This document shows, in pieces, positions 1 through 64,000 of a stretch of DNA of 64,000 nucleotides. Positions within the stretch are counted from its first letter, which is position 1. The number at the start of each line of letters is the position of its first letter. Under the pieces are notes generated by a model, which had not been told where the DNA came from, did no database searches, and worked only from the letters and a program-made list of their open reading frames with translations. This DNA is from Oscillospiraceae bacterium (GTDB lineage Bacteria > Bacillota > Clostridia > Oscillospirales > Oscillospiraceae): positions 17,770 through 81,769 of the forward strand of contig JAFSCD010000011.1 of the NCBI GenBank assembly GCA_017436955.1, written 5' to 3'. The translations under genes were made by a program, and so were the position numbers.

Positions 1-659
1 CTTCGCCGCAGCCAAATGCCTGGGCAGCGCTCAATTCCGTTTCCCGGATATGGGTGCGCAGGCGGTTCAGCGCCACACACAGCTTGCCCATTTTGTAGCT
101 GGGAATGGGATGGTCAATGCCATAAACCTTCTTCACCTGCTGGGAGTTATAGCGAATCTCCTCGCTGCTCATCCCCAGCATCATAACCTGACAGAGCGGC
201 TCGTCTTTGACCTCCGCCGCCAGGATCTTATGGCAAAATTCCAGCAATTCTTCCAAATCGGAAATCATTTGCTTCTGTCCCTGCTCCTGTGCCACGATCT
301 GCACCTGCATGATCATCGCCATCAGGGTATCCAGCTTGCCGCGGAACGCGATCTGCGGATGGGTCTTGGCTACCAGAAGATTGCCGCGCAGGTGGGTCAT
401 CCCCTCGCCTTTGCACAGCATTTCCTGCCCGGTTGCCGCGTCCTGATACACGGGCTTGCCGTCACGCATGGGAATTTGCGTCCGGGTCATGGTCTCCGAT
501 GTTTTTTGCGCACGGATACAGAGGGTGATGCCGTGTTCCCGGATGAAATCCGCCGCCGCCGGCGTTAAGACCGTATCGGCATCCACATAATATTTATCCT
601 GCCGCCCTTGCGACCAGCGAGCACGCAGCTCCACATCCGTCAAAAGCTTCTTTTTCATT
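1..659 (-). CDS. eutT: Ethanolamine-utilisation cobalamin adenosyltransferase, partial (C-terminus beyond window)
   Basis: Reading leftward from the ATG at 659 gives about 219 codons with no stop before the window edge. The start MKKKLLTDVELR and the later stretch MTHLRGNLLVAKTHPQIAFRGKLD match the Firmicute EutT family, which makes adenosylcobalamin from ATP and corrinoid for ethanolamine ammonia-lyase. The CCxxC zinc motif of enterobacterial EutT is not seen in the visible part. A ribosome site (GGAGGG) lies just upstream. It is the last visible gene of the eut operon; more eut genes (for example shell, phosphotransacetylase or permease genes) may follow to the left of the window. Family assignment is firm, completeness cannot be judged. 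Confidence 0.85.
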
Positions 660-689
660 CAGGCACACCCTCCTTTCTTTCTTTTTGGG

Positions 690-719
690 TGGGCAGACAG
701 CCAAGTTTCTGTCTGCCCA
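690..719. other. Perfect stem-loop between eutT and the shell gene
   Basis: An 11-bp perfect inverted repeat (TGGGCAGACAG at 690-700 and its complement at 709-719) with an 8-nt loop lies in the eutM-eutT gap. No T-run follows on the minus strand, so it is not a standard terminator; it may be an mRNA processing or stabilising hairpin that sets the ratio of abundant shell protein to EutT. That role is inference. Confidence 0.6.
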
Positions 720-732
720 ACATTTCTCCCGA

Positions 733-1017
733 TCAGCCTTCCAGCGTGGGCAGGATGAACTCCACCTCGTTGTGGGGACGGGGAATGACGTGAACGCTTA
801 CCAGCTCGCCAACGCGGGATGCTGCGGCAGCACCGGCATCGGTAGCAGCCTTAACAGCGCCGACATCGCCACGTACCATAACGGTCACCAGACCGCCACC
901 GACGTGAACCTTACCGACCAGATGTACGTTTGCGGCCTTGACCATTGCGTCAGCGGCCTCGATGGAGCCGATCAGACCCTTGGTTTCGATCATGCCCAAT
1001 GCTTGCAGATTTTCCAT
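733..1017 (-). CDS. eutM: Bacterial microcompartment shell protein, EutM-type hexamer (first paralogue)
   Basis: The 94-aa product is a single-domain BMC-H protein that forms the hexameric tiles of the ethanolamine microcompartment. [20 protein letters not shown], the pore-loop region [20 protein letters not shown] and the end [16 protein letters not shown] are typical of EutM. The ATG at 1017 is chosen because GGAGG lies 6 nt upstream; an in-frame TTG at 1032 overlaps that site and is unlikely. It is very similar in protein and DNA to the second copy at 2595-2885, and the two copies flank eutE, which suggests duplication. It may equally be named eutK in some Firmicute schemes. Confidence 0.93.
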
Positions 1018-1057
1018 TTTGTTTACCTCCAAATATTATATGTTGTGTGCTTGTTTT

Positions 1058-2560
1058 TTATTGGGACAGCCGGTCGATCACGGCCTTGGCAATAGCCTCG
1101 ATCTCGGCACGGCTGAAGGTGGATGCTGCTTTCCCCTGCGTGGGGCTGCCGGTGCAGGCAGGTCTTGCGCAGCTTTCCGGAGCCGGATTGCTGCCGCGGA
1201 TCTCACTGAGCTCCTTGATGCCAAATGCCACGCGGCGAATGTTGATCAGGTGCATGGGACCCACATTGTCCGAGGTTGCGCTGCCGCCAACGCTGCCGCA
1301 GCCCAAAGTCAATGCCGGCTGCAGACCGGTGGAAGCGCCTACGCCACCCAGCGCGCCGGGGGTATTGACCAGCAGACGGGAAACCGGCTTCTTCAGCGCA
1401 AATTCCCGAATGACGCTCATATCCTGGCTGTGGATGGTCATGGTGTGACCCACGCCTTCGTTATTCAGTATTTCGATGCTGCGCTGGCAGGCACTTTCCC
1501 AGCTGTCCTCGGTATAAAATGCCAGAATGGGACACAGCTTTTCCCGGGAATAGGGATTGCCCTTGCCGACAGTGGTCTGATGGGACAGCAAAATGCGTGT
1601 GCCGGCAGGGATCTTGATGCCTGCCATATCCGCAATGGTCTGTGCGGACTTGCCAACGATCTGGGGATTCATCGTGCCGTTGGCACGCAGAATGAAACGG
1701 CTGACCTTATCGCTTTCCTCGGCGGTCATAAAGTAGCCGCCCTGGCGCTCTACCTCCGCGATGACCTTATCCGCGATGCAGCGCTCGGTGATAATGCTCT
1801 GCTCCGAAGCGCAGATGGTACCGTTGTCAAAGGTCTTGCTGTCGAAAATGTGCCGGACAGCCGTGGGGATGTCGGCAGATTTTTCGATATACGCCGGACC
1901 GTTGCCGGGTCCGACACCCAGCGCCGGATTGCCGGAGCTGTATGCCGCACGCACCATTGCCTCGCCGCCGGTGGCAAGGATGATGCCGATATCCCGATGC
2001 TTCAGCAGCGCGGATGTGCCTTCCTGGGAAGGAACAGTAATGCACTGCACCAAGCCTGCCGGTGCGCCGGCAGCGGCTGCTGCCCGGCTGATGATCTGGA
2101 AGGTCTCCAGAATACAGTTCTTGGCATTGGGATGGGGGCTTAAGATAATGGCGTTACCGGATTTAAGGCTGATGAGGGTCTTGTACATAACGGTGGATGT
2201 GGGATTGGTGGAAGGGATCAGCGCCGCCACGATGCCCATGGGCACGGCGACCTCCCAGACCTTCTTCTCACTGTCCTCGGACAAGATACCTACCGTCTTT
2301 AAGTCCTTGATGCTGTCGTAGGTGATGGCGCTGCCCAGCAGATTTTTCAGGATCTTGTCCTGCCAGATGCCAAAGCCGGTCTCCTCCACCGCCATCTTTG
2401 CCAGACGCTGGGCATTGGCCGCGCAGGCCTCGGCAACCGCCTTGACAATGGCATCCACCTTGCTCTGGCTGAAGCCGGCGTAGATCTCCTGCGCTGCTTT
2501 GGCCTTCGCCACCAGATCTCTTACCTCCTGAATGGAGCGTAAGTCCTTGTCAAATTCCAT
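1058..2560 (-). CDS. eutE: Acetaldehyde dehydrogenase (CoA-acylating) of the eut microcompartment
   Basis: The 500-aa enzyme converts acetaldehyde, NAD+ and CoA to acetyl-CoA and NADH inside the microcompartment. The aldehyde dehydrogenase fold is clear, with the catalytic cysteine at about residue 250 in the context NGTICASEQ and the cofactor region IPSTNPTSTVMYK near residue 115-127. The N-terminus (DKDLRSIQEVRDLVAKAKAAQ) is that of Firmicute EutE. After the catalytic domain a low-complexity linker with PAPESCARPACTGS leads to an amphipathic last helix, about residues 482-500 (FSRAEIEAIAKAVIDRLSQ), which has the look of a C-terminal encapsulation peptide. It lies between two eutM copies. 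Confidence 0.95.
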   Translation of the reverse strand: MEFDKDLRSIQEVRDLVAKAKAAQEIYAGFSQSKVDAIVKAVAEACAANAQRLAKMAVEETGFGIWQDKILKNLLGSAITYDSIKDLKTVGILSEDSEKKVWEVAVPMGIVAALIPSTNPTSTVMYKTLISLKSGNAIILSPHPNAKNCILETFQIISRAAAAAGAPAGLVQCITVPSQEGTSALLKHRDIGIILATGGEAMVRAAYSSGNPALGVGPGNGPAYIEKSADIPTAVRHIFDSKTFDNGTICASEQSIITERCIADKVIAEVERQGGYFMTAEESDKVSRFILRANGTMNPQIVGKSAQTIADMAGIKIPAGTRILLSHQTTVGKGNPYSREKLCPILAFYTEDSWESACQRSIEILNNEGVGHTMTIHSQDMSVIREFALKKPVSRLLVNTPGALGGVGASTGLQPALTLGCGSVGGSATSDNVGPMHLINIRRVAFGIKELSEIRGSNPAPESCARPACTGSPTQGKAASTFSRAEIEAIAKAVIDRLSQ

Positions 2561-2594
2561 GGATTCACCTCCTGGTGAGCGTATTTATGCCAGC

Positions 2595-2885
2595 TTACTC
2601 GTTGGCGCCCAGAACAGGCAGGATCGCCTCAACTTCGTTGTGGGGACGGGGAATCACGTGGACGCTCAGCAGCTCGCCAACACGGGCAGCAGCAGCGGCA
2701 CCGGCATCGGTGGCAGCCTTGACGGCACCCACATCGCCGCGAACCATAACGGTAACCAGACCGCCGCCAACATGGACCTTGCCGATCAGACGGACATTGG
2801 CTGCCTTTACCATTGCGTCAGCGGCCTCGATGGAGCCAACCAGACCCTTGGTTTCGACCATACCCAAAGCTTGCAGTGTGTTCAT
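2595..2885 (-). CDS. eutM: Bacterial microcompartment shell protein, EutM-type hexamer (second paralogue)
   Basis: The 96-aa BMC-H shell protein begins [20 protein letters not shown] and ends VLGANE. The ATG at 2885 sits 7 nt after GGAGGT; the upstream in-frame TTG at 2900 is not needed. It differs from the copy at 733-1017 at a limited number of positions (for example RLIGKV for HLVGKV before the pore loop, and AAARVGELL for AASRVGELV), so the two may form mixed facets. Placed between eutL and eutE in the operon. Confidence 0.94.
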
Positions 2886-2960
2886 AAGAAATACCTCCAA
2901 AAAATGTTATTTTTTTTGATTTCGTTTATTGTTCCTCGCATCCGCGAAGCAGATCCAGAA

Positions 2961-3614
2961 TCAGTAATCCATAGGGCTGGCGGCGATGCCGCATACAGCC
3001 TCGGCAAAGGCTTCGCAGGCTGCCCGGCAGGCTGCCTGATCGCCGGTGAGCAGACCGCCGGCAAAATTGGTTTCCGACGGTGGTCCGTAAAAGACCTTCA
3101 TTTCCACCTGCGCCGCTTTCAGCGCCGCATCCAGACCCACCATGGCCTCCAGCGGCGGTGCGATCAGGTATGCCATCGCCGTTCCCTCCGGAACGTTTGC
3201 GGCTTTGGAAAGATAGCTGCCGGTACGGGAGATGCAGTGGGCGAAATAGACCACCGAATCGTCCGCGTTGGCGCTGAAGAAGCAGGCGTCGTTTTCGATA
3301 TACAGCAGCGCCGCTTCCAGACCGCTGCGGATCTGTGCAGGATTTTCCGCGGACAGAATGCCGATAAATTCGCCTGCCAGCGCCGTATTGGCATTGGCTG
3401 CGCCGGCATACATGCTCCGGGCATAGGCTACCTGCACGTCTGCCTTCTTGGTGGCTTCGTCCAGCGCCGCGTAGGAAACATCGTCACAATCGGTGGTGAA
3501 GATGCCAAGGCTACGGTGTTCTTCCGGAATGTCCAGCTTTTCCAGCAGCATCGGGTCGGCGTTGGGGATGATGCGCACGCTTAAGACCTTGGTTTTCATT
3601 GGGCTTCCAAGCAT
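2961..3614 (-). CDS. eutL: Ethanolamine microcompartment trimeric shell protein EutL
   Basis: The 217-aa product is a tandem BMC-domain (BMC-T) shell protein forming trimers with a large gated central pore. It matches enterobacterial EutL along its length: HRSLGIFTTDCDDVSYAALDEATKKADVQV, RSMYAGAANA, SRTGSYLSKAA, MAYLIAPPLEAMVGLDAALKAA and the end PPSETNFAGGLLTGDQAACRAACEAF are all recognisable in order. The start is placed at ATG 3614 because GGAGGT is 6 nt upstream; the GTG at 3620 would touch the ribosome site. It follows eutC after 12 nt. Confidence 0.95.
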   Translation of the reverse strand: MLGSPMKTKVLSVRIIPNADPMLLEKLDIPEEHRSLGIFTTDCDDVSYAALDEATKKADVQVAYARSMYAGAANANTALAGEFIGILSAENPAQIRSGLEAALLYIENDACFFSANADDSVVYFAHCISRTGSYLSKAANVPEGTAMAYLIAPPLEAMVGLDAALKAAQVEMKVFYGPPSETNFAGGLLTGDQAACRAACEAFAEAVCGIAASPMDY

Positions 3615-3626
3615 CGGCACACCTCC

Positions 3627-4478
3627 TTACTTCACCAGGTCAACGCCGCTGGCCTTTTGCTCCAGGATCATGGCGATGACCTCTGCCACGTAAGCACCGG
3701 CTTCCACAGCCGCCGTGCCGTTTTTGTGGATGTTGGACACAACGGTGCGCTTGGATTCCGGCATACCCACGTATGCGTTGTAGGTAATGTAGGCGCTCAT
3801 ACTCTCGGCGGTTGCAAGACCGGGGCGTTCACCCAGCAGCACGCAGACCACCTTTGCGCCCAATGTTTCCGCAATATGCTCCTGGGCACCCACTCTGCCA
3901 AATCGCAGATAGAAGGGTGTGCCCACCTTCAAGCCCTTGGATTCCAGTGTTTCCGTGATAACCGGCAGGATCTTTCCCATATTGGCTTCCACAGCGGTAG
4001 AGCTTAAGCCGTCGGAAATATAGATCTGCACGTCCGGATTGGGGATGCATTTCTCCTTCAGGGTCTGCACCGCCTCCGGGCTTAACTGCCGACCCAGATC
4101 CGGTCGGGTGATGTACATATTCTTGTCCTCGCAAAGTGTCTGGACGGTGAACAGTCCTGCATCCTCCAGCACACCGGGAGCAACGTCCTTCATCACCGCG
4201 TCTCTTGCCTGGGCGTGGTCGGCACGCAGCGCCAGAAGCGTCTGTGTCTTTAACCGGGGACCTGCCCGACCTACGCCGATACGGGCCGTGGTGCGTTTCA
4301 TCATCCGCTCCAGTGCTTCCGCGTCCCGGGGGCTTTCCAGCAGCGGAGCTGCCTTGCACGCCGGCGATGCAATATCTTCGCAGGCACCTTCATTGGAGGA
4401 GGAAAGGTCAATCTTTCCGGAAGCCATCAGTTGCCTGATGACCTCTTCTACGATAGCAGAAATCAGTTCCTGATTCAT
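3627..4478 (-). CDS. eutC: Ethanolamine ammonia-lyase light chain
   Basis: The 283-aa small subunit pairs with EutB in the adenosylcobalamin-dependent enzyme that splits ethanolamine into acetaldehyde and ammonia. Family stretches such as TTARIGVGRAGPRLKTQTLLALRADHAQARDAV, IYISDGLSSTAVEAN and LLGERPGLATAESMSAYI are present. The first 20 residues (MNQELISAIVEEVIRQLMAS) form an amphipathic helix followed by a Ser-rich linker, the layout of a microcompartment targeting peptide. Gap to eutB is 13 nt. Confidence 0.96.
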   Translation of the reverse strand: MNQELISAIVEEVIRQLMASGKIDLSSSNEGACEDIASPACKAAPLLESPRDAEALERMMKRTTARIGVGRAGPRLKTQTLLALRADHAQARDAVMKDVAPGVLEDAGLFTVQTLCEDKNMYITRPDLGRQLSPEAVQTLKEKCIPNPDVQIYISDGLSSTAVEANMGKILPVITETLESKGLKVGTPFYLRFGRVGAQEHIAETLGAKVVCVLLGERPGLATAESMSAYITYNAYVGMPESKRTVVSNIHKNGTAAVEAGAYVAEVIAMILEQKASGVDLVK

Positions 4479-4491
4479 AGCGCTCCCCTCC

Positions 4492-5856
4492 TCACTTTAC
4501 GAAAATGGTAGGATCACCGGCACGGTTGGTAAGCCGGCCGTTTTCCATAATGCCCATTTTTTCCAGCCACCGCTCGAACTCCGCAATGGGTCGCAGCCCC
4601 AGGATCTCCCGGATGGTGGCGGCGTCGTGATAGGCGTTTGTCTGATAATTGAGCATCACATCATCGCTGGTGGGAACGCCCAGAATGTAGTTGACGCCGC
4701 AGCTTGCCAGCAGCAGGGACAGATTGTCGATGTCATTCTGGTCTGCCAGCATATGGTTGGTATAGCAGCAGTCGCAGCCCATAGGCACGCCGTGGAGCTT
4801 TGCCATAAAGTGATCCTCAAGACCTGCCCGGATCACCTGGCGGCTGTCGTACAGATATTCAGGACCGATAAAGCCCACCACCGTATTGACCATAAAGGGC
4901 TTGAATTCCCTTGCAAAGCCGTAGCAGCGGGATTCCATAGTCACCTGATCCGCGCCGAAGTGGGCATCGGAGGACAGCTCGCTGCCCTGACCGGTCTCAA
5001 AATACATCACATTGGGTCCCTTGGCGGTGCCCCGCTCTTTCAGAAGCTGCTGCGCCTGCCGCACCGTTTCCGCGCTGAAGCCGAAGGCGTTATTGCCCTT
5101 CTGGCTGCCGGCGATGGACTGGAAGATCATATCCGTAGGCGCGCCCTTTTCCACCGCTTCGATCTGGGTGGTGATATGACCCAGCACGCAGATCTGGGTG
5201 GGGATCTCAAAGCGATTTTTCACCTCGTCAAACCGCCGCAGCACTTCACCAAGGCTGGTGGCGGTATCGTTAACGGGATTCAAGCCCAGCAGCGCGTCGC
5301 CGCTGCCGTAGCTGAGACCCTCAAACAGCGATGCGGTAATACCCTCCACATTATCTGTCGGGTGATTGGGTTGCAGCCGGGTAGACAGACAGCCGCGCTT
5401 ACCGATGGTGGTATTGCACGTAGCCGTCACACGGATCTTGTTAGCAGCATAGATCAGATCCAGATTGCTCATCAGCTTGCACACGCCGGCGATGACCTCG
5501 CTGGTGAGACCTCTGCTCAGGCGATGCAGGTCATCCTCGGTACATTCATAGCTGAGGATATATTCCCGAAGCTCTGCCATGGTCCAGTTGGCGATGGTAT
5601 TGTAGACCGCCGGGTCGATGGAATCCTGATTGATCCGGGTGACCTCGTCATCCTCATACGCCACCACCGGATTTTCCCGCAGATCGCGCACCAGCAGATG
5701 GCTCAGCACCAGTTTTGCCGCCACACGCTCCAGATCGGAGGTGGCTGCGATGCCGGCGAGAATGTCACCGGATTTTTCCTCGTTGGCCTTTGCCAACACT
5801 TCTTTAACCGACCGGAAAGTGAAGGTTTTGCCGGCTAAAACCGTCGAAAGCTTCAT
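4492..5856 (-). CDS. eutB: Ethanolamine ammonia-lyase heavy chain
   Basis: The 454-aa catalytic subunit is the usual length for EutB and carries the radical-enzyme TIM barrel that binds ethanolamine and, with EutC, adenosylcobalamin. Recognisable blocks include FRSVKEVLAKANEEKSGD, ATCNTTIGKRGCLSTRLQPNHPTDN, SYGSGDALLGLNPVNDT, YFETGQGSELSSDAHFGADQ and the end LTNRAGDPTIFVK. It is separated by 13 nt from eutC and by about 12 nt from eutA, so all three are clearly cotranscribed. Confidence 0.97.
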   Translation of the reverse strand: MKLSTVLAGKTFTFRSVKEVLAKANEEKSGDILAGIAATSDLERVAAKLVLSHLLVRDLRENPVVAYEDDEVTRINQDSIDPAVYNTIANWTMAELREYILSYECTEDDLHRLSRGLTSEVIAGVCKLMSNLDLIYAANKIRVTATCNTTIGKRGCLSTRLQPNHPTDNVEGITASLFEGLSYGSGDALLGLNPVNDTATSLGEVLRRFDEVKNRFEIPTQICVLGHITTQIEAVEKGAPTDMIFQSIAGSQKGNNAFGFSAETVRQAQQLLKERGTAKGPNVMYFETGQGSELSSDAHFGADQVTMESRCYGFAREFKPFMVNTVVGFIGPEYLYDSRQVIRAGLEDHFMAKLHGVPMGCDCCYTNHMLADQNDIDNLSLLLASCGVNYILGVPTSDDVMLNYQTNAYHDAATIREILGLRPIAEFERWLEKMGIMENGRLTNRAGDPTIFVK

Positions 5857-5868
5857 ATTTCACGCTCC

Positions 5869-7299
5869 TTACCCAAATAACAGAGTCTTGACTACCACCG
5901 GGATCACCAAACCGTTCAGCATCGGCTTTCCCAGGTCTACATAGTCGCCCTGCTCTACTTTGATCCCGTCAATGCAGGCCACTTTGCGCCGCCCACTCAA
6001 TTCCTTTTCCATCAAAATACCCAGCGCCTTGGCAATATCCTGCTCCAGCACGATCAGCGCCGGTGTACCGGCAGGCAGTGCCGTATCCATGGCCTCGCAC
6101 AGACAGTGCGCCAGGGCTTTCAGTTCTTTATACTCCGGATTCGCCGCGCCCGTCAGCGCCAGGATCAGCTTTTCCGACTCGCTTTGCTGCAAAAACCACT
6201 TGATTTTCTCCACCAGCGGCTGCACCCTTCCTTCAAAACAAGCATCCTGCTCCTTCAGGCTCAGCTTCAGCGCCGGAATGTTCTTCATAGGGAACAGCTC
6301 CCGGGCATAGGTGATGGTACTGCCGGAAATGGTGGTGGTATAGGTACCGGCACCCACCACGGTGGCACGGATGGTCTCTGTGCCGGTCAAGGTGGGGATG
6401 CTTCGGGTCAGATCGCCTTTTGCGATGGATCTTCCCAGCAGCACGCCGATATCGCCGTACGGGATAGGATCGCCGTCCGGCTTTGCGATGCAGTCTGCCA
6501 CACCGCCGGAGAAGCAGATGCGGTTGATGCGCTTGCCCTGCAGCTCCAGCCAGGCGCTTCCCGGCGTTCTTACCGCCTGCAGCAGCGGCTCCTGGGGCTT
6601 TATGTACAGCGCCTGCGCCAGCAGATCAGCCATTTTATCGGTAATTTTTTCAAGATCCGGGAGCGTCGTCCGCTGACCGGGGGTCAGGCGGATACCCAGA
6701 TGCTGCGCGATTTTGGCAGCCGCAGGGCTGACCGATTCCACCGTCAGATCCTTTTTCAGCCGGATAAGCCGACCGCCGATATCCAGGCAGCCCTTGCTCA
6801 CGGTTTCGCCGTTGTCGAAAAATACGATATTGGTGGTGCCGCCGCCGATGTCCAGATTGGCGGCTGTGCAGGCATTGTCGATGGTGTACTGAAATACGCC
6901 GCTGCCCTTGCCGGCGATAATGGATTCCAGATCAGGACCTGCGGTGGAGACCACGAATTCTCCGGCAAAGCCCCCCAGCTTTTCCAGCACCTCGGCAGCG
7001 TTTTCCTTCCGGGCGGATTCACCGGTGATGATCACAGCGCCGGTATCCACATCCCTGGGGGTAAAGCCTGCCCGGCGGAATTCCTCCGCCACGATCTCCC
7101 GGATGGCTTCGCCATCAATGAAGGCGGCATTTTTCAGCGGTGTCAGATGTACCTGGCTTTTGTAAATGACCTCTTTGTCAACGATGCAAATTCGGGGAAC
7201 GCAGAAGTAGCCCGACATATTTTCCATAGAGATCCGGCTGAAAACCAGCTGTGTGGTGGATGTTCCGATGTCGATTCCCACGCTCAAAATATTCGGCAC
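5869..7299 (-). CDS. eutA: Ethanolamine ammonia-lyase reactivating factor
   Basis: The 476-aa product is an ASKHA-fold ATPase-like chaperone that exchanges damaged cofactor from EutBC. The phosphate-binding motif SVGIDIGTSTTQLVFS is at the N-terminus and a second one, NLDIGGGTTNIVFFDNG, follows mid-protein. The start is taken as GTG 7299, which has the strong ribosome site GGAGGAGGG 8 nt upstream; an upstream in-frame TTG (7386) lies inside the promoter and is rejected. It is the first gene of the visible eut operon. No EutVW-type antiterminator hairpins are evident ahead of it, unlike the regulated eut genes of Enterococcus and Listeria. Confidence 0.93.
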   Translation of the reverse strand: MPNILSVGIDIGTSTTQLVFSRISMENMSGYFCVPRICIVDKEVIYKSQVHLTPLKNAAFIDGEAIREIVAEEFRRAGFTPRDVDTGAVIITGESARKENAAEVLEKLGGFAGEFVVSTAGPDLESIIAGKGSGVFQYTIDNACTAANLDIGGGTTNIVFFDNGETVSKGCLDIGGRLIRLKKDLTVESVSPAAAKIAQHLGIRLTPGQRTTLPDLEKITDKMADLLAQALYIKPQEPLLQAVRTPGSAWLELQGKRINRICFSGGVADCIAKPDGDPIPYGDIGVLLGRSIAKGDLTRSIPTLTGTETIRATVVGAGTYTTTISGSTITYARELFPMKNIPALKLSLKEQDACFEGRVQPLVEKIKWFLQQSESEKLILALTGAANPEYKELKALAHCLCEAMDTALPAGTPALIVLEQDIAKALGILMEKELSGRRKVACIDGIKVEQGDYVDLGKPMLNGLVIPVVVKTLLFG

Positions 7300-7357
7300 A
7301 GCGGCTTCCCTCCTCCCGAAAAAACGGTCTATTCCGCCCATTTTCTCATTCTTATAC

Positions 7358-7386
7358 AGCATACCACATTTTTCTAGATTTCGCAA
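7358..7386 (-). promoter_or_regulatory. Probable promoter of the eut operon
   Basis: On the minus strand TTGCGA (7381-7386) and TATGCT (7358-7363) are separated by 17 nt, upstream of eutA. It is divergent from the promoter at 7412-7440. Confidence 0.55.
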
Positions 7387-7411
7387 TCTTTTTTTGTCAC
7401 AACACTGCTTC

Positions 7412-7440
7412 TTGACGAAGAAAGCGTTTCCATGTATAAT
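7412..7440 (+). promoter_or_regulatory. Consensus sigma-A promoter of the Thr/Pro-rich surface protein
   Basis: TTGACG (7412-7417), a 17-nt spacer and a perfect TATAAT (7435-7440) lie 37 nt before the GTG start at 7478. Confidence 0.85.
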
Positions 7441-7477
7441 TTAGCATAGACAAAACGTTGCAGAAGGGGGTCTTTGC

Positions 7478-8356
7478 GTGAAAAAACAGAATATCTGGCG
7501 CTTGCTGCTGATCGCGGTGCTGCTGCTTGGTATGCTTTCCGGCAGTATTTTCGCCACGCAGGAGGATCCCACCGAGCCTGTGGAAACACTACCGGCAGAA
7601 ACCCAGCCGGAAACGGAGCCTACCGAGCCTCCGGCAACGCAGGCGCCTACCGAGGAGCCGACCCAGGCACCTACGGAAGAACCCACCGAAGAACCTACGG
7701 AGGAGCCTACGCAGGCGCCTACCGAGGAGCCGACCCAGGCGCCTACCGAAGAAGCCCCCACAGAGCCGACGCCTACAGAGCCGGCAGCCACTGCCGCGCC
7801 CACCCAGCCGGCAACGGCGGCACCTACCGCCGCGCCCACCACTCCCACAGCAACGCAGCCTCTGCCGGAGGTTCCTACGTTACCCGTAGCAACCGAAGCG
7901 CCCACAGCGCCTGCCACCACACAGACGCCCACCGCTGCCACCACGCAGCCTACAAAGCCCTTGGCGACACAGCCGGCGACTCCCAATGTGACCCAACCCA
8001 CCGAGCCTACCGCTGCACAGCCAACCAATCCCGTCACAGCGCAGCCCACTACCCCCACCGCTGCGCAGCCCAACGATCCCGTTACACCGCAGCCTACGGT
8101 TGCGCCTACGGATGATCCCCAGCAAACACTTCCCACCCAAACGGAGCCTTCCTCCGTGACCATTCCCGAGTCCTGGGTGCCTACGTCCCCGACGCAGGCT
8201 GCCACCGCCGCACCCACCAAGCCGGTGCCGCAGATGGATTCCGATTCCGGTATTCACTATAATCAAGACAGCAGCCTGACCTTCTCCGCCGTTCTGGCGG
8301 GCTTGCTGATCGGCGGCTGCGCCGTGATCCTGTATCTGAAAAAACGAAATACATAA
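7478..8356 (+). CDS. Secreted Thr/Pro/Glu-repeat protein with C-terminal membrane anchor
   Basis: The 292-aa protein starts with GTG (ribosome site AGAAGGGGG) and a signal peptide of about 26 residues (MKKQNIWRLLLIAVLLLGMLSGSIFA). The body is almost entirely low-complexity PTE/PTQ/APT repeats (for example TEEPTQAPTEEP), the kind of extended, possibly glycosylated stalk seen in Clostridial surface proteins. A hydrophobic helix (about residues 266-286, FSAVLAGLLIGGCAVILYL) followed by KKRNT anchors the end. No catalytic or binding domain is seen and no LPXTG motif is obvious. It stands alone between divergent eut and convergent pot genes; function unknown. Confidence 0.85.
   Translation: MKKQNIWRLLLIAVLLLGMLSGSIFATQEDPTEPVETLPAETQPETEPTEPPATQAPTEEPTQAPTEEPTEEPTEEPTQAPTEEPTQAPTEEAPTEPTPTEPAATAAPTQPATAAPTAAPTTPTATQPLPEVPTLPVATEAPTAPATTQTPTAATTQPTKPLATQPATPNVTQPTEPTAAQPTNPVTAQPTTPTAAQPNDPVTPQPTVAPTDDPQQTLPTQTEPSSVTIPESWVPTSPTQAATAAPTKPVPQMDSDSGIHYNQDSSLTFSAVLAGLLIGGCAVILYLKKRNT
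7639..7740 (+). repeat. Internal coding repeat of the surface protein
   Basis: A 30-nt stretch at 7639-7668 recurs exactly at 7711-7740 (72-nt offset) inside the PTEEPTQAP region, with degenerate copies around it. Such exact in-frame repeats allow length change by slippage or recombination. Confidence 0.8.
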
Positions 8357-8361
8357 AATAA

Positions 8362-8396
8362 AATCCCGAAATGCCTCAGCATTTCGGGATTTTTGT
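8362..8396. terminator. Bidirectional intrinsic terminator
   Basis: A 13-bp stem (AATCCCGAAATGC at 8362-8374 with its complement at 8379-8391) and a 4-nt loop is followed by T-rich DNA on the plus strand and by a matching A-run on the other side, so it can end both the surface-protein gene and potCD. Confidence 0.85.
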
Positions 8397-8403
8397 TTTG
8401 CAC

Positions 8404-10317
8404 TTATCCAAATGTGTTGAGTTTGGTCGCGGATTGATACAAGCCTTCTACGTAGCGTGTGATCTCCTCCGACAAATAGGCATACGCTGTGCCCTTTTCC
8501 AGGACATCCTCGCTGGGATACACGATCTCACTTTCTGCCAGGTACGCCTCCATATGCTCCCGGGCTGCGGAAATGGGCGATGCGTAGCAGATATAGTCCA
8601 TATTGGCACCGGAGATCTCCGGATCCGTCAGGAAATTGATGAAAAGCTCGGCGGCTTCCTTTTCCTTGCAGCAGGTGGGGATGCACATAGCATCCGTAAA
8701 CAGGTTGAAGCCCTGCTCCTGGGGCAGATAGAACGCCAGATCTTCATTTTCCTCCATCATCAGCATACAGTCGCCGGCGTAGTAGGGTGCGATCCAGGCT
8801 TCCTCATTTTCCATAATGGTGTAGATCTGATCCATTACGTACTGCTGCACCAGAGGCTTCTGCTCCGCCAGCTTCTGGGCGCAGGCATCCAGCTCGGTCT
8901 TGTCGGTGGTATTGATGCTGTAGCCCAGCAGATACTGGGCGATGCCGAAGGCATCCCGGGAATTGTCGATCATCAGGATCTTGCCGGCATACTTTTCGTT
9001 CCACAGCAGCTCCCAACCGGTCAGGTCGGCTTCATCCACATACTTGGTGTTGTACAGGATGCCCAGCGTACCCCAGGTATAGGGCACGGAGTATTTATTC
9101 TCCGGGTCATAGGCAGGATTCTTGAACTGCTCGTCCACATACCGGAAGTTTTCGATATTGTCGAAATTCAGCTCCAGCAGCATATTCGACTGGATCATCC
9201 GGTCGATCATATAGTCCGAAGGGATGATCACATCCACCGTAATGCCACCGTTGTTGAGCTGGGAGTACAGCGCTTCGTTGGACTCGTAGTAGGACATATT
9301 CACTTCGATGTGGGGGTACTTTTCCTCAAAGGCCTTGACGATATCCAGCGTACCGTCGCTGCCGTCGGCCATATTCATACCCCAGTTTTTCACATTCAGG
9401 GTGATTTTTTCCTGCTTGTTGCTGAAGATCAGCGCGCAGCAGCCCACCAGCAGACAAACCGCCACGGCGCCGGCGATCACACGGCGGAAGATCATCCGGC
9501 CTCTGGAAACGGAGCGCATAGTCTCCCGCTTGCGGCCGGCACGGATCTGCAGCAGATTCATCACCACCATCAGCACGAAGATCAGCAAAAACAGCAGTGT
9601 GAACATTGCGTAGACCTTGTTCTGGATGGGCTTTTTGGTGTAGGTGTAGATCTCCACCGGCAAGGTAACGAAATCGGAGCCGGTCACGAAATAGCTGATA
9701 ACAAAATCGTCCAGGCTCATGGTAAAGGTCATAATGCCGCCGGAGACGATGCCGGGCAGGATTTCATAGAGAATGACCTTGAAAAACGCCTGCACGGGGG
9801 TGCAGCCCAGATCCATGGCGGCATCCGTCAGGCTGCCATCCATCTGCTGGAGCTTGGGCATAACATTGAGGATCACATACGGCAGACCAAAGGTCACGTG
9901 GGCGATCAGCAGCGTCCAGAAATTCAGACTTTCCCGCTGACCCAGCAGCCCGGAGCCCACAAAGACAAACAGCAGGCTTAAGCTGACACCGGTAACGATA
10001 TCCGGGTTCGTCATGGGGATATTGGTCAGGCTCATAACCACCTTGCGCATCTTCGGCTTCAGGCTGTGGATGCCCACCGCCGCCACGGTGCCGAAGGCAA
10101 CGGAAATACCGGTGGACAGCAGCGCGATCAGCACGGAGTTGCCCAGCAGCCGCAGCAGATCCTCATCCCGGAACAGCTCCGCATACTGGTGCAGGGTAAA
10201 GCCCTCGAATTTGGTGATGTCCTTACCCGTATTGAAGGATGCCACGATCAGCACCACCATAGGGATATACAGGAAAATGAACATCAAAATGGTGAGGATA
10301 CGGTTTGTCTTCTTCAT
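8404..10317 (-). CDS. potCD: Fused spermidine/putrescine ABC permease (PotC) and substrate-binding protein (PotD)
   Basis: The 637-aa protein imports polyamines with PotA and PotB. Residues about 1-265 form a six-helix ABC permease with the EAA-like loop near AAMDLGCTPVQAFFKVILYEILPGI. A further hydrophobic segment (about 283-303, IAGAVAVCLLVGCCALIFS) leads into a periplasmic-binding-type domain (about 310-637) with NVKNWGMNMADGS, SDYMIDRM, VPYTWGTLGILYNTKY and CIPTCCKEKEAAELFINFL, typical of PotD. The fusion ties the binding protein to the membrane, removing the need for a lipoprotein anchor. Start overlaps potB by 4 nt. Confidence 0.93.
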   Translation of the reverse strand: MKKTNRILTILMFIFLYIPMVVLIVASFNTGKDITKFEGFTLHQYAELFRDEDLLRLLGNSVLIALLSTGISVAFGTVAAVGIHSLKPKMRKVVMSLTNIPMTNPDIVTGVSLSLLFVFVGSGLLGQRESLNFWTLLIAHVTFGLPYVILNVMPKLQQMDGSLTDAAMDLGCTPVQAFFKVILYEILPGIVSGGIMTFTMSLDDFVISYFVTGSDFVTLPVEIYTYTKKPIQNKVYAMFTLLFLLIFVLMVVMNLLQIRAGRKRETMRSVSRGRMIFRRVIAGAVAVCLLVGCCALIFSNKQEKITLNVKNWGMNMADGSDGTLDIVKAFEEKYPHIEVNMSYYESNEALYSQLNNGGITVDVIIPSDYMIDRMIQSNMLLELNFDNIENFRYVDEQFKNPAYDPENKYSVPYTWGTLGILYNTKYVDEADLTGWELLWNEKYAGKILMIDNSRDAFGIAQYLLGYSINTTDKTELDACAQKLAEQKPLVQQYVMDQIYTIMENEEAWIAPYYAGDCMLMMEENEDLAFYLPQEQGFNLFTDAMCIPTCCKEKEAAELFINFLTDPEISGANMDYICYASPISAAREHMEAYLAESEIVYPSEDVLEKGTAYAYLSEEITRYVEGLYQSATKLNTFG

Positions 10318-11135
10318 ACGATGACACCGCCTTCCTCCTCACCGCCGAAGCGGCTCATAATGCCGGTGCAGACAAATACCAGCGCCATCAGCACCAGGCT
10401 CAGCGCGGCGCCCAGATTGGGGTTGTCGCCCTGCTTGAACAGCCGCTCGATCAGGTCACCGATCAGTACGGTGTCCGTTCCGCCCAGCTTCTGGGAGATA
10501 TAGAAGGTGGAGACCGCCGGCACGAAAACCATGGTGATGCCGGAGAAAATGCCGGGCACGGACAATGGAAGGATCACCTTCACAAAGGTCTTTGCCGGGG
10601 TGCAGCCCAGATCCTCCGCGGCCTCGATGAGCCGGTGATCCAGCTTCACCAGCGTTGCGTACAGCGGCAGGATCATATAGGGCAGGTAGTTATACACCAT
10701 ACCCAGGATCACCGCGCCGGGTGTGCGGATCAGCTGCAGCTTACCGATGCCGATAGCCTGCAGAAAGCTGTTGATAATGCCGGTGTCCTGCAAAAGACCC
10801 ACCCACGCCAGTGTGCGCAGCAAAAAGCTCATACACATCGGCAGCATTACCAGCATATACAGGATCTTCTGGACGATGGGACCCCGATGGGCGATATAAT
10901 ACGCCACGGGATAGCCCAGGATCAGGCAGATCAGCGCAGATGCCAGGCTGTACAGCACAGACTGTCCCAGCACCGGCAGATATTTGCCCAATTCCCAGAT
11001 ATTGCTCAAGGTAAACCCACCGGTTTCCGGATCCGTCAGCGCGTAGTAGCCTACCACGCCCAGAGGAATCAGCGTAAACACCAGCATCCACAGGATGTAG
11101 GGAGTACTGAGCAGTACAGACTTATTCTTCCTCAT
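10314..11135 (-). CDS. potB: Spermidine/putrescine ABC transporter permease PotB
   Basis: The 273-aa integral membrane permease has about six helices and the EAA-loop sequence [25 protein letters not shown], where it docks on PotA. The start is set at ATG 11135 ([10 protein letters not shown]), which is 9 nt from GGAGG; the ATG at 11144 directly abuts that site and would be translated poorly. It begins inside the 3' end of potA and its stop overlaps the potCD start by 4 nt, implying translational coupling of all three. Confidence 0.93.
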
Positions 11136-12243
11136 CTTCGGCATCCTCCGTCAGCTCGTCATACTCGGCTGAGTAGGAGCTGTAATCGCCAAACATACCG
11201 GAATACTCACTTTTATGCATAATGTGGATATCTTCCGGGTTCAAACGAATGCCGATGGTAGAGCCTTCGCCGTGGAAATCCGTAGTCTGGATCAGCCACT
11301 TGAAGCCCTTGAATTCGACGATGATATCGTAGTTAAGTCCCTTGAAGGTCACGCTGGTAACAACGCCCACCAGATGTCCCTCTTCCGGGGCAACGATGTC
11401 GATGTCCTCCGGCCGGATCACCACGTCCACGCTCTCGTTGGGGGCGAAGCCCTTGTCAACGCACTGGAAGGTACGGCCAAAGAAGCGGACCTTATAGTCA
11501 GACAGCATAACGCCGTCCAGAATGTTACTCTCGCCGATGAAATCCGCCACAAAGGCATTCTTCGGCTCATTATATATATCCTCGGGCCTGCCGATCTGCT
11601 GGATGCGACCCTTGTCCATAACCACCACGGTATCCGACATGGAAAGCGCTTCTTCCTGGTCGTGGGTGACATAGACGAAGGTAATGCCCATCGCCTGCTG
11701 GATCCGCTTCAGCTCGATCTGCATATCCTTGCGCAGGCGCAGATCCAGTGCGCCCAGAGGCTCGTCCAGAAGCAAGACCTTCGGCTCATTGACCAGAGCT
11801 CTTGCGATCGCGACGCGCTGCTGCTGACCGCCGGAAAGCGAATTGATATGGCGATGACCGTAGCCACGCAGGCTGACGACCTCCAGCATCCGGTTGACCC
11901 GCTCGTTTACCTCTTCCTTGGGCAGCTTGGCAACACGCAGACCGAATGCGATATTATCAAACACATTCAGGTGCGGAAACAGTGCGTACCGCTGGAAGAC
12001 CGTATTGATCTGCCGCTTATAGGGCGGCACATCGTTGATGGTCTGTCCGTCAAAGATGACCGTGCCGGAGGTGGGATTTAGGAAGCCTCCGATAATACGA
12101 AGCGTTGTGGTCTTACCGCAGCCGGAGGGGCCCAGTAAGGTTAAAAATTCATGGTCATTGATATAGAGATTAATACTGTCGAGTATACGCTCCCCGTCGA
12201 ACTCCATGGTAAGATCCTGGAGCCTGATGAGTTCCTTGGACAT
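11122..12243 (-). CDS. potA: Spermidine/putrescine ABC transporter ATP-binding protein PotA
   Basis: The 373-aa ATPase shows Walker [10 protein letters not shown], the signature [15 protein letters not shown], Walker [13 protein letters not shown] and the H-loop VTHDQEE, followed by a C-terminal TOBE/OB regulatory domain. ATG 12243 is chosen because GGGGGAGG lies 4 nt upstream; the longer reading to 12288 has no such site. First gene of potA-potB-potCD. Confidence 0.95.
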
Positions 12244-12293
12244 TATCCTCCCCCGTTTCTTTAGGTTATTTTCGCTATAATACGACAATTATA

Positions 12294-12321
12294 AATATAC
12301 TGAAATTTTCCCGGTTGTCAA
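12294..12321 (-). promoter_or_regulatory. Probable promoter of the pot operon
   Basis: On the minus strand a perfect TTGACA (12316-12321) is followed after 16 nt by TATATT (12294-12299), about 50 nt upstream of potA. Confidence 0.7.
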
Positions 12322-12381
12322 TTGCTTTTATCCCCCGAGGGGCAGAATATTTTCCGCTTGCGGAAATTTTTCCATTGTTTG

Positions 12382-12410
12382 GTTTAGAAACCAGAAAATC
12401 GGCAATAATG
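12382..12410 (+). promoter_or_regulatory. Sigma-F/sigma-G-like promoter of the M23 gene
   Basis: GGCAATAATG at 12401-12410 fits the forespore sigma-F -10 consensus GGNRANAMTR at every position, and GTTTA at 12382-12386 is one mismatch from the -35 GYATA, 14 nt upstream. It lies 20 nt before the ATG. No good sigma-A promoter is seen here. This supports forespore expression of the downstream gene. Confidence 0.5.
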
Positions 12411-12429
12411 AGCTTCGGAGGTGCTTACT

Positions 12430-13071
12430 ATGAAAAGCAGAAAAAACACAGGCAAATTTGCCGGTAAGGGCTACTACATAGCCCTGATCCTGTGCGCTGT
12501 CGCCATCGGGATCTCCGGCTATATGTACTACCGAAACGCAAACGCGCAAACGCAAGACCCTTCTACCGACGTGGGTGTCATTGAACCGGGCGGCGACGAT
12601 ATTGCCGCCATCGCCACCCAGCCTGACGGTCAGCTTCCCACCCAATCCACCGAAACGCCTATCAAGACCGGCTGGCCCGTTTCCGGGCAGACCATCTCCG
12701 GCTATTCCATGGATGCGTTGAGCTACAATGAGACCACCCGGGATTGGCGTGTCCACAACGGCATTGATATTGCCGCGGATGCCGGTACGCCGGTCTATGC
12801 CGCCGCAGACGGTGAGGTGTATTCCGTCTTTGAGGACGACACCATGGGTATGACCGTTGTGATCCGTCACCAGGGTGGCTACGTGACCACCTATTCCAGC
12901 TTAAGCAGCGACCTGTCCGTACAGACCGGCAGCAGTGTAAAGCTGGGTCAGACCATCGGTACCGTGGGGAATACCGCCCTGCTGGAAAACGCGCTGGGTG
13001 ACCACCTGCACTTTAGTGTATCGTGCAACGATGAGATCATTAACCCTGCCGATTTTCTGGCGCTGAACTGA
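12430..13071 (+). CDS. spoIIQ: Membrane-anchored M23 (LytM) endopeptidase, SpoIIQ-like
   Basis: The 213-aa protein has one N-terminal membrane helix (about residues 17-34), a linker rich in Thr/Gln/Asp and a C-terminal LytM domain. The zinc ligands are intact: H109 and D113 (HNGID), and H192/H194 (HLHF), so it can be an active peptidoglycan endopeptidase, as in clostridial SpoIIQ and unlike the degenerate Bacillus subtilis protein. Start ATG 12430 follows GGAGG by 7 nt. Size, topology, the single-gene setting and the sigma-F-like promoter all suggest the forespore half of the SpoIIQ-SpoIIIAH engulfment channel, but a general cell-wall M23 enzyme is possible. Confidence 0.75.
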   Translation: MKSRKNTGKFAGKGYYIALILCAVAIGISGYMYYRNANAQTQDPSTDVGVIEPGGDDIAAIATQPDGQLPTQSTETPIKTGWPVSGQTISGYSMDALSYNETTRDWRVHNGIDIAADAGTPVYAAADGEVYSVFEDDTMGMTVVIRHQGGYVTTYSSLSSDLSVQTGSSVKLGQTIGTVGNTALLENALGDHLHFSVSCNDEIINPADFLALN

Positions 13072-13105
13072 TTGAAGTTTCTTCCTTTTTCTTTCCTCTT
13101 TGTTG

Positions 13106-13137
13106 GAGCCGCTGCAACCGCAGCGGCTCATCTTTTT
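13106..13137 (+). terminator. Intrinsic terminator of the M23 gene
   Basis: A 10-bp GC-rich stem (GAGCCGCTGC 13106-13115, complement 13120-13129), 4-nt loop, then ATCTTTTT. Confidence 0.85.
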
Positions 13138-13174
13138 GCATTTGCCTCTGCCCCCTCGTCAGAGGGAGGCGAGC

Positions 13175-13203
13175 AAAAAGCCTGCCGCCTTTCTGCGGCA
13201 GGC
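13175..13203 (-). terminator. Intrinsic terminator of aspS
   Basis: A 9-bp stem (GCCTGCCGC 13180-13188, complement 13195-13203) with 6-nt loop is followed on the minus strand by a run of five T (plus-strand A-run 13175-13179). Confidence 0.85.
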
Positions 13204-13211
13204 CTTATTTT

Positions 13212-14981
13212 TTATTCCTCCACCAGTGCGATATGCACGGTGTCCAGCTGATGCTTCTCCACGGTGGTAGGTGCGCCCATCATCAGATCCTGGGCGTTCT
13301 TGTTCATGGGGAAGGTGATGACCTCACGGATGGATTCCTCACCGGTCAGCAGCATGATCAGGCGGTCAACGCCGGGAGCTGCGCCTGCGTGGGGAGGTGC
13401 GCCGTAGGTGAAGGCGTTGTACATCGCCGGGAACTTTGCCTTCACATCCTCTTCGCCCAGACCCACCATCTGGAAGGCCTTGACCATGATCTCGGGATCG
13501 TGGTTACGGACAGCGCCGGACGCGGACTCATAGCCGTTAACGACCAGGTCATACTGGTTGGCGTTGATGGCCAGCAGCTTCTCGATATCGCCCTCGGCTT
13601 CCAGCAGGGTCTGCATACCGCCCTGGGGCATGGAGAAGGGATTGTGGCAGAATTCCAGCTGACCGGACTCCTCGCCCATCTCGTACATGGGGAAGTCAAC
13701 GATCCAGCAGATGGCATACTGCTCTTCATCAAAGTGACCGGGCACGCGCTTGCCCAGCAGGGTGCGGATGACACCGGCGGTCTTCTGGGCAGCCTCCTTC
13801 TTGCCGGCAGCCATACATACGAAGGAGCCGGGCTTCAGGTTCAGCTTGGCGGTCAGCACGTCCTTGTATTCCGTCAGGAACTTGGAGACGCCACCGGTCA
13901 GCTCGCCGTTTTCGTCCACCTTAATCCAGCAGGCCTTATTGCCGGTCTGTACCTCAACATCGACGAGCAGCTTGTCGATCCACTTTCTTGCCTGGGTGAA
14001 ATCATCCACCACGACCGCCTTAACGGTCGCGCCCTCAAAGGGACCGAAGCCGCAGCCCTGAACCTCTGCGGAAATATCCTGAACCTCCAGGTCGATACGC
14101 AGGTCGGGCTTATCGGAGCCATAGCGCTCCATAGCGTCGTTAAAGGAAATGTGACGGAAGGGTGCTTCGGAAACACGCTCGTACTTGCCGTACTTTTTGA
14201 ATACGGGCACCAGCACGTCTTCCAGTGTGCTCAGGACATCTTCCTGGGTAGCGAATGCCATTTCCATATCCAGCTGATAGAATTCACCGGGGGTACGGTC
14301 AGCACGGGCATCCTCATCACGGAAGCAGGGTGCGATCTGGAAATACTTGTCGAAGCCGGAGGTCATCAGCAGCTGCTTGAACTGCTGGGGAGCCTGGGGC
14401 AGCGCATAGAACTTACCGGGGTGATTTCTGGCAGGTACCAGATAGTCACGGGCGCCCTCGGGGCTGGATGCGGTCAGGATAGGCGTGGTGATCTCCAAAA
14501 AGCCCTTTTCGGTCATCAGCCGGCGCAGCTCGGCAACCACCTGGCAGCGCAGGATGATATTGGACTTGACAGCAGGATTGCGCAGATCCAGGAAGCGGTA
14601 CTTCAGACGCACGTTTTCATCGGCGTCTCTGGACTTGTTGATCTCAAAGGGCAGCTGATTGTGGCGGCACTTGCCGAGAACGGTAATGGCTTCGGGCGTG
14701 ACCTCGATCTCGCCGGTGGGCAGCTTGGCGTTCTTGCTCTCACGCTCACGGACAGTACCGGTGACGGAGATGGTGGACTCCTTGTTGATGCCCTTGATGG
14801 TCTGCATCATTTCCTCGGTCTCGATCACCACCTGGGTGGTGCCGTAGAAATCACGCAGGATCAAAAACGCAAAATTGGAGCCGACCTCGCGGACATTTTC
14901 CAGCCAGCCGACAATGGTTACCTTCTTACCGGCGTCTGCAAGGCGCAGCTCGCCGCAGTTATGTGTTCTGGATTGGATCAT
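13212..14981 (-). CDS. aspS: Aspartyl-tRNA synthetase
   Basis: The 589-aa class II synthetase charges tRNA-Asp with aspartate. It has the bacterial-type size and order: N-terminal OB-fold anticodon domain (VTIVGWLENVREVGSNFAFLILRDFYG), motif 1 and motif 2 region (FLEITTPILTASSPEGARDYLVPAR; FRDEDARADRTPGEFYQLDMEM), the large GAD insertion in the middle, and motif 3 (GAPPHAGAAPGVDRLIMLL). Whether it is discriminating or also makes Asp-tRNA-Asn cannot be read from the sequence alone. Single gene with its own promoter and terminator. Confidence 0.97.
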   Translation of the reverse strand: MIQSRTHNCGELRLADAGKKVTIVGWLENVREVGSNFAFLILRDFYGTTQVVIETEEMMQTIKGINKESTISVTGTVRERESKNAKLPTGEIEVTPEAITVLGKCRHNQLPFEINKSRDADENVRLKYRFLDLRNPAVKSNIILRCQVVAELRRLMTEKGFLEITTPILTASSPEGARDYLVPARNHPGKFYALPQAPQQFKQLLMTSGFDKYFQIAPCFRDEDARADRTPGEFYQLDMEMAFATQEDVLSTLEDVLVPVFKKYGKYERVSEAPFRHISFNDAMERYGSDKPDLRIDLEVQDISAEVQGCGFGPFEGATVKAVVVDDFTQARKWIDKLLVDVEVQTGNKACWIKVDENGELTGGVSKFLTEYKDVLTAKLNLKPGSFVCMAAGKKEAAQKTAGVIRTLLGKRVPGHFDEEQYAICWIVDFPMYEMGEESGQLEFCHNPFSMPQGGMQTLLEAEGDIEKLLAINANQYDLVVNGYESASGAVRNHDPEIMVKAFQMVGLGEEDVKAKFPAMYNAFTYGAPPHAGAAPGVDRLIMLLTGEESIREVITFPMNKNAQDLMMGAPTTVEKHQLDTVHIALVEE

Positions 14982-15017
14982 AAATGAATCCCCTCTTATC
15001 TATAATTTCGCTTCCAT

Positions 15018-15046
15018 ATTATTTCACAAATGTGGCAAAAAGTCAA
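15018..15046 (-). promoter_or_regulatory. Probable promoter of aspS
   Basis: On the minus strand TTGACT (15041-15046), 17 nt, AATAAT (15018-15023), about 37 nt upstream of the aspS ATG. The rest of the 359-nt aspS-trmL gap is AT-rich and holds no gene that I can support. Confidence 0.6.
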
Positions 15047-15272
15047 TCTTTTGCCGCCCGTTTTTCTTCCGCGGCGGCAATCCCGGTCGCTTTCTTTGCA
15101 GGTTTCATAATTTCCCCTGTTCTTCCGTGGACACTTGTCCGCCATTCCCGAACATTCTTTCCTTGAAATCACGGAAATATAAAAATTTTCATACATTTCT
15201 TACAATTATATATCGCAAAAACCCATTTTTCTGTATTTTGCAAAAAAAGTTTGAAAAAATGCAATTTTTAGA

Positions 15273-15301
15273 TTGATTTTGTGAAAACTTTGGAATACAA
15301 T
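15273..15301 (+). promoter_or_regulatory. Probable promoter of the trmL-pgk-tpiA run
   Basis: TTGATT (15273-15278), 17 nt, TACAAT (15296-15301), 40 nt before the trmL ATG. Confidence 0.65.
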
Positions 15302-15340
15302 AGGAACGCAACCCACACGACCCCCATTTGAGGTGAAAGA

Positions 15341-15823
15341 ATGCTGAACATCGTACTGGTAGAACCGGAGATCCCGCAAAACTGCGGCAACATCGCACGC
15401 ACCTGCGCTGCCACCGGCTGCCGGCTGCATTTGATCCGCCCTCTTGGCTTCGACATTTCGGAAAAAGCTGTTCGCCGTGCCGGTTTGGATTACTGGAATA
15501 TGGTAGAGGTTTTCGATTACGAAAGCCTGGACGATTTTTTCGCGAAGAACGATGTAAGGAAAATGTGGTGCTTAAGCACGAAAGCGCCCAGAGGCTATAC
15601 CGAAGCCGCTTTCTCCGATGGCTGCTACCTATTCTTTGGCAAAGAGACCAAAGGTCTCCCGGAGGACTTTCTTTCTGCTCATTATGACGAATGTGTCCGC
15701 ATCCCTATGCGCGCTGACGCCCGGAGCCTGAATTTAAGCAACGCTGTGGCCATTACGGTGTTCGAAGCACTGCGGCAGCTGGATTTTCCCGGGCTGCAGG
15801 ATTATGGAAAAATGCGGGATTGA
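15341..15823 (+). CDS. trmL: tRNA (cytidine/uridine-34 2'-O)-methyltransferase
   Basis: The 160-aa SPOUT-fold enzyme methylates the wobble ribose of certain tRNA-Leu using S-adenosylmethionine. The start MLNIVLVEPEIPQNCGNIARTCAATGC is diagnostic for the TrmL/YibK family, and the knotted cofactor site includes LFFGKETKGLPEDFL and IPMRADARSLNLSNAVAITVFEALRQ. AGGTGAAAG precedes the ATG. Followed after 24 nt by pgk. Confidence 0.95.
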   Translation: MLNIVLVEPEIPQNCGNIARTCAATGCRLHLIRPLGFDISEKAVRRAGLDYWNMVEVFDYESLDDFFAKNDVRKMWCLSTKAPRGYTEAAFSDGCYLFFGKETKGLPEDFLSAHYDECVRIPMRADARSLNLSNAVAITVFEALRQLDFPGLQDYGKMRD

Positions 15824-15847
15824 TCCCGATAATTTGGAGGAATTAGT

Positions 15848-17047
15848 ATGAACTACAACAAGAAATCTATCGAAGATATTGAAGTAACCGGCAAGCGCGT
15901 TCTGTGCCGCTGCGACTTCAATGTGCCCACCAAGGACGGCAAGATCACTTCTGACAAGCGTATCGTTGCCGCTATGCCTACCATCCGCTATCTGGTTGAG
16001 CATGGTGCCAAGGTCATCCTGTGCTCCCACATGGGCAAGCCCAAGGGCGAATGGAAGCCCGAGCTGAGCCTGAAGGTCGTTGCCGAGCGCATTTCCGAGC
16101 TGCTGGGCAAGGAAGTCATTATGGCTGCTGACGTTGCCGGCGAGGACTCCAAGGCAAAGGCTGCCGCTCTGCGCAACGGCGACGTAATGCTCATCGAGAA
16201 CACCCGCTACATCAAGGGTGAGACCAAGAACGATCCCGAGCTGAGCAAGGCGCTGGCTGACTTAGCTGACATCTTCGTAAACGATGCTTTCGGTACCGCA
16301 CACCGCGCCCACTCCTCTACTGCCGGTGTCGCTGACTATCTGCCTGCTGTTTCCGGCTACCTGGTACAGAAGGAAGTTTCCATTATGGGTAAGGCTCTGG
16401 CTAACCCCGAGCGGCCCTTCGTCGCCATTCTGGGCGGTGCCAAGGTCTCTGACAAGCTGAATGTTATCAACAATCTGCTGGAGAAGGTGGACACCCTGAT
16501 CATCGGCGGCGGTATGGCTTACACCTTCCTGGCTGCCAAGGGCTACGGCGTAGGCAACAGCCTGCTGGACAGCGAGAAGATCGAGTACTGCAAGGAAATG
16601 ATGGCAAAGGCAGAGGCCAAGGGCGTTAAGCTGCTGCTGCCCATCGACACCGTCGTTGCTGACGGCTTCCCCTCCCCCATTGATGCCGAGATCGCCGTTG
16701 AGACCGTTCCCGCAGATGCAATTCCCGCTGACAAGGAAGGTCTGGATATCGGCGAGGCTTCCCGCGCTCTGTTCGCAGAGGCTGTGAAGAACGCCAAGAC
16801 CGTTGTCTGGAACGGCCCCATGGGCGTATTTGAGAACCCCACTCTGGCAAAGGGCACCATCGCGGTTGCCCAGGCTCTGGCTGATTCCGATGCCATCACC
16901 ATCGTTGGTGGCGGCGACAGCGCTGCTGCCTGCGAGCAGCTGGGCTTCGCAAACGAGATCACCCACATCTCCACCGGCGGCGGCGCTTCCCTGGAGTTCC
17001 TGGAAGGTCTGGAGCTTCCCGGTATTGCCTGCCTGCAGGACAAGTAA
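15848..17047 (+). CDS. pgk: Phosphoglycerate kinase
   Basis: The 399-aa glycolytic enzyme converts 1,3-bisphosphoglycerate and ADP to 3-phosphoglycerate and ATP. Substrate and nucleotide motifs are clear: [71 protein letters not shown] and [22 protein letters not shown] lies 7 nt upstream. Its codon use is highly biased towards a few codons, as expected for a strongly expressed gene. tpiA follows after an intergenic inverted repeat. Confidence 0.98.
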
Positions 17048-17060
17048 TTAAAAAGTATTT

Positions 17061-17093
17061 ATGTAGGGCGGGGGCTTGCTCCCGCCGCTACAT
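17061..17093. repeat. Long intergenic inverted repeat between pgk and tpiA
   Basis: ATGTAG at 17061 pairs with CTACAT at the end (17088-17093), and GCGGG/CCCGC form the inner stem around GGCTTGCT, giving an almost perfect hairpin of about 33 nt. Related half-sites (CGGCGGCAAAATACCGCCCTAC) follow at about 17109-17132. It looks like a small REP-type intergenic repeat rather than a terminator, as no T-run follows. Confidence 0.65.
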
Positions 17094-17189
17094 ACCCTTT
17101 CCCCGAGCAACGGCGGCAAAATACCGCCCTACTATTAAATTTGTAAACACACATCGGGATCTCGATGTAAACATATAAGGAGAATGAAA

Positions 17190-17966
17190 ATGAACAGAAA
17201 GTACCGCAAGACCGTCATCGCCGGCAACTGGAAGATGAACAAGACCCCCTCCGAGACCAAGGAGTTTATGGCACAGCTCAAGACCATTATGCCCAAGGGC
17301 CGCTGGTGCGACATCGCACTGTGCGTTCCTGCCGTTTGCATCCCTGCCGCTGTCCGCGCTATGCGTGAGACCCGTGTAGGCATCGGCGCAGAAAACTGCA
17401 ACGCCAACGCTTCCGGCGCTTACACCGGCGAGATCGCTACCAATATGCTGGTTGACGCCGGCTGCAAGTATGTCATCATCGGTCACTCCGAGCGCCGTGC
17501 TATGGGCGAGACCGACGCTGACGTCAACGCAAAGGTCCTGGCCGCTCTGGAAGCCGGTCTGACCCCCATTATGTGCTGCGGCGAGAGCCTGGAGCAGCGC
17601 GAGGCAGGCATCACCGACGAGTGGATCGCTATGCAGATCAAGCTGGGTCTGCAGGGTGTCGCCGAGGACAAGATCCGCAAGGTCATTATCGCCTACGAGC
17701 CCATCTGGGCAATCGGCACCGGCCGTACCGCCACCCCCGAGCAGGCTGAAGAAGTCTGCGAGAACATCCGCACCGTTGTTCGCAAGCTGTACTCCTCCAA
17801 GCACGCCCGTGCGATCTCCATTCTGTACGGCGGCTCTATGAACGAGAAGAACGCTTTCGAGCTGCTGGCACAGCCCGACATCGACGGCGGTCTGATCGGT
17901 GGCGCTTCCCTGGTTCCCGAAAAGTTCGTGAAGATCATCGAAGCTGCAAACCAGCCCACTGTCTAA
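17190..17966 (+). CDS. tpiA: Triosephosphate isomerase
   Basis: The 258-aa TIM-barrel enzyme interconverts dihydroxyacetone phosphate and glyceraldehyde 3-phosphate. It shows AGNWKMNKT (active-site Asn and Lys), IIGHSERR (catalytic His), IAYEPIWAIGTGRTATPEQAEEV (catalytic Glu and flexible loop) and ILYGGSMNEKN. ATG 17190 is chosen, 7 nt after AAGGAG; the ATG at 17184 is only 1 nt away from it. Strong codon bias, like pgk. Confidence 0.97.
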   Translation: MNRKYRKTVIAGNWKMNKTPSETKEFMAQLKTIMPKGRWCDIALCVPAVCIPAAVRAMRETRVGIGAENCNANASGAYTGEIATNMLVDAGCKYVIIGHSERRAMGETDADVNAKVLAALEAGLTPIMCCGESLEQREAGITDEWIAMQIKLGLQGVAEDKIRKVIIAYEPIWAIGTGRTATPEQAEEVCENIRTVVRKLYSSKHARAISILYGGSMNEKNAFELLAQPDIDGGLIGGASLVPEKFVKIIEAANQPTV

Positions 17967-18038
17967 ATTCAAAACCAGAGGGGCAGCTGCGCAGGCAGCT
18001 GCCCTTTTCCAAATCATCTTTCCCATGGAGGTGATGGT

Positions 18039-18815
18039 ATGATCAAGACCCGATATCCCATCGTTCTTGTTCACGGAATGATGGTGAAGGATTTTCTGTT
18101 CTGGCACGCATTTCGCGGCATTTCCGACCACCTGAAGGCACAGGGTCTTACCGTATATGTGACCAATCAGGACGGTGTCGGCAGCGTTGCCACCAATGCC
18201 CTGCAGCTGAAGGCGGAGATCCTTGCTATCCTCGCAAAAGAAAACTGCGAAAAGGTCAATCTGATCGCCCATTCCAAGGGCGGCGTGGATTGCCGGTATA
18301 TGATCACCCATTTGGGTATGGAAAACAGTGTGGCATCCCTTACCACACTTTCTACGCCCCATCACGGCTCCGGATTGAGCGCGCAGCTTTTGAAAATGCC
18401 GGCGTTTGCGGCGAAAAGTGTGGCTTTTTTCAACGATCTTTTCTTCCGCATCTGCGGCGACAAGCAGCCGGACATTCTGCAGCTTGGCAAGGATCTGACC
18501 CCGGAAGCTATGGAGCAGTTCAACCGGAACACCCCCGATATGCCCGGGGTGTATTACCAGAGCTATTCCTCCACCCTGACCGAGAAAAAATCCCTGCTGT
18601 ATCTGCCCTACAAGGTTTCCCGTCACTGCGAGCAGGATGCCACCGACGGTATGGTTTCTGTTTCCTCCAGCCAATGGGGTGAATATCAGGGTGACCTGGG
18701 CGATGATCTGGATCATTTCAAAATGGTGGGCGTGTACGGTCGCAAGGACAAGCTCACCGGCGTGAGTATGCACTATCTTCATATTATCCGCCATTTGCAA
18801 TCGTTAGGTTTTTAG
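18039..18815 (+). CDS. Alpha/beta-hydrolase, triacylglycerol-lipase-like
   Basis: The 258-aa protein has the oxyanion-hole motif VLVHGMM near residue 9-15, the nucleophile elbow AHSKG with Ser79, and a likely catalytic His in DDLDHFKMVG near the end, the layout of the lipase family that includes Pseudomonas LipA-type and Staphylococcus lipases. STPHHGS after the nucleophile is also typical. No signal peptide is visible, so it may act inside the cell on acylglycerols or other esters. It sits between tpiA and tsaC on the same strand with its own GGAGGTG ribosome site. Confidence 0.85.
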   Translation: MIKTRYPIVLVHGMMVKDFLFWHAFRGISDHLKAQGLTVYVTNQDGVGSVATNALQLKAEILAILAKENCEKVNLIAHSKGGVDCRYMITHLGMENSVASLTTLSTPHHGSGLSAQLLKMPAFAAKSVAFFNDLFFRICGDKQPDILQLGKDLTPEAMEQFNRNTPDMPGVYYQSYSSTLTEKKSLLYLPYKVSRHCEQDATDGMVSVSSSQWGEYQGDLGDDLDHFKMVGVYGRKDKLTGVSMHYLHIIRHLQSLGF

Positions 18816-18834
18816 TATTCAGGAGACTTTTTTT

Positions 18835-19869
18835 ATGAGAACACTTGTGTTGTCCGCAAATGAACTGAATACCGCCCAAATTGCCGCCGATATTCTGAAA
18901 AACGGCGGTCTGGTGGCGTTGCCCACGGAAACGGTGTACGGCTTGGGTGCAAACGGTCTGGACCCGGATGCCGTTGCCCAAATTTTCACAGTGAAGGGTC
19001 GCCCCCAGGACAATCCGCTGATCCTGCACATCGCAGATCCGGAGCAGATGGCGCTGTTCTGCCATCATATCCCCGAAGCTGCCTACGCATTGGCGAAGGC
19101 CTTTTGGCCCGGCCCGCTGACTATAGTGCTGCCGGCAAAGGATATCGTTCCGCTGTCCACCCGGGCAAACCTGCCCACGGTGGCTGTCCGCTGCCCGGAT
19201 TGCGATATTACCCGTGAAATCATCCGCCGTGCAGGCGTTCCCATCGCGGCGCCCTCTGCCAATATTTCCGGCAAGCCCTCCACCACCACCGCACAGCACG
19301 TCTATGACGATCACGCCGGCAAGATTCCGCTGATCGTAGATGGCGGCGCCTGCCGTGTGGGTGTGGAATCCACCATTGTGGATCTGACAGAAGCCCGTCC
19401 CCGTCTGCTGCGTCCCGGTGGCATTACGCCGGAGCAGCTGAAGGCTGTTCTGGGCGATCTTCTCATCGACAAGGCGGTCACCGCCAGCATCGACCGGGAT
19501 ACCGTGGTGAAAGCTCCCGGAATGAAGTACCGCCACTATGCCCCGGCAGAGCCGGTGGTCATCGTTGCAGGCAGCCGGGAAAAGGCGGCGGAATATATCC
19601 ACAGACATTTTGTTCCCGGTGACCGGGTGCTGTGTTTTGAGGAAGAGCTGCCCCTTTACGCCGATTGCGATCCCCTCTCCTACGGCAGGGAAGCCGACGT
19701 GGAGACCCTCTGCGCCGGTCTGTTTGCCGCGCTGCGCGAACTGGATGATGCGTCCATCCATCAGGTTTTCGCGCGCTGTCCGGAAGGTGACGGCGTTGCC
19801 TTCGCGGTACAAAACCGGCTGAAAAAGGCGGCTGCCTTCCACATCATTGATGCGGAGGTAGAGGTATGA
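18835..19869 (+). CDS. tsaC: L-threonylcarbamoyladenylate synthase (Sua5 type)
   Basis: The 344-aa enzyme makes threonylcarbamoyl-AMP from threonine, bicarbonate and ATP for the t6A37 modification of tRNAs. The YrdC domain covers about residues 1-200 (GLVALPTETVYGLGANGLDPDA, KGRPQDNPLILHI, WPGPLTIVLPAKD, PSANISGKPSTTTAQHV) and a C-terminal Sua5 domain follows after the linker ending APGMKYRHYAPAEPV. The stop overlaps the coaE start by 4 nt. Confidence 0.94.
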   Translation: MRTLVLSANELNTAQIAADILKNGGLVALPTETVYGLGANGLDPDAVAQIFTVKGRPQDNPLILHIADPEQMALFCHHIPEAAYALAKAFWPGPLTIVLPAKDIVPLSTRANLPTVAVRCPDCDITREIIRRAGVPIAAPSANISGKPSTTTAQHVYDDHAGKIPLIVDGGACRVGVESTIVDLTEARPRLLRPGGITPEQLKAVLGDLLIDKAVTASIDRDTVVKAPGMKYRHYAPAEPVVIVAGSREKAAEYIHRHFVPGDRVLCFEEELPLYADCDPLSYGREADVETLCAGLFAALRELDDASIHQVFARCPEGDGVAFAVQNRLKKAAAFHIIDAEVEV

Positions 19870-20450
19870 TCCTGGGCATTACCGGCGGCTCCGGCAGCGG
19901 CAAGACCACCCTTTTGCAGCAGATCGCGGCTGCCGGCGGCGTAATTATGGATTGCGACGCCATTTACCATCAGCTCCTGCGTGAAGATCAGACCTTACTG
20001 CAGACCATCGACGCACGCTTTCCCGGCACCGTCACTGACGGTCAGCTGGACCGCAAAAAGCTGGGCGCAGTTGTGTTTGCCGATGACGCGGCTTTGCAGG
20101 ACTTGAATACCATCACCCACGGCGCTGTCCGGCAGGAGGTTTTGCGGATCCTTTCGGCAAAGCCCCGGCTTGCCGCCATTGACGCCATCGGTCTGTTTGA
20201 AAGCGGTCTGGACGCCCTTTGCGATGTGACCGTAGCGGTCACCGCACCGCAGGAGCTGCGGATCCAGCGTCTGATGGCTCGGGACGGCATCTCCCGGGAG
20301 TACGCTCAAAAGCGGATCGCGGCACAGCACTCCGACGGCTGGTATCGCGAAAAATGCAGCTACACTCTGGAAAATTGCGGCGAATTAGATGCATTCGCAA
20401 CAAAATGTATTGCATTTTTACAGCGTTTGGGTATAATGAAAGCAGACTAA
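19866..20450 (+). CDS. coaE: Dephospho-CoA kinase
   Basis: The 194-aa P-loop kinase performs the last step of CoA synthesis. It begins MILGITGGSGSGKTTLLQQI (Walker A) and keeps VIMDCDAIYHQLL, THGAVRQEVLRIL and the LID-type region RLMARDGISREYAQKRIAAQ. Coupled to tsaC by an ATGA overlap. Confidence 0.93.
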   Translation: MILGITGGSGSGKTTLLQQIAAAGGVIMDCDAIYHQLLREDQTLLQTIDARFPGTVTDGQLDRKKLGAVVFADDAALQDLNTITHGAVRQEVLRILSAKPRLAAIDAIGLFESGLDALCDVTVAVTAPQELRIQRLMARDGISREYAQKRIAAQHSDGWYREKCSYTLENCGELDAFATKCIAFLQRLGIMKAD

Positions 20451-20471
20451 ATACGAAAGGAACTGAAACTT

Positions 20472-21857
20472 ATGACTGCTGACGAACTGCGTGAATCCCT
20501 GCTGGCTTCCCCCAAGAACGGCTATGCCCGCATCAGTGCGGAGCAGCGCGCCGAAATGGAAGCCTATTGCAAGCGCTATATGGCATTTATGGACGCGTGC
20601 AAGACCGAGCGCGAGGCCACTACCTGGGCTGCCGCTGAAGCCGAGAAGCTTGGCTTCAAGCCCTTTGCACCCGGTATGGATGCCAAGCCCGGCGACAAGA
20701 TCTATCTGAATAACCGTGGCAAGTCCATTATGCTTGCTGTCATCGGCAAGCGCAGCCTTGCCGATGGCGCAAATATTTGCGCCGCCCACGTGGACTCTCC
20801 CCGTATGGACATTAAACCCAATCCCCTTTACGAGGATTCTGAAATCGCCTTCTTCAAGACCCATTACTACGGCGGCATCAAGAAATACCAGTGGGTCACC
20901 ATTCCCCTGGCGCTGCACGGCGTTGTTTATCGCAAGGACGGCACGGTGCTCACCGTTACCGTAGGCGAGGACGACACCGATCCCGTGCTGATGGTTTCCG
21001 ATCTGCTGCCCCACCTGGCGGCTGACCAGATGCAGAAGCCCCTGGCAAAGGGCATTGCCGGCGAACAGCTGAACGTGATCCTGGGCACCGAGCCCGTGGA
21101 AGGCGACGGCAGCGATATGGTCAAGCTGAATATCCTGCGCATCCTGAACGAAAAGTACGGTCTGGTCGAGGCGGATTTCCTGTCTGCCGAGCTGACCATC
21201 GTGCCTGCCGGCCGCTGTCGTGAGGTAGGTCTGGACCGCAGCCTGATCGGCGCTTACGGTCACGATGACCGGGTATGTGCATACGCCGAGCTGGAGGCTC
21301 TTTTCACCATCGGCACCCCCGACAAGACCTGCGTCTGCATTCTGGCTGACAAGGAAGAGATCGGCTCCGTTGGCATTTCCGGTATGCAGAGCGAGGCATT
21401 TGAGTACTTTATGGAGACTCTGTGCGATGCCCAGGGCGTCAAGCTGACCCAGTGCTTCGCCAACTCCTTCTGCCTGTCTGCCGACGTTTCCAACGCCTTC
21501 GACCCCAACTTTCCGGAGACCTGCGACCGCCGCAACAACTCCGCACTGAATTACGGCGTTTCCATCTGCAAGTATACCGGTTCCCGTGGCAAGGGCGGCG
21601 CCTCCGACGCTTCCGCCGAAGCTATGGGTCACATCCGCACCACCTTTGAAAACGCCGGCGTTATCTGGCAGATCGCCACGCTGGGCAAGGTGGATCAGGG
21701 CGGTGGCGGCACCGTTGCAGCCTATATGGCAAACCGCAATATCGTCACCGTGGATGCCGGCGTACCCGTTTTGAGCATGCACGCACCCATCGAGCTGGTC
21801 TCCAAGCTGGATTGCTACGAGACCATGCTGGCCTGCAAGGCAATTTATCTGGCATAA
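20472..21857 (+). CDS. M18-family metallo-aminopeptidase
   Basis: The 461-aa enzyme belongs to the M18 aspartyl-aminopeptidase-like family of dodecameric, two-zinc, cytosolic aminopeptidases. Metal and catalytic residues appear in ICAAHVDSPRMDIKP (His and Asp), LADKEEIGSVGISG (catalytic Glu-Glu), HDDRVCAYAELEAL and the C-terminal VLSMHAP (His). Family members release N-terminal residues from peptides; substrate preference is not readable. It is followed by a strong terminator, closing the run that began at trmL. Confidence 0.92.
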   Translation: MTADELRESLLASPKNGYARISAEQRAEMEAYCKRYMAFMDACKTEREATTWAAAEAEKLGFKPFAPGMDAKPGDKIYLNNRGKSIMLAVIGKRSLADGANICAAHVDSPRMDIKPNPLYEDSEIAFFKTHYYGGIKKYQWVTIPLALHGVVYRKDGTVLTVTVGEDDTDPVLMVSDLLPHLAADQMQKPLAKGIAGEQLNVILGTEPVEGDGSDMVKLNILRILNEKYGLVEADFLSAELTIVPAGRCREVGLDRSLIGAYGHDDRVCAYAELEALFTIGTPDKTCVCILADKEEIGSVGISGMQSEAFEYFMETLCDAQGVKLTQCFANSFCLSADVSNAFDPNFPETCDRRNNSALNYGVSICKYTGSRGKGGASDASAEAMGHIRTTFENAGVIWQIATLGKVDQGGGGTVAAYMANRNIVTVDAGVPVLSMHAPIELVSKLDCYETMLACKAIYLA

Positions 21858-21863
21858 GCAATT

Positions 21864-21894
21864 CTCCCCACGGGTTTTCCGTGGGGAGTTTTTT
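21864..21894 (+). terminator. Intrinsic terminator after the M18 gene
   Basis: A perfect 10-bp stem (CTCCCCACGG 21864-21873, complement 21879-21888), 5-nt loop, then six T. Confidence 0.93.
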
Positions 21895-21917
21895 GCCTTC
21901 TGTTCACAATTCCTTGC

Positions 21918-21946
21918 TTTACATTTGGTCGAATCAATGGTAGAAT
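21918..21946 (+). promoter_or_regulatory. Probable promoter of the SEDS gene
   Basis: TTTACA (21918-21923), 17 nt, TAGAAT (21941-21946), 50 nt before the TTG start. Confidence 0.7.
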
Positions 21947-21996
21947 GAAGCCGTGGAGAGTTGACCCCCACGGCTTAACGAAAGGAGGCGGATAGC

Positions 21997-23169
21997 TTGC
22001 GCGATTTTATTCAGGAACTGAAGAAGTTTTTCCGCAAAGGCGATATGCTGCTGCTGATGCTGTGCCTTGCCACATCCGCCTTCGGCACGCTGATCATCGC
22101 CAGCGTTACCAACGCCCCGAAATTCGGCAGCTCCACCCGATATATCGCCGTCCAGATCGGCGCCACCCTGATCGGCGTTGTTTTCTACGCCATCATGTCC
22201 AGCATTGATACGGATGTATTTTCCGAACATCGGCGGACATTGATGATCATCAGCGCCTTGCTGCTGCTGGCGCTGGTGCCCTTCGGCACGGATAACAACA
22301 CCGGTAACAAGAGCTGGATCGAAATTCCCATCATTCACATCAATATCCAGCCTGCGGAAATTTGCAAGATCCTGTACATTTTGATCACCGCATCCATAAT
22401 GGCATCCCACCAAAACCGGGCGTCAGCGCCGCTGTCGGTTTTACACGTCACCACATATCTGGTAGTATTTTTCATGGGCAACTGGCTCATTTCCTCCGAC
22501 CTGGGCGTTTCGCTGATCTTTGGCGGCATCTTCTTCGGTATGGTCGTTGCCGGCGGTATCAACTGGGGTTGGATCCTGGCAGGTCTGGGGCTTTTGGCCA
22601 CCGGCGGACCTTTCGTATTATACAATTTCTTCTCGGAAGAGCAGCGAAACCGTATTTTGTACGTATTTATGCCCGAAGTTATCGACCCCGAGGGTCTGGA
22701 CGAAGGCTGGCACACCACCCAGAGCTTAAAATCCCTTACCGGCGGCGGTTTCAGCGGTCAGGGTCTTTTCAACGGCAACCGCACCCAGAGCGGCAGTCTG
22801 TTCGCCCAGCACACGGACTATATCTTCTCCTCCATCGGTGAAGAGCTCGGCTTTGTGGGCTGTATGCTGGTGGTGGGTCTTCTGCTGCTGATCATCATCC
22901 GCTGCATTTGGGTGGGTGTCCACAGCAAGGACTATATGCGGCGGCTGGTATGCTTTGGCGCCGCTTCCGCTATGATTTTCCAGGTTTTTTGTAACGTGGG
23001 TATGTGCCTGGGTGTTACACCGGTTATCGGTCTGACGCTGCCGTTTTTCAGCTACGGCGGCAGCTCCATCGTTACCACCTACGCCATGCTGGGACTGGTA
23101 TCCGGCGTCCACGCCCGACCTTCGCCACGAAGTCACGAGCGGTATATCCGACCGCCCTTCTATTACTGA
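21997..23169 (+). CDS. rodA: RodA/FtsW/SpoVE-family peptidoglycan glycosyltransferase
   Basis: The 390-aa SEDS protein has about ten membrane helices and polymerises lipid II. Family landmarks are KSWIEIPIIHINIQPAEICKI, LISSDLGVSLIF (the conserved Asp), QSLKSLTGGGFSGQGLF, TDYIFSSIGEELGF and GLTLPFFSYGGSSIV. The start is TTG 21997, 8 nt after AAAGGAGG; there is no better ATG. Overall it resembles RodA more than FtsW, but no mreBCD or penicillin-binding protein gene is adjacent to settle this. Confidence 0.87.
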   Translation: MRDFIQELKKFFRKGDMLLLMLCLATSAFGTLIIASVTNAPKFGSSTRYIAVQIGATLIGVVFYAIMSSIDTDVFSEHRRTLMIISALLLLALVPFGTDNNTGNKSWIEIPIIHINIQPAEICKILYILITASIMASHQNRASAPLSVLHVTTYLVVFFMGNWLISSDLGVSLIFGGIFFGMVVAGGINWGWILAGLGLLATGGPFVLYNFFSEEQRNRILYVFMPEVIDPEGLDEGWHTTQSLKSLTGGGFSGQGLFNGNRTQSGSLFAQHTDYIFSSIGEELGFVGCMLVVGLLLLIIIRCIWVGVHSKDYMRRLVCFGAASAMIFQVFCNVGMCLGVTPVIGLTLPFFSYGGSSIVTTYAMLGLVSGVHARPSPRSHERYIRPPFYY

Positions 23170-23171
23170 CA

Positions 23172-23200
23172 ACAGCGCAGCAGATGATCTGCTGCGCTGT
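23172..23200. terminator. Bidirectional hairpin between convergent genes
   Basis: A 13-bp perfect stem (ACAGCGCAGCAGA 23172-23184, complement 23188-23200) with a 3-nt loop lies between the convergent rodA and DUF4375 genes; short T-rich DNA follows on the plus side. Confidence 0.75.
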
Positions 23201-23205
23201 TTGTA

Positions 23206-23976
23206 TTAAAATTCCGTGATGTGGCTTTTGATATAGGCAATCACAAAGTCCTGCAACGCCGGAAGCGCGTAATAGGCTTCGTCAAAGGCGTCGAAATCAT
23301 ATCGCTTGGCTTGCTTTTTGAAGTCTCTTGCTTTGAAGATCCGGAAGGATTCCAGATCGGAAACATCAATATTATTCTGCGCAATAAATCCGTCAAAGAG
23401 ATCCTTGTGTGTCTGCGCGCCCACATCCTCCAGCGCCCGGCTGACATAGGGCGCCATAGTCCGTGTGGAATTCACGAAGAACTGGCAAAGACCGCCGTTT
23501 TGCACCTCCGCGTCAAACATTTCCAAAATATACACCGTTCTGCGAGCGCCGGAAAACTGCGCCAGCTCCTGCTGTGCATCCTCCGCTTCAGCGGCGATAT
23601 CCAGATTCTGCAGATACACGGTTTCACACAGCTCCTCATCGCCGAGTTGCAGCAGCGCTTCGCCGTGCAGCGCCTTATTGGCTTCGTTGGCACCCACGAC
23701 TTCTTGCAGAAACGCCTTGGGGTCTGCCCGTAATTTATCCATCATTTCGTTAAATTCCGGGTCATCCTCGCTGCGGTAATCCGCAACGTGCAGCAAATAA
23801 AAGGCATACACGATCGCAACGATCACATTGGTAATGGCGACCGCCAGACCGATCATAAAAACGGTATCCGACCAAATGGCGCCGATGATCAGCAACGCAG
23901 CCGAAATGAGGATCAGCCAAAACAGCCGCACCGTTGCCAGTAACAAATTGATAAAAAACAGGGTTATTTTGCTCAT
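23206..23976 (-). CDS. DUF4375 (DMP19-like) protein with two N-terminal membrane helices
   Basis: The 256-aa product has two hydrophobic helices (about residues 5-27 and 30-58) and a soluble domain containing FDAEVQNGGLCQFFVNSTRTMAPYVSRALEDVGA, the hallmark of the DUF4375 family, whose function is not known. ATG 23976 follows GGAGG by about 5 nt; the longer TTG reading from 24000 is rejected. It is a single gene, convergent with rodA. Nothing nearby suggests a role. Confidence 0.85.
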   Translation of the reverse strand: MSKITLFFINLLLATVRLFWLILISAALLIIGAIWSDTVFMIGLAVAITNVIVAIVYAFYLLHVADYRSEDDPEFNEMMDKLRADPKAFLQEVVGANEANKALHGEALLQLGDEELCETVYLQNLDIAAEAEDAQQELAQFSGARRTVYILEMFDAEVQNGGLCQFFVNSTRTMAPYVSRALEDVGAQTHKDLFDGFIAQNNIDVSDLESFRIFKARDFKKQAKRYDFDAFDEAYYALPALQDFVIAYIKSHITEF

Positions 23977-24062
23977 AGCTTCCTCCTGGGTTTTTTCCAA
24001 TTATAGCATATTTGCATTGGGATGTAAAGGTGGGCTTTCCATTGAGCGCGACCTGCACGCAA

Positions 24063-24117
24063 GCCTCCCCTGTGTAAAGGGAGGTGGCTGTGCGCAGGCA
24101 CAGCCGGAGGGATTGTA
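24063..24117 (+). repeat. Short interspersed repeat, half of a MITE-like unit
   Basis: GCCTCCCCTGTGTAAAGGG and GGAGGGATTGT flank a CTGTG/CACAG hairpin. The same outline (CCCCCTTGTGTAAAGGG ... GGGGGATTGT) opens the repeat at 45808-45990, so the genome carries a family of these. Confidence 0.6.
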
Positions 24118-24148
24118 ATAAATAACAACGATTTTATGGTGTGACCCT

Positions 24149-24217
24149 TGGTCAAGCTCCCCTTCGGGGGTGACCCGCTGGAGATTCGTTTGCATTTTTG
24201 CCACGGGCAAAAATAAA
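24149..24217 (+). repeat. 69-bp direct repeat containing a tRNA-Lys 3' end, copy A
   Basis: This 69-nt block recurs exactly at 24250-24318 (101-nt offset). Inside it, 24169-24188 is identical over 20 nt to 24428-24447, the 3' end of the tRNA-Lys gene including part of its CCA. The block also contains a hairpin around CCACGGGCAAAAAT. Confidence 0.9.
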
Positions 24218-24249
24218 CGCTTCTCTTCTCCACCTTCGGGCGTGGCCCC

Positions 24250-24318
24250 TGGTCAAGCTCCCCTTCGGGGGTGACCCGCTGGAGATTCGTTTGCATTTTT
24301 GCCACGGGCAAAAATAAA
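24250..24318 (+). repeat. 69-bp direct repeat containing a tRNA-Lys 3' end, copy B
   Basis: Exact copy of 24149-24217; the tRNA-identical 20-mer is at 24270-24289. The two copies are separated by 32 nt of unrelated DNA. No gene is supported in 23977-24426; it is entirely repeat-derived or intergenic. Confidence 0.9.
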
Positions 24319-24391
24319 GGTTCGGCGCCATCCAGCTGGCGCCGGCAAGCTCATCCGCGTTGCATTTTATTTTTCGAATCTCCGCGGGTGC

Positions 24392-24427
24392 AAAAAAGCC
24401 GATACCCCGTAGGGTATCGGCTTTTTT
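24392..24427 (-). terminator. Strong intrinsic terminator of the tRNA transcript
   Basis: A 10-bp perfect stem (GCCGATACCC 24398-24407, complement 24412-24421) with 4-nt loop is flanked by A6 and T6, so it works in either direction; on the minus strand it directly follows tRNA-Lys. Confidence 0.93.
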
Positions 24428-24502
24428 GGTGACCCGCTGGAGATTCGAACTCCAGACCCATTGCTTAAAAGGCAATTGCTCTGCCAACTGAGCTAGCGGG
24501 TC
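24427..24502 (-). tRNA. tRNA-Lys(TTT)
   Basis: The 76-nt cloverleaf is complete: acceptor GACCCGC/GCGGGTC, D-arm GCTCAGTTGGCAGAGC, anticodon stem ATTGC/GCAAT with loop CTTTTAA (anticodon TTT), T-arm TGGAG-TTCGAAT-CTCCA, discriminator A and an encoded CCA. It is cotranscribed behind tRNA-Gln and ends at a strong terminator. Confidence 0.96.
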
Positions 24503-24512
24503 ATATATAACC

Positions 24513-24555
24513 CTGAAAGTAGGATACTGATTCTTCTCCGATATCCCACTTTCAG
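24513..24555. other. Stem-loop between the two tRNA genes
   Basis: CTGAAAGT (24513-24520) pairs with ACTTTCAG (24548-24555), extended by GGATA/TATCC. It probably marks the spacer for tRNA processing; no T-run follows. Confidence 0.5.
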
Positions 24556-24564
24556 AGGTTGAGC

Positions 24565-24639
24565 TGGCTGGGATGGCAGGATTTGAACCTACGAATGCCA
24601 GAGTCAAAGTCTGGTGCCTTACCGCTTGGCGACATCCCA
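24565..24639 (-). tRNA. tRNA-Gln(TTG)
   Basis: The 75-nt cloverleaf has acceptor TGGGATG/CATCCCA, anticodon stem CCAGA/TCTGG with loop CTTTGAC (anticodon TTG), T-arm GTAGG-TTCAAAT-CCTGC, discriminator G and an encoded CCA. A consensus promoter lies 35 nt upstream. Confidence 0.96.
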
Positions 24640-24673
24640 ATGTAAGCGCTAGCGCGCATCGGACACTTTTGGG

Positions 24674-24702
24674 ATTATACCATAAGTTTTCCCATATTGC
24701 AA
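24674..24702 (-). promoter_or_regulatory. Consensus promoter of the tRNA-Gln/tRNA-Lys transcript
   Basis: On the minus strand TTGCAA (24697-24702), 17 nt, TATAAT (24674-24679). Confidence 0.85.
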
Positions 24703-24746
24703 TAGTTTTTTCCACACAGAAAGAAAAACAAGAGGAGCCGATTTTT

Positions 24747-25718
24747 TTACAAACCGGCCTCCTGCTCTTTCATTTTTCCCAAAACTGACGCAAGCTCCGG
24801 GACGCTGGATATGCCACCAGGTCGGGTGGTGGACAGGCTCGCCGCCGTGCAGGCAAATGCCGCGATTTCGCGCAGCTGCGCCTCGCTCAACTGCTCCGGC
24901 GATGTCTGCTCCGTCAGTAATTTCCAAACCGCGCTGCCGCCGAAAATGTCGCCGGCGCCGGTGGTATCCACCACGCAAATACCGGGAACAGCTCCCACAG
25001 AGCCCTTCTCGCCGGCACTCCTGAACACGCAGCCCTTTGCGCCGCAGGTAACAAACACCAGCCGCACACCAAAATGCGCCAGAATATACTCTGCTCCTTC
25101 CTCCGGGCTCAAGCCAAAGAGAAAATCCACTTCCTCATCGCTGATCTTTACCACATCTGCCTGCTCCAGACCCCACAGCATCTGCTCTTTGGCAGCTTCC
25201 GGCGCAGGCCACAGCGGCTTGCGCAAATTGGGATCAAAGGTGATCAGCTTGCCCTTTTGCCGGGCATAGGCAACCGCCTGCACGGTGGCAGACCGGGAAG
25301 GCTCATCCGTCAGCGACAAGGTTCCGAAATGAAAGATTTTGGCTTCGTCGATCAGCTCCAGCCGCAATTCTTCAAATTTCAGGCAAGTATCCGCACCGGG
25401 CTTCCGGGCAAAGGAAAACTCCCGGTCACCCTGCGCATCCAGCGTTACAAAGGCAAGGGTCGTAAACACAGCCTTGTCCTGCACGATGCCCCGGGTGTCG
25501 ATCCCGGCTTTCTCCAGGCTGCCGATGAGCATATTCCCAAAGGCATCTTTGCCCACCTTGCCCAGCAGCGCGGTTTTTGCGCCGAACTTCGCCAGTGCCG
25601 CCAGGAAATTGGCCGGCGCACCGCCGGGATGGGCTGCCATCGTGGGATAGCCGTCCGCGTCTGTCTGCAGGCAGGTAAAGTCGATCAACAGTTCACCAAT
25701 CGCAACTACATCTATCAT
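24747..25718 (-). CDS. PfkB-family sugar kinase, fructokinase-like
   Basis: The 323-aa ribokinase-fold enzyme phosphorylates a sugar, most likely fructose, from ATP. It shows the first PfkB signature region (AAHPGGAPANFLAALAKFGAKTALLGKVGKDAFG) and the second with the catalytic Asp (VDTTGAGDIFGGSAV), close to bacterial fructokinases. ATG 25718 is 7 nt from GGAGA and overlaps the upstream stop by 4 nt. It is the last gene of the envelope operon, where its presence may be incidental. No sugar transporter is nearby. Confidence 0.88.
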   Translation of the reverse strand: MIDVVAIGELLIDFTCLQTDADGYPTMAAHPGGAPANFLAALAKFGAKTALLGKVGKDAFGNMLIGSLEKAGIDTRGIVQDKAVFTTLAFVTLDAQGDREFSFARKPGADTCLKFEELRLELIDEAKIFHFGTLSLTDEPSRSATVQAVAYARQKGKLITFDPNLRKPLWPAPEAAKEQMLWGLEQADVVKISDEEVDFLFGLSPEEGAEYILAHFGVRLVFVTCGAKGCVFRSAGEKGSVGAVPGICVVDTTGAGDIFGGSAVWKLLTEQTSPEQLSEAQLREIAAFACTAASLSTTRPGGISSVPELASVLGKMKEQEAGL

Positions 25719-26173
25719 ACACAATTCTCCACCGGATGCGCCTGAATATACGCATCCAAAATACTTGCCGCCGTATACACCATTGCCGCACAGGGACGCT
25801 GGCGGTAATATTCCGCCGTTCTGGGGCTGGGGTTGGGATCGCTGGGAGGATTATTCAGAAGCTCACGGCAGATGATGCTGCCGTTCTGCTGCCGGAATTG
25901 CTCCGCAAGGCTCTGCACCAAAGCATAGAGCTCTTTCTTACCCTTCGTATCCTCCGGCTGATTGTAGCCGTACAGCAAACTGGTCACCAGCAGCATACCG
26001 CTGACCGCGCCGCAGACCTCACGCATTCTTCCCATACCGCCGCCAAAGGACGACGCCATTTTTGCGGACAGCGCCGCATCCAGGCCCGTCAGGTCGGAAA
26101 ACGCCACCGCCACAGCCTGGGCGCAGTTGTAGCCCTGCAGAAACAGCTGCGCTGCTCTCTCTGCCCGATCCAT
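25715..26173 (-). CDS. C_GCAxxG_C_C family protein
   Basis: The 152-aa protein matches a family defined by its cysteine pattern: GYNCAQAV, then FGGGMGRMREVCGAVSGMLL, then ICRELL and RPCAAMV. Members occur mostly in anaerobes and are thought to bind metal or take part in redox chemistry; the function is not established. It shares one nucleotide with the upstream lipoprotein stop (TGATG) and overlaps the downstream kinase by 4 nt, so it is translated in the same operon. Confidence 0.85.
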   Translation of the reverse strand: MDRAERAAQLFLQGYNCAQAVAVAFSDLTGLDAALSAKMASSFGGGMGRMREVCGAVSGMLLVTSLLYGYNQPEDTKGKKELYALVQSLAEQFRQQNGSIICRELLNNPPSDPNPSPRTAEYYRQRPCAAMVYTAASILDAYIQAHPVENCV

Positions 26174-26694
26174 CAGCCGATCACGATAGTGTACTGAATG
26201 GAGCTGACAACGCCGTCCTTCAGTATCACGGTCATGGAATAATTATCCTTCTTGGTGATAAAGGCGTTCTTGCCGTTGTAGGCATCGGTGCCGTAGGCCG
26301 CTTCCACAGCCGCCTGGGTGTCGCCGATCTTCACGCCTTCGGGTGTTTCGACCATATCATCCAGGAACCAGAACATATATACATAATCCTTATCGCCCTT
26401 GGGATAGGTCTGAATAACGAAGCTGTCATAGGTGTAGGTCTTGTCCAGACCGGTGAAAGCGCAGCTGGTCTCCTCGGTGTATTTTTTCGGCTCACCGATC
26501 GCCTTTAAGATCGCTTCCATATCGCCGTTGAGGCGGATGTCAGTACCCTTATGGGTAAAGTAGTAAGCATTGGGGTCACCGGGATTGCCCACATTGGGGG
26601 TGGTTCCGTCGGTGGTGGGTGCTTCCGGTGTAGAGCAGGCAGCGAAACCCACTGCCATACACAGCACCAGCAAAAATGCCATCCATCTTTTCAT
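26173..26694 (-). CDS. Small secreted lipoprotein
   Basis: The 173-aa product starts with a lipoprotein signal peptide (MKRWMAFLLVLCMAVGFAAC, with Cys20 as the acylated residue), then a Thr/Pro/Asn linker to about residue 45 and a domain containing AILKAIGEPKKYTEETSCAFTGLDKTYTYD and GVKIGDTQAAVEAAYG. The last stretch resembles the repeat of BLIP/SmpA-like outer-surface folds, a weak hint only. GGAGG precedes the ATG. It follows the SGNH gene and may be part of the envelope-modification machinery. Confidence 0.8.
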   Translation of the reverse strand: MKRWMAFLLVLCMAVGFAACSTPEAPTTDGTTPNVGNPGDPNAYYFTHKGTDIRLNGDMEAILKAIGEPKKYTEETSCAFTGLDKTYTYDSFVIQTYPKGDKDYVYMFWFLDDMVETPEGVKIGDTQAAVEAAYGTDAYNGKNAFITKKDNYSMTVILKDGVVSSIQYTIVIG

Positions 26695-26711
26695 ATCTTT
26701 TTCCTCCGGGT

Positions 26712-27773
26712 TTAAGATTGTGCTTCCAGTTTTTCCTTCCGGGCATAGTAGGTAGCCACCTTTTCTGCCCAGACCGCGCTGACGGTATCATCGCCGCGAT
26801 GGTCAGCCACGCCGCACTCGTCCACAAGGATCCTGCCAAAATAGGATGCCAGCTTTTCCGCACCGTAAACATTCAGGTGCAAGCCTGCATCGTAGGTATC
26901 CTTCGACCAGTCGATGCCGATCTCCTCTTGGGTTTCCAGCAGATTCACATACAAAAGATCATGCTTTTCGGCATATTCCACCATCTGCTGATCCCACTCA
27001 TCCCACCATACCGGGTACAGGGACGGTGCCTTGATCAGCACAAGCTGGGTGCCGTGGCTCTTGCACAGCTCAACCATCTTGTCCAGATAGTAGTAGCTGT
27101 TCTCGCCGAAGGTGTAGTCCACCAGCGGCGGCTGAACGTGCTCATCCTCATAGGGCTTCACGCCGGTCTGCATCAGGTAGCCGTTGTCGGACACCTGATC
27201 CTTTTTGAAAAGGTACTGAAAGTCCTCAGCGGTCAGCTGCGACCAGCGGTCGTGATAGCGAAGCAAGGGGAACAGATAGCTCCACTGCCCCTGCCATTCC
27301 TTTTCCTCCTCGGTCATGGAAGCCAGAACGGAGTTCCACTTGGAATCCGACCAGCGCATACCGTCCAGCGTCATCCGGTTATAGGCCTCGCGCTGGGTCT
27401 GGTCGCCGGTGCTTTGCGGTGTGTCGTATTTCATCGACAGCACGTTGAACACCATTACCTTGGGCGTTTCGTATTGGAAGGTCTCTTCCATCAAATAGTA
27501 GGACTGCCAGATCATCTGCTGGGCGCTGCCGCGGATGATGGAGGTGATCCCGTATTCCTCCCACATCGTAATGGGGGAAAAGTTTTCGTATACTTCGCAA
27601 TCGCCGATGAAAACCACATCGTTATTGCCGGCGTTATCATAGTATTCGCCGATCAGCGCGCCTTCTTTCACGCTGCCCATATATTTGGGCATCAGCAGCG
27701 CCTGCAGCAGCCACAAAAGGGCGATGCAGACCGCCAAAGAGGCACACAGGATCAGAATTGATTTCTTTTTCAC
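26712..27773 (-). CDS. DltD-like membrane-anchored SGNH protein
   Basis: The 353-aa protein has one N-terminal helix (about residues 5-28) and an extracellular SGNH-hydrolase-like domain: block I is VVFIGDCEV (Cys59 where Ser is usual) and the Asp-His pair lies in DAGLHLNVYGAEKL near the end. Partners of MBOAT acyltransferases such as DltD or AlgJ/AlgX have this design and take the acyl group to its final polymer. It starts with GTG, with AGGAGG overlapping the MBOAT stop, so translation is coupled. Confidence 0.8.
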   Translation of the reverse strand: MKKKSILILCASLAVCIALLWLLQALLMPKYMGSVKEGALIGEYYDNAGNNDVVFIGDCEVYENFSPITMWEEYGITSIIRGSAQQMIWQSYYLMEETFQYETPKVMVFNVLSMKYDTPQSTGDQTQREAYNRMTLDGMRWSDSKWNSVLASMTEEEKEWQGQWSYLFPLLRYHDRWSQLTAEDFQYLFKKDQVSDNGYLMQTGVKPYEDEHVQPPLVDYTFGENSYYYLDKMVELCKSHGTQLVLIKAPSLYPVWWDEWDQQMVEYAEKHDLLYVNLLETQEEIGIDWSKDTYDAGLHLNVYGAEKLASYFGRILVDECGVADHRGDDTVSAVWAEKVATYYARKEKLEAQS

Positions 27774-27782
27774 AGCTGCCTC

Positions 27783-29351
27783 CTAGAATGCGTTATAGAT
27801 AAATGCGCTGGCGTTATAGCCCACGCCGTAGCTGCCCATCAGCAGCACGATCACCAGCAGAGCAAAGATCAGCGCGTAGCGCAGTACGGGCTTTTGCTGC
27901 AGCAGAAGCGCCCGGATGCTGCCCTTCTTCTCCTGGATCAGGCTGATTACGAACATCAGCACGATGCCGCAAGCCAAAATGATGTAATCCAGCTCCGTCA
28001 GCCCCAGCTTCAGCATAGTGCCGTCCCACAGAATGTGGAAATTAAAGGTGGTAAACAGGCTGCCGATGCGGGAGAAATAGTCGCTCACATTGGGGAACAG
28101 ATCCACGATGCGGATCAGGTTCATCAAAATGAACATCCGCAGGATCTCAAAGCCGCCGTACCACTTCTTCTCCTTCAGGTGGAAGCGGTTGTGGAATCTT
28201 TCGTACAGCCCGACACATTCCTCCGAAAGCACGATGAAGAAGCAGTTGAGCATACCCCACAGCACGAAATTGGGAGTCAGACCGTGCCAGATACCGGTGA
28301 CAAACCAGGTGGCAACGGAAGCCACGTAAACCGGCAGCCGCTGACCGAAGGATCTCCATTTCTTTCTGGCGGTTTTGCTTAATTGCAGCAAGGGCTTGCT
28401 GACCGAAACGGGATAGAAAATGTAATCCTTCATCCACTCGCCCAGGCTGATATGCCAGCGCCGCCAGTATTCGGCAATATTCTTGGAAAAATAGGGGCGG
28501 ATAAAATTCTCCGGCAGTTCGATGCCCAGCGTCTGCGCCAAACCGATGGTAATGTCAATACCGCCGGTGAAATCGCCGTAGATCTGTACGGCGTAAAATA
28601 CGGTCAGCAGGAAAAACGCCACGCCGGTATGCTCCGGTCCGCGCAGCGCGATCACCGCCGCCGCGATCCGGTCAGCGATCACCAGCTTTTTGAAATAGCC
28701 CCACAGCATCCGCTGCAGACCAAAGGAAAGCTGCTTGCCGTCAAATTTCTTGGGTGCGTACAGTGTGGGCGCGATCTGTCCGAAGCGGCTGATGGGGCCC
28801 TGGATCAGCTGTGGGAAGAAGGATACGAACAGCGCCAGCTTAAAGGGATTGCGCTCTGCCGGCGTGGTCTGTCGATATACATCCACCACATAACCCATAC
28901 TCTGGAACATATAGAAGGAAATACCCAGCGGCAGACCAATGCTCAAGAAAGAAAGCGTACCGGCTGCAGCCGCCGTCTGAAACGGCTCGATCAGCAGCGC
29001 CTTGCACACCGCCAGCACCGAGAAATTCAGCACCAGGCAACCAACCAGATAGACCCGATTGGTCTTTTTCAGCTTTACCTTGCTGGCCTTGCGATCCTCC
29101 CGGGTAAGGGTTTCCTTATTTTCTTCCAGGAATTTTGCCTGCTTATCCTGGTTGGCAGCCATAGCCATCGTTGCGGCATAGGTGCTCACCGTTGTCAGCA
29201 GGATAAAGCCCAGATATTCAATTCCTGCCCACAGATAGAAGCAGTAGCTGACCGCCAGCAGCAGCATCCACTGACCCTTTTTGGGGATCAGGTAATATGC
29301 CGCCAGCACTGCCGCTACAAACAGCAAAAAACGAAAGGATGTGATCTGCAT
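27783..29351 (-). CDS. MBOAT-family O-acyltransferase, DltB/AlgI-like
   Basis: The 522-aa polytopic protein belongs to the membrane-bound O-acyltransferases that move an acyl group from an intracellular donor across the membrane. The signature segment ENFIRPYFSKNIAEYWRRWHISLGEWMKDYIFYP and the catalytic-His region ATWFVTGIWHGLTPNFVLWG are clear. In this operon the donor is probably the aminoacyl carrier protein encoded just upstream (stop and start 1 nt apart). AlgI-like alginate acetylation is less likely because of the adenylation enzyme and carrier next to it. Confidence 0.92.
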   Translation of the reverse strand: MQITSFRFLLFVAAVLAAYYLIPKKGQWMLLLAVSYCFYLWAGIEYLGFILLTTVSTYAATMAMAANQDKQAKFLEENKETLTREDRKASKVKLKKTNRVYLVGCLVLNFSVLAVCKALLIEPFQTAAAAGTLSFLSIGLPLGISFYMFQSMGYVVDVYRQTTPAERNPFKLALFVSFFPQLIQGPISRFGQIAPTLYAPKKFDGKQLSFGLQRMLWGYFKKLVIADRIAAAVIALRGPEHTGVAFFLLTVFYAVQIYGDFTGGIDITIGLAQTLGIELPENFIRPYFSKNIAEYWRRWHISLGEWMKDYIFYPVSVSKPLLQLSKTARKKWRSFGQRLPVYVASVATWFVTGIWHGLTPNFVLWGMLNCFFIVLSEECVGLYERFHNRFHLKEKKWYGGFEILRMFILMNLIRIVDLFPNVSDYFSRIGSLFTTFNFHILWDGTMLKLGLTELDYIILACGIVLMFVISLIQEKKGSIRALLLQQKPVLRYALIFALLVIVLLMGSYGVGYNASAFIYNAF

Positions 29352-29352
29352 A

Positions 29353-29580
29353 TTATTCGTCCATCAGCTTCTGCACCAGGGCGTACAGCGCCTTGGCGGA
29401 GTTAAAGTTCTTCGGCAGCAAATGCTCTGCCGGGATGGCAACATCGAATTCGGAATCGATCTCCGCTACGATGGTGACGATATCAAAGGAGTTCAGGATC
29501 TTGTTGTCGATCAGATGCTCCTCGGTCTCAAAGTCCACCTCAGGATGGAGATCCTGCAGGATCTGCAAGAGTGTTTCCAT
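29353..29580 (-). CDS. Acyl/aminoacyl carrier protein, DltC-like
   Basis: The 75-aa acidic protein is a phosphopantetheine carrier. Ser31 in KILNSFDIVTIV is the likely attachment site (DltC has DSMG at this place). Between the adenylation enzyme and the MBOAT it should carry the activated amino acid as a thioester to the membrane acyltransferase. Confidence 0.88.
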   Translation of the reverse strand: METLLQILQDLHPEVDFETEEHLIDNKILNSFDIVTIVAEIDSEFDVAIPAEHLLPKNFNSAKALYALVQKLMDE

Positions 29581-29594
29581 AAATATTCTCCTTC

Positions 29595-31109
29595 TTATTT
29601 ATTTTCCTCGTACCACTTTTTCAGCAGGTTGCGGTCAATTTTACCGTTGGGCGTCAGGGGCATAGCCTCCAGCTGACGGATCACATTGGGCACCATATAC
29701 CGGGGCAGCTTTTCCTTGATATACACCGCCATATCGGCGCTGCTCAAGGTGCCGGCATAGTACAGCACGATCTTCTTTTTCACCGCGTCAAACACGCAGC
29801 AGGCAGATGCCACATCCGGGTGCATATTCACGATGACCTCGATCTCGCCCAGCTCAATGCGGTGACCCATGTGCTTGATCTGGAAATCCTTGCGGGACAG
29901 AAATACCAGCTCACCGCGCTCGTTATATTTCGCCAGATCCCCGGTACGGTAGATCAGCTCCGGATACAGCTTGTTTAGGGGGTTCTGCACGAAGGCTTCC
30001 GCCGTCTTTTCCGGATTGCAGTAGTAGCCCAAAGTCAGCCGGGTGCCACGGATGCAAATCTCGCCCTGCTCACCGGGCGCCGCGATCTCATCGTTTTCAT
30101 TCAGCAGCAGAATCTGGGTGTTGCGGAAGGGCTTGCCGATGGGCAGGCTCTCATCCATGGAAAATTCCCGGTCTACCTCGTAATAGCAGCAGATGCCGGT
30201 GGTTTCCGTAGGTCCGTAGAGGTTGATGAAGCGGCAATCCGGCAGCGCTTCCTTCCAGCGGTTAAACTGCTTGATGGGGAATACCTCGCTGGCGAAGGCG
30301 ATGGTGTGCAGATGCTCCGGCTTCACGGTGTCGAAGGTGCGGAACGCCGAGATCATGGTCAGCGCCGACACCACCCAGCAAAGTGTATTGATCTTATGCT
30401 GATTCAAAAATTCCACCAGATTGATGGGGAACATAAACAGCTGCCTGGGGATCAGCACAGTGGATGCGCCGTACTTGATGGTGGGGATGATCTCCTTCAG
30501 GCAGGCATCAAAGTACAGCGGTGTTTGGTTGCCGAATACGGAATTTTCATTGAATTTCAGCACATCGCAAAGCTGCTCCACATAGTCCAGCACCGAGCGA
30601 TGGCACGCCATCACGCCCTTGGGAATGCCGGTGGAGCCGGAGGTGAACACGATATAGATCGGGTCGATATCCAGCTGCTCGTCCCGGATCCGGGCAAGCG
30701 CCGCTTCGTCAGCCTCGCCAAAGGCGATGTCCTCGTACCGGTAAATGCTGCCGGCAAAGTCCATTTCCTTTGCCATAGCCTCGGTGGTCTCGTCGCAGAT
30801 CATCGCACCGGGCTCCAAGGTCTTGAAGATCAGCTCGATGCGGTGACGGGGCATTTCTTCATCCAGAGGCACATAGTAATTGCCGCCGTAGACCGCGCCG
30901 AAAAAGGCGGCAATGGTCTTGGGGTGCTTGGTCATAAACACCACCACCGGCTTCTTGCAGAAGCCTTCCCGGTGCAAGAACGTGCCGATGGAGCGCGCCT
31001 GGTCATACACCTGCCGGAAGGTCAGCCCGGTCTCCTCATTGGAGAATGCCACCTTATCCGGCACACGCAGTACCGTTTGCTCCAGATATTCCAAAATGTT
31101 GGTTTGCAT
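29595..31109 (-). CDS. Amino-acid adenylation enzyme, DltA-like
   Basis: The 504-aa stand-alone adenylation domain activates an amino acid with ATP and loads it on the carrier protein. Core motifs are IYIVFTSGSTGIPKGVM (A3, about 152-168), INLYGPTETTG (A5), YRTGDLA (A7), RKDFQIKHMGHRIELGEIE (A8) and LTPNGKIDR with the catalytic Lys near the C-terminus (A10). ATG 31109 lies 8 nt after GAGGT. Overall it resembles D-alanine:carrier ligases but the substrate cannot be read with confidence; the racemase just upstream suggests an acidic or other D-amino acid. Confidence 0.87.
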   Translation of the reverse strand: MQTNILEYLEQTVLRVPDKVAFSNEETGLTFRQVYDQARSIGTFLHREGFCKKPVVVFMTKHPKTIAAFFGAVYGGNYYVPLDEEMPRHRIELIFKTLEPGAMICDETTEAMAKEMDFAGSIYRYEDIAFGEADEAALARIRDEQLDIDPIYIVFTSGSTGIPKGVMACHRSVLDYVEQLCDVLKFNENSVFGNQTPLYFDACLKEIIPTIKYGASTVLIPRQLFMFPINLVEFLNQHKINTLCWVVSALTMISAFRTFDTVKPEHLHTIAFASEVFPIKQFNRWKEALPDCRFINLYGPTETTGICCYYEVDREFSMDESLPIGKPFRNTQILLLNENDEIAAPGEQGEICIRGTRLTLGYYCNPEKTAEAFVQNPLNKLYPELIYRTGDLAKYNERGELVFLSRKDFQIKHMGHRIELGEIEVIVNMHPDVASACCVFDAVKKKIVLYYAGTLSSADMAVYIKEKLPRYMVPNVIRQLEAMPLTPNGKIDRNLLKKWYEENK

Positions 31110-31124
31110 AAGCAAATACCTCTT

Positions 31125-31859
31125 TTATTTTGAGATCAAATGCAGGTATTGTTCCTTCAGCGGCTTTTTACACTGCAAAACCGCCTGCTGCGCCAGGATC
31201 TCCATAGCATCCAGGAAGCCTGCGCCGATGGCATTATCCCGCTTGATCAGGGAAAGCTCGGTGCAGCCCAGAATGATGGCCTGGGCGCCGTTTTGCCGCA
31301 GCTCACCGGCCACGGCGTTAAAGCGCGCCATATCCGCAGGTCTGCCGGCCTTGATGTCATCAAAGATCAGGCGCATCACATCCGCCTGCCTGTCGGCAGA
31401 GGGTACGACCGCCTCTATCCCCTGCTGTTCCAGCTCCCGGTGGAACACCCGGGACCGGACGGTACCGTCGGTGGCCATAATGCCTACCTTGGTAATGCCG
31501 TGATCCTTCAGGTGCAGCGCCGTTTCCCGGACGCCGTTGATCACCGGCACGGGAATACCGCTTTCCAGCTCATTCACAAAATAGTGGGCCGTCACGCAGG
31601 GAATGGCGATCCGCTGTGCGCCCTGCTGCGCCAGTAGCTTTCCGATGCGCAGCATTTCCGGCAGCGGATTCTCGCAGGTATTGTCCAGTATATACCGGGT
31701 ACGGTCCGGAATAGACGGTGCGCTGTAGATCAGCATTTGCAAATGCTGCTGATCGGTGCGTGCATCGGTCATATCCGTAATAAGCTCCATAAAGTAAGCC
31801 GTTGCCATGGGGCCAAGACCGCCAATGACACCCAGCATCATTTCATCCGGCTTTCTCAT
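31125..31859 (-). CDS. Aspartate/glutamate racemase-family protein
   Basis: The 244-aa cofactor-independent racemase has two cysteines in the expected places, C88 (AIPCVTAHYF) and C199 (ILGCTEL), and begins MMLGVIGGLGPMATAYF as aspartate racemases do. The usual Asn after the first Cys (PCNT) is Val here. It would supply a D-amino acid. The start overlaps the transglutaminase-like gene by 4 nt, and the adenylation gene follows 15 nt later, so it is firmly in the operon. Confidence 0.88.
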   Translation of the reverse strand: MRKPDEMMLGVIGGLGPMATAYFMELITDMTDARTDQQHLQMLIYSAPSIPDRTRYILDNTCENPLPEMLRIGKLLAQQGAQRIAIPCVTAHYFVNELESGIPVPVINGVRETALHLKDHGITKVGIMATDGTVRSRVFHRELEQQGIEAVVPSADRQADVMRLIFDDIKAGRPADMARFNAVAGELRQNGAQAIILGCTELSLIKRDNAIGAGFLDAMEILAQQAVLQCKKPLKEQYLHLISK

Positions 31860-33133
31860 AGCTCTTCCTCCGGTGTGGCAGGATACAGCGTCTTGTCCCG
31901 GTTGAAGCAGTTTCCGTTGGCGGCGGAATATTCATCCATAAACTTGTCCGTCACCAGGCAGAAGGAGGCCGGATTGGTACGGGGCGTGGTATCCACGTGG
32001 TACCAGGTGTTGCCGCCGTCCAGGCTTACCAGGCTCCAGTAATGGTCGCTGTCGCCTTCATAATTCTTCACCTTGCGCACGTCCATATTGGGAATGCCCA
32101 GCCGATCCAGCATCAGCTTGCACAGCGCGTAGTAGTTGAAGCAGTCGCCCTTATGTTCCGTCATCATCACGTGGGCAGCCTGCATCCAATCCTCCTTATC
32201 GGAGTGGTTGACGTAGGTGTTGTTGGTGCGGATCCACACATAGATCGCCCATACCTTTTTCTGCAGGCTCATATCCTCGGTAATGATTTCCGCCAGGATC
32301 TCATCCACCTCCCGGTAGATGGTCTCATAAGGCACGTAGTAATCCTTCTTCTCCAGCACCTTCACCACGCAGGACACCACGGTGGTATTGCCGGATGCAT
32401 CGGTGGCGGTGTAGGTGATGGGATATTCGCCCAGGCTCGTCAGATCCACGGCGCTTCTGTCCACCTCTACCGTGGGCTCCGGATCCATATCGTCGGAAAC
32501 GGTGATACCGCTCAGGTAAGAAACCGACTCACCCAAATAGACGATCTTATCCGCAACGCCGGTGATCACCGGGGCTTCCCGGTCCACGGTCAGGGTCAGC
32601 GTTGCCTGCAGCTGGGTGGTATTTCCGCCCATATCCGTCAGCACGATGGTAACGGTCTGATTGCCGTCCTTACTCTTGTCCGGCTCGGTCAGGAAGCTGA
32701 TGCTCACCTCTGTTGCGTCATTATAGGAAACCACGAAATCCTTTGCCTCGGGGATGTGACCCAAAGCATTGATATCCTGCACGGTACCCGTAGGTGCGAC
32801 AGTATCCACCACACGGATCCTGGAGGCGTATTCTTCGCCGTTGCAGGTTAACATAACATCGTAAACACCGGGCACATTGGGCTTGACAGCCGATGTGTTG
32901 GCATAATTGATCTGGACGTTCCGCTTTTCCGCCAGGAAGCTCTGGGGCGTGGGGAATGTGCCGCCTGCCTCCATCGTCACCTCGGAATACAGCGTAACCC
33001 TGGGCCGGACAAACACCAGCACCAGCACGAGGATCAGCAAAATCGCTGCCAGAATACCGATCAGGGTGTAAAGACCCCGTCTTTGATCGCGGCGGCGCTT
33101 TTTGCGGTTGTGATTGTCAGAATAGTACTTCAT
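31856..33133 (-). CDS. Membrane-anchored transglutaminase-like protein with Ig-like domains
   Basis: The 425-aa protein has a very basic N-terminus (NRKKRRRDQRR), one membrane helix (about residues 21-42), two or three Ig-like bacterial surface domains (about 45-260) and a transglutaminase-like domain with the triad C331 (KGDCFNYYAL), H364 (DSDHYWSLV) and D381 (YHVDTTP). Such domains act as peptidases, amidases or cross-linkers on the cell surface. It is the first gene of the dlt-like operon, with a consensus promoter ahead of it. Confidence 0.87.
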   Translation of the reverse strand: MKYYSDNHNRKKRRRDQRRGLYTLIGILAAILLILVLVLVFVRPRVTLYSEVTMEAGGTFPTPQSFLAEKRNVQINYANTSAVKPNVPGVYDVMLTCNGEEYASRIRVVDTVAPTGTVQDINALGHIPEAKDFVVSYNDATEVSISFLTEPDKSKDGNQTVTIVLTDMGGNTTQLQATLTLTVDREAPVITGVADKIVYLGESVSYLSGITVSDDMDPEPTVEVDRSAVDLTSLGEYPITYTATDASGNTTVVSCVVKVLEKKDYYVPYETIYREVDEILAEIITEDMSLQKKVWAIYVWIRTNNTYVNHSDKEDWMQAAHVMMTEHKGDCFNYYALCKLMLDRLGIPNMDVRKVKNYEGDSDHYWSLVSLDGGNTWYHVDTTPRTNPASFCLVTDKFMDEYSAANGNCFNRDKTLYPATPEEEL

Positions 33134-33235
33134 ATCTCTTTATCCGGTGGCTTCCCCTGCCCTCCCGGGCAAGCAGCCATCCCTTTCATTCAAGCTCGCT
33201 TTTGTGCCAAAAATGCACATACCTTTGTAGCATAA

Positions 33236-33264
33236 ATTATACCCCTAAATGGCGAATAAATCAA
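33236..33264 (-). promoter_or_regulatory. Promoter of the dlt-like envelope operon
   Basis: On the minus strand TTGATT (33259-33264), 17 nt, TATAAT (33236-33241), about 100 nt upstream of the first start. Every gene from 33133 down to 24747 follows with short gaps or overlaps. Confidence 0.8.
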
Positions 33265-33285
33265 GTGTAAGCTGGCAGAAAACCG

Positions 33286-33326
33286 AAAAAAGTAACCGCA
33301 CCCCGATGGGATCACCGAGGTGCGGT
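33286..33326 (-). terminator. Intrinsic terminator of the CBS gene
   Basis: ACCGCACC (33295-33302) pairs with GGTGCGGT (33319-33326); on the minus strand the stem is followed by TACTTTTTT. Confidence 0.75.
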
Positions 33327-33340
33327 AAGCAGGTGTTAAA

Positions 33341-33754
33341 TTAGTCCTCCGCGAAGAGTCTTTGGCGGCAGAACTTAATGATGCTGCCCCGGGTAACCAG
33401 ACCGATGAAGGTATCCTTATCATCCACCACGGGGACAAAATTCTGATTGGTGGCACGCTCCACCAGATCCTGCATAGAGGTGGTGACCCGCACCGGCAAA
33501 TGGTCTCTGCGGCGGCTGATCTCCATAATGCGGTGGGCTTCCGCCTGGCGCATATCCATATAGCACATATTCTTGACCGCCCACAGCAGATCGCCTTCTG
33601 TTAATGTACCGCGGTACTCTCCCCGCTTATTGAGGATCGGCAGCGCCGTATAGCCCGCCGCCTCCATTTTTTCCAATGCCTGACGGATCGTATAGTCATC
33701 TTGCAGGAAGGCACACATCGCCTTCGGTGTCAGAAAAAATAAAATATTATTCAT
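33341..33754 (-). CDS. CBS-domain pair protein
   Basis: The 137-aa protein consists of two CBS motifs, the first around residues 9-65 (DDYTIRQALEKMEAAGYTALPILNKRGEYRGTLTEGDLLWAV) and the second around 80-132 (TTSMQDLVERATNQNFVPVVDDKDTFIGLVTRGSIIKF). Such pairs bind adenine nucleotides, including c-di-AMP in some Firmicute proteins, and act as sensors. ATG 33754 follows AAGGAG; the upstream in-frame ATG has no site. Single gene; partner unknown. Confidence 0.88.
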   Translation of the reverse strand: MNNILFFLTPKAMCAFLQDDYTIRQALEKMEAAGYTALPILNKRGEYRGTLTEGDLLWAVKNMCYMDMRQAEAHRIMEISRRRDHLPVRVTTSMQDLVERATNQNFVPVVDDKDTFIGLVTRGSIIKFCRQRLFAED

Positions 33755-33792
33755 AAGGGGCTCCTTTTCCGGATGGCCTTCCATCCGAGAAT

Positions 33793-33801
33793 ATTATAGC
33801 A
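33793..33801 (-). promoter_or_regulatory. Extended -10 promoter of the CBS gene
   Basis: On the minus strand TGCTATAAT gives a perfect -10 with an extended TGn element, 39 nt before the start; no convincing -35 is seen. Confidence 0.55.
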
Positions 33802-33889
33802 CATCGGGAGCCGAAAAGGAGATAATATTTTGTAAATTCTGAAAATCACACGCCGAATTTTTCTACTTGTTTTTGTGCAATTTCACCAA

Positions 33890-35158
33890 TTAGCATTTGA
33901 ACTCAAATCCAAAGCCCTGCAGCGTTGCAAAGTAGTCCTCCGGGGTTTCTGCCCTGCGGATCAGCTGGAAGCTGCCGTCCTCCTTCAGCAAAACCTCGGC
34001 GGAGCGGAGCTTGCCGTTATAGTTATAGCCCATGGCGTGGCCGTGGGCGCCGGTATCGTGGATCGCCAGAATATCGCCCACCTTGATACGGGGCAGGCTG
34101 CGCTCAATGGCGAATTTATCGTTATTTTCGCACAGACCGCCGGTGACGTCATAAACGTGATCCAGGATCTCATTTTCCTTGCCCAGCACGGTGATGTGAT
34201 GGTAAGCACCGTACATGGCAGGGCGCATCAAATCGGATGCGCAGGCGTCCAGGCCCACATACTCCCGGTAGATGTGTTTCTTATGCAGTACTGTGGAGAT
34301 CAGGTGACCGTAGGGTGCCAGCATAAAGCGACCCAGCTCTGTAAAGATCGCCACATCGCCCATACCGGCAGGCACCAGGATCTGATCGTAGCGCGTATGT
34401 ACGCCCTCACCGATGACGGCGATATCGCACTTGGGCTGCTCGGGACGGTAGTCAACGCCGATGCCGCCGGACAGATTGACGAAGGAGAAATGGGCGCCGG
34501 TGGCGTTGCGCAGCCGCACGATGAGGCGGAATAGCCGGGATGCCAGCTCGGGATAATACTCATTGGTAGTGGTATTGGATGCCAGAAACGCGTGGACACC
34601 GAAGTGCTTCGCGCCCAGCTGCATCAGCCGGGAGATGGCGCCGGCCATCTGATCCTCGGTCATACCGTACTTGGCGTCGCTGGGCATATCCATAATGGTA
34701 TTGCTCAGGCTGAAGGAGCCGCCGGGATTCCACCGCAGGCACACCGTCTCCGGCACGTTGCCGCCACACAGCCGCTCCAGGAATTCCACGTAGGTGGCAT
34801 CGTCCAAATTGATGTATGCACCCATCTCCAGCGCCTTGCGCATATCCAGCTCCGGGGTCACGTTGGAGGAGAACATAATGTCGTGACCGGTAATGCCCAC
34901 ACCCTCGGCAAGCAAAAGCTCCGTATAGGTGGCGCAATCGCAGCCACAGCCTTCTTCGTGCAGCAGCTTGATGATGTGGGGATTGGGCGTCGCCTTCACA
35001 GCAAAATACTCCTTAAAGCCGGGGTTCCAGGAAAACGCCTGCTTCAGCGCACGGGCATTGGCCCGGATGCCGGCCTCGTCATACACGTGAAAGGGCGTGG
35101 GGATCTCAAGTGCGATCTCGCGCGCTTTTTCCAGAGTTATAAACGGTGTCTTTTTCAT
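33890..35158 (-). CDS. lysA: Diaminopimelate decarboxylase
   Basis: The 422-aa fold-III PLP enzyme makes L-lysine from meso-diaminopimelate. K55 in EYFAVKATPNP binds PLP; HFGVHAFLASNT, NLSGGIGVDYRPEQ, ELGRFMLAPYG and the substrate-site cysteine region GGLCENNDKFA follow in order. ATG 35158 is used: the region further upstream in the same frame is the riboswitch. A lysine riboswitch and terminator in the leader confirm the role and predict repression by lysine. Confidence 0.95.
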   Translation of the reverse strand: MKKTPFITLEKAREIALEIPTPFHVYDEAGIRANARALKQAFSWNPGFKEYFAVKATPNPHIIKLLHEEGCGCDCATYTELLLAEGVGITGHDIMFSSNVTPELDMRKALEMGAYINLDDATYVEFLERLCGGNVPETVCLRWNPGGSFSLSNTIMDMPSDAKYGMTEDQMAGAISRLMQLGAKHFGVHAFLASNTTTNEYYPELASRLFRLIVRLRNATGAHFSFVNLSGGIGVDYRPEQPKCDIAVIGEGVHTRYDQILVPAGMGDVAIFTELGRFMLAPYGHLISTVLHKKHIYREYVGLDACASDLMRPAMYGAYHHITVLGKENEILDHVYDVTGGLCENNDKFAIERSLPRIKVGDILAIHDTGAHGHAMGYNYNGKLRSAEVLLKEDGSFQLIRRAETPEDYFATLQGFGFEFKC

Positions 35159-35175
35159 AGTAATCATCCCTTTGA

Positions 35176-35209
35176 AAAATAAAAATCCCCGTGTCCGAGC
35201 GACACAGGG
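35176..35209 (-). terminator. Riboswitch-controlled terminator of lysA
   Basis: On the minus strand CCCTGTGTC and GACACGGGG form a 9-bp stem around GCTC, followed by ATTTTTATTTTT. It is the expression platform of the L-box. Confidence 0.88.
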
Positions 35210-35388
35210 CATAGCTTCTGCATTCCCCTGATCTGCGCTCCATCCGTTTGGATGGCAGTCCTGCGCATATTCTGCGCAGTCCCAGCGTGCATCGTCTGGC
35301 GTCAATGCACCCTTCGGCGGTGTTTCCTTTCCTGCTCCGGCAATTGCCAAACCAAAGCAGTACTGATAAACCCCGCGACCTCAGCCAT
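35210..35388 (-). promoter_or_regulatory. Lysine riboswitch (L-box) aptamer
   Basis: On the minus strand the leader holds the L-box landmarks in order: GAGGTCGCGGGG with TCAGTA near the 5' end, GGAAAGGAAACACC, GCCGAAGGGTGCATT closing with GATGCACGCTGGGACTG, and CGCAGAATATGCGCAGG and CCATCCAAACGGATGG hairpins. The position between promoter and lysA, with a terminator after it, fits lysine-dependent termination. Confidence 0.9.
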
Positions 35389-35398
35389 GGTTAAGAGC

Positions 35399-35427
35399 AT
35401 TCTAACGGAAAAGCGCGGAAAAGTCAA
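35399..35427 (-). promoter_or_regulatory. Promoter of the lysA leader
   Basis: On the minus strand TTGACT (35422-35427), 17 nt, TAGAAT (35399-35404), about 12 nt before the aptamer. Confidence 0.8.
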
Positions 35428-35499
35428 CCTTTTTCTGTATTCTACCGGCGGTAGAGTTGCTGTTCTCCCCTTTCGAGAGGCAAAAATGCCTTCGGTAGG

Positions 35500-35527
35500 G
35501 TGACTCCCGGGTCAGCGGCGGTATAAT
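35500..35527 (+). promoter_or_regulatory. Possible promoter of the hemolysin III gene
   Basis: A perfect TATAAT (35522-35527) has a weak -35 GTGACT (35500-35505) 16 nt upstream and is 33 nt before the ATG. Confidence 0.45.
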
Positions 35528-35560
35528 AAAACTATCCTTTGGAACAAGGCAGGTAGCTTT

Positions 35561-36232
35561 ATGAAACGCACGAAACTATGCGATCGGAAATTGCCGGACT
35601 ACACCCGTGGTGAAGAATGTATGAATATGGTGACCCACATCGTGGGCGGCGGTATTGCGGTACTGGCGCTACTGGGTTGCTGCTGGATCGCCGCTGTCCA
35701 CAAGTCGCTGTGGGGTATTCTTTGCGCTGCTGTCTATGGCTTTTCTATGGTGGCGCTGTACGCGATGTCCAGCATTTATCACGGGCTGCGTCCGGGGCTT
35801 GGCAAAAAGGTGATGCAGGTATTGGATCATTGCACCATCTATTTTCTGATCGCCGGCACCTATACCCCCATCGCCCTGGTGGCTCTGCGCCCCACATATC
35901 CCCTGCTGGGCTGGAGCTTGGCGGCATTTCAATGGGGCTTGACCGCTCTGGCGGTGGTGCTGACCGCCATTGATCTTAAGAAATATAATGTGTTTTCTAT
36001 GATCTGCTACATCGGTATGGGCTGGGCGATCCTGCCCTTTATCCCACAGACCCGGGCGGTGCTTGGGGATACCGGCTTTGGCTTTTTACTTGCCGGCGGC
36101 ATCGCCTATACCCTGGGTGCGATCCTCTACGGCATCGGCTCCAAAAAGCATTGGTTTCACAGCATTTTCCACATTTTTGTAGTGCTGGGAAGCACCCTGC
36201 AGCTGATCTGTATTCTGTTTTATGTACTGTAA
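35561..36232 (+). CDS. Hemolysin III / PAQR-family membrane protein
   Basis: The 223-aa seven-helix protein belongs to the HlyIII/YqfA branch of the PAQR superfamily. Conserved metal-site residues are visible: EECMNMVTHIVGG at the start, MSSIYHGL and LDHCTIYFLIAGTYTPI in the middle and KKHWFHSIFHIFVVLGS near the end. Haemolytic activity has been reported for some members, but the normal function is probably membrane homeostasis. Single gene. Confidence 0.92.
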   Translation: MKRTKLCDRKLPDYTRGEECMNMVTHIVGGGIAVLALLGCCWIAAVHKSLWGILCAAVYGFSMVALYAMSSIYHGLRPGLGKKVMQVLDHCTIYFLIAGTYTPIALVALRPTYPLLGWSLAAFQWGLTALAVVLTAIDLKKYNVFSMICYIGMGWAILPFIPQTRAVLGDTGFGFLLAGGIAYTLGAILYGIGSKKHWFHSIFHIFVVLGSTLQLICILFYVL

Positions 36233-36236
36233 ACGC

Positions 36237-36268
36237 AAAACGCACCTGCAGTAACTGCAGGTGCGTTT
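36237..36268. terminator. Bidirectional terminator between hlyIII and ftsH
   Basis: An 11-bp perfect stem (CGCACCTGCAG 36241-36251, complement 36255-36265) with flanking A4 and T4 serves both convergent genes. Confidence 0.9.
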
Positions 36269-36271
36269 TAC

Positions 36272-38146
36272 TTATTCTTCCGTTTCTTCGTCGGTCTGGA
36301 ACATGCTGACCAGCTCGGCTTCGCCGATCTCACGGTCCTCCATACAGGCAACGAACTGGGAGCCGGACATAGATTCGTGCTCCAGCAGGAACGCGATGAT
36401 CTTGTTGATCTTATCCTCGTCCTTCTTCAGCAGCTCGGCACAGCGGGCATACGCCTTGTCCATCAGCTGCTTCACCTGCTCGTCGATGGTGCCGGCGAAC
36501 TGCTCGGAATAGCGCTTGGTCATCTGGTAATCTCTGCCGATGAATACTTCGCCGTCGTCCAGATACGAAACCGTACCCAGCGCCTCGCACATACCGTAGT
36601 GAGCCACCATATCCCGCGCCAGCTTAGAAGCACGGTCGATATCATTGGATGCGCCAACGGAAATATCGCCGATAAACAGCGCCTCCGCCACGCGACCGCC
36701 CAGCAGCGCCACGATCTCCTCGAACATCTGATTACGGGTCAGGTTGGAAGCGTCATCCCTGGGCACGTGCCAGGTGGCGCCCAGGCTGTTGCCACGGGGT
36801 ACGATGGTGATGTGCAGCACCGGATCCTGGGTGGGCAGATTGTACATCGCCACCGCGTGACCTGCCTCGTGCAGCGCCGTAACATGCAGATCACGGCGGT
36901 TGCGGACACGGCTTCGCTTTTCAGGGCCAGCCAGGATCTTCATCATGGCGTTGTTTAGGTCCTCCATGGTCAGCACCGGGCGGTTATCCCGGGCTGCCAT
37001 AATGGCCGCTTCATTCAAAAGATTGCTTAAGTCAGCGCCGGTAAAGCCTACGGTGGAACGGGCGACGATCCGCAGATCCACACCGGCATCCAGCTTCTTG
37101 TTCCTGGCGTGGACTTTCAGGATCTCTTCCCTGCCCTTGACATCCGGCGCGCCAATATGGATCCGGCGGTCAAAACGACCGGGACGCAGCAGCGCAGGAT
37201 CAAGAATATCCGGGCGGTTGGTAGCCGCAAGGACGATCACGCCGGAATTGTGGCTGAAGCCATCCATCTCCACCAGCAGCTGGTTAAGCGTCTGCTCCTT
37301 TTCATCGTGACCGCCGCCCAGACCGGAGCCACGCTTGCGACCCACCGCGTCGATCTCATCAATAAAGATGATGGCCGGAGCGATCTTCTTGGCCTGCTCA
37401 AACAGGTCACGGACACGGCTTGCGCCTACGCCTACATACATTTCCACAAAGTCAGAGCCGGAAATGGAGAGGAACTGCACGCCTGCCTCACCGGCTACCG
37501 CTCTTGCCAGCAGGGTCTTGCCGGTACCGGGAGGTCCCACCAGCAGCAGACCGTGGGGGATTCTCGCGCCGATCTTGGTGAACTTTTCAGGATCTTTCAG
37601 GAAGTCTACGATCTCCTGCAGCTCCGCCTTTTCTTCATCCACGCCTGCCACGTCTTCAAAGGTGACTTTTTTACCGTCGGGCACGCCCATAACCGTCCGG
37701 GCTTTGCCGAAATTAGCCATGTGACCGCTGTTGTTTGCCCGGCTCATCAGCAGGACCCACAGCAACAGCAGCACCGCGCCTACGATCAGCAGCGGCAGGA
37801 TCAGGTCATAGGGAGAAAAGCCCTCCTGCGGCAAAAAGTCATAGCTTTCCAGCACGCCATTCTTGGTCTGCTCCTGAATGGTGCTCCACATCTCCTGACG
37901 GAAGCTCTCGGGGTCAGCCAGCGGGCAGGACAGCTTGTCCTTGCCGTTGTAGTTGTTGTGCAGCCGCAAGGTGATGGTCTGCTCCTCCACAACGAAGCTC
38001 TTGACCTGCTCTTTGTTGAAAAGCTCGACGATCTGGGAATAGGTCAGGTCGTCCTGCCCCAGATTAAACAGCCCCAGCACCAGTGACAGCACCAGCGCCA
38101 GAACACCAACGTACAAAAGAACTGAGAATAAACTGCGTTTTTTCAA
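36272..38146 (-). CDS. ftsH: ATP-dependent zinc metalloprotease FtsH
   Basis: The 624-aa membrane AAA+ protease has two helices (about residues 5-27 and 112-133), Walker [16 protein letters not shown], Walker [12 protein letters not shown], the second region of homology [21 protein letters not shown] and the zinc motif HEAGH. It degrades unneeded and damaged membrane and cytosolic proteins. It is the last gene of the gdpP-rplI-dnaB-tilS-hpt-ftsH cluster; the tilS-hpt-ftsH order is common in Firmicutes. Confidence 0.97.
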
Positions 38147-38158
38147 AATGGATTCTCC

Positions 38159-38701
38159 TTATTCCGCATATACTTCCGGCTTCAAAATGCCGATATACGG
38201 CAGATTCCGGTAAGCTTCATTATAATCCAGACCGTAGCCCACAACGAAAGCGTTGGGCACCTCAAAGCCCACCCAATCGGGCTTCAGGGTGATCTCCGGG
38301 TTACGGCGGGAGGGTTTATCCAGCAATGTGCAGATCTTGATGGATGCCGGATTTTTCTGAATCAAGTGGTTGTAAAGGAAATTCAGGGAATTGCCGGTGT
38401 CGAAAATATCCTCCAGGATCAGCACGTGGCGTCCTTCAATATTTTCCGACATTTTGCCGCCGAAAACGGCTTTGCCGGTGGATTGCGTTCCCTGATAGGA
38501 GGATACCCGCATAAAGTCCATTTGACACGGTACTTTGATCTGCCGGATCATATCGGCGTAAAAAATCACGACACCCTTCAATACGCCCACTACGATTGGG
38601 TTCTTGCCGGCATACTCTGCCGTCAGGATCTCACCCAGCTCCCTGATCCGGGTCTGCAGCTGCTCCTGCGACAGCAAAACTTCTGCGATGTCTCTCTCCA
38701 T
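38159..38701 (-). CDS. hpt: Hypoxanthine phosphoribosyltransferase
   Basis: The 180-aa purine-salvage enzyme makes IMP and GMP from hypoxanthine and guanine with PRPP. It shows VVGVLKGVVIFYADMIR, the PRPP loop VLILEDIFDTGNSL (a slightly altered form of VEDIVDTGLTL) and the end GYGLDYNEAYRNLPYIGILKPEVY typical of the family. Twelve nucleotides upstream of ftsH. Confidence 0.95.
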   Translation of the reverse strand: MERDIAEVLLSQEQLQTRIRELGEILTAEYAGKNPIVVGVLKGVVIFYADMIRQIKVPCQMDFMRVSSYQGTQSTGKAVFGGKMSENIEGRHVLILEDIFDTGNSLNFLYNHLIQKNPASIKICTLLDKPSRRNPEITLKPDWVGFEVPNAFVVGYGLDYNEAYRNLPYIGILKPEVYAE

Positions 38702-38723
38702 TTTTATATCCTCCTATGCTTCT

Positions 38724-39983
38724 TTATCCCAGTTGCTCCAAACGGATCTGGATAGCAGGCAACGCGGTTGCCATCCGGGTTTGATCGGCCCCGATGCCGT
38801 ACACGCCCAACAAACCGGCTTCATCCGCGATCACGGGGATCTGTGACCGCCGCTGTGCCGGGATCTTACGGTCAATAAACAGCTTTTTCAGGGTTTTGGT
38901 GCCGCCGTGCAGGCGGATCGCGTCGCCGCTTTTCCGGCAGCGGATGCACATTTCACCCTGCGCCGTAACGGTGAAGGTATCCCCGGTATTCACGATCTCC
39001 CGGGCCGGCGATACCGTAACGCGCCAGCCGGGAAGCTCCAGCGTACCGCTTTGCGGCAGACGAAAGGTATCCAAAGGCGCCGCATCCGCGCGCACCTGAA
39101 GCCGGTCATAATTCCTTGCGATCCGGACACCGCCGGGAAATTCCGCCACAGCCGAGGGCTTGGGGGAAAACACCAGGCTTTCCGCCAGCGCAATATGCTG
39201 GGCTTCCGGCTCTCGGACGCCATTTTCCTTCAAAAACCGCTCCAGCATCCGGCTGCGAACTGCCGGCGCAAGCTGCTTAAGCTGCGTTACATCGGGAAGC
39301 GTTTCATATTCCGCCTGTTGGGAAAGCACCTGCTCATCCAGGCGCAGCCGCTGCGCCATTGCGGACACATTTTCCGCCAGGCGGGGATTTTCCGCCTGCA
39401 GCAGCGGCATTACACGGTGGCGAAGGCGGTTGCGCAGAAAATCGTCACCGGCATTGGTGCTGTCCTCAATATGGGAAATGTGGTATTCCTGCAAAAACGC
39501 TTCCACCTGCTGCCGGGTAATGTTCAGCATAGGGCGGATCAGCACACCGCTTACCGGCGCAATACCGCCCAGGCCCTTCAAGCCCGTACCCCGCACCAGA
39601 TGCATCAGTACGGTTTCGGCATTGTCGTCCGCAGTATGTGCCGTGGCGATCTTGCCGGGCAGCGTTTTCAGGAAGGCGTATCTTGCCTCCCGGGCAGCCG
39701 CTTCCAGACCTTTTTTGCCGGGCGTAACCCGGGCGCTGCCAATATGCAGCGGAATATCGAAACGCTCACAAAATTCCCGGACAAACTGCTCATCCGCATC
39801 CGACTCCGCGCCACGCAGCCGGTGATTGAAATGGGCAGCCGAGAGCTGCAGCTGCAGCTCCTCCTTCAGCAGATACAGTCCCCACAGCAGCGCCATGGAG
39901 TCCGCTCCGCCGGAAACCGCGCAAACCACCCGGTCACCGGGCTTCGTCAGGCATTTGAGCTGCTCTTTCAGAGCATTAATCAT
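38724..39983 (-). CDS. tilS: tRNA(Ile)-lysidine synthetase
   Basis: The 419-aa enzyme changes the wobble C of tRNA-Ile(CAU) to lysidine. The PP-loop VCAVSGGADSMALLWGL is at residues 20-36, followed by AHFNHRLRGAESDADEQFV, TAHTADDNAETVLMHLVRGTGLKGLGGI and RPMLNITRQQVEAFL; the C-terminal tRNA-binding TilS_C domain ends the protein. Its start overlaps the dnaB stop by 8 nt. Confidence 0.95.
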   Translation of the reverse strand: MINALKEQLKCLTKPGDRVVCAVSGGADSMALLWGLYLLKEELQLQLSAAHFNHRLRGAESDADEQFVREFCERFDIPLHIGSARVTPGKKGLEAAAREARYAFLKTLPGKIATAHTADDNAETVLMHLVRGTGLKGLGGIAPVSGVLIRPMLNITRQQVEAFLQEYHISHIEDSTNAGDDFLRNRLRHRVMPLLQAENPRLAENVSAMAQRLRLDEQVLSQQAEYETLPDVTQLKQLAPAVRSRMLERFLKENGVREPEAQHIALAESLVFSPKPSAVAEFPGGVRIARNYDRLQVRADAAPLDTFRLPQSGTLELPGWRVTVSPAREIVNTGDTFTVTAQGEMCIRCRKSGDAIRLHGGTKTLKKLFIDRKIPAQRRSQIPVIADEAGLLGVYGIGADQTRMATALPAIQIRLEQLG

Positions 39984-41313
39984 GCTTCCACTCCTTGTCG
40001 GAGAACAGCTGGTACTGACCCAGCCACTGGAGCTTGATGGTACCGGTCTCGCCCTGGCGGTTTTTCAGCACGATACATTCCACCACGCCGGGCTCCGGCG
40101 TATCCTTGTTGTAGTAATCATCACGGTACAGCGCCAGCACCGAGTCAGCATCCTGCTCGATAGAGCCGGATTCACGCAGGTCCGCCAGAATGGGGCGCTT
40201 GTCGGCACGGTTTTCCACCGCGCGGGACAGCTGACTCAGGCAGATCACGGGGACATTCAGCTCCTTCGCCATGACCTTCAGACCACGGGAGATCTCGCTG
40301 ACCACCTGCACGCGGTTCTCCAGACCGCCCTTGCCGGCGTTGGGAATGGACATCAGCTGCAGATAGTCGATGATCACCAGACCCAGGCTGTCACCCAGGC
40401 GGCGGCACTTGGCCTTGATATCTGCCACCGTTGCCGCAGGATTGTCGTCAATGCGGATATCCGTCTGGCTCAAAGCAGAGGACGCCATACAGAACTTGGT
40501 CCACTCGTCATCGCTGAGCTTACCGGTGGACAGCTTCTGCAGCTCCACAAAGCTCTCGCTGGCGATCAGGCGCTTGGCAAGCTGCTCACGGGACATTTCC
40601 AGGTTAAAGACCGCAACGGTCTTATTATACTTCTTGGCAACGTTCACCGCCAGATTCAGGGCAAACGCCGTCTTACCCATACTGGGACGGGCAGCGATCA
40701 TGATCAGGTCGGACTTGTTCAGACCGTTCAGGCGTCTGTCCAGATCCACGAAGCCGGTGGACAGACCGGGGATCAGCGCATCGGAGCGGCTCAGCTCTGC
40801 CACCTGGTCAAAGAAGCGGCGCAGCACCGTGCCGATGTGCTCCAGGGTTTCTGTTCTTTCGCCCTTGCTCAGGTCATAGATCTTTTTTTCCGCCATTTCC
40901 AGAATATCCTCGGAGGTTCCCTCCTGGGCATAGGCGGCATCACTGATCTCGGCAGCAGCGCGTGCCAACGCACGCAGCATCGCCTTCTCCCGAACGATTC
41001 TGGCATAGCGCACCACATTGGCAGCGGTAGGCGTGATCTCCATCAGCTGCATAACGTAGTCCCGGGAATTATCCTGGTATACACCCAGCTCCCGCATCTT
41101 ATCCAGCACCGTAACCGGGTCAATGGTCTGGGAGAAATTGAACATCGTATAAACGGCGTTATAGATCTGCCGGTTCTGCTCCAGATAAAAGTCCTCCGGC
41201 CGCAGAATTCCGATCACATCCGCAATGCAGCGGCTGTCAATCAAAATGGCGCCCAGCACCGCCTGCTCTGCTTCCAGAGACTGGGGCATCTGTTTGCCCA
41301 ACAATTCGTCCAT
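39976..41313 (-). CDS. dnaB: Replicative DNA helicase DnaB
   Basis: The 445-aa hexameric helicase has the N-terminal domain (PQSLEAEQAVLGAILIDSRCI) and the RecA-like domain with Walker A RPSMGKTAFALN, Walker B LVIIDYLQLM and the C-terminal VLALYRDDYYNKD and IVLKNRQGETGTI. No intein is present. It follows rplI after 32 nt. Confidence 0.97.
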   Translation of the reverse strand: MDELLGKQMPQSLEAEQAVLGAILIDSRCIADVIGILRPEDFYLEQNRQIYNAVYTMFNFSQTIDPVTVLDKMRELGVYQDNSRDYVMQLMEITPTAANVVRYARIVREKAMLRALARAAAEISDAAYAQEGTSEDILEMAEKKIYDLSKGERTETLEHIGTVLRRFFDQVAELSRSDALIPGLSTGFVDLDRRLNGLNKSDLIMIAARPSMGKTAFALNLAVNVAKKYNKTVAVFNLEMSREQLAKRLIASESFVELQKLSTGKLSDDEWTKFCMASSALSQTDIRIDDNPAATVADIKAKCRRLGDSLGLVIIDYLQLMSIPNAGKGGLENRVQVVSEISRGLKVMAKELNVPVICLSQLSRAVENRADKRPILADLRESGSIEQDADSVLALYRDDYYNKDTPEPGVVECIVLKNRQGETGTIKLQWLGQYQLFSDKEWKHD

Positions 41314-41345
41314 GTTCTTTCTCCTCTCTTAAAAATGGGAAAAAA

Positions 41346-41792
41346 TCAGATTTCCTCGATCTTCACCGTTAGGGGCGCATTGATCTCATAGCCCAGCTTG
41401 CAGGTGACGGTGTAGGTGCCGACGGACTTGATGGTCTCGCCCAGCACGATCTTGCGCTTATCCAGCTTGATGCCGGCGCTCTTTGCCAGCGCATCGGCAA
41501 TTTCCTGACTGGTAACAGAGCCAAACAGACGTCCTGCTCCGCCGCCCTTGGCCTTCACCACAACGGTCATCTCACGCAATCTCTTGGAGATTGCCAGCGC
41601 CTCTTCCTTTTCCCGGGCGATGCGCTCCTGGGTGGCCTTGTCATTCATCTTCTTGGTGTTCATTGCGTCTGCGGTTGCTTCCACAGCCAGCTTTCTGGGC
41701 AGCAGGAAATTCCGGGCATAGCCGTCGGAAGCCTCGATGAGCTGACCCTTCTTGCCCTGACCTTTGACGTCCTGCAGTAAAATCACTTTCAT
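41346..41792 (-). CDS. rplI: 50S ribosomal protein L9
   Basis: The 148-aa protein begins [33 protein letters not shown], the diagnostic N-terminal domain of L9, followed by the long connecting helix and the C-terminal rRNA-binding domain ([27 protein letters not shown]). The gdpP-rplI-dnaB order is conserved in Firmicutes. Confidence 0.97.
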
Positions 41793-41808
41793 AGCAAATT
41801 CTCCTCAA

Positions 41809-43785
41809 TTAGGTTTCGTAAAATTGGTTGATGGATTCGATCAGCGCGTCCAGCGCATCCTTGACCGTAGTATTTCTGACCCGTGCGCCTGCGGTGGCTG
41901 TATTGCCGCCGCCGCCCAAGGGCTCCAGGATCATCTGGACGTTGGCATCTCCGATGGAACGGGCAGAGATGTATACATCCTCCGCATCCGGGTACAGCAC
42001 GAAGGATGCCGTGATGCCGGATATGTTCAGCAGCTCGTCCGCCGCCTGGGCAGCCAACGCCCGGGAGGTGGTGGTATTCAGCGCCGCCACCGCCAGCTCC
42101 TGCCGGTACAGGCGTGCCGCCTTGATGATCTGGTACTTGGCCATGGTGTCCTGGAAGTCGCTTTGCAGCAGCTTCTTGACCTCTACGGTATCGGCACCCC
42201 ACTGCCGCAGCACCGCCGCAGCCTCAAAGGTACGCTCGCCGGTACGGACGTTAAAGCTCTTGGTATCCAGGAAAATACCGGCCAGCAGGCTCTTGCTCTC
42301 AATGGGCAGCACGTCCTTCTTTTCCACTGCGTACTGCAGCAGCTCCGTAACCAGCTCGGAAGCCGAGGACGCATAGGGCTCGTGAAGGTTCAGCACCACC
42401 GGGTCGATATAATCCGCCGCTCTGCGGTGGTGATCCACCACACAGACTCTGGAAATAGTCTCCAGAAGCGGTCTGCACTCCACCTGATCCGGTCGGTTGG
42501 TATCCACAACGATCAGCACGCTGTGGTTGTCGCACTGCAGCAGCGCGTCCTGACCGGAAATAAATACCTGGGAATATTCCGGGATCTGCTGTATCTCCTC
42601 GATCAGATTCTGCGCCGCGTTGTTCTGGGTATCGAGAACGATGTAGGCCTTCTTACCCTTCTTGCGGCACATACAGCTGATGCCCATAGCAGCACCGATG
42701 GCGTCCAGATCCGCGTTGCTGTGACCCATAATGAACACCTGGCTGCTCTGCCCGATCAGCTCCATCATAGAATTGGAGGTAACACGGGACTTGACCTTGC
42801 TTCTGCGATCCGCTTCCATAGCACGACCGCCGTAGAAGCTGAAATTATAGCGATCCTTAATAACCGCCTGGTCACCGCCCCGGCTCAGTGACATTTCGAT
42901 GGACAGTGCGGCGAAGTCATAGCTTTCTTCAAAATTCACGCCGTCCACGCCGATGCCGATGGAAATGGATGCGGCAAGACCGGTGGGATTTTCCACCTCA
43001 TGGATCTCCTCCAGCAGGGAGAATTTCTCATCCATCGCCCGCTTCAGATCCCGCTTTTCAAACACAAACAGAAAACGGTTGCGCTCCAGCTTGCGAAGCA
43101 GACCGTGGAAATCCTCCGTCCATTTGGAGATCACGTCGTTGATCCGGGCGTTGAGGCTGGAGATCGCGCCTTCCGGCAGATTTTTGGTCAGCTCTTCATA
43201 GTTGTCCACCAAAATGATGGAAACCACGGGACGGGAGCGGACATACTCATCCCGTACCTGATACAGCTCTGTCAGGTCGCTGAAATACAGCATGCCCATC
43301 ATAGTGCTGTCCGGGTCATCGGCGCGCAGGGCGCTGCCGTATATCCGGTAGCGGCGACCGCTCAAGGTCACGTCATAGGAATATTCGCTCTTGCCGGAGA
43401 CCAGCCAGTCCAGCGTCACATTGGGCACGAAGGAGGTCAGCCGCTGCTCCAGATAGCGATCCTGGTAGCCGGTGATGCTGCAAAACTGCTCATTTGCCCA
43501 GAGGATGCTCTCATCACCCAGGCGCACCAGCACCATAGGAAACGGCGTATCCACGCCGCCTGCATTTTCCGGTAGGTTGAAGGCATCCTTCACCACATTC
43601 TGCAGCAGCTTATGGCGGCGGATGCGGCAGACAATATAAAACGCGCCCAACGCCGCGGCGATGCCGGCTTCCGCGGCAGCCAGTGTGTAATTGCCGAAAA
43701 TAACAGCGCCGATCACAAACAGCACCATAGCCGCAAAGTATACCCAAAGTCCGGGCCAAAATGCCTTTTCCAACTTCTTGTTCAC
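41809..43785 (-). CDS. gdpP: Cyclic-di-AMP phosphodiesterase GdpP
   Basis: The 658-aa membrane protein has two N-terminal helices, a PAS-like domain, a degenerate GGDEF domain and a DHH/DHHA1 phosphodiesterase module (GHSNADLDAIGAAMGI; VCVVDHHRRAADYID; C-terminal GGGGNTATAGARV). It hydrolyses c-di-AMP to pApA. The start is GTG 43785, 6-7 nt from GGGAGGCG; the longer frame upstream crosses the promoter. This gives the family's usual length of about 659. Confidence 0.94.
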   Translation of the reverse strand: MNKKLEKAFWPGLWVYFAAMVLFVIGAVIFGNYTLAAAEAGIAAALGAFYIVCRIRRHKLLQNVVKDAFNLPENAGGVDTPFPMVLVRLGDESILWANEQFCSITGYQDRYLEQRLTSFVPNVTLDWLVSGKSEYSYDVTLSGRRYRIYGSALRADDPDSTMMGMLYFSDLTELYQVRDEYVRSRPVVSIILVDNYEELTKNLPEGAISSLNARINDVISKWTEDFHGLLRKLERNRFLFVFEKRDLKRAMDEKFSLLEEIHEVENPTGLAASISIGIGVDGVNFEESYDFAALSIEMSLSRGGDQAVIKDRYNFSFYGGRAMEADRRSKVKSRVTSNSMMELIGQSSQVFIMGHSNADLDAIGAAMGISCMCRKKGKKAYIVLDTQNNAAQNLIEEIQQIPEYSQVFISGQDALLQCDNHSVLIVVDTNRPDQVECRPLLETISRVCVVDHHRRAADYIDPVVLNLHEPYASSASELVTELLQYAVEKKDVLPIESKSLLAGIFLDTKSFNVRTGERTFEAAAVLRQWGADTVEVKKLLQSDFQDTMAKYQIIKAARLYRQELAVAALNTTTSRALAAQAADELLNISGITASFVLYPDAEDVYISARSIGDANVQMILEPLGGGGNTATAGARVRNTTVKDALDALIESINQFYET

Positions 43786-43840
43786 GTTTCTCGCCTCCCA
43801 AATGGGTATCAAACCCCATACTACTCTTACTATAACGGAT

Positions 43841-43869
43841 ATTATAGCAAATTTACGCACGGTACGCAA
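43841..43869 (-). promoter_or_regulatory. Promoter of the gdpP-rplI-dnaB-tilS-hpt-ftsH cluster
   Basis: On the minus strand TTGCGT (43864-43869), 17 nt, TATAAT (43841-43846), 56 nt before the gdpP start. Confidence 0.8.
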
Positions 43870-43956
43870 CTGTTTTATCATTTTTTCCGGGATTTTCTCG
43901 GGAAATCTTCCGGCGGAATCCGACAGAAAAATAATGGTATACTTTCGGGTAAAAAT

Positions 43957-43966
43957 GTGTTATACT
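43957..43966 (+). promoter_or_regulatory. Possible extended -10 promoter of the RNase J gene
   Basis: TATACT (43961-43966) with an upstream TG at the extended -10 position; the -35 is poor. The leader to 44116 is about 150 nt. Confidence 0.45.
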
Positions 43967-44115
43967 ATGCCTACAGGCGCCGGGTATCGAGTCCCGGGCA
44001 AAACCGTTTTTTCATAATCACGCGGACATTTTCCTCCGAAATGGCGATACAGGGCCGGCTCGGTGGCGAGTGGCTGCTGGTCTTTTTGTTGTCAAAATTG
44101 AAAGGAGTATACAAT

Positions 44116-45771
44116 TTGTCTGAAAAACTGAAGATTATTCCCCTTGGCGGTCTGGATGAGATCGGCAAGAATATCACTGTCCTGGAATACGGCAAGGATA
44201 TGATCATCGTGGATTGCGGCGTCGGCTTCCCGGAGGAGGATATGTACGGCGTGGATCTGGTGATCCCGGATTTTTCCTATCTGGTCGCCAACCAGAAGAA
44301 GCTGCGTGGTATGTTCGTTACCCACGGTCACGAGGATCACATCGGCTCTATCCCCTACTGTATGCAGCAGATCAACTGCCCCATCCACGGCACCGCCATG
44401 ACCAACGGTCTGATCCGGCTGAAGCTGGAGGAGCGGCATCTGCAGGACACCGTCAAGCTCATCACCCATAAGCCCGGCGACGTAGTCAAGGCCGGCTGCT
44501 TCACGGTGGAATTCATCCACGTCAATCACTCCATCGCGGACGCGGTGGCTTTCGCCATCCACACCCCGGTGGGTACTGTGGTTATGACCGGTGACTTTAA
44601 GATCGACCCCACCGCCCAGGGCGGTATGACCGATCTGGCACGACTGGGCGAGCTGGGCAATCAGGGCGTGCTGGCGCTGCTGTGCGACTCCACCAACGTG
44701 GATCGGGACGGCTATACCCCCAGCGAAAATATCGTAGCCGAAAGCCTGGATCGCCAGTTCAAAAACTGCGATCAGCGCATTATCGTCACCACCTTTGCCT
44801 CCAATATGCACCGTATTCAGGCGGTGCTGGCTACCGCCCAGCGCTACGGGCGGAAGGTCGCCGTCACCGGCAGAAGTATGGAAAATATGCTGAAGGTCGC
44901 CCAGGAGCTGGGCTACCTGAAGGTCAAGCCCGGTACGCTGGTGGATCTGCCCGCCATCAAGAGCCTTCCCAACAACAAGGTGGTGATCGTCTCCACCGGC
45001 TCCCAGGGCGAAAATATGTCCGCGCTGTACCGGATGGCATTTTCCACCCATAAGCAGATAGATATCGTGGCCGGTGACCGCATCATCATCTCCGCCTCTG
45101 CCATCCCCGGTAACGAGAAGGCGGTTTCCAAGATCATCAACGAGCTGTACCGCAAGGGTGCGGACGTGGTTTACGAAAAGAGCGAGGGTCTGCACGTTTC
45201 CGGTCACGCCTGCCGGGAAGAGCTGAAGATCATCCACGCGCTGACCAAGCCCAAATTCTTCATTCCCGTTCACGGTGAGCAGCGGCATCTGCAGCTGCAC
45301 GGCCGGCTGGCGAAGATGATGGGTATGAATCCCCGGCATATTCTGATCGGCGAGATTGGCAGCGTGTTCGAGTTAAGCGCCCGCACCTGCAAGATCACCG
45401 GCACCGTACCTGCCGGCAAGGTATTCGTGGACGGCACCGGCATCGGTGACGTGGGCAGCGTCGTTCTGCGTGACCGCAAGCATCTGGCGCAGGACGGTAT
45501 GATCGTGGTTTGCGTCAACTTAAGCAGTCAGGACGGCAGCATCATCACCGGTCCCGACATCATCACCCGTGGCTTCGTGTACGTCAAAGAATCGGAGGAG
45601 CTGATGGAGGATCTGCGGATAGTGGCTCTGGAGGCCATCGAGCGGTGTAACCGCCGGCGCAGCCGGGATTGGGCAACCTACAAATCCGCCATCAAGAACG
45701 ATCTGTCCGGCTTCCTGTACAAGCACACCAAGAAAAACCCCATGATCCTGCCCGTCATCGTGGAGATCTAA
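44116..45771 (+). CDS. rnj: Ribonuclease J
   Basis: The 551-aa metallo-beta-lactamase/beta-CASP nuclease degrades and matures mRNA and rRNA from the 5' end. The zinc motif VTHGHEDHIGSIPY, MTGDFKIDPT, CDSTNVDRDGYTPSE and VSGHACREELK are all present, with the C-terminal domain after residue 450. The start is TTG 44116, 8 nt after AAAGGAG; the longer open frame upstream covers the gdpP promoter and is not coding. Confidence 0.94.
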   Translation: MSEKLKIIPLGGLDEIGKNITVLEYGKDMIIVDCGVGFPEEDMYGVDLVIPDFSYLVANQKKLRGMFVTHGHEDHIGSIPYCMQQINCPIHGTAMTNGLIRLKLEERHLQDTVKLITHKPGDVVKAGCFTVEFIHVNHSIADAVAFAIHTPVGTVVMTGDFKIDPTAQGGMTDLARLGELGNQGVLALLCDSTNVDRDGYTPSENIVAESLDRQFKNCDQRIIVTTFASNMHRIQAVLATAQRYGRKVAVTGRSMENMLKVAQELGYLKVKPGTLVDLPAIKSLPNNKVVIVSTGSQGENMSALYRMAFSTHKQIDIVAGDRIIISASAIPGNEKAVSKIINELYRKGADVVYEKSEGLHVSGHACREELKIIHALTKPKFFIPVHGEQRHLQLHGRLAKMMGMNPRHILIGEIGSVFELSARTCKITGTVPAGKVFVDGTGIGDVGSVVLRDRKHLAQDGMIVVCVNLSSQDGSIITGPDIITRGFVYVKESEELMEDLRIVALEAIERCNRRRSRDWATYKSAIKNDLSGFLYKHTKKNPMILPVIVEI

Positions 45772-45807
45772 AAAGCAAAAGCCACCGGCTCAGTCAGTGG
45801 CATAATA

Positions 45808-45990
45808 GGCCCCCTTGTGTAAAGGGGGCTGTCGGGGCGCAAGTCACGACTGGGGGATTGTCCCAGCAAAACAATCCCTCCGTCAAAAATCAAAGATTTT
45901 TGCCAGCTCTGCCGAGCCCGCGCCCCTTTTGTCCGCTTTGCGGACATTTTCCCCGCTGTCGGGGAAATCAACCCTTTTCACAAGGGAGGC
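45808..45990. repeat. MITE-like interspersed repeat with inverted ends
   Basis: The left end GGCCCCCTTGTGTAAAGGG and the right end, read on the other strand, GCCTCCCTTGTGAAAAGGG are imperfect terminal inverted repeats of an element of about 183 bp without a gene. Inside are GGGGATTGTCCCAG and AATCAAAGATT hairpins. A related fragment lies at 24063-24117. Confidence 0.6.
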
Positions 45991-46054
45991 TTACCGCTGC
46001 GGTAGGGCTGTCCTATTTCAGTCCCATTGCGTTGCGGCAGTTCAGGAGAAACAT

Positions 46055-46993
46055 ATGCGTTACTATTTCGCCCCGATGGAGGGCATAACGGACAGCATTT
46101 TCCGCAGGGTGCATCACCGCTATTTCGGCGGTGTGGACCGTTACTATATGCCCTTTCTCTCCCCTACCGTCCACCGCACTCTAACCCACAAGGAGGATCG
46201 GGAGCTGCCCATGGCAGACAGCGAGGCTTTTTGCGCTGTACCGCAGGTACTGACCAGGGTGGCTGACGATTTTCTCTGGTCGGCGCAGATCTGTGCCGAC
46301 CGGGGCTATGGCGAGGTCAATCTCAATTTAGGCTGCCCCTCCGGCACCGTGGTATCCAAGGGAAAAGGCAGCGGAATGCTCCGGGATCCGGGCGTGCTGG
46401 ATGCCTTTTTGGAGGAAATTTTCAGCAGCTCGCCCCTGCCCGTTTCCGTCAAGACCCGGCTGGGTCTGGAGGATCCTGCCGAATTTCCGGCACTTTTGGA
46501 TGTTTTCAACCGCTATCCCATTCAGGAGCTGACCGTTCATCCCAGAGTGCGCAAGCAATTCTACGACGGCGGCATTTTCGAGGACAGCTTCGCCTATGCC
46601 GTCCAAAGCAGCAAGAATCCCCTCTGCTTCAACGGCGATATTTTATCGCCGGCGGATGCGGACCGCATTTCCCAAAAATATCCGCAAGTGGATGCCGTAA
46701 TGATCGGCCGCGCCCTTGTAGGCAACCCCGGTATGCTGGTGGGCGGCACGGACGTGGCAGCTTTGGAAAAATTCCACAACGCGCTGCTGGACACCTACAC
46801 CGACGCCTTCGGCAGCAGCAGGAATGCCATGTTCCGCTTAAAAGAAAACTGGCATTTTCTCATCACCCACTTTGCAGACAGCGAAAAGCTGTGGAAGCGG
46901 CTGCGCAAGACCACAGACCTGGATGAATTTCGCGCCATCGCCACGGAAATTTTCCACACCAAAGTGTGGAGCGATGCACCAATTTCCATATAA
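46055..46993 (+). CDS. tRNA-dihydrouridine synthase
   Basis: The 312-aa FMN enzyme reduces uridines in tRNA D-loops. It begins RYYFAPMEGITDSIFRR and has the catalytic NLNLGCPSG with its Cys, the basic patch VSVKTRLGLED, LTVHPRVRKQFYDG and FNGDI with VMIGRALVGNPGM. The ATG 46055 lies 5 nt after AGGAGA; the longer reading runs through the MITE-like repeat. Closest in outline to the DusA/DusB group but the exact target position is unclear. Confidence 0.92.
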   Translation: MRYYFAPMEGITDSIFRRVHHRYFGGVDRYYMPFLSPTVHRTLTHKEDRELPMADSEAFCAVPQVLTRVADDFLWSAQICADRGYGEVNLNLGCPSGTVVSKGKGSGMLRDPGVLDAFLEEIFSSSPLPVSVKTRLGLEDPAEFPALLDVFNRYPIQELTVHPRVRKQFYDGGIFEDSFAYAVQSSKNPLCFNGDILSPADADRISQKYPQVDAVMIGRALVGNPGMLVGGTDVAALEKFHNALLDTYTDAFGSSRNAMFRLKENWHFLITHFADSEKLWKRLRKTTDLDEFRAIATEIFHTKVWSDAPISI

Positions 46994-47022
46994 AAAAGCT
47001 CCCCTTGTCAGGGGAGCTTTTT
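46993..47022. terminator. Bidirectional terminator between dus and the amidase gene
   Basis: AAAAAGCTCCCC pairs with GGGGAGCTTTTT around a 6-nt loop, giving A- and T-runs on both sides. Confidence 0.9.
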
Positions 47023-47027
47023 CGTAA

Positions 47028-49016
47028 TCAAATGCTCAGGAAATAGTTCGCCACGCCCTGGGCGATGGCTTCGGCTTTCTTCTGCACCACAGTTTCATCC
47101 ACCATATTGGCAAGATCCTGGGCATTGGTCATAAAGCCATTTTCCGTCAGCACCAGCGGACACACCGACTGCCGTGCCATATAGTACAGATTCCAGTCAA
47201 GCGTGGTCTTGGGATAGATGCCGGTTGCATTGGTCTGCTCGTAAATATGCTGCGCCGCCGGCTGGGAGAAGGGCGTAAAGTACAGCACCTGTCCGCCCCG
47301 ATGGTCGGGATAGCCGCCGATGGAGTTTTGGTGGATGGCAACGCACAGATCCGGCGCCGTTTTCTTCAGGTGCAAGATCCGCTGATCCACCGAGATGGAA
47401 TCATCGCCGTTGCGGTTGAGCACCACCGTTGCGCCGATGCTTTCCAGCTCCTGCTTCACAGCCAGTGCCAGCTTCAGATTCAGCTCTGCCTCATCGATCT
47501 TGGTGCCGTCGGCAAGTGTGACAACGCTGCCGCCGTCATAGCCGCCGTGACCCACGTCCAGCAGCACCAAGGTGCCGGTCAGGTCTGCGCCGTAGGCATT
47601 GTCCGCCTTGGTTGCCGATGTGGGATTCAGGAAGCTGAAGCACAGCTGATCCCGGTCGTTATACTTGGCATCCCAACCGTAGAAGCCGCCGGTTTTCTTC
47701 AAATTCAGCCGCAGCACGCAATCGGATTCATTCTGCGTCAGCTGTGCGGAAGCAAACAGCGGATTGTCCGCCGGCACTTCGACCGTACCTTCAAAAACGG
47801 TGGCGTAGCAGAAGGTGATCTCCACATACTCCGCAGTGACCTGGGTGACGCGAAAATCACGGTCAGCGGTGTTGATGTACTCCTGGGGACCGAATTCCAG
47901 CAGGAACGGCGCTTTCCACAGGCAGTCCAGAGTCAGGACCGTATGATTGTCCACCACTTCCATGGACACGAAGCCGAGCTCATTATGATCCGGCAGCGTT
48001 CCCCGGTAGACCTCCACCACTGCGGCCTTCTGACCCGGTGGCGGATAATTGGGCTTCTCGATATACACCCGTCTGCCGCAGCGCAGCAGCCGGTAGGAAT
48101 TATTGCCCTGGGTAACGATATCCTTATCGCAGTAATCCACCGTACCCTCGGGCAGATAGTTGTTCCGGGGGTCGGAATAATCGTCGGTAGTCGCGCCGTT
48201 GAAGGTTTCCGCGGTGCTGTTGACGATTTCCGCGATATAGCCGGAGCCCACGTCAATATAGTCGCCGTAATCCGGTGTTACGCCGGGATCAGATGCCAAA
48301 ATCTCTGCCGACTTTTTGCAGATAACATCCGCGGAATAATAGATCTCGGTGATGCCGTCGCAGGTAACGGTGTACGTCAGCTTACCCAGATTCAGATCCT
48401 GGGTATTGTCCGACGGCAGCGGATATGCGCCCTCGTAGCGCACAAAGCCTGCTGTTATGCCCTGCTGGTCGGCAGCCGGCTGCATGACCACACTTTCGCT
48501 GCCCAGCATGACCTTCACGGTACTGCCCTGGCGAACCGTCAGGCTCACCTCCACGGTGGTGCCGCAGTTATAATGGCTGATCTTTTCCGCAGGAGAATAG
48601 CTCTGAACCGCGTAGCGGTACTCAACGGTGTAGGTAACGCTCTGCTCCTTATGGGAAACGGTGATCTCGTTCACACCCTGCTGCAGCTGCACCGTATGGG
48701 TAAAGGCGCCGTCGCTGTCACGCGCTACCTCGGTGCCGGCGATGGTCAGCGGCTGCGTCACATCGGAGGTGCCGGCAAAGGTCACGCTCGGCTGCGTGGA
48801 AACAAAGGTCTGCTGTTCCGGCGCCGTTACTGTAAGCTGGGAATATTTCGGTGCCGTAGGCTCGGTGGCGCCGGTCCCGGAGGATCCCGGGCTCTGGTTC
48901 ATACACAGCGCCAGGATCACCACCATGATCAGCACCGCCGTCAGGATACCGATCAGCATATTCATCTGCTGGGCTTTCCTGCGGCGTCTTCTTCTCTGTC
49001 TGTTGGGATTTGTCAT
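47028..49016 (-). CDS. Membrane-anchored N-acetylmuramoyl-L-alanine amidase
   Basis: The 662-aa protein has a basic N-terminus (RQRRRRRRKAQQ), one membrane helix (about 20-40), a long region with Ig-like surface modules (about 55-470) and a C-terminal Amidase_3 domain. The zinc ligands are seen in LLDVGHGGYDGG, the Glu of KIDEAELNLKLA and AIHQNSIGG, and the catalytic Glu in LVLTENGFMTN. It cuts the amide bond between MurNAc and the stem peptide. ATG 49016 follows GAGG by 8 nt. Own promoter. Confidence 0.92.
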   Translation of the reverse strand: MTNPNRQRRRRRRKAQQMNMLIGILTAVLIMVVILALCMNQSPGSSGTGATEPTAPKYSQLTVTAPEQQTFVSTQPSVTFAGTSDVTQPLTIAGTEVARDSDGAFTHTVQLQQGVNEITVSHKEQSVTYTVEYRYAVQSYSPAEKISHYNCGTTVEVSLTVRQGSTVKVMLGSESVVMQPAADQQGITAGFVRYEGAYPLPSDNTQDLNLGKLTYTVTCDGITEIYYSADVICKKSAEILASDPGVTPDYGDYIDVGSGYIAEIVNSTAETFNGATTDDYSDPRNNYLPEGTVDYCDKDIVTQGNNSYRLLRCGRRVYIEKPNYPPPGQKAAVVEVYRGTLPDHNELGFVSMEVVDNHTVLTLDCLWKAPFLLEFGPQEYINTADRDFRVTQVTAEYVEITFCYATVFEGTVEVPADNPLFASAQLTQNESDCVLRLNLKKTGGFYGWDAKYNDRDQLCFSFLNPTSATKADNAYGADLTGTLVLLDVGHGGYDGGSVVTLADGTKIDEAELNLKLALAVKQELESIGATVVLNRNGDDSISVDQRILHLKKTAPDLCVAIHQNSIGGYPDHRGGQVLYFTPFSQPAAQHIYEQTNATGIYPKTTLDWNLYYMARQSVCPLVLTENGFMTNAQDLANMVDETVVQKKAEAIAQGVANYFLSI

Positions 49017-49062
49017 ATCTAACACCTCAACTCAAGGGTCGTTATCGGTTTCTGTACGCCCC

Positions 49063-49091
49063 ATTTTACCACAAGGCGACCGGAAAGTAAA
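49063..49091 (-). promoter_or_regulatory. Promoter of the amidase gene
   Basis: On the minus strand TTTACT (49086-49091), 17 nt, TAAAAT (49063-49068). It overlaps the tail of the preceding terminator. Confidence 0.65.
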
Positions 49092-49119
49092 GTCCCCCGA
49101 AGCTGATCTTCGGGGGACT
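49091..49119 (-). terminator. Terminator of the parvulin gene
   Basis: A 12-bp perfect stem (AGTCCCCCGAAG 49091-49102, complement 49108-49119) with 5-nt loop; on the minus strand it is followed by the short T-rich TTTACTTT. Confidence 0.75.
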
Positions 49120-49125
49120 TGCCGA

Positions 49126-50442
49126 TTATTCTATATCCGCGATCGCGATCTTCTTGTAATTTACGTTGATGGTGGTATTTTCCACAATACCGTCGATGAT
49201 CTCCGATGCCTTGTCCGACTGCGCGCCGGTGGTACACATCCGGATCCAGCCCTCTTCGGCGCCCACAAAGTACATAATGTGGTAGCCGTAGGATGTCTTT
49301 ACCAGACCGTAATCACCGCTCTGGCGGTTTTCATCGAAGCACCAGTCATTGAAGGCTTCCACCATCCTACCGGGCCATACATCGGTGTAAAGACCGCCGC
49401 TGGACTTGGATCCGCCATCCTCGGTCTTTTCCGTTGCCAGTGCGGCGAAGGCATCCTCATCCGCGTCGCCGGCCAGCCATTGATCCAGAATCTCCTGTGC
49501 CTTTACCCGGCAGGCTTCCCAGGCTTCCTCCGAGGAGCCCGTTGCCTTGCCGTCCTCGTCCTTGATATCCTGCTCCGGCTGGATCAGGATGTGGCGCACG
49601 TCCACCAGCTTGCCGGTGTCCTTGGTGACCTGGAAATAATCGTCCAGCACCAAAGAGGATGCGTTTTTCTCGTAATACGCCTCAATATCCGCCATATCCA
49701 CTTCCAGGGTCTCGATATACTCTTTCCAGTAAGAGCCGCCCATAAAGTAGGTCCACAGGAATTCATAGTAGATCTCGAAGGTGGTGCCGGTGCCGGTCAT
49801 TTCCTTCAGAAAATCCTCCAAAGTGGTGTAGCCCTTGGAAACGGCGGTAGACAGCATATCCTTTTCCAGCGTGTCAAACTGGGTAACATACACCTCGGGC
49901 ATTTCAAAGCCGGCTTCATCTGCCATATCCAGCACCAGCATATCCCGCATCCAGGTCTCGATGGCCACCTCGATGAAGTACTGCTGCCAGGTCTTTTCTG
50001 TATCCGGGTCATAATACTGGGTGTCCAGCGGTTCGTTCTTGTCAAGGTCAGCAAAGCTGGCTCTGCTTACCAGATCCCAGTAATACACCTGCAGCATCCG
50101 GTTGGTCAGCTCCCGCTCGCCCACGGTGGCGACGACCGTATCCCGACCGCTCATAAAGCTGCTGTTGCCAATGCCGGTGTCCAGCGTTTCCAGGGATACG
50201 CTGTAGGATTTCTTGTAATTGATATCGTTTTTCCGCAAAAATCCGGGCAGGAATCTTCCGCTGGTGCCGTAGCTCACAAGGCTGACAAGCACGCACAGCA
50301 AAACAGCGCCGATAAAGCTAAAGGTGAGGATCTTCATCACCTTCAGCTTTTTGCTGACAGAGCTTTCCTCGTTGTCTTCGCCGCAGACGGGGCAGATGCT
50401 GTTACCCTCTTCCATCTCGGCCTGACAGTATTTACACTGCAT
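49126..50442 (-). CDS. Membrane-anchored parvulin-type peptidyl-prolyl isomerase with N-terminal zinc ribbon
   Basis: The 438-aa protein has an N-terminal zinc ribbon (C3, C6, C17, C20), one membrane helix (about 38-61), a helical chaperone-like region and a rotamase domain from about residue 275 (VDVRHILIQPEQ ... SSGGLYTDVWPGRMVEAF ... GDYGLVKTSYGYHIMYFV). The design suggests a cytosolic ribbon and an extracellular PrsA/SurA-like foldase without lipid anchor. Last chromosomal gene before the AT-rich element. Confidence 0.87.
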   Translation of the reverse strand: MQCKYCQAEMEEGNSICPVCGEDNEESSVSKKLKVMKILTFSFIGAVLLCVLVSLVSYGTSGRFLPGFLRKNDINYKKSYSVSLETLDTGIGNSSFMSGRDTVVATVGERELTNRMLQVYYWDLVSRASFADLDKNEPLDTQYYDPDTEKTWQQYFIEVAIETWMRDMLVLDMADEAGFEMPEVYVTQFDTLEKDMLSTAVSKGYTTLEDFLKEMTGTGTTFEIYYEFLWTYFMGGSYWKEYIETLEVDMADIEAYYEKNASSLVLDDYFQVTKDTGKLVDVRHILIQPEQDIKDEDGKATGSSEEAWEACRVKAQEILDQWLAGDADEDAFAALATEKTEDGGSKSSGGLYTDVWPGRMVEAFNDWCFDENRQSGDYGLVKTSYGYHIMYFVGAEEGWIRMCTTGAQSDKASEIIDGIVENTTINVNYKKIAIADIE

Positions 50443-50483
50443 AGTAACCTCTTCCTCCCGTTTCCGGGCTTTTGATATTCAAA

Positions 50484-50512
50484 ATTCTACCACGGAATCC
50501 CGGGAAAAGCAA
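50484..50512 (-). promoter_or_regulatory. Promoter of the parvulin gene
   Basis: On the minus strand TTGCTT (50507-50512), 17 nt, TAGAAT (50484-50489), 42 nt before the start. Its presence shows the host sequence is intact to at least about 50515. Confidence 0.7.
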
Positions 50513-50590
50513 TACAAAACGCAATTTGTTCACAATTCAAAATAAAAATCGCACAGCGTAAAGCGTGATGTCCTTAACGGAGAAATATGA

Positions 50591-50605
50591 AAACCGAATA
50601 GGATA
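50591..50605 (+). repeat. 15-nt inverted repeat, left copy
   Basis: AAACCGAATAGGATA occurs here and in perfect inverted form at 63183-63197, just before the recombinase gene. A third, direct, imperfect copy (16 of 18 matches, flanks included) is at 51837-51854. Confidence 0.75.
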
Positions 50606-50614
50606 ACAGAGAAA

Positions 50615-50648
50615 GGCAGCATAGTCTATGATGGCTATGCTGTCTTTT
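50615..50648 (+). terminator. Terminator-like hairpin near the left end of the element
   Basis: GGCAGCATAG (50615-50624) pairs with CTATGCTGTC (50635-50644), one G-U pair, followed by TTTT. A weaker hairpin GTCGCA-GAAA-TGCGGT with seven T follows at about 50687-50711. The 50443-50792 gap has no gene that I can support. Confidence 0.6.
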
Positions 50649-50731
50649 GCATTGTTTGATTATAGAAAAGTGAACTCGATTGAAAGCGTCGCAGAAATGC
50701 GGTACTTTTTTTGAATTTTATGTCGAAAATC

Positions 50732-50761
50732 GCTGGACTTGTGGAAAGTGTTGTGGTATGT
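50732..50761 (+). promoter_or_regulatory. Shared upstream motif, copy before the DUF6809 gene
   Basis: GCTGGACT, 10 nt, GTTGTGGTATGT recurs with identical spacing before the recombinase gene (63145-63174, GCTGGACT ... GTTGTGATATGT). It is probably a common operator or promoter for element genes. Confidence 0.6.
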
Positions 50762-50792
50762 GTTTGTGTTGCAAAAAGGAGGTGCAACGCAC

Positions 50793-51077
50793 ATGACAAC
50801 ACTTGAAGATCTGTATTACGGTAACATCAGTCCGCACGAAAGGTACATAAAGCGCGGTTCGAGAGTCGATCAACTCGTAAAGCTCATATGCAAAAACGAG
50901 GAAAGCCTAATGGCAACGCTCACTGAGCAGCAGAAAGAAACTTTCGAAAAATTCAAAGACTGTCAGAGCGAACTGTCGGGACTGACCGAACGAGATGCAT
51001 TCAGGGATGGCTTCATCCTTGCAGTGCGAATAATGGTTGAAGCAATGGAAGGGTTAGAAACGGTGGATGATATATGA
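50793..51077 (+). CDS. DUF6809-family small protein
   Basis: The 94-aa acidic, helical protein (MTTLEDLYYGNISPHERYI ... LTEQQKETFEKFKDCQSEL) belongs to a family common in Firmicute mobile elements and of unknown function. The ATG at 50793 is 9 nt from AGGAGGT. The stop overlaps the lipoprotein start by 4 nt. Confidence 0.8.
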   Translation: MTTLEDLYYGNISPHERYIKRGSRVDQLVKLICKNEESLMATLTEQQKETFEKFKDCQSELSGLTERDAFRDGFILAVRIMVEAMEGLETVDDI

Positions 51078-51778
51078 AAAAACTAATAATCCTTCTTCTC
51101 TGCTGTGTGGTACTCTTGAGTATGGAGGGATGCGGTATCAACACCGCACCGCCTCCTACAGAGAGTCCGCCGACAACGGTATCGGAAACGGTAATAACAG
51201 AAACACCGCTCGAAACAACACCGCCCGTGACGGCGGTAGAGCCGACAGAGAAAGAAAAAGAGCCTGTCACAACCGAGAATGAGGATCAGGTAACCGAGCC
51301 GACCGTGGTCGCTACAGAGCCGACAACGACACGCCCTACAGAAGAAACAACAACTACAACAAGCGCCGTTGAAGAAAATGCTACTCCTCCGATCGTGGAA
51401 ACGGTGACAAGCACAACACCACAACTTGCGGAAAAAGAAACGACGAAAACTGAACCGCACAAGGATGAACTAAAAGCCGAAACGGAACCTTCGAAGGTAA
51501 CCGAGTTGGAACCTACTGAAAAACCTGCTCCCTTCGATATTGATCACTGGATTGCATATGCAATGAGCTACGCCAAAAGCAAGGGACTCGTGCTGAGCGA
51601 CACAGCGTTGGACTGCTGGGACAACCCGATCCGAGCAGGATCACATTGCATTTACCTCGAAAGAGATATCCAAAGCAGATTGAATCGCTATGCAATGGAC
51701 GAGGACATCACCGACGTGTGGATTTGGGCAGAAGCCACGGGCAGCGACTGCTACGACATTTATATCGGCTACGCTTAA
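51074..51778 (+). CDS. Thr/Pro/Glu-rich surface lipoprotein
   Basis: The 234-aa protein has a lipoprotein signal (MKKLIILLLCCVVLLSMEGC, Cys20), a disordered stalk rich in T, P and E (about 22-155) and a compact C-terminal domain of about 75 residues starting FDIDHWIAYAMSYAKSKGLVL and containing two cysteines (LDCWDN, SHCIYL) plus a third in SDCYDIYIGYA. The C-terminal domain is not recognised. Coupled by ATGA overlap to the DUF6809 gene, so both are expressed together; perhaps a surface-exclusion or adhesion function, which is a guess. Confidence 0.82.
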   Translation: MKKLIILLLCCVVLLSMEGCGINTAPPPTESPPTTVSETVITETPLETTPPVTAVEPTEKEKEPVTTENEDQVTEPTVVATEPTTTRPTEETTTTTSAVEENATPPIVETVTSTTPQLAEKETTKTEPHKDELKAETEPSKVTELEPTEKPAPFDIDHWIAYAMSYAKSKGLVLSDTALDCWDNPIRAGSHCIYLERDIQSRLNRYAMDEDITDVWIWAEATGSDCYDIYIGYA

Positions 51779-51857
51779 ATACAAATGATCTCAAGTATAA
51801 ATCACTCACTGGATACGGAAATCAAACGGACAAAAAGAAAATCAAATAGGATAATTT

Positions 51858-51900
51858 AAATTCACCATAGATTCAAAAATGAGTCTATGGTGAATTTTAT
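51858..51900. terminator. Bidirectional hairpin terminator after the lipoprotein gene
   Basis: A 14-bp perfect stem (AAATTCACCATAGA 51858-51871, complement 51884-51897) followed by TAT and T-rich DNA. Confidence 0.8.
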
Positions 51901-51955
51901 TTGTGACAAATCAAGCAAAAATCGGTTGCAACCCTACAAAATCCGACAAAACCCA

Positions 51956-51984
51956 TTGAAAACAAATGAGATATATGCTATAAT
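51956..51984 (+). promoter_or_regulatory. Promoter of the restriction-modification operon
   Basis: TTGAAA (51956-51961), 17 nt, TATAAT (51979-51984), 37 nt before the HTH gene. All genes to hsdM follow with gaps under 25 nt. Confidence 0.8.
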
Positions 51985-52020
51985 ATATTCTGCAGAATTG
52001 TATTCATAGGAGATATGGAA

Positions 52021-52215
52021 ATGATTACAAAAACAGATATGCCGGATCGGTGGTATTCCACAAAAGAAATATGCGCATACCTCGGTATCAGTCGAGATAC
52101 TTTGCTTGTTTGGATTGCGAACAAAAATATGCCCGCTCACAAAGTCGGTCGCAACTGGAAATTCAAAGTTAGCGAAGTAGATGATTGGATCAAAAGCGGA
52201 CAAGCAGCAGAATAA
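52021..52215 (+). CDS. Excisionase-type helix-turn-helix protein leading the hsd operon
   Basis: The 64-aa product (DRWYSTKEICAYLGISRDTLLVWIANKNMPAHKVGRNWKFKVSEVDDWIKSG) is a MerR-like/HTH_17 winged-helix DNA-binding domain. ATG 52021 is 8 nt from AGGAG; ATG 52015 is too close. Proteins of this kind act as excisionases or as small regulators; placed first in the restriction operon, 23 nt before hsdR, it may time or autoregulate expression. Confidence 0.85.
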   Translation: MITKTDMPDRWYSTKEICAYLGISRDTLLVWIANKNMPAHKVGRNWKFKVSEVDDWIKSGQAAE

Positions 52216-52238
52216 GAATGTGATGGAGATAGTGTTTT

Positions 52239-54977
52239 ATGAAACCTGAAGATAAAGCGCGAGTTACAATTGATAAAAAGTTAATAGAATCCGGCTGGAC
52301 GATTCAGGATGTTAAATCCCTTAATCTTTCGGCTTCTCTTGGCATTGCTGTACGTGAGTTTCCTACAAGCACCGGACCGGTAGATTATGCCCTGTTTTTG
52401 GAAGGAATCCCGGTAGGAGTTATTGAAGCCAAGAAAAGCGAGTTGGGCGAAAACATCACCTCTGTCGAGAGTCAGTCTGCTCGTTATGCAACCAGCACTT
52501 TTAAGTGGATCAAAAACGAATATCGCATTCGCTTTGCCTATGAAGCAACAGACAAGTTGACTCGCTTTACCGACTATGACGATATCAAATATCGATCCAG
52601 AACGGTGTTCTCTTTTCATCGTCCCGAAACGCTTCTTGCTCTCTTAAAACAGCCCGATACCATCCGCAATAACATGAAGCGTTTCCCGGAATTTGATCCG
52701 ACGGGATTCCGCAAATGTCAGATTACAGCAATTGAAAATCTTGATGCTTCTTTTGCTGACAATCGTCCCAAAGCATTGGTGCAAATGGCTACTGGCGCCG
52801 GAAAGACTTTTACTGCTATTACCGCCGCATACAGACTTTTGAAATACGGCAAAATGAACCGTATTCTTTTCCTCGTTGATACCAAAGGCCTTGGCGAACA
52901 AGCAGAACGAGAGTTTCTTGCCTATAAACCTACTGATGATCCTCGCCCGTTTTCGCAGATTTACGGCGTACATAGACTCAAGTCCTCTTACATTCCCGAT
53001 GGTGTACAAATCTGCATCAGCACCATTCAAAGAATGTACTCCATTCTCAAAGGAGAGGAATTGAACGAATCCGCGGAAGAAATCTCTTTTAACGAGTATG
53101 TTACCGCAGATTCCAAAGCACCGAAAGAAGTCGTTTACAACGAAAAGTATCCGCCGGAATTCTTCGACTGCATTATCGTTGACGAATGCCATCGCTCTAT
53201 TTACAATGTTTGGAATCAGGTTCTCGAATATTTTGATTCCTTTATCATCGGCTTGACTGCTACACCGGACAAGCGTACCTTTGCGTTCTTTAATGAAAAT
53301 GTAGTTAGCGAATATCCCCGTGAGCAGGCTATTATTGACGGAGTCAATGTTGGAGAGGATATTTTCCTCATCGAAACCAATGTGGGCAAGAACGGCGCTC
53401 ATATTATGAAACAGCGAATTGAGATAAGAAGCCGCCTTTCTCGTGAAAAACGCTGGAAAGAACTGGACGAAGATTTGGACTACAAGCCAACGCAGCTTGA
53501 CAGAGATATTGTTAATCCCAGTCAGATACGGACGGTAATTCGTTCTTTCAAGGAAAATGTATTCACCACGCTATTTCCGCGCCGTAAAGAAGTGCCGAAA
53601 ACCCTTATCTTTGCTAAGACAGACAGCCACGCTGATGATATCATTCAAATCGTCCGCGAGGAATTTGGCGAAGGAAATGAGTTCTGTAAAAAGATTACCT
53701 ATTCTGCAGAGAACCCCGAAAGCGTGTTGAGTTCTTTCCGTAATGACTACTATCCCCGCATTGCCGTTACTGTGGATATGATCGCTACGGGAACGGATGT
53801 TAAGCCGATTGAGTGCTTGATCTTCATGCGTGATGTGCGTAGCAAGAACTATTTTGAGCAGATGAAAGGTCGAGGAACCCGTACACTTTCCAAAGACGAT
53901 CTCCAAAAGGTCACTCCCTCTGCAACCGACAACAAAGACCATTTTGTTATTGTCGATGCCGTTGGTGTTACAAAATCCAAAAAATCCGACACTCGTACTC
54001 TTGAACGCAAACCCTCCGTCAGCATGAAAGAATTGATGATGAATGTCGCTCTTGGTGATAAGAGTGAAGATACACTCACTTCACTTGCTAATCGTCTGAT
54101 TCGCTTGAATGCTCAAATGACAACAAGCGAGCGCAAAACAGCAGAAGAAATGGTCGACTGTCCTGTAGGGAAAATCGCAGAACGCTTGTTAAACGTTTTT
54201 GATGAAGATGTTATTCTAACAAAAGCCAGGACTGATACCGGCTCAGACGCTCCAAGCGAAGAACAACTCGCTTCGGCAAAAAAAGAACTTCTCAACGAAG
54301 CGGTTACACCGTTCCACAACCCGGATTTTCGTAACTATCTTGAAATCACCCGTCGTAGCCACGAACAGGTCATTGACAATGTCAATCTTGACGAGGTTCT
54401 GTTTGCCGGATTCGACTCGCAGCAAGAGGAAAATGCAGATCGTGTTATATCTTCTTTCCGCCAGTTTATTGACGAGAACAGAGATGAAATTATCGCTCTG
54501 CGTATCATCTACGACCAAAAATATAAAGACCGCCCGATGGCGATTGATGGATTGAAAGCATTATATGAGAAGCTGAAATTCAAAGGAATCACCGTGGAGC
54601 GTCTGTGGGACTGTTATGCCATTAAGAAGCCCGAAAAAGTAAAGCGTGGTACGATGGCACAATTGTCCGACCTTATATCCATCATTCGTTTTGAAATGGG
54701 ATATACCGAAAATCTTGCACCCTTTGCAGACAGAGTGAACTATAACTTCATGCAGTGGACACTCCGCCGCAACGCAGGTGCAGTACATTTCACGGACGAG
54801 CAGATGGAATGGCTTCGTCTTGTCAAAGACCACATTGCCGTATCTTTGAGCATTGAAACGAGCGACCTTGACCTTAATCCTTTTGATCGCAAAGGTGGTC
54901 TCGGACGGTTCTATGAGGTGTTCGGAGATCAGTATGAAGCGATTTTGATGGAAATGAATGTAGAATTGGTGGCGTGA
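52239..54977 (+). CDS. hsdR: Type I restriction endonuclease subunit R
   Basis: The 912-aa motor and nuclease subunit has an N-terminal PD-(D/E)XK site (D49 in GPVDYALF and E63-x-K65 in GVIEAKKS), Walker A ATGAGKT at 184-190, a DECH box at 315-318, LTATPDKRT and the second RecA domain with MIATGTDVKPIECLIF and QMKGRGTRTL. The C-terminal part resembles the EcoEI-type R domain that contacts the methylase. With HsdM and HsdS it translocates and cuts unmodified DNA. GGAG lies before the ATG. Confidence 0.95.
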   Translation: MKPEDKARVTIDKKLIESGWTIQDVKSLNLSASLGIAVREFPTSTGPVDYALFLEGIPVGVIEAKKSELGENITSVESQSARYATSTFKWIKNEYRIRFAYEATDKLTRFTDYDDIKYRSRTVFSFHRPETLLALLKQPDTIRNNMKRFPEFDPTGFRKCQITAIENLDASFADNRPKALVQMATGAGKTFTAITAAYRLLKYGKMNRILFLVDTKGLGEQAEREFLAYKPTDDPRPFSQIYGVHRLKSSYIPDGVQICISTIQRMYSILKGEELNESAEEISFNEYVTADSKAPKEVVYNEKYPPEFFDCIIVDECHRSIYNVWNQVLEYFDSFIIGLTATPDKRTFAFFNENVVSEYPREQAIIDGVNVGEDIFLIETNVGKNGAHIMKQRIEIRSRLSREKRWKELDEDLDYKPTQLDRDIVNPSQIRTVIRSFKENVFTTLFPRRKEVPKTLIFAKTDSHADDIIQIVREEFGEGNEFCKKITYSAENPESVLSSFRNDYYPRIAVTVDMIATGTDVKPIECLIFMRDVRSKNYFEQMKGRGTRTLSKDDLQKVTPSATDNKDHFVIVDAVGVTKSKKSDTRTLERKPSVSMKELMMNVALGDKSEDTLTSLANRLIRLNAQMTTSERKTAEEMVDCPVGKIAERLLNVFDEDVILTKARTDTGSDAPSEEQLASAKKELLNEAVTPFHNPDFRNYLEITRRSHEQVIDNVNLDEVLFAGFDSQQEENADRVISSFRQFIDENRDEIIALRIIYDQKYKDRPMAIDGLKALYEKLKFKGITVERLWDCYAIKKPEKVKRGTMAQLSDLISIIRFEMGYTENLAPFADRVNYNFMQWTLRRNAGAVHFTDEQMEWLRLVKDHIAVSLSIETSDLDLNPFDRKGGLGRFYEVFGDQYEAILMEMNVELVA

Positions 54978-54978
54978 T

Positions 54979-56127
54979 ATGTTTTATTACAGATACCGTT
55001 CGGGCAGCGAATTGTCAGTGAAGGAACTCATTTATGATGAACTGTATTTCGCTTCCCGTGAAGAATGCAACGATCCTTATGAAGGGAAAACCTTTGCTAC
55101 TTTTTCTGCAGATAAAGATTTGTGGAACAATTTAATTAACGAAGCGTTAAAAGCATATAACATTAAACCACTTGATTCTTTAAAGGAAAGGATCGTTCAA
55201 TATTTTTTATCAAAAGCGCCAATGCCAATAGAAAATGTTTTGAGAATACCCAAAAATGAATTTGTAGACATCGGTGCAAGAACTTACGAACGACGCATTT
55301 TGCCATCTATGTTGGAAGCAATACAGAATTATGTTATGTGGTATTCACCCGAAGAACGCTACTTTGCTTCTTTTTCCAAGGCAAATGATAACTTTCTGTT
55401 GTGGTCGCATTATGCTAATAATCATAAAGGTTTTTGCCTCGTGTATAGACCGATTGATGGAAAAATTAAACAAAATCCAAATTGGAAACGTACACAAACC
55501 GCAACTCTGCCTTTGCCAAGGTTAACATTTGTAGTTCCGGATGCGTTTGAAATACAAGATGTGGAGTACGTTTCAACTCCTAAATCTTCAGATGGATTTA
55601 TGTGCTTTCCCGCAAGTGTTGCTGGTGATAATCATTCGCCGGAAGAAATTGAAACAGCACGAGCCGAACACGCCAAAAACTATCTACAAAAACATTCGGT
55701 TTGGGACTATGAACAAGAATCAAGAGTTGTCTTGTCAAGCGGTGTGCAATGGCTTGCGGGTCAAAAACTTACTCTGCCGTCACATCAACGACTTTTTCAT
55801 ATTGATCCCACGCAACTTGTAGGAATTATATTGGGCGCGCAAATGTCCAATGCACAACGAGAAAGAATCAAAGAGATTGTCGCCGAAAAAGTTGAGCGTT
55901 GGTACATTCCAACAACCGACCACAGGATTATTTCGAATTTTGTTTTATTTGAAGAAACCTTATCCGAAACTAATCGCGAGGTCATTATAGAACCTACTGG
56001 AATTTATACTGGAACGTCAGTTTTGACAAAGAAAAGCCCAGATTTTTCTCGCTTATACGAAGAATGGCAGAATGGTTGGGCAATTGAAATCAAAGGCAAT
56101 TCAGCACAGAAAATAAAAATCGATTAG
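54979..56127 (+). CDS. DUF2971-domain protein
   Basis: The 382-aa soluble protein begins MFYYRYRSGSELSVKELIYDELYFASREECNDPYEG and contains YFASFSKANDNFLLWSHYANNHKGFCLVY, the hallmark of DUF2971, a family often seen in defence islands and of unknown biochemistry. The gene starts 1 nt after the hsdR stop, so it depends on hsdR translation. It is markedly AT-rich. It could be an accessory or an independent anti-phage effector. Confidence 0.85.
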   Translation: MFYYRYRSGSELSVKELIYDELYFASREECNDPYEGKTFATFSADKDLWNNLINEALKAYNIKPLDSLKERIVQYFLSKAPMPIENVLRIPKNEFVDIGARTYERRILPSMLEAIQNYVMWYSPEERYFASFSKANDNFLLWSHYANNHKGFCLVYRPIDGKIKQNPNWKRTQTATLPLPRLTFVVPDAFEIQDVEYVSTPKSSDGFMCFPASVAGDNHSPEEIETARAEHAKNYLQKHSVWDYEQESRVVLSSGVQWLAGQKLTLPSHQRLFHIDPTQLVGIILGAQMSNAQRERIKEIVAEKVERWYIPTTDHRIISNFVLFEETLSETNREVIIEPTGIYTGTSVLTKKSPDFSRLYEEWQNGWAIEIKGNSAQKIKID

Positions 56128-56137
56128 GAGTCTAAAC

Positions 56138-56560
56138 ATGAGTTTTTATGATGCATTTAAGGATGCTATAAATGTAGCGCAAAAGGCAGATAATGTGGAA
56201 TTATATCGTCAGTTGCTTGATCTAAGTGCGCAGGCGTTAGATTTACAAGCAGAGGTAGCTCGTTTGCGTGAAGAAAACGCTGCATTAAAGAAATCAAAAG
56301 ATATCGCTGAGAAAATAATTCGTCACGAAGAACCTATTGTCACCATAGAGGGAGACACAAATAATTTGTATTATTGTTCTCATTGCTGGGACAGCGAACA
56401 AAAGCTCATCCAGATAAATTGTCATAAAGACGGAACTTTTGAATGTCCTCACTGTAAAACAAGTGGTAATTATAATAATGAACTAAAACGTCAATCCGAT
56501 GTAGCTCAACTTCGTGCTATCTCAGAATTGAACTCTAGAAGCCAAAAGCGTTTTATATAA
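56138..56560 (+). CDS. Coiled-coil and zinc-ribbon protein of the hsd operon
   Basis: The 140-aa protein has a helical N-terminus (MSFYDAFKDAINVAQKADNVELYRQLLDLS), a coiled coil to about residue 60 (LQAEVARLREENAALKKSKDIAEKI) and a treble-like zinc ribbon with C80, C83, C103 and C106. AGGAG precedes the ATG by 7 nt. I do not know a function; the shape suggests a dimeric adaptor that binds nucleic acid or protein through the ribbon. Lies between the DUF2971 gene and hsdS. Confidence 0.8.
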   Translation: MSFYDAFKDAINVAQKADNVELYRQLLDLSAQALDLQAEVARLREENAALKKSKDIAEKIIRHEEPIVTIEGDTNNLYYCSHCWDSEQKLIQINCHKDGTFECPHCKTSGNYNNELKRQSDVAQLRAISELNSRSQKRFI

Positions 56561-56571
56561 GGGTAATCATT

Positions 56572-57792
56572 ATGCTCACAATGAAATTAAAAGAATGCTG
56601 TACGGTTATTGCAGGGCAGTCTCCAGAATCAAAATACTACAACACCGAGGGGATAGGAATACCTTTTTTTCAGGGAAAAGCTGACTTTGGAGAGGTATAC
56701 CCTACCATACGTGTGTATTGTTCTCAACCCACAAAAATCGCGGAAAAAGATGATATATTGCTTTCTGTTAGAGCGCCGGTCGGAGCAACAAACTTGTCCC
56801 CAGGAAAAGTATGTATTGGTAGAGGACTGACCGCTATTCGGCCATCAGCAGACCTTGATTTGAAATATTTGTTGTATTTTTTTCGTTATTATGAAGTTCA
56901 GCTCCAAGAAAAAGGAACTGGTACAACATTTAAAGCTATAACGCAAGACGTAGTGAAAAACATCGAAATTCCTATTCCCGATATCGATGAACAAAAACGC
57001 ATCGTTTCAAAAGTTGATGAGCTTTTCTCTGAGCTTGATAACGGTGTTGAAACGCTAAAAAAGACGAAGCAACAGCTTGCGGTGTATCGTCAGGCGGTGC
57101 TTAAAGAAGCTTTTGAAGGAAAATTTACAGCACATATCCCTTGCGATGTGGAATTGTCGTGGGCATCTGAAGAAGAAACTAAAAGTCTGCCTGCTATCCC
57201 AAAAGAATGGCAATATATTGCACTTTCTAATTTGGGCGATTTAGGACGTGGAAAATCAAAACACAGACCAAGAAATGATCCGAAATTATTTGAGGGTGGG
57301 AAGTATCCTTTTTTGCAAACCGGAAAGGTTAAAGCAGCTAAACAATACATTACTGAATATTCAAAGATGTATGGTGAGTTCGGTCTGCAACAAAGCAAAT
57401 TGTGGCCCAAAGGAACTCTATGTATTACCATAGCCGCAAACATAGCTGAAACAGCTTTTTTAGGTATTGATGCTTGTTTCCCGGATAGCGTAGTCGGTTT
57501 TACTCCGTATGAACACATTATTCCAGAGTACATTAAGTATTTTATTGAATCACAAAAGTTGCGGTTATGGGCATTCGCACCAGCAACCGCCCAAAAGAAC
57601 ATCAATTTGGACACTTTGGAAAATTTGATAGTTCCTTATTGCTCTGTAGAAGAACAGCAACTTGTAATTGCTAAAATTGAAGCAAGGATGACTATTTGCG
57701 ACAGCATTGAGCAAACGGTCGACATCGCCTTGCAACAAGCTGAAGCTATGAGGCAGAGCATTTTGAAAAAAGCGTTTGAGGAAAGTTTTTAG
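56572..57792 (+). CDS. hsdS: Type I restriction-modification specificity subunit S
   Basis: The 406-aa protein has two target-recognition domains (about 1-140 and 200-350), each followed by a helical spacer: DIDEQKRIVSKVDELFSELDNGVETLKKTKQQL near 140-175 and EEQQLVIAKIEARMTICDSIEQTVDIALQQAEAM near the end. Each recognises half of a split DNA target. The first ATG (56572) has AAGGG 8 nt upstream. Both halves look intact. Confidence 0.93.
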   Translation: MLTMKLKECCTVIAGQSPESKYYNTEGIGIPFFQGKADFGEVYPTIRVYCSQPTKIAEKDDILLSVRAPVGATNLSPGKVCIGRGLTAIRPSADLDLKYLLYFFRYYEVQLQEKGTGTTFKAITQDVVKNIEIPIPDIDEQKRIVSKVDELFSELDNGVETLKKTKQQLAVYRQAVLKEAFEGKFTAHIPCDVELSWASEEETKSLPAIPKEWQYIALSNLGDLGRGKSKHRPRNDPKLFEGGKYPFLQTGKVKAAKQYITEYSKMYGEFGLQQSKLWPKGTLCITIAANIAETAFLGIDACFPDSVVGFTPYEHIIPEYIKYFIESQKLRLWAFAPATAQKNINLDTLENLIVPYCSVEEQQLVIAKIEARMTICDSIEQTVDIALQQAEAMRQSILKKAFEESF

Positions 57793-57806
57793 TAAGGATT
57801 TATGCT

Positions 57807-59153
57807 ATGAAAGAGAAAGTCAAAAAAGCAAAAGAAAAAATATCAAAACACAATATCAAGGACTTTTTGTGTTCGTTAGGCAAAAAAATCAAGCCTGTTG
57901 TACTGATGGTTTTGAAAATACTTGCGAGAATACCATATCTTTGTGTAGCAGGTATCCCCTTTTTGAATAGGTTTATTCCATCTGATGTGGTATTGTGGGT
58001 GTGGATACCTGCGCTTGTGATCTCTTTGCTTATTGATCTTCTCCTACATAAAAAACACTCCAAAAATCCACCTGAGAAAAAGCAATGGGAGAAAAATCTT
58101 GACGACTTTACCAAAGGATCCTCCATCGTAGCTTTTGTTGTTTTTCTTAGTGCAATCATCATCAACTATTTCGATACTGCTTATAATTGGTGGATCGCAA
58201 TAGCCATTATACTCTTTGTTGCTATCCCGTTTTCGATCAATGGAATGTTTGATCTTGCCAAAAGAATCAAGCAAGAAAAGCAAAGTTCTACCGTTGACTT
58301 TACAAAAGCAAAAATTCAATATGTTCTGTTTTACTGGCTTGCAGATGCTTTTTATATTTCCGTATGCACGAATTGGGATATAGGAAAATTTGTATTTGGC
58401 GGTATTGCTCTGCTAATATTGCTGTATAGCGTTGCTTCTTCCTTCCTTTCACAAAAAATTAAATACAAATGGATGCTGATACACGATTTTGTGATTACGA
58501 TTGCTTTGACCGTGTATTTGATATACATTATTCCGGATGCATCAATGCAAAACGTGGTGCTCGTTTTGGTTAGTGCTATTTATGGCGGTTTTATTGCACT
58601 TGTAGGTGTGGCGTGGACAATCAAGGATGGCCAACAGCGTGAGGCAGAATCTAAAAGACTTGAAAAAATACCATATCTTCAAGTTGAGATTGATAAATGG
58701 ATCACAAGCGAACGTGGCGAACTAAATGTTCCGGGCATATGGTTGAATATCACACCATCAAACAATGAAAATAGTATCTCCTCCGGCGCAAGCATAAAAA
58801 TCACAAACATCGGATTAGGTATGGCAAACAATTTGCAGTGCAGATCGGATTCTGCTACCGGAAGCTTCAAGCATTCCTTGCCAACCGCATTGCTCCGATG
58901 TGATACATCCTGTAGCGAAAATATGCTGTTCAACGCAGCTCGCCAGGATAACACAAGTGTAAATGACTCAAGGTTGATTTTTCTGTTCGATGACCTGTTA
59001 GGAAATCATTATGAGCAAAGTCTGCAGATAACTTTTGAAATAAATGTTGGATACATAAAAGTGATTTCTTATAAAATGGATGCTCCCGTTTTCTTAGGAC
59101 GAGATAATTATTCTCAAAACGACAGTCGCTCAATGGCAAAAGAGGTGAAATAA
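57807..59153 (+). CDS. Unknown eight-pass membrane protein with soluble C-terminal domain, between hsdS and hsdM
   Basis: The 448-aa protein starts with a basic helix (MKEKVKKAKEKISKHNIKDF), then about eight membrane helices (roughly 32-55, 60-78, 103-120, 126-146, 166-185, 190-211, 218-238, 243-268) and a charged joint (WTIKDGQQREAESKRLEKIPYL) leading to a beta-rich domain of about 170 residues (ISSGASIKITNIGLGMANNLQC). No family is recognised. It begins 14 nt after hsdS and ends 3 nt before the nuclease-like gene, which makes chance co-location unlikely. It could be a membrane effector or anchor for the restriction complex. Confidence 0.82.
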   Translation: MKEKVKKAKEKISKHNIKDFLCSLGKKIKPVVLMVLKILARIPYLCVAGIPFLNRFIPSDVVLWVWIPALVISLLIDLLLHKKHSKNPPEKKQWEKNLDDFTKGSSIVAFVVFLSAIIINYFDTAYNWWIAIAIILFVAIPFSINGMFDLAKRIKQEKQSSTVDFTKAKIQYVLFYWLADAFYISVCTNWDIGKFVFGGIALLILLYSVASSFLSQKIKYKWMLIHDFVITIALTVYLIYIIPDASMQNVVLVLVSAIYGGFIALVGVAWTIKDGQQREAESKRLEKIPYLQVEIDKWITSERGELNVPGIWLNITPSNNENSISSGASIKITNIGLGMANNLQCRSDSATGSFKHSLPTALLRCDTSCSENMLFNAARQDNTSVNDSRLIFLFDDLLGNHYEQSLQITFEINVGYIKVISYKMDAPVFLGRDNYSQNDSRSMAKEVK

Positions 59154-59156
59154 CTG

Positions 59157-59801
59157 ATGGCAAGAGGTGCAGAACGACAATTGGAACTTCTTGTATTACA
59201 AGAGTTGAAAAAAGCAGGTTATCCCGAAGATTCAATCGTTACAGATTGGCGTTATCGCAACAATATCTTTGACTTTGTCATAGTAGATAAAACAACAGAT
59301 ATTCCGCTAATGATAATCGAATGCAAACACGTTAACAACCAACACAGTTTGGATGCGGTTGCTAATCAGCTGCGCAGATATAGCGATAGTTTAGATTATC
59401 CTGTAAGAACCTGTGCTGCTGTAAGCACGGGAGAAAGCAAATTTGATTTTTACGATTTCACTGAAAAAATAAAGAATCCGGACTTGCCGATTTCTGAATG
59501 TGGGCCAACCGATATCCCATCATACGATCTAATAAAAACCGGCGTTAAGAGCAAGTTGATCACCGCTCAGAAAAAGCGAAAAAAGAAATATATCAATGGA
59601 TTGCGAATTGTTTGTTGGGGGATCATCCCGCTTGTTGTTCTTGCAGTTGCAATACTTGATGCAATGGGTGTTTATGAACTGAACACCGAGAGATTGATTA
59701 TGGTCGGTATTTTTATAATATCAATTCTGCTTCCGTTTTTCGGTGAAATTAAGCTGGGCGATCTAACGCTTACACATAAAAAGAAGGATGAGGAGAAATA
59801 A
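59157..59801 (+). CDS. PD-(D/E)XK nuclease-like protein with two membrane helices
   Basis: The 214-aa protein combines an N-terminal restriction-like domain (about residues 1-110), with D39 in NIFDFVIVD and E55-x-K57 in LMIIECKHVN, and a C-terminal pair of membrane helices (about 151-170 and 180-197) separated by a basic linker (QKKRKKKY). The nuclease part recalls the N-terminal domain of HsdR. The stop TAA shares its last base with the hsdM ATG, so its translation is coupled to the methylase. A membrane-tethered nuclease in a type I operon is not something I can name; function is inference. Confidence 0.8.
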   Translation: MARGAERQLELLVLQELKKAGYPEDSIVTDWRYRNNIFDFVIVDKTTDIPLMIIECKHVNNQHSLDAVANQLRRYSDSLDYPVRTCAAVSTGESKFDFYDFTEKIKNPDLPISECGPTDIPSYDLIKTGVKSKLITAQKKRKKKYINGLRIVCWGIIPLVVLAVAILDAMGVYELNTERLIMVGIFIISILLPFFGEIKLGDLTLTHKKKDEEK

Positions 59802-61279
59802 TGTCTGAACAATCAACAACAATAATCTCTAAGGTTTGGGGAATGTGCAATCCTCTCCGTGATGATGGTGTATCCTATGGAGATTATCTTGAACAACTTA
59901 CATATCTCATCTTTCTGAAAATGTCAGATGAGTATTCCAAGCCGCCGTATAAAAAAGAAACAGGTATTCCGCAAGGTTATACCTGGTCGGATATGAGCAC
60001 GTTGAAAGGCGCAGAGCTTGAAGATCAGTACAAAGCAACCCTTGAAGAACTTGCCAAGCAAGGCGGCATTCTTGGAATGATTTTTGCCCAAGCCAGTAAC
60101 AAGATCAGTAACGCCGCTATTCTTTACCGTATCGTCCAGATGATAGATAAAGAAAAATGGGTGTCTATGTCTTCCGACGTTAAGGGCGAGATTTATGAGG
60201 GCTTGCTCCAAAAGAATGCAGAAGATATCAAGAGTGGCGCAGGACAGTACTTCACGCCACGTCCTTTGATCCGCGCTATGGTTGAGTGTATCCGTCCCGA
60301 ACCGAAGAAAACGATTGCCGATCCTTGTTGCGGTTCCGGTGGCTTCTTCCTCGCTGCACAGGAATTTATCACGCAAAACTATACGCTTGACCGTGAGGAT
60401 AAAGAGTTCCTTAAGAACGAAACGTTCTTCGGTAACGAGCTTGTTGCCGTCACATTCAAACTGTCTCTGATGAATCTCTATCTGCATAATATCGGAGATA
60501 TTTACGGTAATATACCGATAGCGCATGGGGACTCTCTTTTGACAGATCCCGGCTACCGTGTAGACTATGTACTGACCAATCCTCCTTTCGGCAAAAAGTC
60601 TTCCATCACGATGACAAATGAGGAAGGTGAAGAAGAGGAAGAAGAATTGGTCTATAACCGTCAAGATTTTTGGACAACCAGTTCCAACAAACAGCTCAAC
60701 TTCGTTCAGCACATCAACACCATCTTGAAGTCGACGGGAAAGGCTGCGGTTGTTGTTCCGGACAATGTTCTCTTCGAAGGCGGTGCCGGAGAAACAGTGC
60801 GCAAGAAATTATTGCAGACCACCGATCTGCACACCATACTTCGTTTGCCGACCGGCATCTTCTACAAGCCGGGTGTTAAGGCAAATGTAATTTTCTTTGA
60901 TAAGCGTCCGGCGAGTCCTGATATGCAGACTAAGGAAATTTGGATTTACGATTTCCGTACCAATGTCCATTTTACATTGAAGCAACATCCTATGACAGAT
61001 GCAGATCTGCTTGATTTTATTGCGTGCTACAATCCCGAAAATCGTCATGAACGTAAGGAAACATGGGCGGAAGAAAATCCCGATGGTCGCTGGCGTAGAT
61101 TTAGTGTTGACGAGATTTTAAAACGTGATAAGACGAGCTTGGATATCTTTTGGATTAAGGATAAGTCGCTTGCTGATCTTGATAATCTCCCCGATCCCGA
61201 TGTGCTTGCCGATGATATTATTGAGAATCTGCAAAGTGCTTTGGAAAGCTTTCAAGAATTGAAAAAGCAGCTTTCATAA
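59801..61279 (+). CDS. hsdM: Type I restriction-modification methyltransferase subunit M
   Basis: The 492-aa N6-adenine methyltransferase has the helical HsdM_N domain (about 1-130), SAGQYFTPRPLIRAMV-like lead-in (GAGQYFTPRPL), motif I ADPCCGSGGFFLAA (about 173-186) and motif IV NPPF at 260-263, followed by an acidic insert (EEGEEEEEE). It methylates host DNA and is needed for cleavage by the HsdR complex. Last gene of the operon, followed by a strong terminator. Confidence 0.96.
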   Translation: MSEQSTTIISKVWGMCNPLRDDGVSYGDYLEQLTYLIFLKMSDEYSKPPYKKETGIPQGYTWSDMSTLKGAELEDQYKATLEELAKQGGILGMIFAQASNKISNAAILYRIVQMIDKEKWVSMSSDVKGEIYEGLLQKNAEDIKSGAGQYFTPRPLIRAMVECIRPEPKKTIADPCCGSGGFFLAAQEFITQNYTLDREDKEFLKNETFFGNELVAVTFKLSLMNLYLHNIGDIYGNIPIAHGDSLLTDPGYRVDYVLTNPPFGKKSSITMTNEEGEEEEEELVYNRQDFWTTSSNKQLNFVQHINTILKSTGKAAVVVPDNVLFEGGAGETVRKKLLQTTDLHTILRLPTGIFYKPGVKANVIFFDKRPASPDMQTKEIWIYDFRTNVHFTLKQHPMTDADLLDFIACYNPENRHERKETWAEENPDGRWRRFSVDEILKRDKTSLDIFWIKDKSLADLDNLPDPDVLADDIIENLQSALESFQELKKQLS

Positions 61280-61291
61280 ATCTAATGTACG

Positions 61292-61327
61292 CGTCCTCAT
61301 TACTTTTTTGTAATGAGGACGTTTTTT
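61292..61327 (+). terminator. Intrinsic terminator of the hsd operon
   Basis: A 12-bp perfect stem (CGTCCTCATTAC 61292-61303, complement 61310-61321), 6-nt loop and T6. Confidence 0.94.
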
Positions 61328-61383
61328 GTTGCAATTCAAATAAACTACTATACCCATATTTCGCACACTTTATTCACCCTACC

Positions 61384-61413
61384 TTGACAAAACTTTCCTG
61401 CGTATGGTATAAT
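61384..61413 (+). promoter_or_regulatory. Consensus promoter of the structured leader
   Basis: TTGACA (61384-61389), 18 nt, TATAAT (61408-61413). It drives a leader of almost 290 nt before the HTH gene. Confidence 0.85.
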
Positions 61414-61516
61414 AAAGGCATCGAGAGATCGGCTGAAAATTGAATAATATGTGCCACGGCAGTTACTACTGTCACCCTTTCGTTGGAAAGACGACGATCA
61501 TCCATTTAGAGTTATA

Positions 61517-61612
61517 GACTCGTACATACATCGGCACGGAACATTTTTAAGCGAACCAAACCGTTCGCTCATTTGTGTTTCCGTCTTGATGTATGTGCGA
61601 GTCTTTTTGTTT
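61517..61612 (+). promoter_or_regulatory. Large leader hairpin ending in a terminator (candidate attenuator)
   Basis: A 16-bp outer stem (GACTCGTACATACATC 61517-61532 with its partner 61588-61603, one G-U pair) is continued by ACGGAA/TTCCGT and encloses a second hairpin GCGAAC/GTTCGC (61551-61568). TTTTTGTTTT follows at 61604. Together with the upstream promoter and the downstream HTH gene this is the layout of a transcription attenuator or a stable small RNA. Class not recognised. Confidence 0.7.
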
Positions 61613-61655
61613 TACCCTCGCTATGATTACATAAAAATCGAAAGGTGGAATGCAG

Positions 61656-61751
61656 ATGATTGTATCAAAATTCAGAATCAACACAAACGAAAGGAGGATT
61701 GGATGCAGCACAAAAATTTCTTTATGGTTCCTAATCGAATCTTTGATTTAG
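61656..61751 (+). CDS. Possible 31-aa leader peptide overlapping the HTH gene start
   Basis: An ATG at 61656 with AAAGGTGG 7 nt upstream opens a 31-codon frame (MIVSKFRINTNERRIGC...) ending at TAG 61751, 49 nt inside the HTH gene in another frame. The HTH ribosome site lies within it, so its translation could control access to the HTH start. Unproven; kept as a small ORF worth testing. Confidence 0.35.
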   Translation: MIVSKFRINTNERRIGCSTKISLWFLIESLI

Positions 61752-61990
61752 AACTGAAGCCGAGAGACTTCACCGTGTATTGCTGTCTGCTTCGGCACAG
61801 TGACAGCAAGGACGGCTCCTGCTTTCCCTCGCGGAGAGTCATCGCAAAGGAGTGTGGGATGGATAGGAAAACCGTTGACTCTGCTGTTGAAAATCTCTCG
61901 TCCCTCGGTCTTGTGAAAAAGATTCAGCGATACCGTGAGGACGGAACGAGGACGAGCAACCTCTACTACGTGGCAAACCTTTTGGAGTAG
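61703..61990 (+). CDS. Helix-turn-helix protein (HTH_36-like), replication- or regulation-type
   Basis: The 95-aa product (MQHKNFFMVPNRIFDLELKPRDFTVYCCLLRHSDSKDGSCFPSRRVIAKECGMDRKTVDSAVENLSSLGL) is a winged-helix domain of the kind at the N-terminus of plasmid and element replication initiators. It stops early, after DGTRTSNLYYVANLLE, so it is either a short regulator or the first part of a split initiator. AAAGGAGG lies 6-7 nt before ATG 61703. Confidence 0.78.
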   Translation: MQHKNFFMVPNRIFDLELKPRDFTVYCCLLRHSDSKDGSCFPSRRVIAKECGMDRKTVDSAVENLSSLGLVKKIQRYREDGTRTSNLYYVANLLE

Positions 61991-62372
61991 AGTAGATCTT
62001 TCATTGGGATAGTGTCAGAATTTCCTATCAAGAAGAAAACCCATAGAACAAAACCCAGGAACTACTACAACAGAAAAAAGAGAATAGACAACACCCACGG
62101 AGCGCCCGTGTGTCCCCCACAGACCGCCTGTGTGCCGAGGAAAGCCGAGAAGCGAGGAAACACCCGCCAAATAAGAAAACCGCCCGTTTCGGGCGATTTG
62201 GAGGCAAGATTGGAACGGCGAAACACGGTGTGAGGTAAGGCAGCTTTCAGGCATTTTCGATGGGTCGAAAATCAAGCAGGAGAAAGAGTCGGGGTCGTAA
62301 ACGCCCCACGACTCGTTTCACAGCGGGCGGCAACGCCGACCGCACAAGGGTTTTCGGCATTTTTGCTCTTTT

Positions 62373-62394
62373 TCTGAAGTGGTACCACTTCAGA
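62373..62394. other. 22-bp perfect palindrome in a 508-nt non-coding stretch; candidate oriT or operator
   Basis: CTGAAGTGGTACCACTTCAG plus one more base pair each side forms a perfect palindrome. The surrounding 61991-62498 stretch is GC-richer, full of short inverted repeats (GCCCGTTTCGGGC at 62189-62201; ACTCG and CGAGT pairs around 62290) and contains only poor, basic open frames that I do not accept as genes. It precedes small proteins of the mobilisation type, so an origin of transfer is possible. Confidence 0.45.
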
Positions 62395-62498
62395 GGAGAA
62401 GGAGCCAATTTAGGCGGTGTGAACTGCCAAAAGTGCCGTAAAACAAGGAAAATCGTAGGCGCTGTAATAGGTGCCGTAACAGAAAAGGAGAATTTACT

Positions 62499-62903
62499 AT
62501 GGCAACCAATAACAAAATCAAATTTCCCCTCTGGGTAAAACCGAAAACAATGGAAACCGTGAAAGAAATGTACAAGGACGATGACTGCCGGAGCCAGTCG
62601 GAATTTATTGAGAAAGCAATACACGCATATGTCGGTTATCTACGGGCAGATAACAGTCCGGGAATGCTGCCGAATTATATGGTCTCTACGATGAAGGCTA
62701 TCGTGGACAGCAGCGAAACACGAATGTGCAGAATGCTGTTCAAGCTGGCGGTGGAGATGGCGATCACGATGAATGTCCTCGCGGCTCACTGTGATATAGA
62801 AGAAGGAAGTCTTGCTAACCTTCGCCAAAGCTGTATCGACGAAGTGAAACGGATTAACGGAACGCTTGGATTTGAAGATGCCTACTATTGGCAGAAGGGC
62901 TGA
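62499..62903 (+). CDS. Mobile-element protein with ribbon-helix-helix-like N-terminus
   Basis: The 134-aa protein starts NNKIKFPLWVKPKTMETVKEMYKDDDCRSQSEFIEKAIHAYVGYL, which has the strand-helix-helix outline of ribbon-helix-helix DNA-binding proteins, followed by an all-helical part ending RQSCIDEVKRINGTLGFEDAYYWQKG. Such proteins occur in Firmicute integrative elements as relaxosome accessories or repressors. AAAAGGAG precedes the ATG. Confidence 0.75.
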   Translation: MATNNKIKFPLWVKPKTMETVKEMYKDDDCRSQSEFIEKAIHAYVGYLRADNSPGMLPNYMVSTMKAIVDSSETRMCRMLFKLAVEMAITMNVLAAHCDIEEGSLANLRQSCIDEVKRINGTLGFEDAYYWQKG

Positions 62904-62919
62904 GAAAGGAGAACAGAGT

Positions 62920-63123
62920 ATGGATTTTGAATTACTGAAAAAGCGCAGAGAGAAATATTTGAAAATACAGAGAGAATTAGGAGAAGAACAGCATATCGGT
63001 CTCGGTTACGTGCTGACCGTAGAGGGAAAGCAGTATCCCGTGTTATCTTGTTTCTCTGTCAGTGGAGAAACAGAAGAAGCAAAGGACAAACTGAAATACC
63101 TTATCAACGGTCGAAATAGTTAA
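62920..63123 (+). CDS. Small hypothetical protein of the element
   Basis: The 67-aa product (MDFELLKKRREKYLKIQRELGEEQHIGLGYVLTVEGKQYPVLSCFSVSGETEEAKDKLKYLINGRNS) has a basic helix and a small alpha-beta part; I do not recognise it. AAAGGAG lies 8 nt upstream, and the gene follows the preceding one by 16 nt. Confidence 0.7.
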   Translation: MDFELLKKRREKYLKIQRELGEEQHIGLGYVLTVEGKQYPVLSCFSVSGETEEAKDKLKYLINGRNS

Positions 63124-63144
63124 CAAAACTGTTTCAGCAAAGTT

Positions 63145-63174
63145 GCTGGACTACTTGACCGAGTTGTGATATGT
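63145..63174 (+). promoter_or_regulatory. Shared upstream motif, copy before the recombinase gene
   Basis: GCTGGACT, 10 nt, GTTGTGATATGT; same spacing as the copy at 50732-50761. It lies 65 nt before the recombinase start. Confidence 0.6.
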
Positions 63175-63182
63175 TGTTGCCG

Positions 63183-63197
63183 TATCCTATTCGGTTT
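63183..63197 (+). repeat. 15-nt inverted repeat, right copy
   Basis: TATCCTATTCGGTTT is the exact reverse complement of 50591-50605. It sits between the shared motif and the recombinase gene. Confidence 0.75.
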
Positions 63198-63199
63198 GA

Positions 63200-64000
<801 letters not shown>

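Follow-up and report, generated by a model that had tools for sequence, protein, structure and literature searches.

A mainly clostridial family of type I restriction-modification operons with constant hsdR and hsdM genes and a probably replaceable interior

Genes in both intervals of hsd operons (rlo/mlo) and toxins embedded in type I restriction-modification (R-M) operons (PrrC, TgvAB, DarTG) are already known. In the hsd loci of Campylobacter jejuni, rlo genes lie between hsdR and hsdS and mlo genes between hsdS and hsdM, forming a hypervariable region (Miller et al. 2005, as summarized in PMC5183652). According to the sections of the articles that deal with them, PrrC is the product of an accessory gene inside the EcoprrI type I operon and is active when restriction is blocked (PMC3874165, PMC12707154); TgvAB, a second antiphage system from the V. 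cholerae island VPI-2, is made up of two genes embedded in the type I operon there (PMC11411939); and DarTG2, from the EPEC RRDM island with its RptR regulator, is embedded in a type I R-M system (PMC12255303). Embedded defences are also the subject of a preprint by Payne et al. (2024), cited in passages of PMC12255303 and PMC12137116, and the embedded-gene work of Payne and colleagues is cited in PMC11411939 as well. Among the titles listed in our literature search, which covered subscription papers and bioRxiv thinly, none dealt with the operon family described here or with the function of DUF2971.

We analysed a window of 64,000 nucleotides from an Oscillospiraceae contig (JAFSCD010000011.1), where eight plus-strand open reading frames (ORFs) form a tight run: HTH, hsdR, X1, X2, hsdS, X3, X4 and hsdM (Table 1). 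The successive gaps from HTH to X4 are 23, 1, 10, 11, 14 and 3 nt, and X4 overlaps hsdM by 1 nt (TAATG). All eight ORFs of the first-pass annotation, which had described small gaps or overlaps and extra genes interleaved with hsdR, hsdS and hsdM, were thus recovered. Judged from its sequence, the operon appears to be a complete type I R-M operon: HsdR keeps the motifs EAK, QxxxY, GAGKT and DECH of a PD-(D/E)XK nuclease and an SF2 translocase, HsdS contains two Methylase_S stretches, corresponding to two target-recognition domains, and the NPPF and DPCCGSGGF motifs of HsdM are intact. The single promoter and terminator proposed earlier have good candidate sites at both ends, but one transcript for the whole operon is only plausible, because the 28 promoter-like sites of the region are about the chance level (23.4, sd 5.1, in shuffles).

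Table 1. Features of the operon and its flanks (window positions)
Feature	Position	Strand	Evidence
Promoter-like site, TTGAAA-17-TATAAT, TG before second hexamer	51956..51984	+	11/12 consensus bases; by itself no proof of function
Small HTH_17/excisionase-like DNA-binding protein	52015..52215	+	Pfam HTH_17 1.2e-15; excise 2.6e-17
hsdR, restriction subunit, constant rail	52239..54977	+	EcoEI_R_C 1e-37; ResIII 2e-36
X1, DUF2971 protein, slot 1 cargo	54979..56127	+	PF11185 42.8 bits, above cut-off of 22
X2, coiled coil and CxxC...CxxC zinc ribbon, slot 1 cargo	56138..56560	+	no Pfam cut-off reached
hsdS, specificity subunit	56572..57792	+	Methylase_S PF01420 7e-37
X3, membrane helices and C-terminal Ig-like beta-sandwich (predicted), slot 2 cargo	57807..59153	+	no Pfam cut-off reached
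X4, HsdR-type PD-(D/E)XK-like domain and two C-terminal membrane helices, slot 2 cargo	59157..59801	+	
hsdM, N6-adenine methyltransferase subunit, constant rail	59801..61279	+	N6_Mtase 6e-69; HsdM_N 4e-11
Intrinsic terminator-like hairpin with T run	61291..61322	+	13 pairs
HTH_36 protein, outside operon	61703..61990	+	PF13730 5.4e-15
Ribbon-helix-helix-like protein, outside operon	62499..62903	+	RHH_1 18.6 bits, below cut-off of 20.5

The HTH protein, for which an ATG at 52021 suits the SD sequence AGGAGA better than 52015, is possibly the operon regulator. The family as a whole does not conserve it, since none of the 59 relatives with enough upstream sequence showed a match to it upstream of hsdR (tblastn, E ≤ 1e-3, 1.5 kb). 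In some relatives, inspection by eye suggested different small ORFs of DNA-binding-like type at this position. Beyond the terminator-like hairpin, the flanking HTH_36 protein is possibly a mobile-element replication gene.

Of the four extra genes, X1 and X2 occupy the hsdR-hsdS interval (slot 1) and X3 and X4 the hsdS-hsdM interval (slot 2). X1, presumed to be an effector, resembles the PADLOC candidate PDC-S31 (6.4e-31); its family alignment has seven rows, and its structure model was unusable (mean pLDDT 42, pTM 0.30). X2 is presumed to be an adaptor and belongs to a cluster of 11 genes, 35–54% identical to X2 and all located in slot 1. Sequence searches of the PDB gave mostly coiled-coil matches for X2 and no useful match for X1, X3 or X4. 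X3 is a membrane protein, as annotated, but with seven Kyte-Doolittle hydrophobic peaks instead of eight helices, and with an overlooked C-terminal beta domain (residues 291–431 in a predicted structure of moderate quality). The X3 gene matches the family A model with 2.3e-14, and the predicted ApaG/Ig-like beta-sandwich would be common to that family. In X4, residues D39, E55xK57 and Q71xxxY75 fit the constellation D...ExK...QxxxY, which we take to be that of HSDR_N-type PD-(D/E)XK nucleases; the score against Pfam HSDR_N is 23.7 bits, just under the gathering score of 25.1. These residues and the two helices agree with the PD-(D/E)XK-like membrane protein proposed at first pass. Its sole relative (L055, 9324–9992) is 31% identical and has V in place of the Y of QxxxY.

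A direct query with X3 retrieved three of 391 genomes of the class, its own and two weak matches, one apparently to an FtsK-like protein and the other to a gene located close to one of relaxase type, and X4 retrieved only its own among 200 genomes of the family. Because these queries were nearly empty, the survey was run through HsdM. Neither X3 nor X4, each used singly as query, had a match in plasmids or viral contigs. The survey set comprised 86 distinct loci that encode a close relative of HsdM, and the operon family occurs mostly in clostridial gut genomes. In 70 loci, hsdR, hsdS and hsdM are in line; the script accepted this order alone, so the order itself cannot be proved from these 70. 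Of the other 16, 11 run off their contig with R or S still incomplete, and no other order was found; L107 is hsdM alone on a short contig, and L073, L111, L116 and L032 also lie outside the set of 70.

Cargo ORFs of at least 90 aa were present in 56 of the 70 operons, in slot 2 only (31), in both slots (24) or in slot 1 only (1). The 14 operons with neither indicate that the R-M core does not need cargo. The cargo ORFs formed 39 families, including 20 singletons, and the slots were respected: 89 of 93 genes from families with at least three members were in the majority slot of their family, as compared with a mean of 63.5 and a maximum of 76 in 20,000 shuffles. Conversely, combinations were seldom repeated, with 49 distinct ones in the 57 operons containing any cargo ORF of at least 55 aa. 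The exact cargo set of our operon occurred elsewhere only in L040, whose DNA is 99.85% identical. Individual extras recurred in several relatives: counting L040, the X1 cluster in six of the 70 operons, the X2 cluster (B) in ten, the X3 cluster (A) in 15 (14 without L049, joined through the membrane part only) and the X4 family in two. The first-pass idea of an enlarged system, if read as a fixed eight-gene unit, is not supported, given this reassortment of cargo around hsdR and hsdM. Chance insertion, which the same annotation would have accepted had the extras been missing from close operons or scattered in unrelated contexts, receives a mixed answer: the extras do recur in close operons, but X2 is found partly in other contexts. 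X2 occurs in four further genomes: within the same operon frame in the first, upstream of a different type I operon in the second (L126), next to DUF2971 and a relative of X3, with hsd genes absent, in the third, and beside phage-like genes in the fourth. We attribute the four extra genes to membership of a family with fixed outer genes and a cassette-like interior.

Only 14 of 37 cargo representatives passed a Pfam cut-off, the other 23 having no family above it. DNA cleavage may, as also suggested at first pass, be linked to membrane events; membrane-anchored cargo does recur, in 29 of the 70 operons. Domains in sister slots include TIR, Fic, HEPN (HEPN_Cthe2314), RhuM, Mrr (Mrr_cat), YhcG, AlbA_2/Schlafen-type and DUF4062, so that some of the swapped cargo appears to resemble second-line antiviral weapons, in keeping with the nested back-up effectors suggested at first pass.

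Inserts as such are not unique to this family. From 48 HsdM_N matches in 101 genomes we obtained 40 control loci, after removing three with the same frame and five that were not fetched; R, S and M were in one run in 25, and 20 of these had an ORF of at least 90 aa between core genes (a hand count of unannotated ORFs), some of which may be hsdS-inverting recombinases. Comparison of family cargo with the ORFs of the 40 control loci (E ≤ 1e-4) yielded matches for Z (DUF2971, here between hsdS and hsdR), R and G in L156, for the AlbA-type z36 in L141, L145 and L147, the last immediately 5' of hsdM, and for U (Fic) in L171. At this threshold, no match involved cluster A, B or C.

Comparison of the operons shows that cargo turns over faster than hsdR and hsdM and that most cargo families keep one slot. 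On the HsdM tree, families were gained repeatedly: the changes needed are 13 for family A (15 operons), 9 for B (10), 9 for C (9) and 8 for D (8), and 43 over 70 rows for the first slot 2 gene. Near-identical hsdR/hsdM pairs enclose unrelated interiors, and in three of the 70 operons core-gene remnants lie among the cargo genes, which also fits exchange. We compared 14 pairs in which HsdM is at least 93% and HsdR at least 90% identical, the cargo differs and both arms have DNA matches of more than 85%. Similarity stopped −5 to +12 nt from the hsdR stop in all 14 pairs and returned −21 to +39 nt from the hsdM start in 13, although these breakpoints are partly trivial because the cargo starts right there. 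In L053/L109, divergence rises in hsdR from 0.7% over 2393 bp to 11.8%, and falls in hsdM from 11.4% over 699 bp to 1.0%. The tract exchanged in this pair begins ~350 bp before the end of hsdR and extends ~700 bp into hsdM, as expected of homologous recombination with these genes as arms. This was the only one of six pairs examined with strong steps in both arms; two others showed weaker steps in both genes, one a step in hsdM only, one was patchy, and L050/L057 showed none. No common motif was found after the hsdR stop, and site-specific exchange was rejected. Words like GAAGGGAG precede hsdM in 12 of 70 operons and are probably a ribosome-binding site.

We therefore favour, with a probability of about 0.6, a reading in which hsdR and hsdM are constant rails, the interior (slot 1, hsdS and slot 2) is replaceable, and the cargo encodes second-line antiviral effectors. 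The interior would be exchanged by homologous recombination with hsdR and hsdM as arms, and the cargo, presumably cotranscribed with the restriction enzyme, would target phages that get past restriction or disable it. In this copy, X1, X2 and X3 would act as one module, with X1 as effector, X3 as its partner in the membrane and X2 as a coiled-coil/zinc-ribbon adaptor that oligomerises, whereas X4 would be a membrane-tethered nuclease of HsdR type.

A possible but doubtful alternative is that one or more extras are toxins silenced by HsdRMS and freed when a phage blocks restriction, like PrrC in EcoprrI. The embedding in a type I operon is the same, sister slots hold toxin-type domains, part of PMC3710099 reports HEPN proteins encoded within R-M operons as well as PrrC/RloC together with RhuM or Fic toxins, and PrrC is presented as a guard in PMC12707154; however, X1–X4 contain no PrrC-type Pfam domain. 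Cargo families were shared by 5 of 29 pairs with HsdS at least 55% identical, as compared with 216 of 1377 pairs below 40%. Sharing thus does not rise with HsdS identity; the idea of the cargo as HsdS partner was rejected on this ground, and contact with a particular HsdS is unlikely, while contact with the constant HsdR or HsdM would still suit such toxins. The same independence argues against two further accounts. That the cargo is neutral or selfish, dragged along by hsdS exchange with no immune role, would agree with boundaries at gene ends, core-gene remnants between cargo genes in three of 70 operons and the 14 operons lacking cargo, but the slot-specific recurrence of families by many independent gains and the known effector-type domains make it improbable. 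We give even less credence to the extras belonging to the R-M enzyme itself as subunits, or regulating it, for instance X2 as a partner of HsdS or X4 as a second HsdR-like nuclease: X4 has the HsdR constellation, with an E-to-Q spacing of 16 equal to that of the operon's own HsdR, and X2 also accompanies the type I operon of L126, yet 14 of 70 close relatives dispense with cargo of at least 90 aa, and X2 and DUF2971 occur without hsd genes.

Within our preferred reading of constant rails and second-line cargo, X1, X2 and X3 may form one module, because their relatives are neighbours in G261 with no hsd genes around them, the single instance of an adjoining DUF2971, X2 and family A triad; in L179, DUF2971 is in slot 1 and family A in slot 2. 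X2 co-occurred with cluster A in 6 of 10 operons, as compared with 9 of 60 without X2 (Fisher p = 0.0048, the best of six tests), an association that is only suggestive once relatedness is included (4.0 independent pairs vs 0.1, median p = 0.125). Tentatively, and against the odds as we see them, X1–X3 could be a membrane-linked antiviral system taken into the restriction operon around hsdS, with the family as a recombination chassis. If so, a DUF2971 effector, a zinc-ribbon adaptor and a membrane receptor would exist independently in some genomes, and the constant hsdR/hsdM arms would allow bacteria to vary, through ordinary recombination, which sequence specificity is combined with which second-line effectors. 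New defence proteins may be sought among the uncharacterised slot-specific clusters A, B (X2) and C, present in 15, 10 and 9 of the 70 operons.

Among known systems, MADS (methylation-associated defence system) shares HsdM- and HsdS-like genes and a first HTH gene similar to MAD1, but scores against the NCBIfam models for MAD1 (68.9 bits, cut-off 80), MAD2 (105.7, 720) and MAD5 (24.6, 400) were all below the cut-offs. As these systems are presented in the sections cited above, PrrC is an ABC-ATPase anticodon nuclease and TgvAB are GmrSD-like type IV enzymes, whereas X1–X4 have no PrrC-like Pfam domain at E ≤ 1 and include no TgvAB-type family. The DarTG2 island shares with our operon a first gene for a small DNA-binding protein, type I R-M genes and an embedded second defence system; it differs in having hsdM first and DarTG2 between hsdS and hsdR, with other cargo and another regulator. 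Campylobacter rlo/mlo, compared by gene position only, have extra ORFs in the same two intervals, in another bacterial phylum, and their account in the relevant part of PMC5183652 does not include slot-specific families, hsdS-independent reassortment or recombination steps in hsdR and hsdM. Toxins or second systems inside restriction operons have so far been known chiefly from isolated examples; here, 39 cargo families distributed over two slots between fixed arms, together with a recombination tract that can be seen, make it testable how second-line defences are gained while the first line stays intact, and whether the two are connected.

Used as direct queries, X3 and X4, the two extra proteins encoded between hsdS and hsdM, gave almost no matches. 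HsdM matched in 18 of 300 genomes of the bacterial family (E ≤ 1e-60), with 81–86% identity in ten of these 18, the window's own genome excluded. From an HsdM survey of a species-level genome collection we retained the best 80 of 253 related loci (80–100% identical; mostly clostridial, an impression from record titles rather than a tally), and added six not yet in the set (L025, L027, L030, L031, L032 and the plasmid locus L037), obtaining 86 distinct loci after removal of five duplicates. The order hsdR, hsdS, hsdM, demanded by our script, occurred in 70 of them; the other 16, which were cut by a contig end, unresolved or broken, were left out of the operon count. One of the 70, L040, from a Clostridia MAG of goat colon, was the window operon again (99.85% identity over 8394 bp), cut within hsdR.

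To either side of hsdS, this R-S-M family carries variable cargo between constant outer genes, hsdR and hsdM. Considering ORFs of at least 90 aa, 14 of the 70 operons had no cargo, 31 had it only between hsdS and hsdM (slot 2), one only between hsdR and hsdS (slot 1) and 24 in both. At a minimum of 55 aa, 121 cargo ORFs, including some from partial loci, formed 39 families, 20 of them singletons. Families A, D, E and G were confined to slot 2 and families B (the X2 family, 11 genes), C (9) and H (6) to slot 1, and the DUF2971 cluster occupied both slots (2 and 4). Altogether, 89 of 93 genes lay in the majority slot of their family, versus a mean of 63.5 and a maximum of 76 upon shuffling, which takes no account of relatedness. 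Cluster A had 18 members, 16 with the domain common to the X3 C-terminus; those in L049 and at 8394 in L118 were joined to it through their membrane part only. A fusion in L060 (see table) parallels X3, in which another membrane part is joined to the same family A domain.

On the HsdM tree, which may be blurred by recombination, nearly every cargo occurrence was a separate change (family A, 13 changes in 15 operons; B, 9 in 10; C, 9 in 9; D, 8 in 8). Among pairs of cargo-bearing operons ranked from high to low HsdS identity, cargo families were shared in 5/29, 41/190 and 216/1377, and in 7/33, 21/145 and 234/1418 when ranked by HsdM. Sharing was thus about equally frequent whether HsdS, or HsdM, was alike or not, indicating that cargo is not tied to a particular HsdS.

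We then compared pairs of operons that differed in cargo and were at least 93% identical in HsdM and at least 90% in HsdR; the script kept only those in which each arm also had DNA matches exceeding 85%. In all 14 resulting pairs DNA similarity ended −5 to +12 nt from the hsdR stop, and in 13 it restarted −21 to +39 nt from the hsdM start; the exception, L059/L109, had slot 2 cargo in common. L050 and L057 share 99% HsdM and 98% HsdR identity, with only 19% in HsdS and no common cargo family. Because cargo abuts hsdR and hsdM, such edges alone are uninformative on mechanism. Unlike them, the divergence steps in L053/L109 do show how cargo moves: hsdR diverged by 0.7% across 2393 bp and by 11.8% thereafter, and hsdM by 11.4% across 699 bp and by 1.0% thereafter (p = 4.5e-25 and 3.9e-19, respectively, uncorrected for the scanning of split points). 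Among the six pairs inspected, hsdR and hsdM of L081/L087 and L087/L091 both had steps in the same direction, though weaker, L045/L047 had a step in hsdM only, L082/L098 was patchy and L050/L057 flat. Pieces of core genes lay between stacked cargo in three of the 70 operons, the window operon not being one of them.

Fourteen of the 37 cargo representatives scanned passed the Pfam cut-off, with DUF6414, Mrr_cat, DUF4062, DUF5677, RhuM, TIR, Fic, DUF2971, HEPN_Cthe2314, DUF4238, DUF1016/YhcG, AlbA_2, DUF1828 and Hypoth_Ymh. Several of them are known as domains of toxins, nucleases or immune effectors. PADLOC models matched one of ten representatives (Mrr-type). A membrane segment was predicted in 39 of 121 cargo proteins, from 29 of the 70 operons, by a crude test that also flags HsdR in 0/70, HsdM in 4/70 and HsdS in 4/70. 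Genes for RhuM, Fic and HEPN proteins within R-M operons are described in PMC3710099.

X2 was present in five of 341 genomes of the class, the window's included, and similar genes (35%) occurred in two viral contigs; none was found in plasmid and phage collections. Immune X2 may derive from, or mimic, a phage protein. Family A occurred in five of 321 genomes (the window, L127, L179 and, with weak matches in other settings, two more) and family C in one, L125, in the R-S-M frame. L179 has this frame too, with a DUF2971 gene in slot 1 and family A in slot 2. The 19-kb stretch of L127 that holds X2 contained no hsd gene. Among the 70 operons, cluster A accompanied X2 in 6/10 versus 9/60 (Fisher p = 0.0048, the best of six tests; median p only 0.125 with independent pairs). 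X1 (the window's DUF2971 protein), X2 and X3 may well form a module, a hypothesis for which the evidence is this association plus a single triad found on its own. Only L055 (HsdS 65%) also held relatives of both X1 (52%) and X4 (31%).

Genes similar to those flanking the window operon were seen by eye at L125, and the Pusillibacter plasmid locus L037 has similar flanks (replication initiator, MobC, DUF6809); the operon may therefore ride on mobile elements.

Features of the window and of compared loci
Locus	Position	Feature
Window	8404-10317	637-aa ORF, on reading an apparent permease/substrate-binding protein fusion (spermidine/putrescine-type transporter)
Window	50784-51077 and 61703-62903	DUF6809, HTH_36 and ribbon-helix-helix-like genes flanking the operon
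Window	51074-51778	Predicted lipoprotein, Thr/Pro/Glu-rich (by eye), just upstream of the operon
L056	slot 2	hsdS end, 72 bp
L057	slot 1	hsdR end, 226 bp
L099	slot 2	hsdM start (62 bp), then hsdS end (74 bp)
L060	7437-8936	500-aa protein: membrane part (alone in L049, L118) plus family A domain
L125		X2 in the R-S-M frame; HsdM 69%
L126	8727-15676	X2 as first gene ahead of a type I operon distinct from the window's (29% in HsdR, 31% in HsdM), which has its own 366-aa insert between hsdR and hsdS (BAR match sub-threshold)
L127		X2 flanked by DUF2971 protein (25.3 bits, cut-off 22) and membrane protein of family A (E 1.3e-10 with the family model)
L128	9397-9843	X2-like protein adjoining phage-like genes (neighbours by reading)
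L183 (viral contig)	4836-5243	X2-like protein just upstream of terminase small-subunit-like gene (neighbours by reading)
L184 (viral contig)	4980-5375	As L183
L156	11-18 kb	Type I operon in M-S-R order, from another family; hsdS and hsdR separated by a DUF2971-type gene, two further cargo families of the R-S-M frame directly after hsdR

As a control we took 40 loci of the same bacterial family whose type I operons do not belong to the R-S-M frame; hsdR, hsdS and hsdM formed a single run in 25 of them. Inserts were present in 20 of these 25, in 17 cases between hsdS and hsdR; type I operons sampled here thus generally have inserts, and carrying them does not make the window operon exceptional. 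In our literature search, we found no description of the exchange of slot cargo between constant outer genes in the R-S-M family, nor of the X1-X2-X3 triad. The window operon scores below the cut-offs of the MADS models. Embedded second systems or toxins are already known: PrrC (PMC3874165, PMC12707154), TgvAB (PMC11411939) and DarTG2 (PMC12255303). Precisely the two intervals that hold extra genes in the window operon also hold them in C. jejuni, where these genes are named rlo and mlo (PMC5183652).
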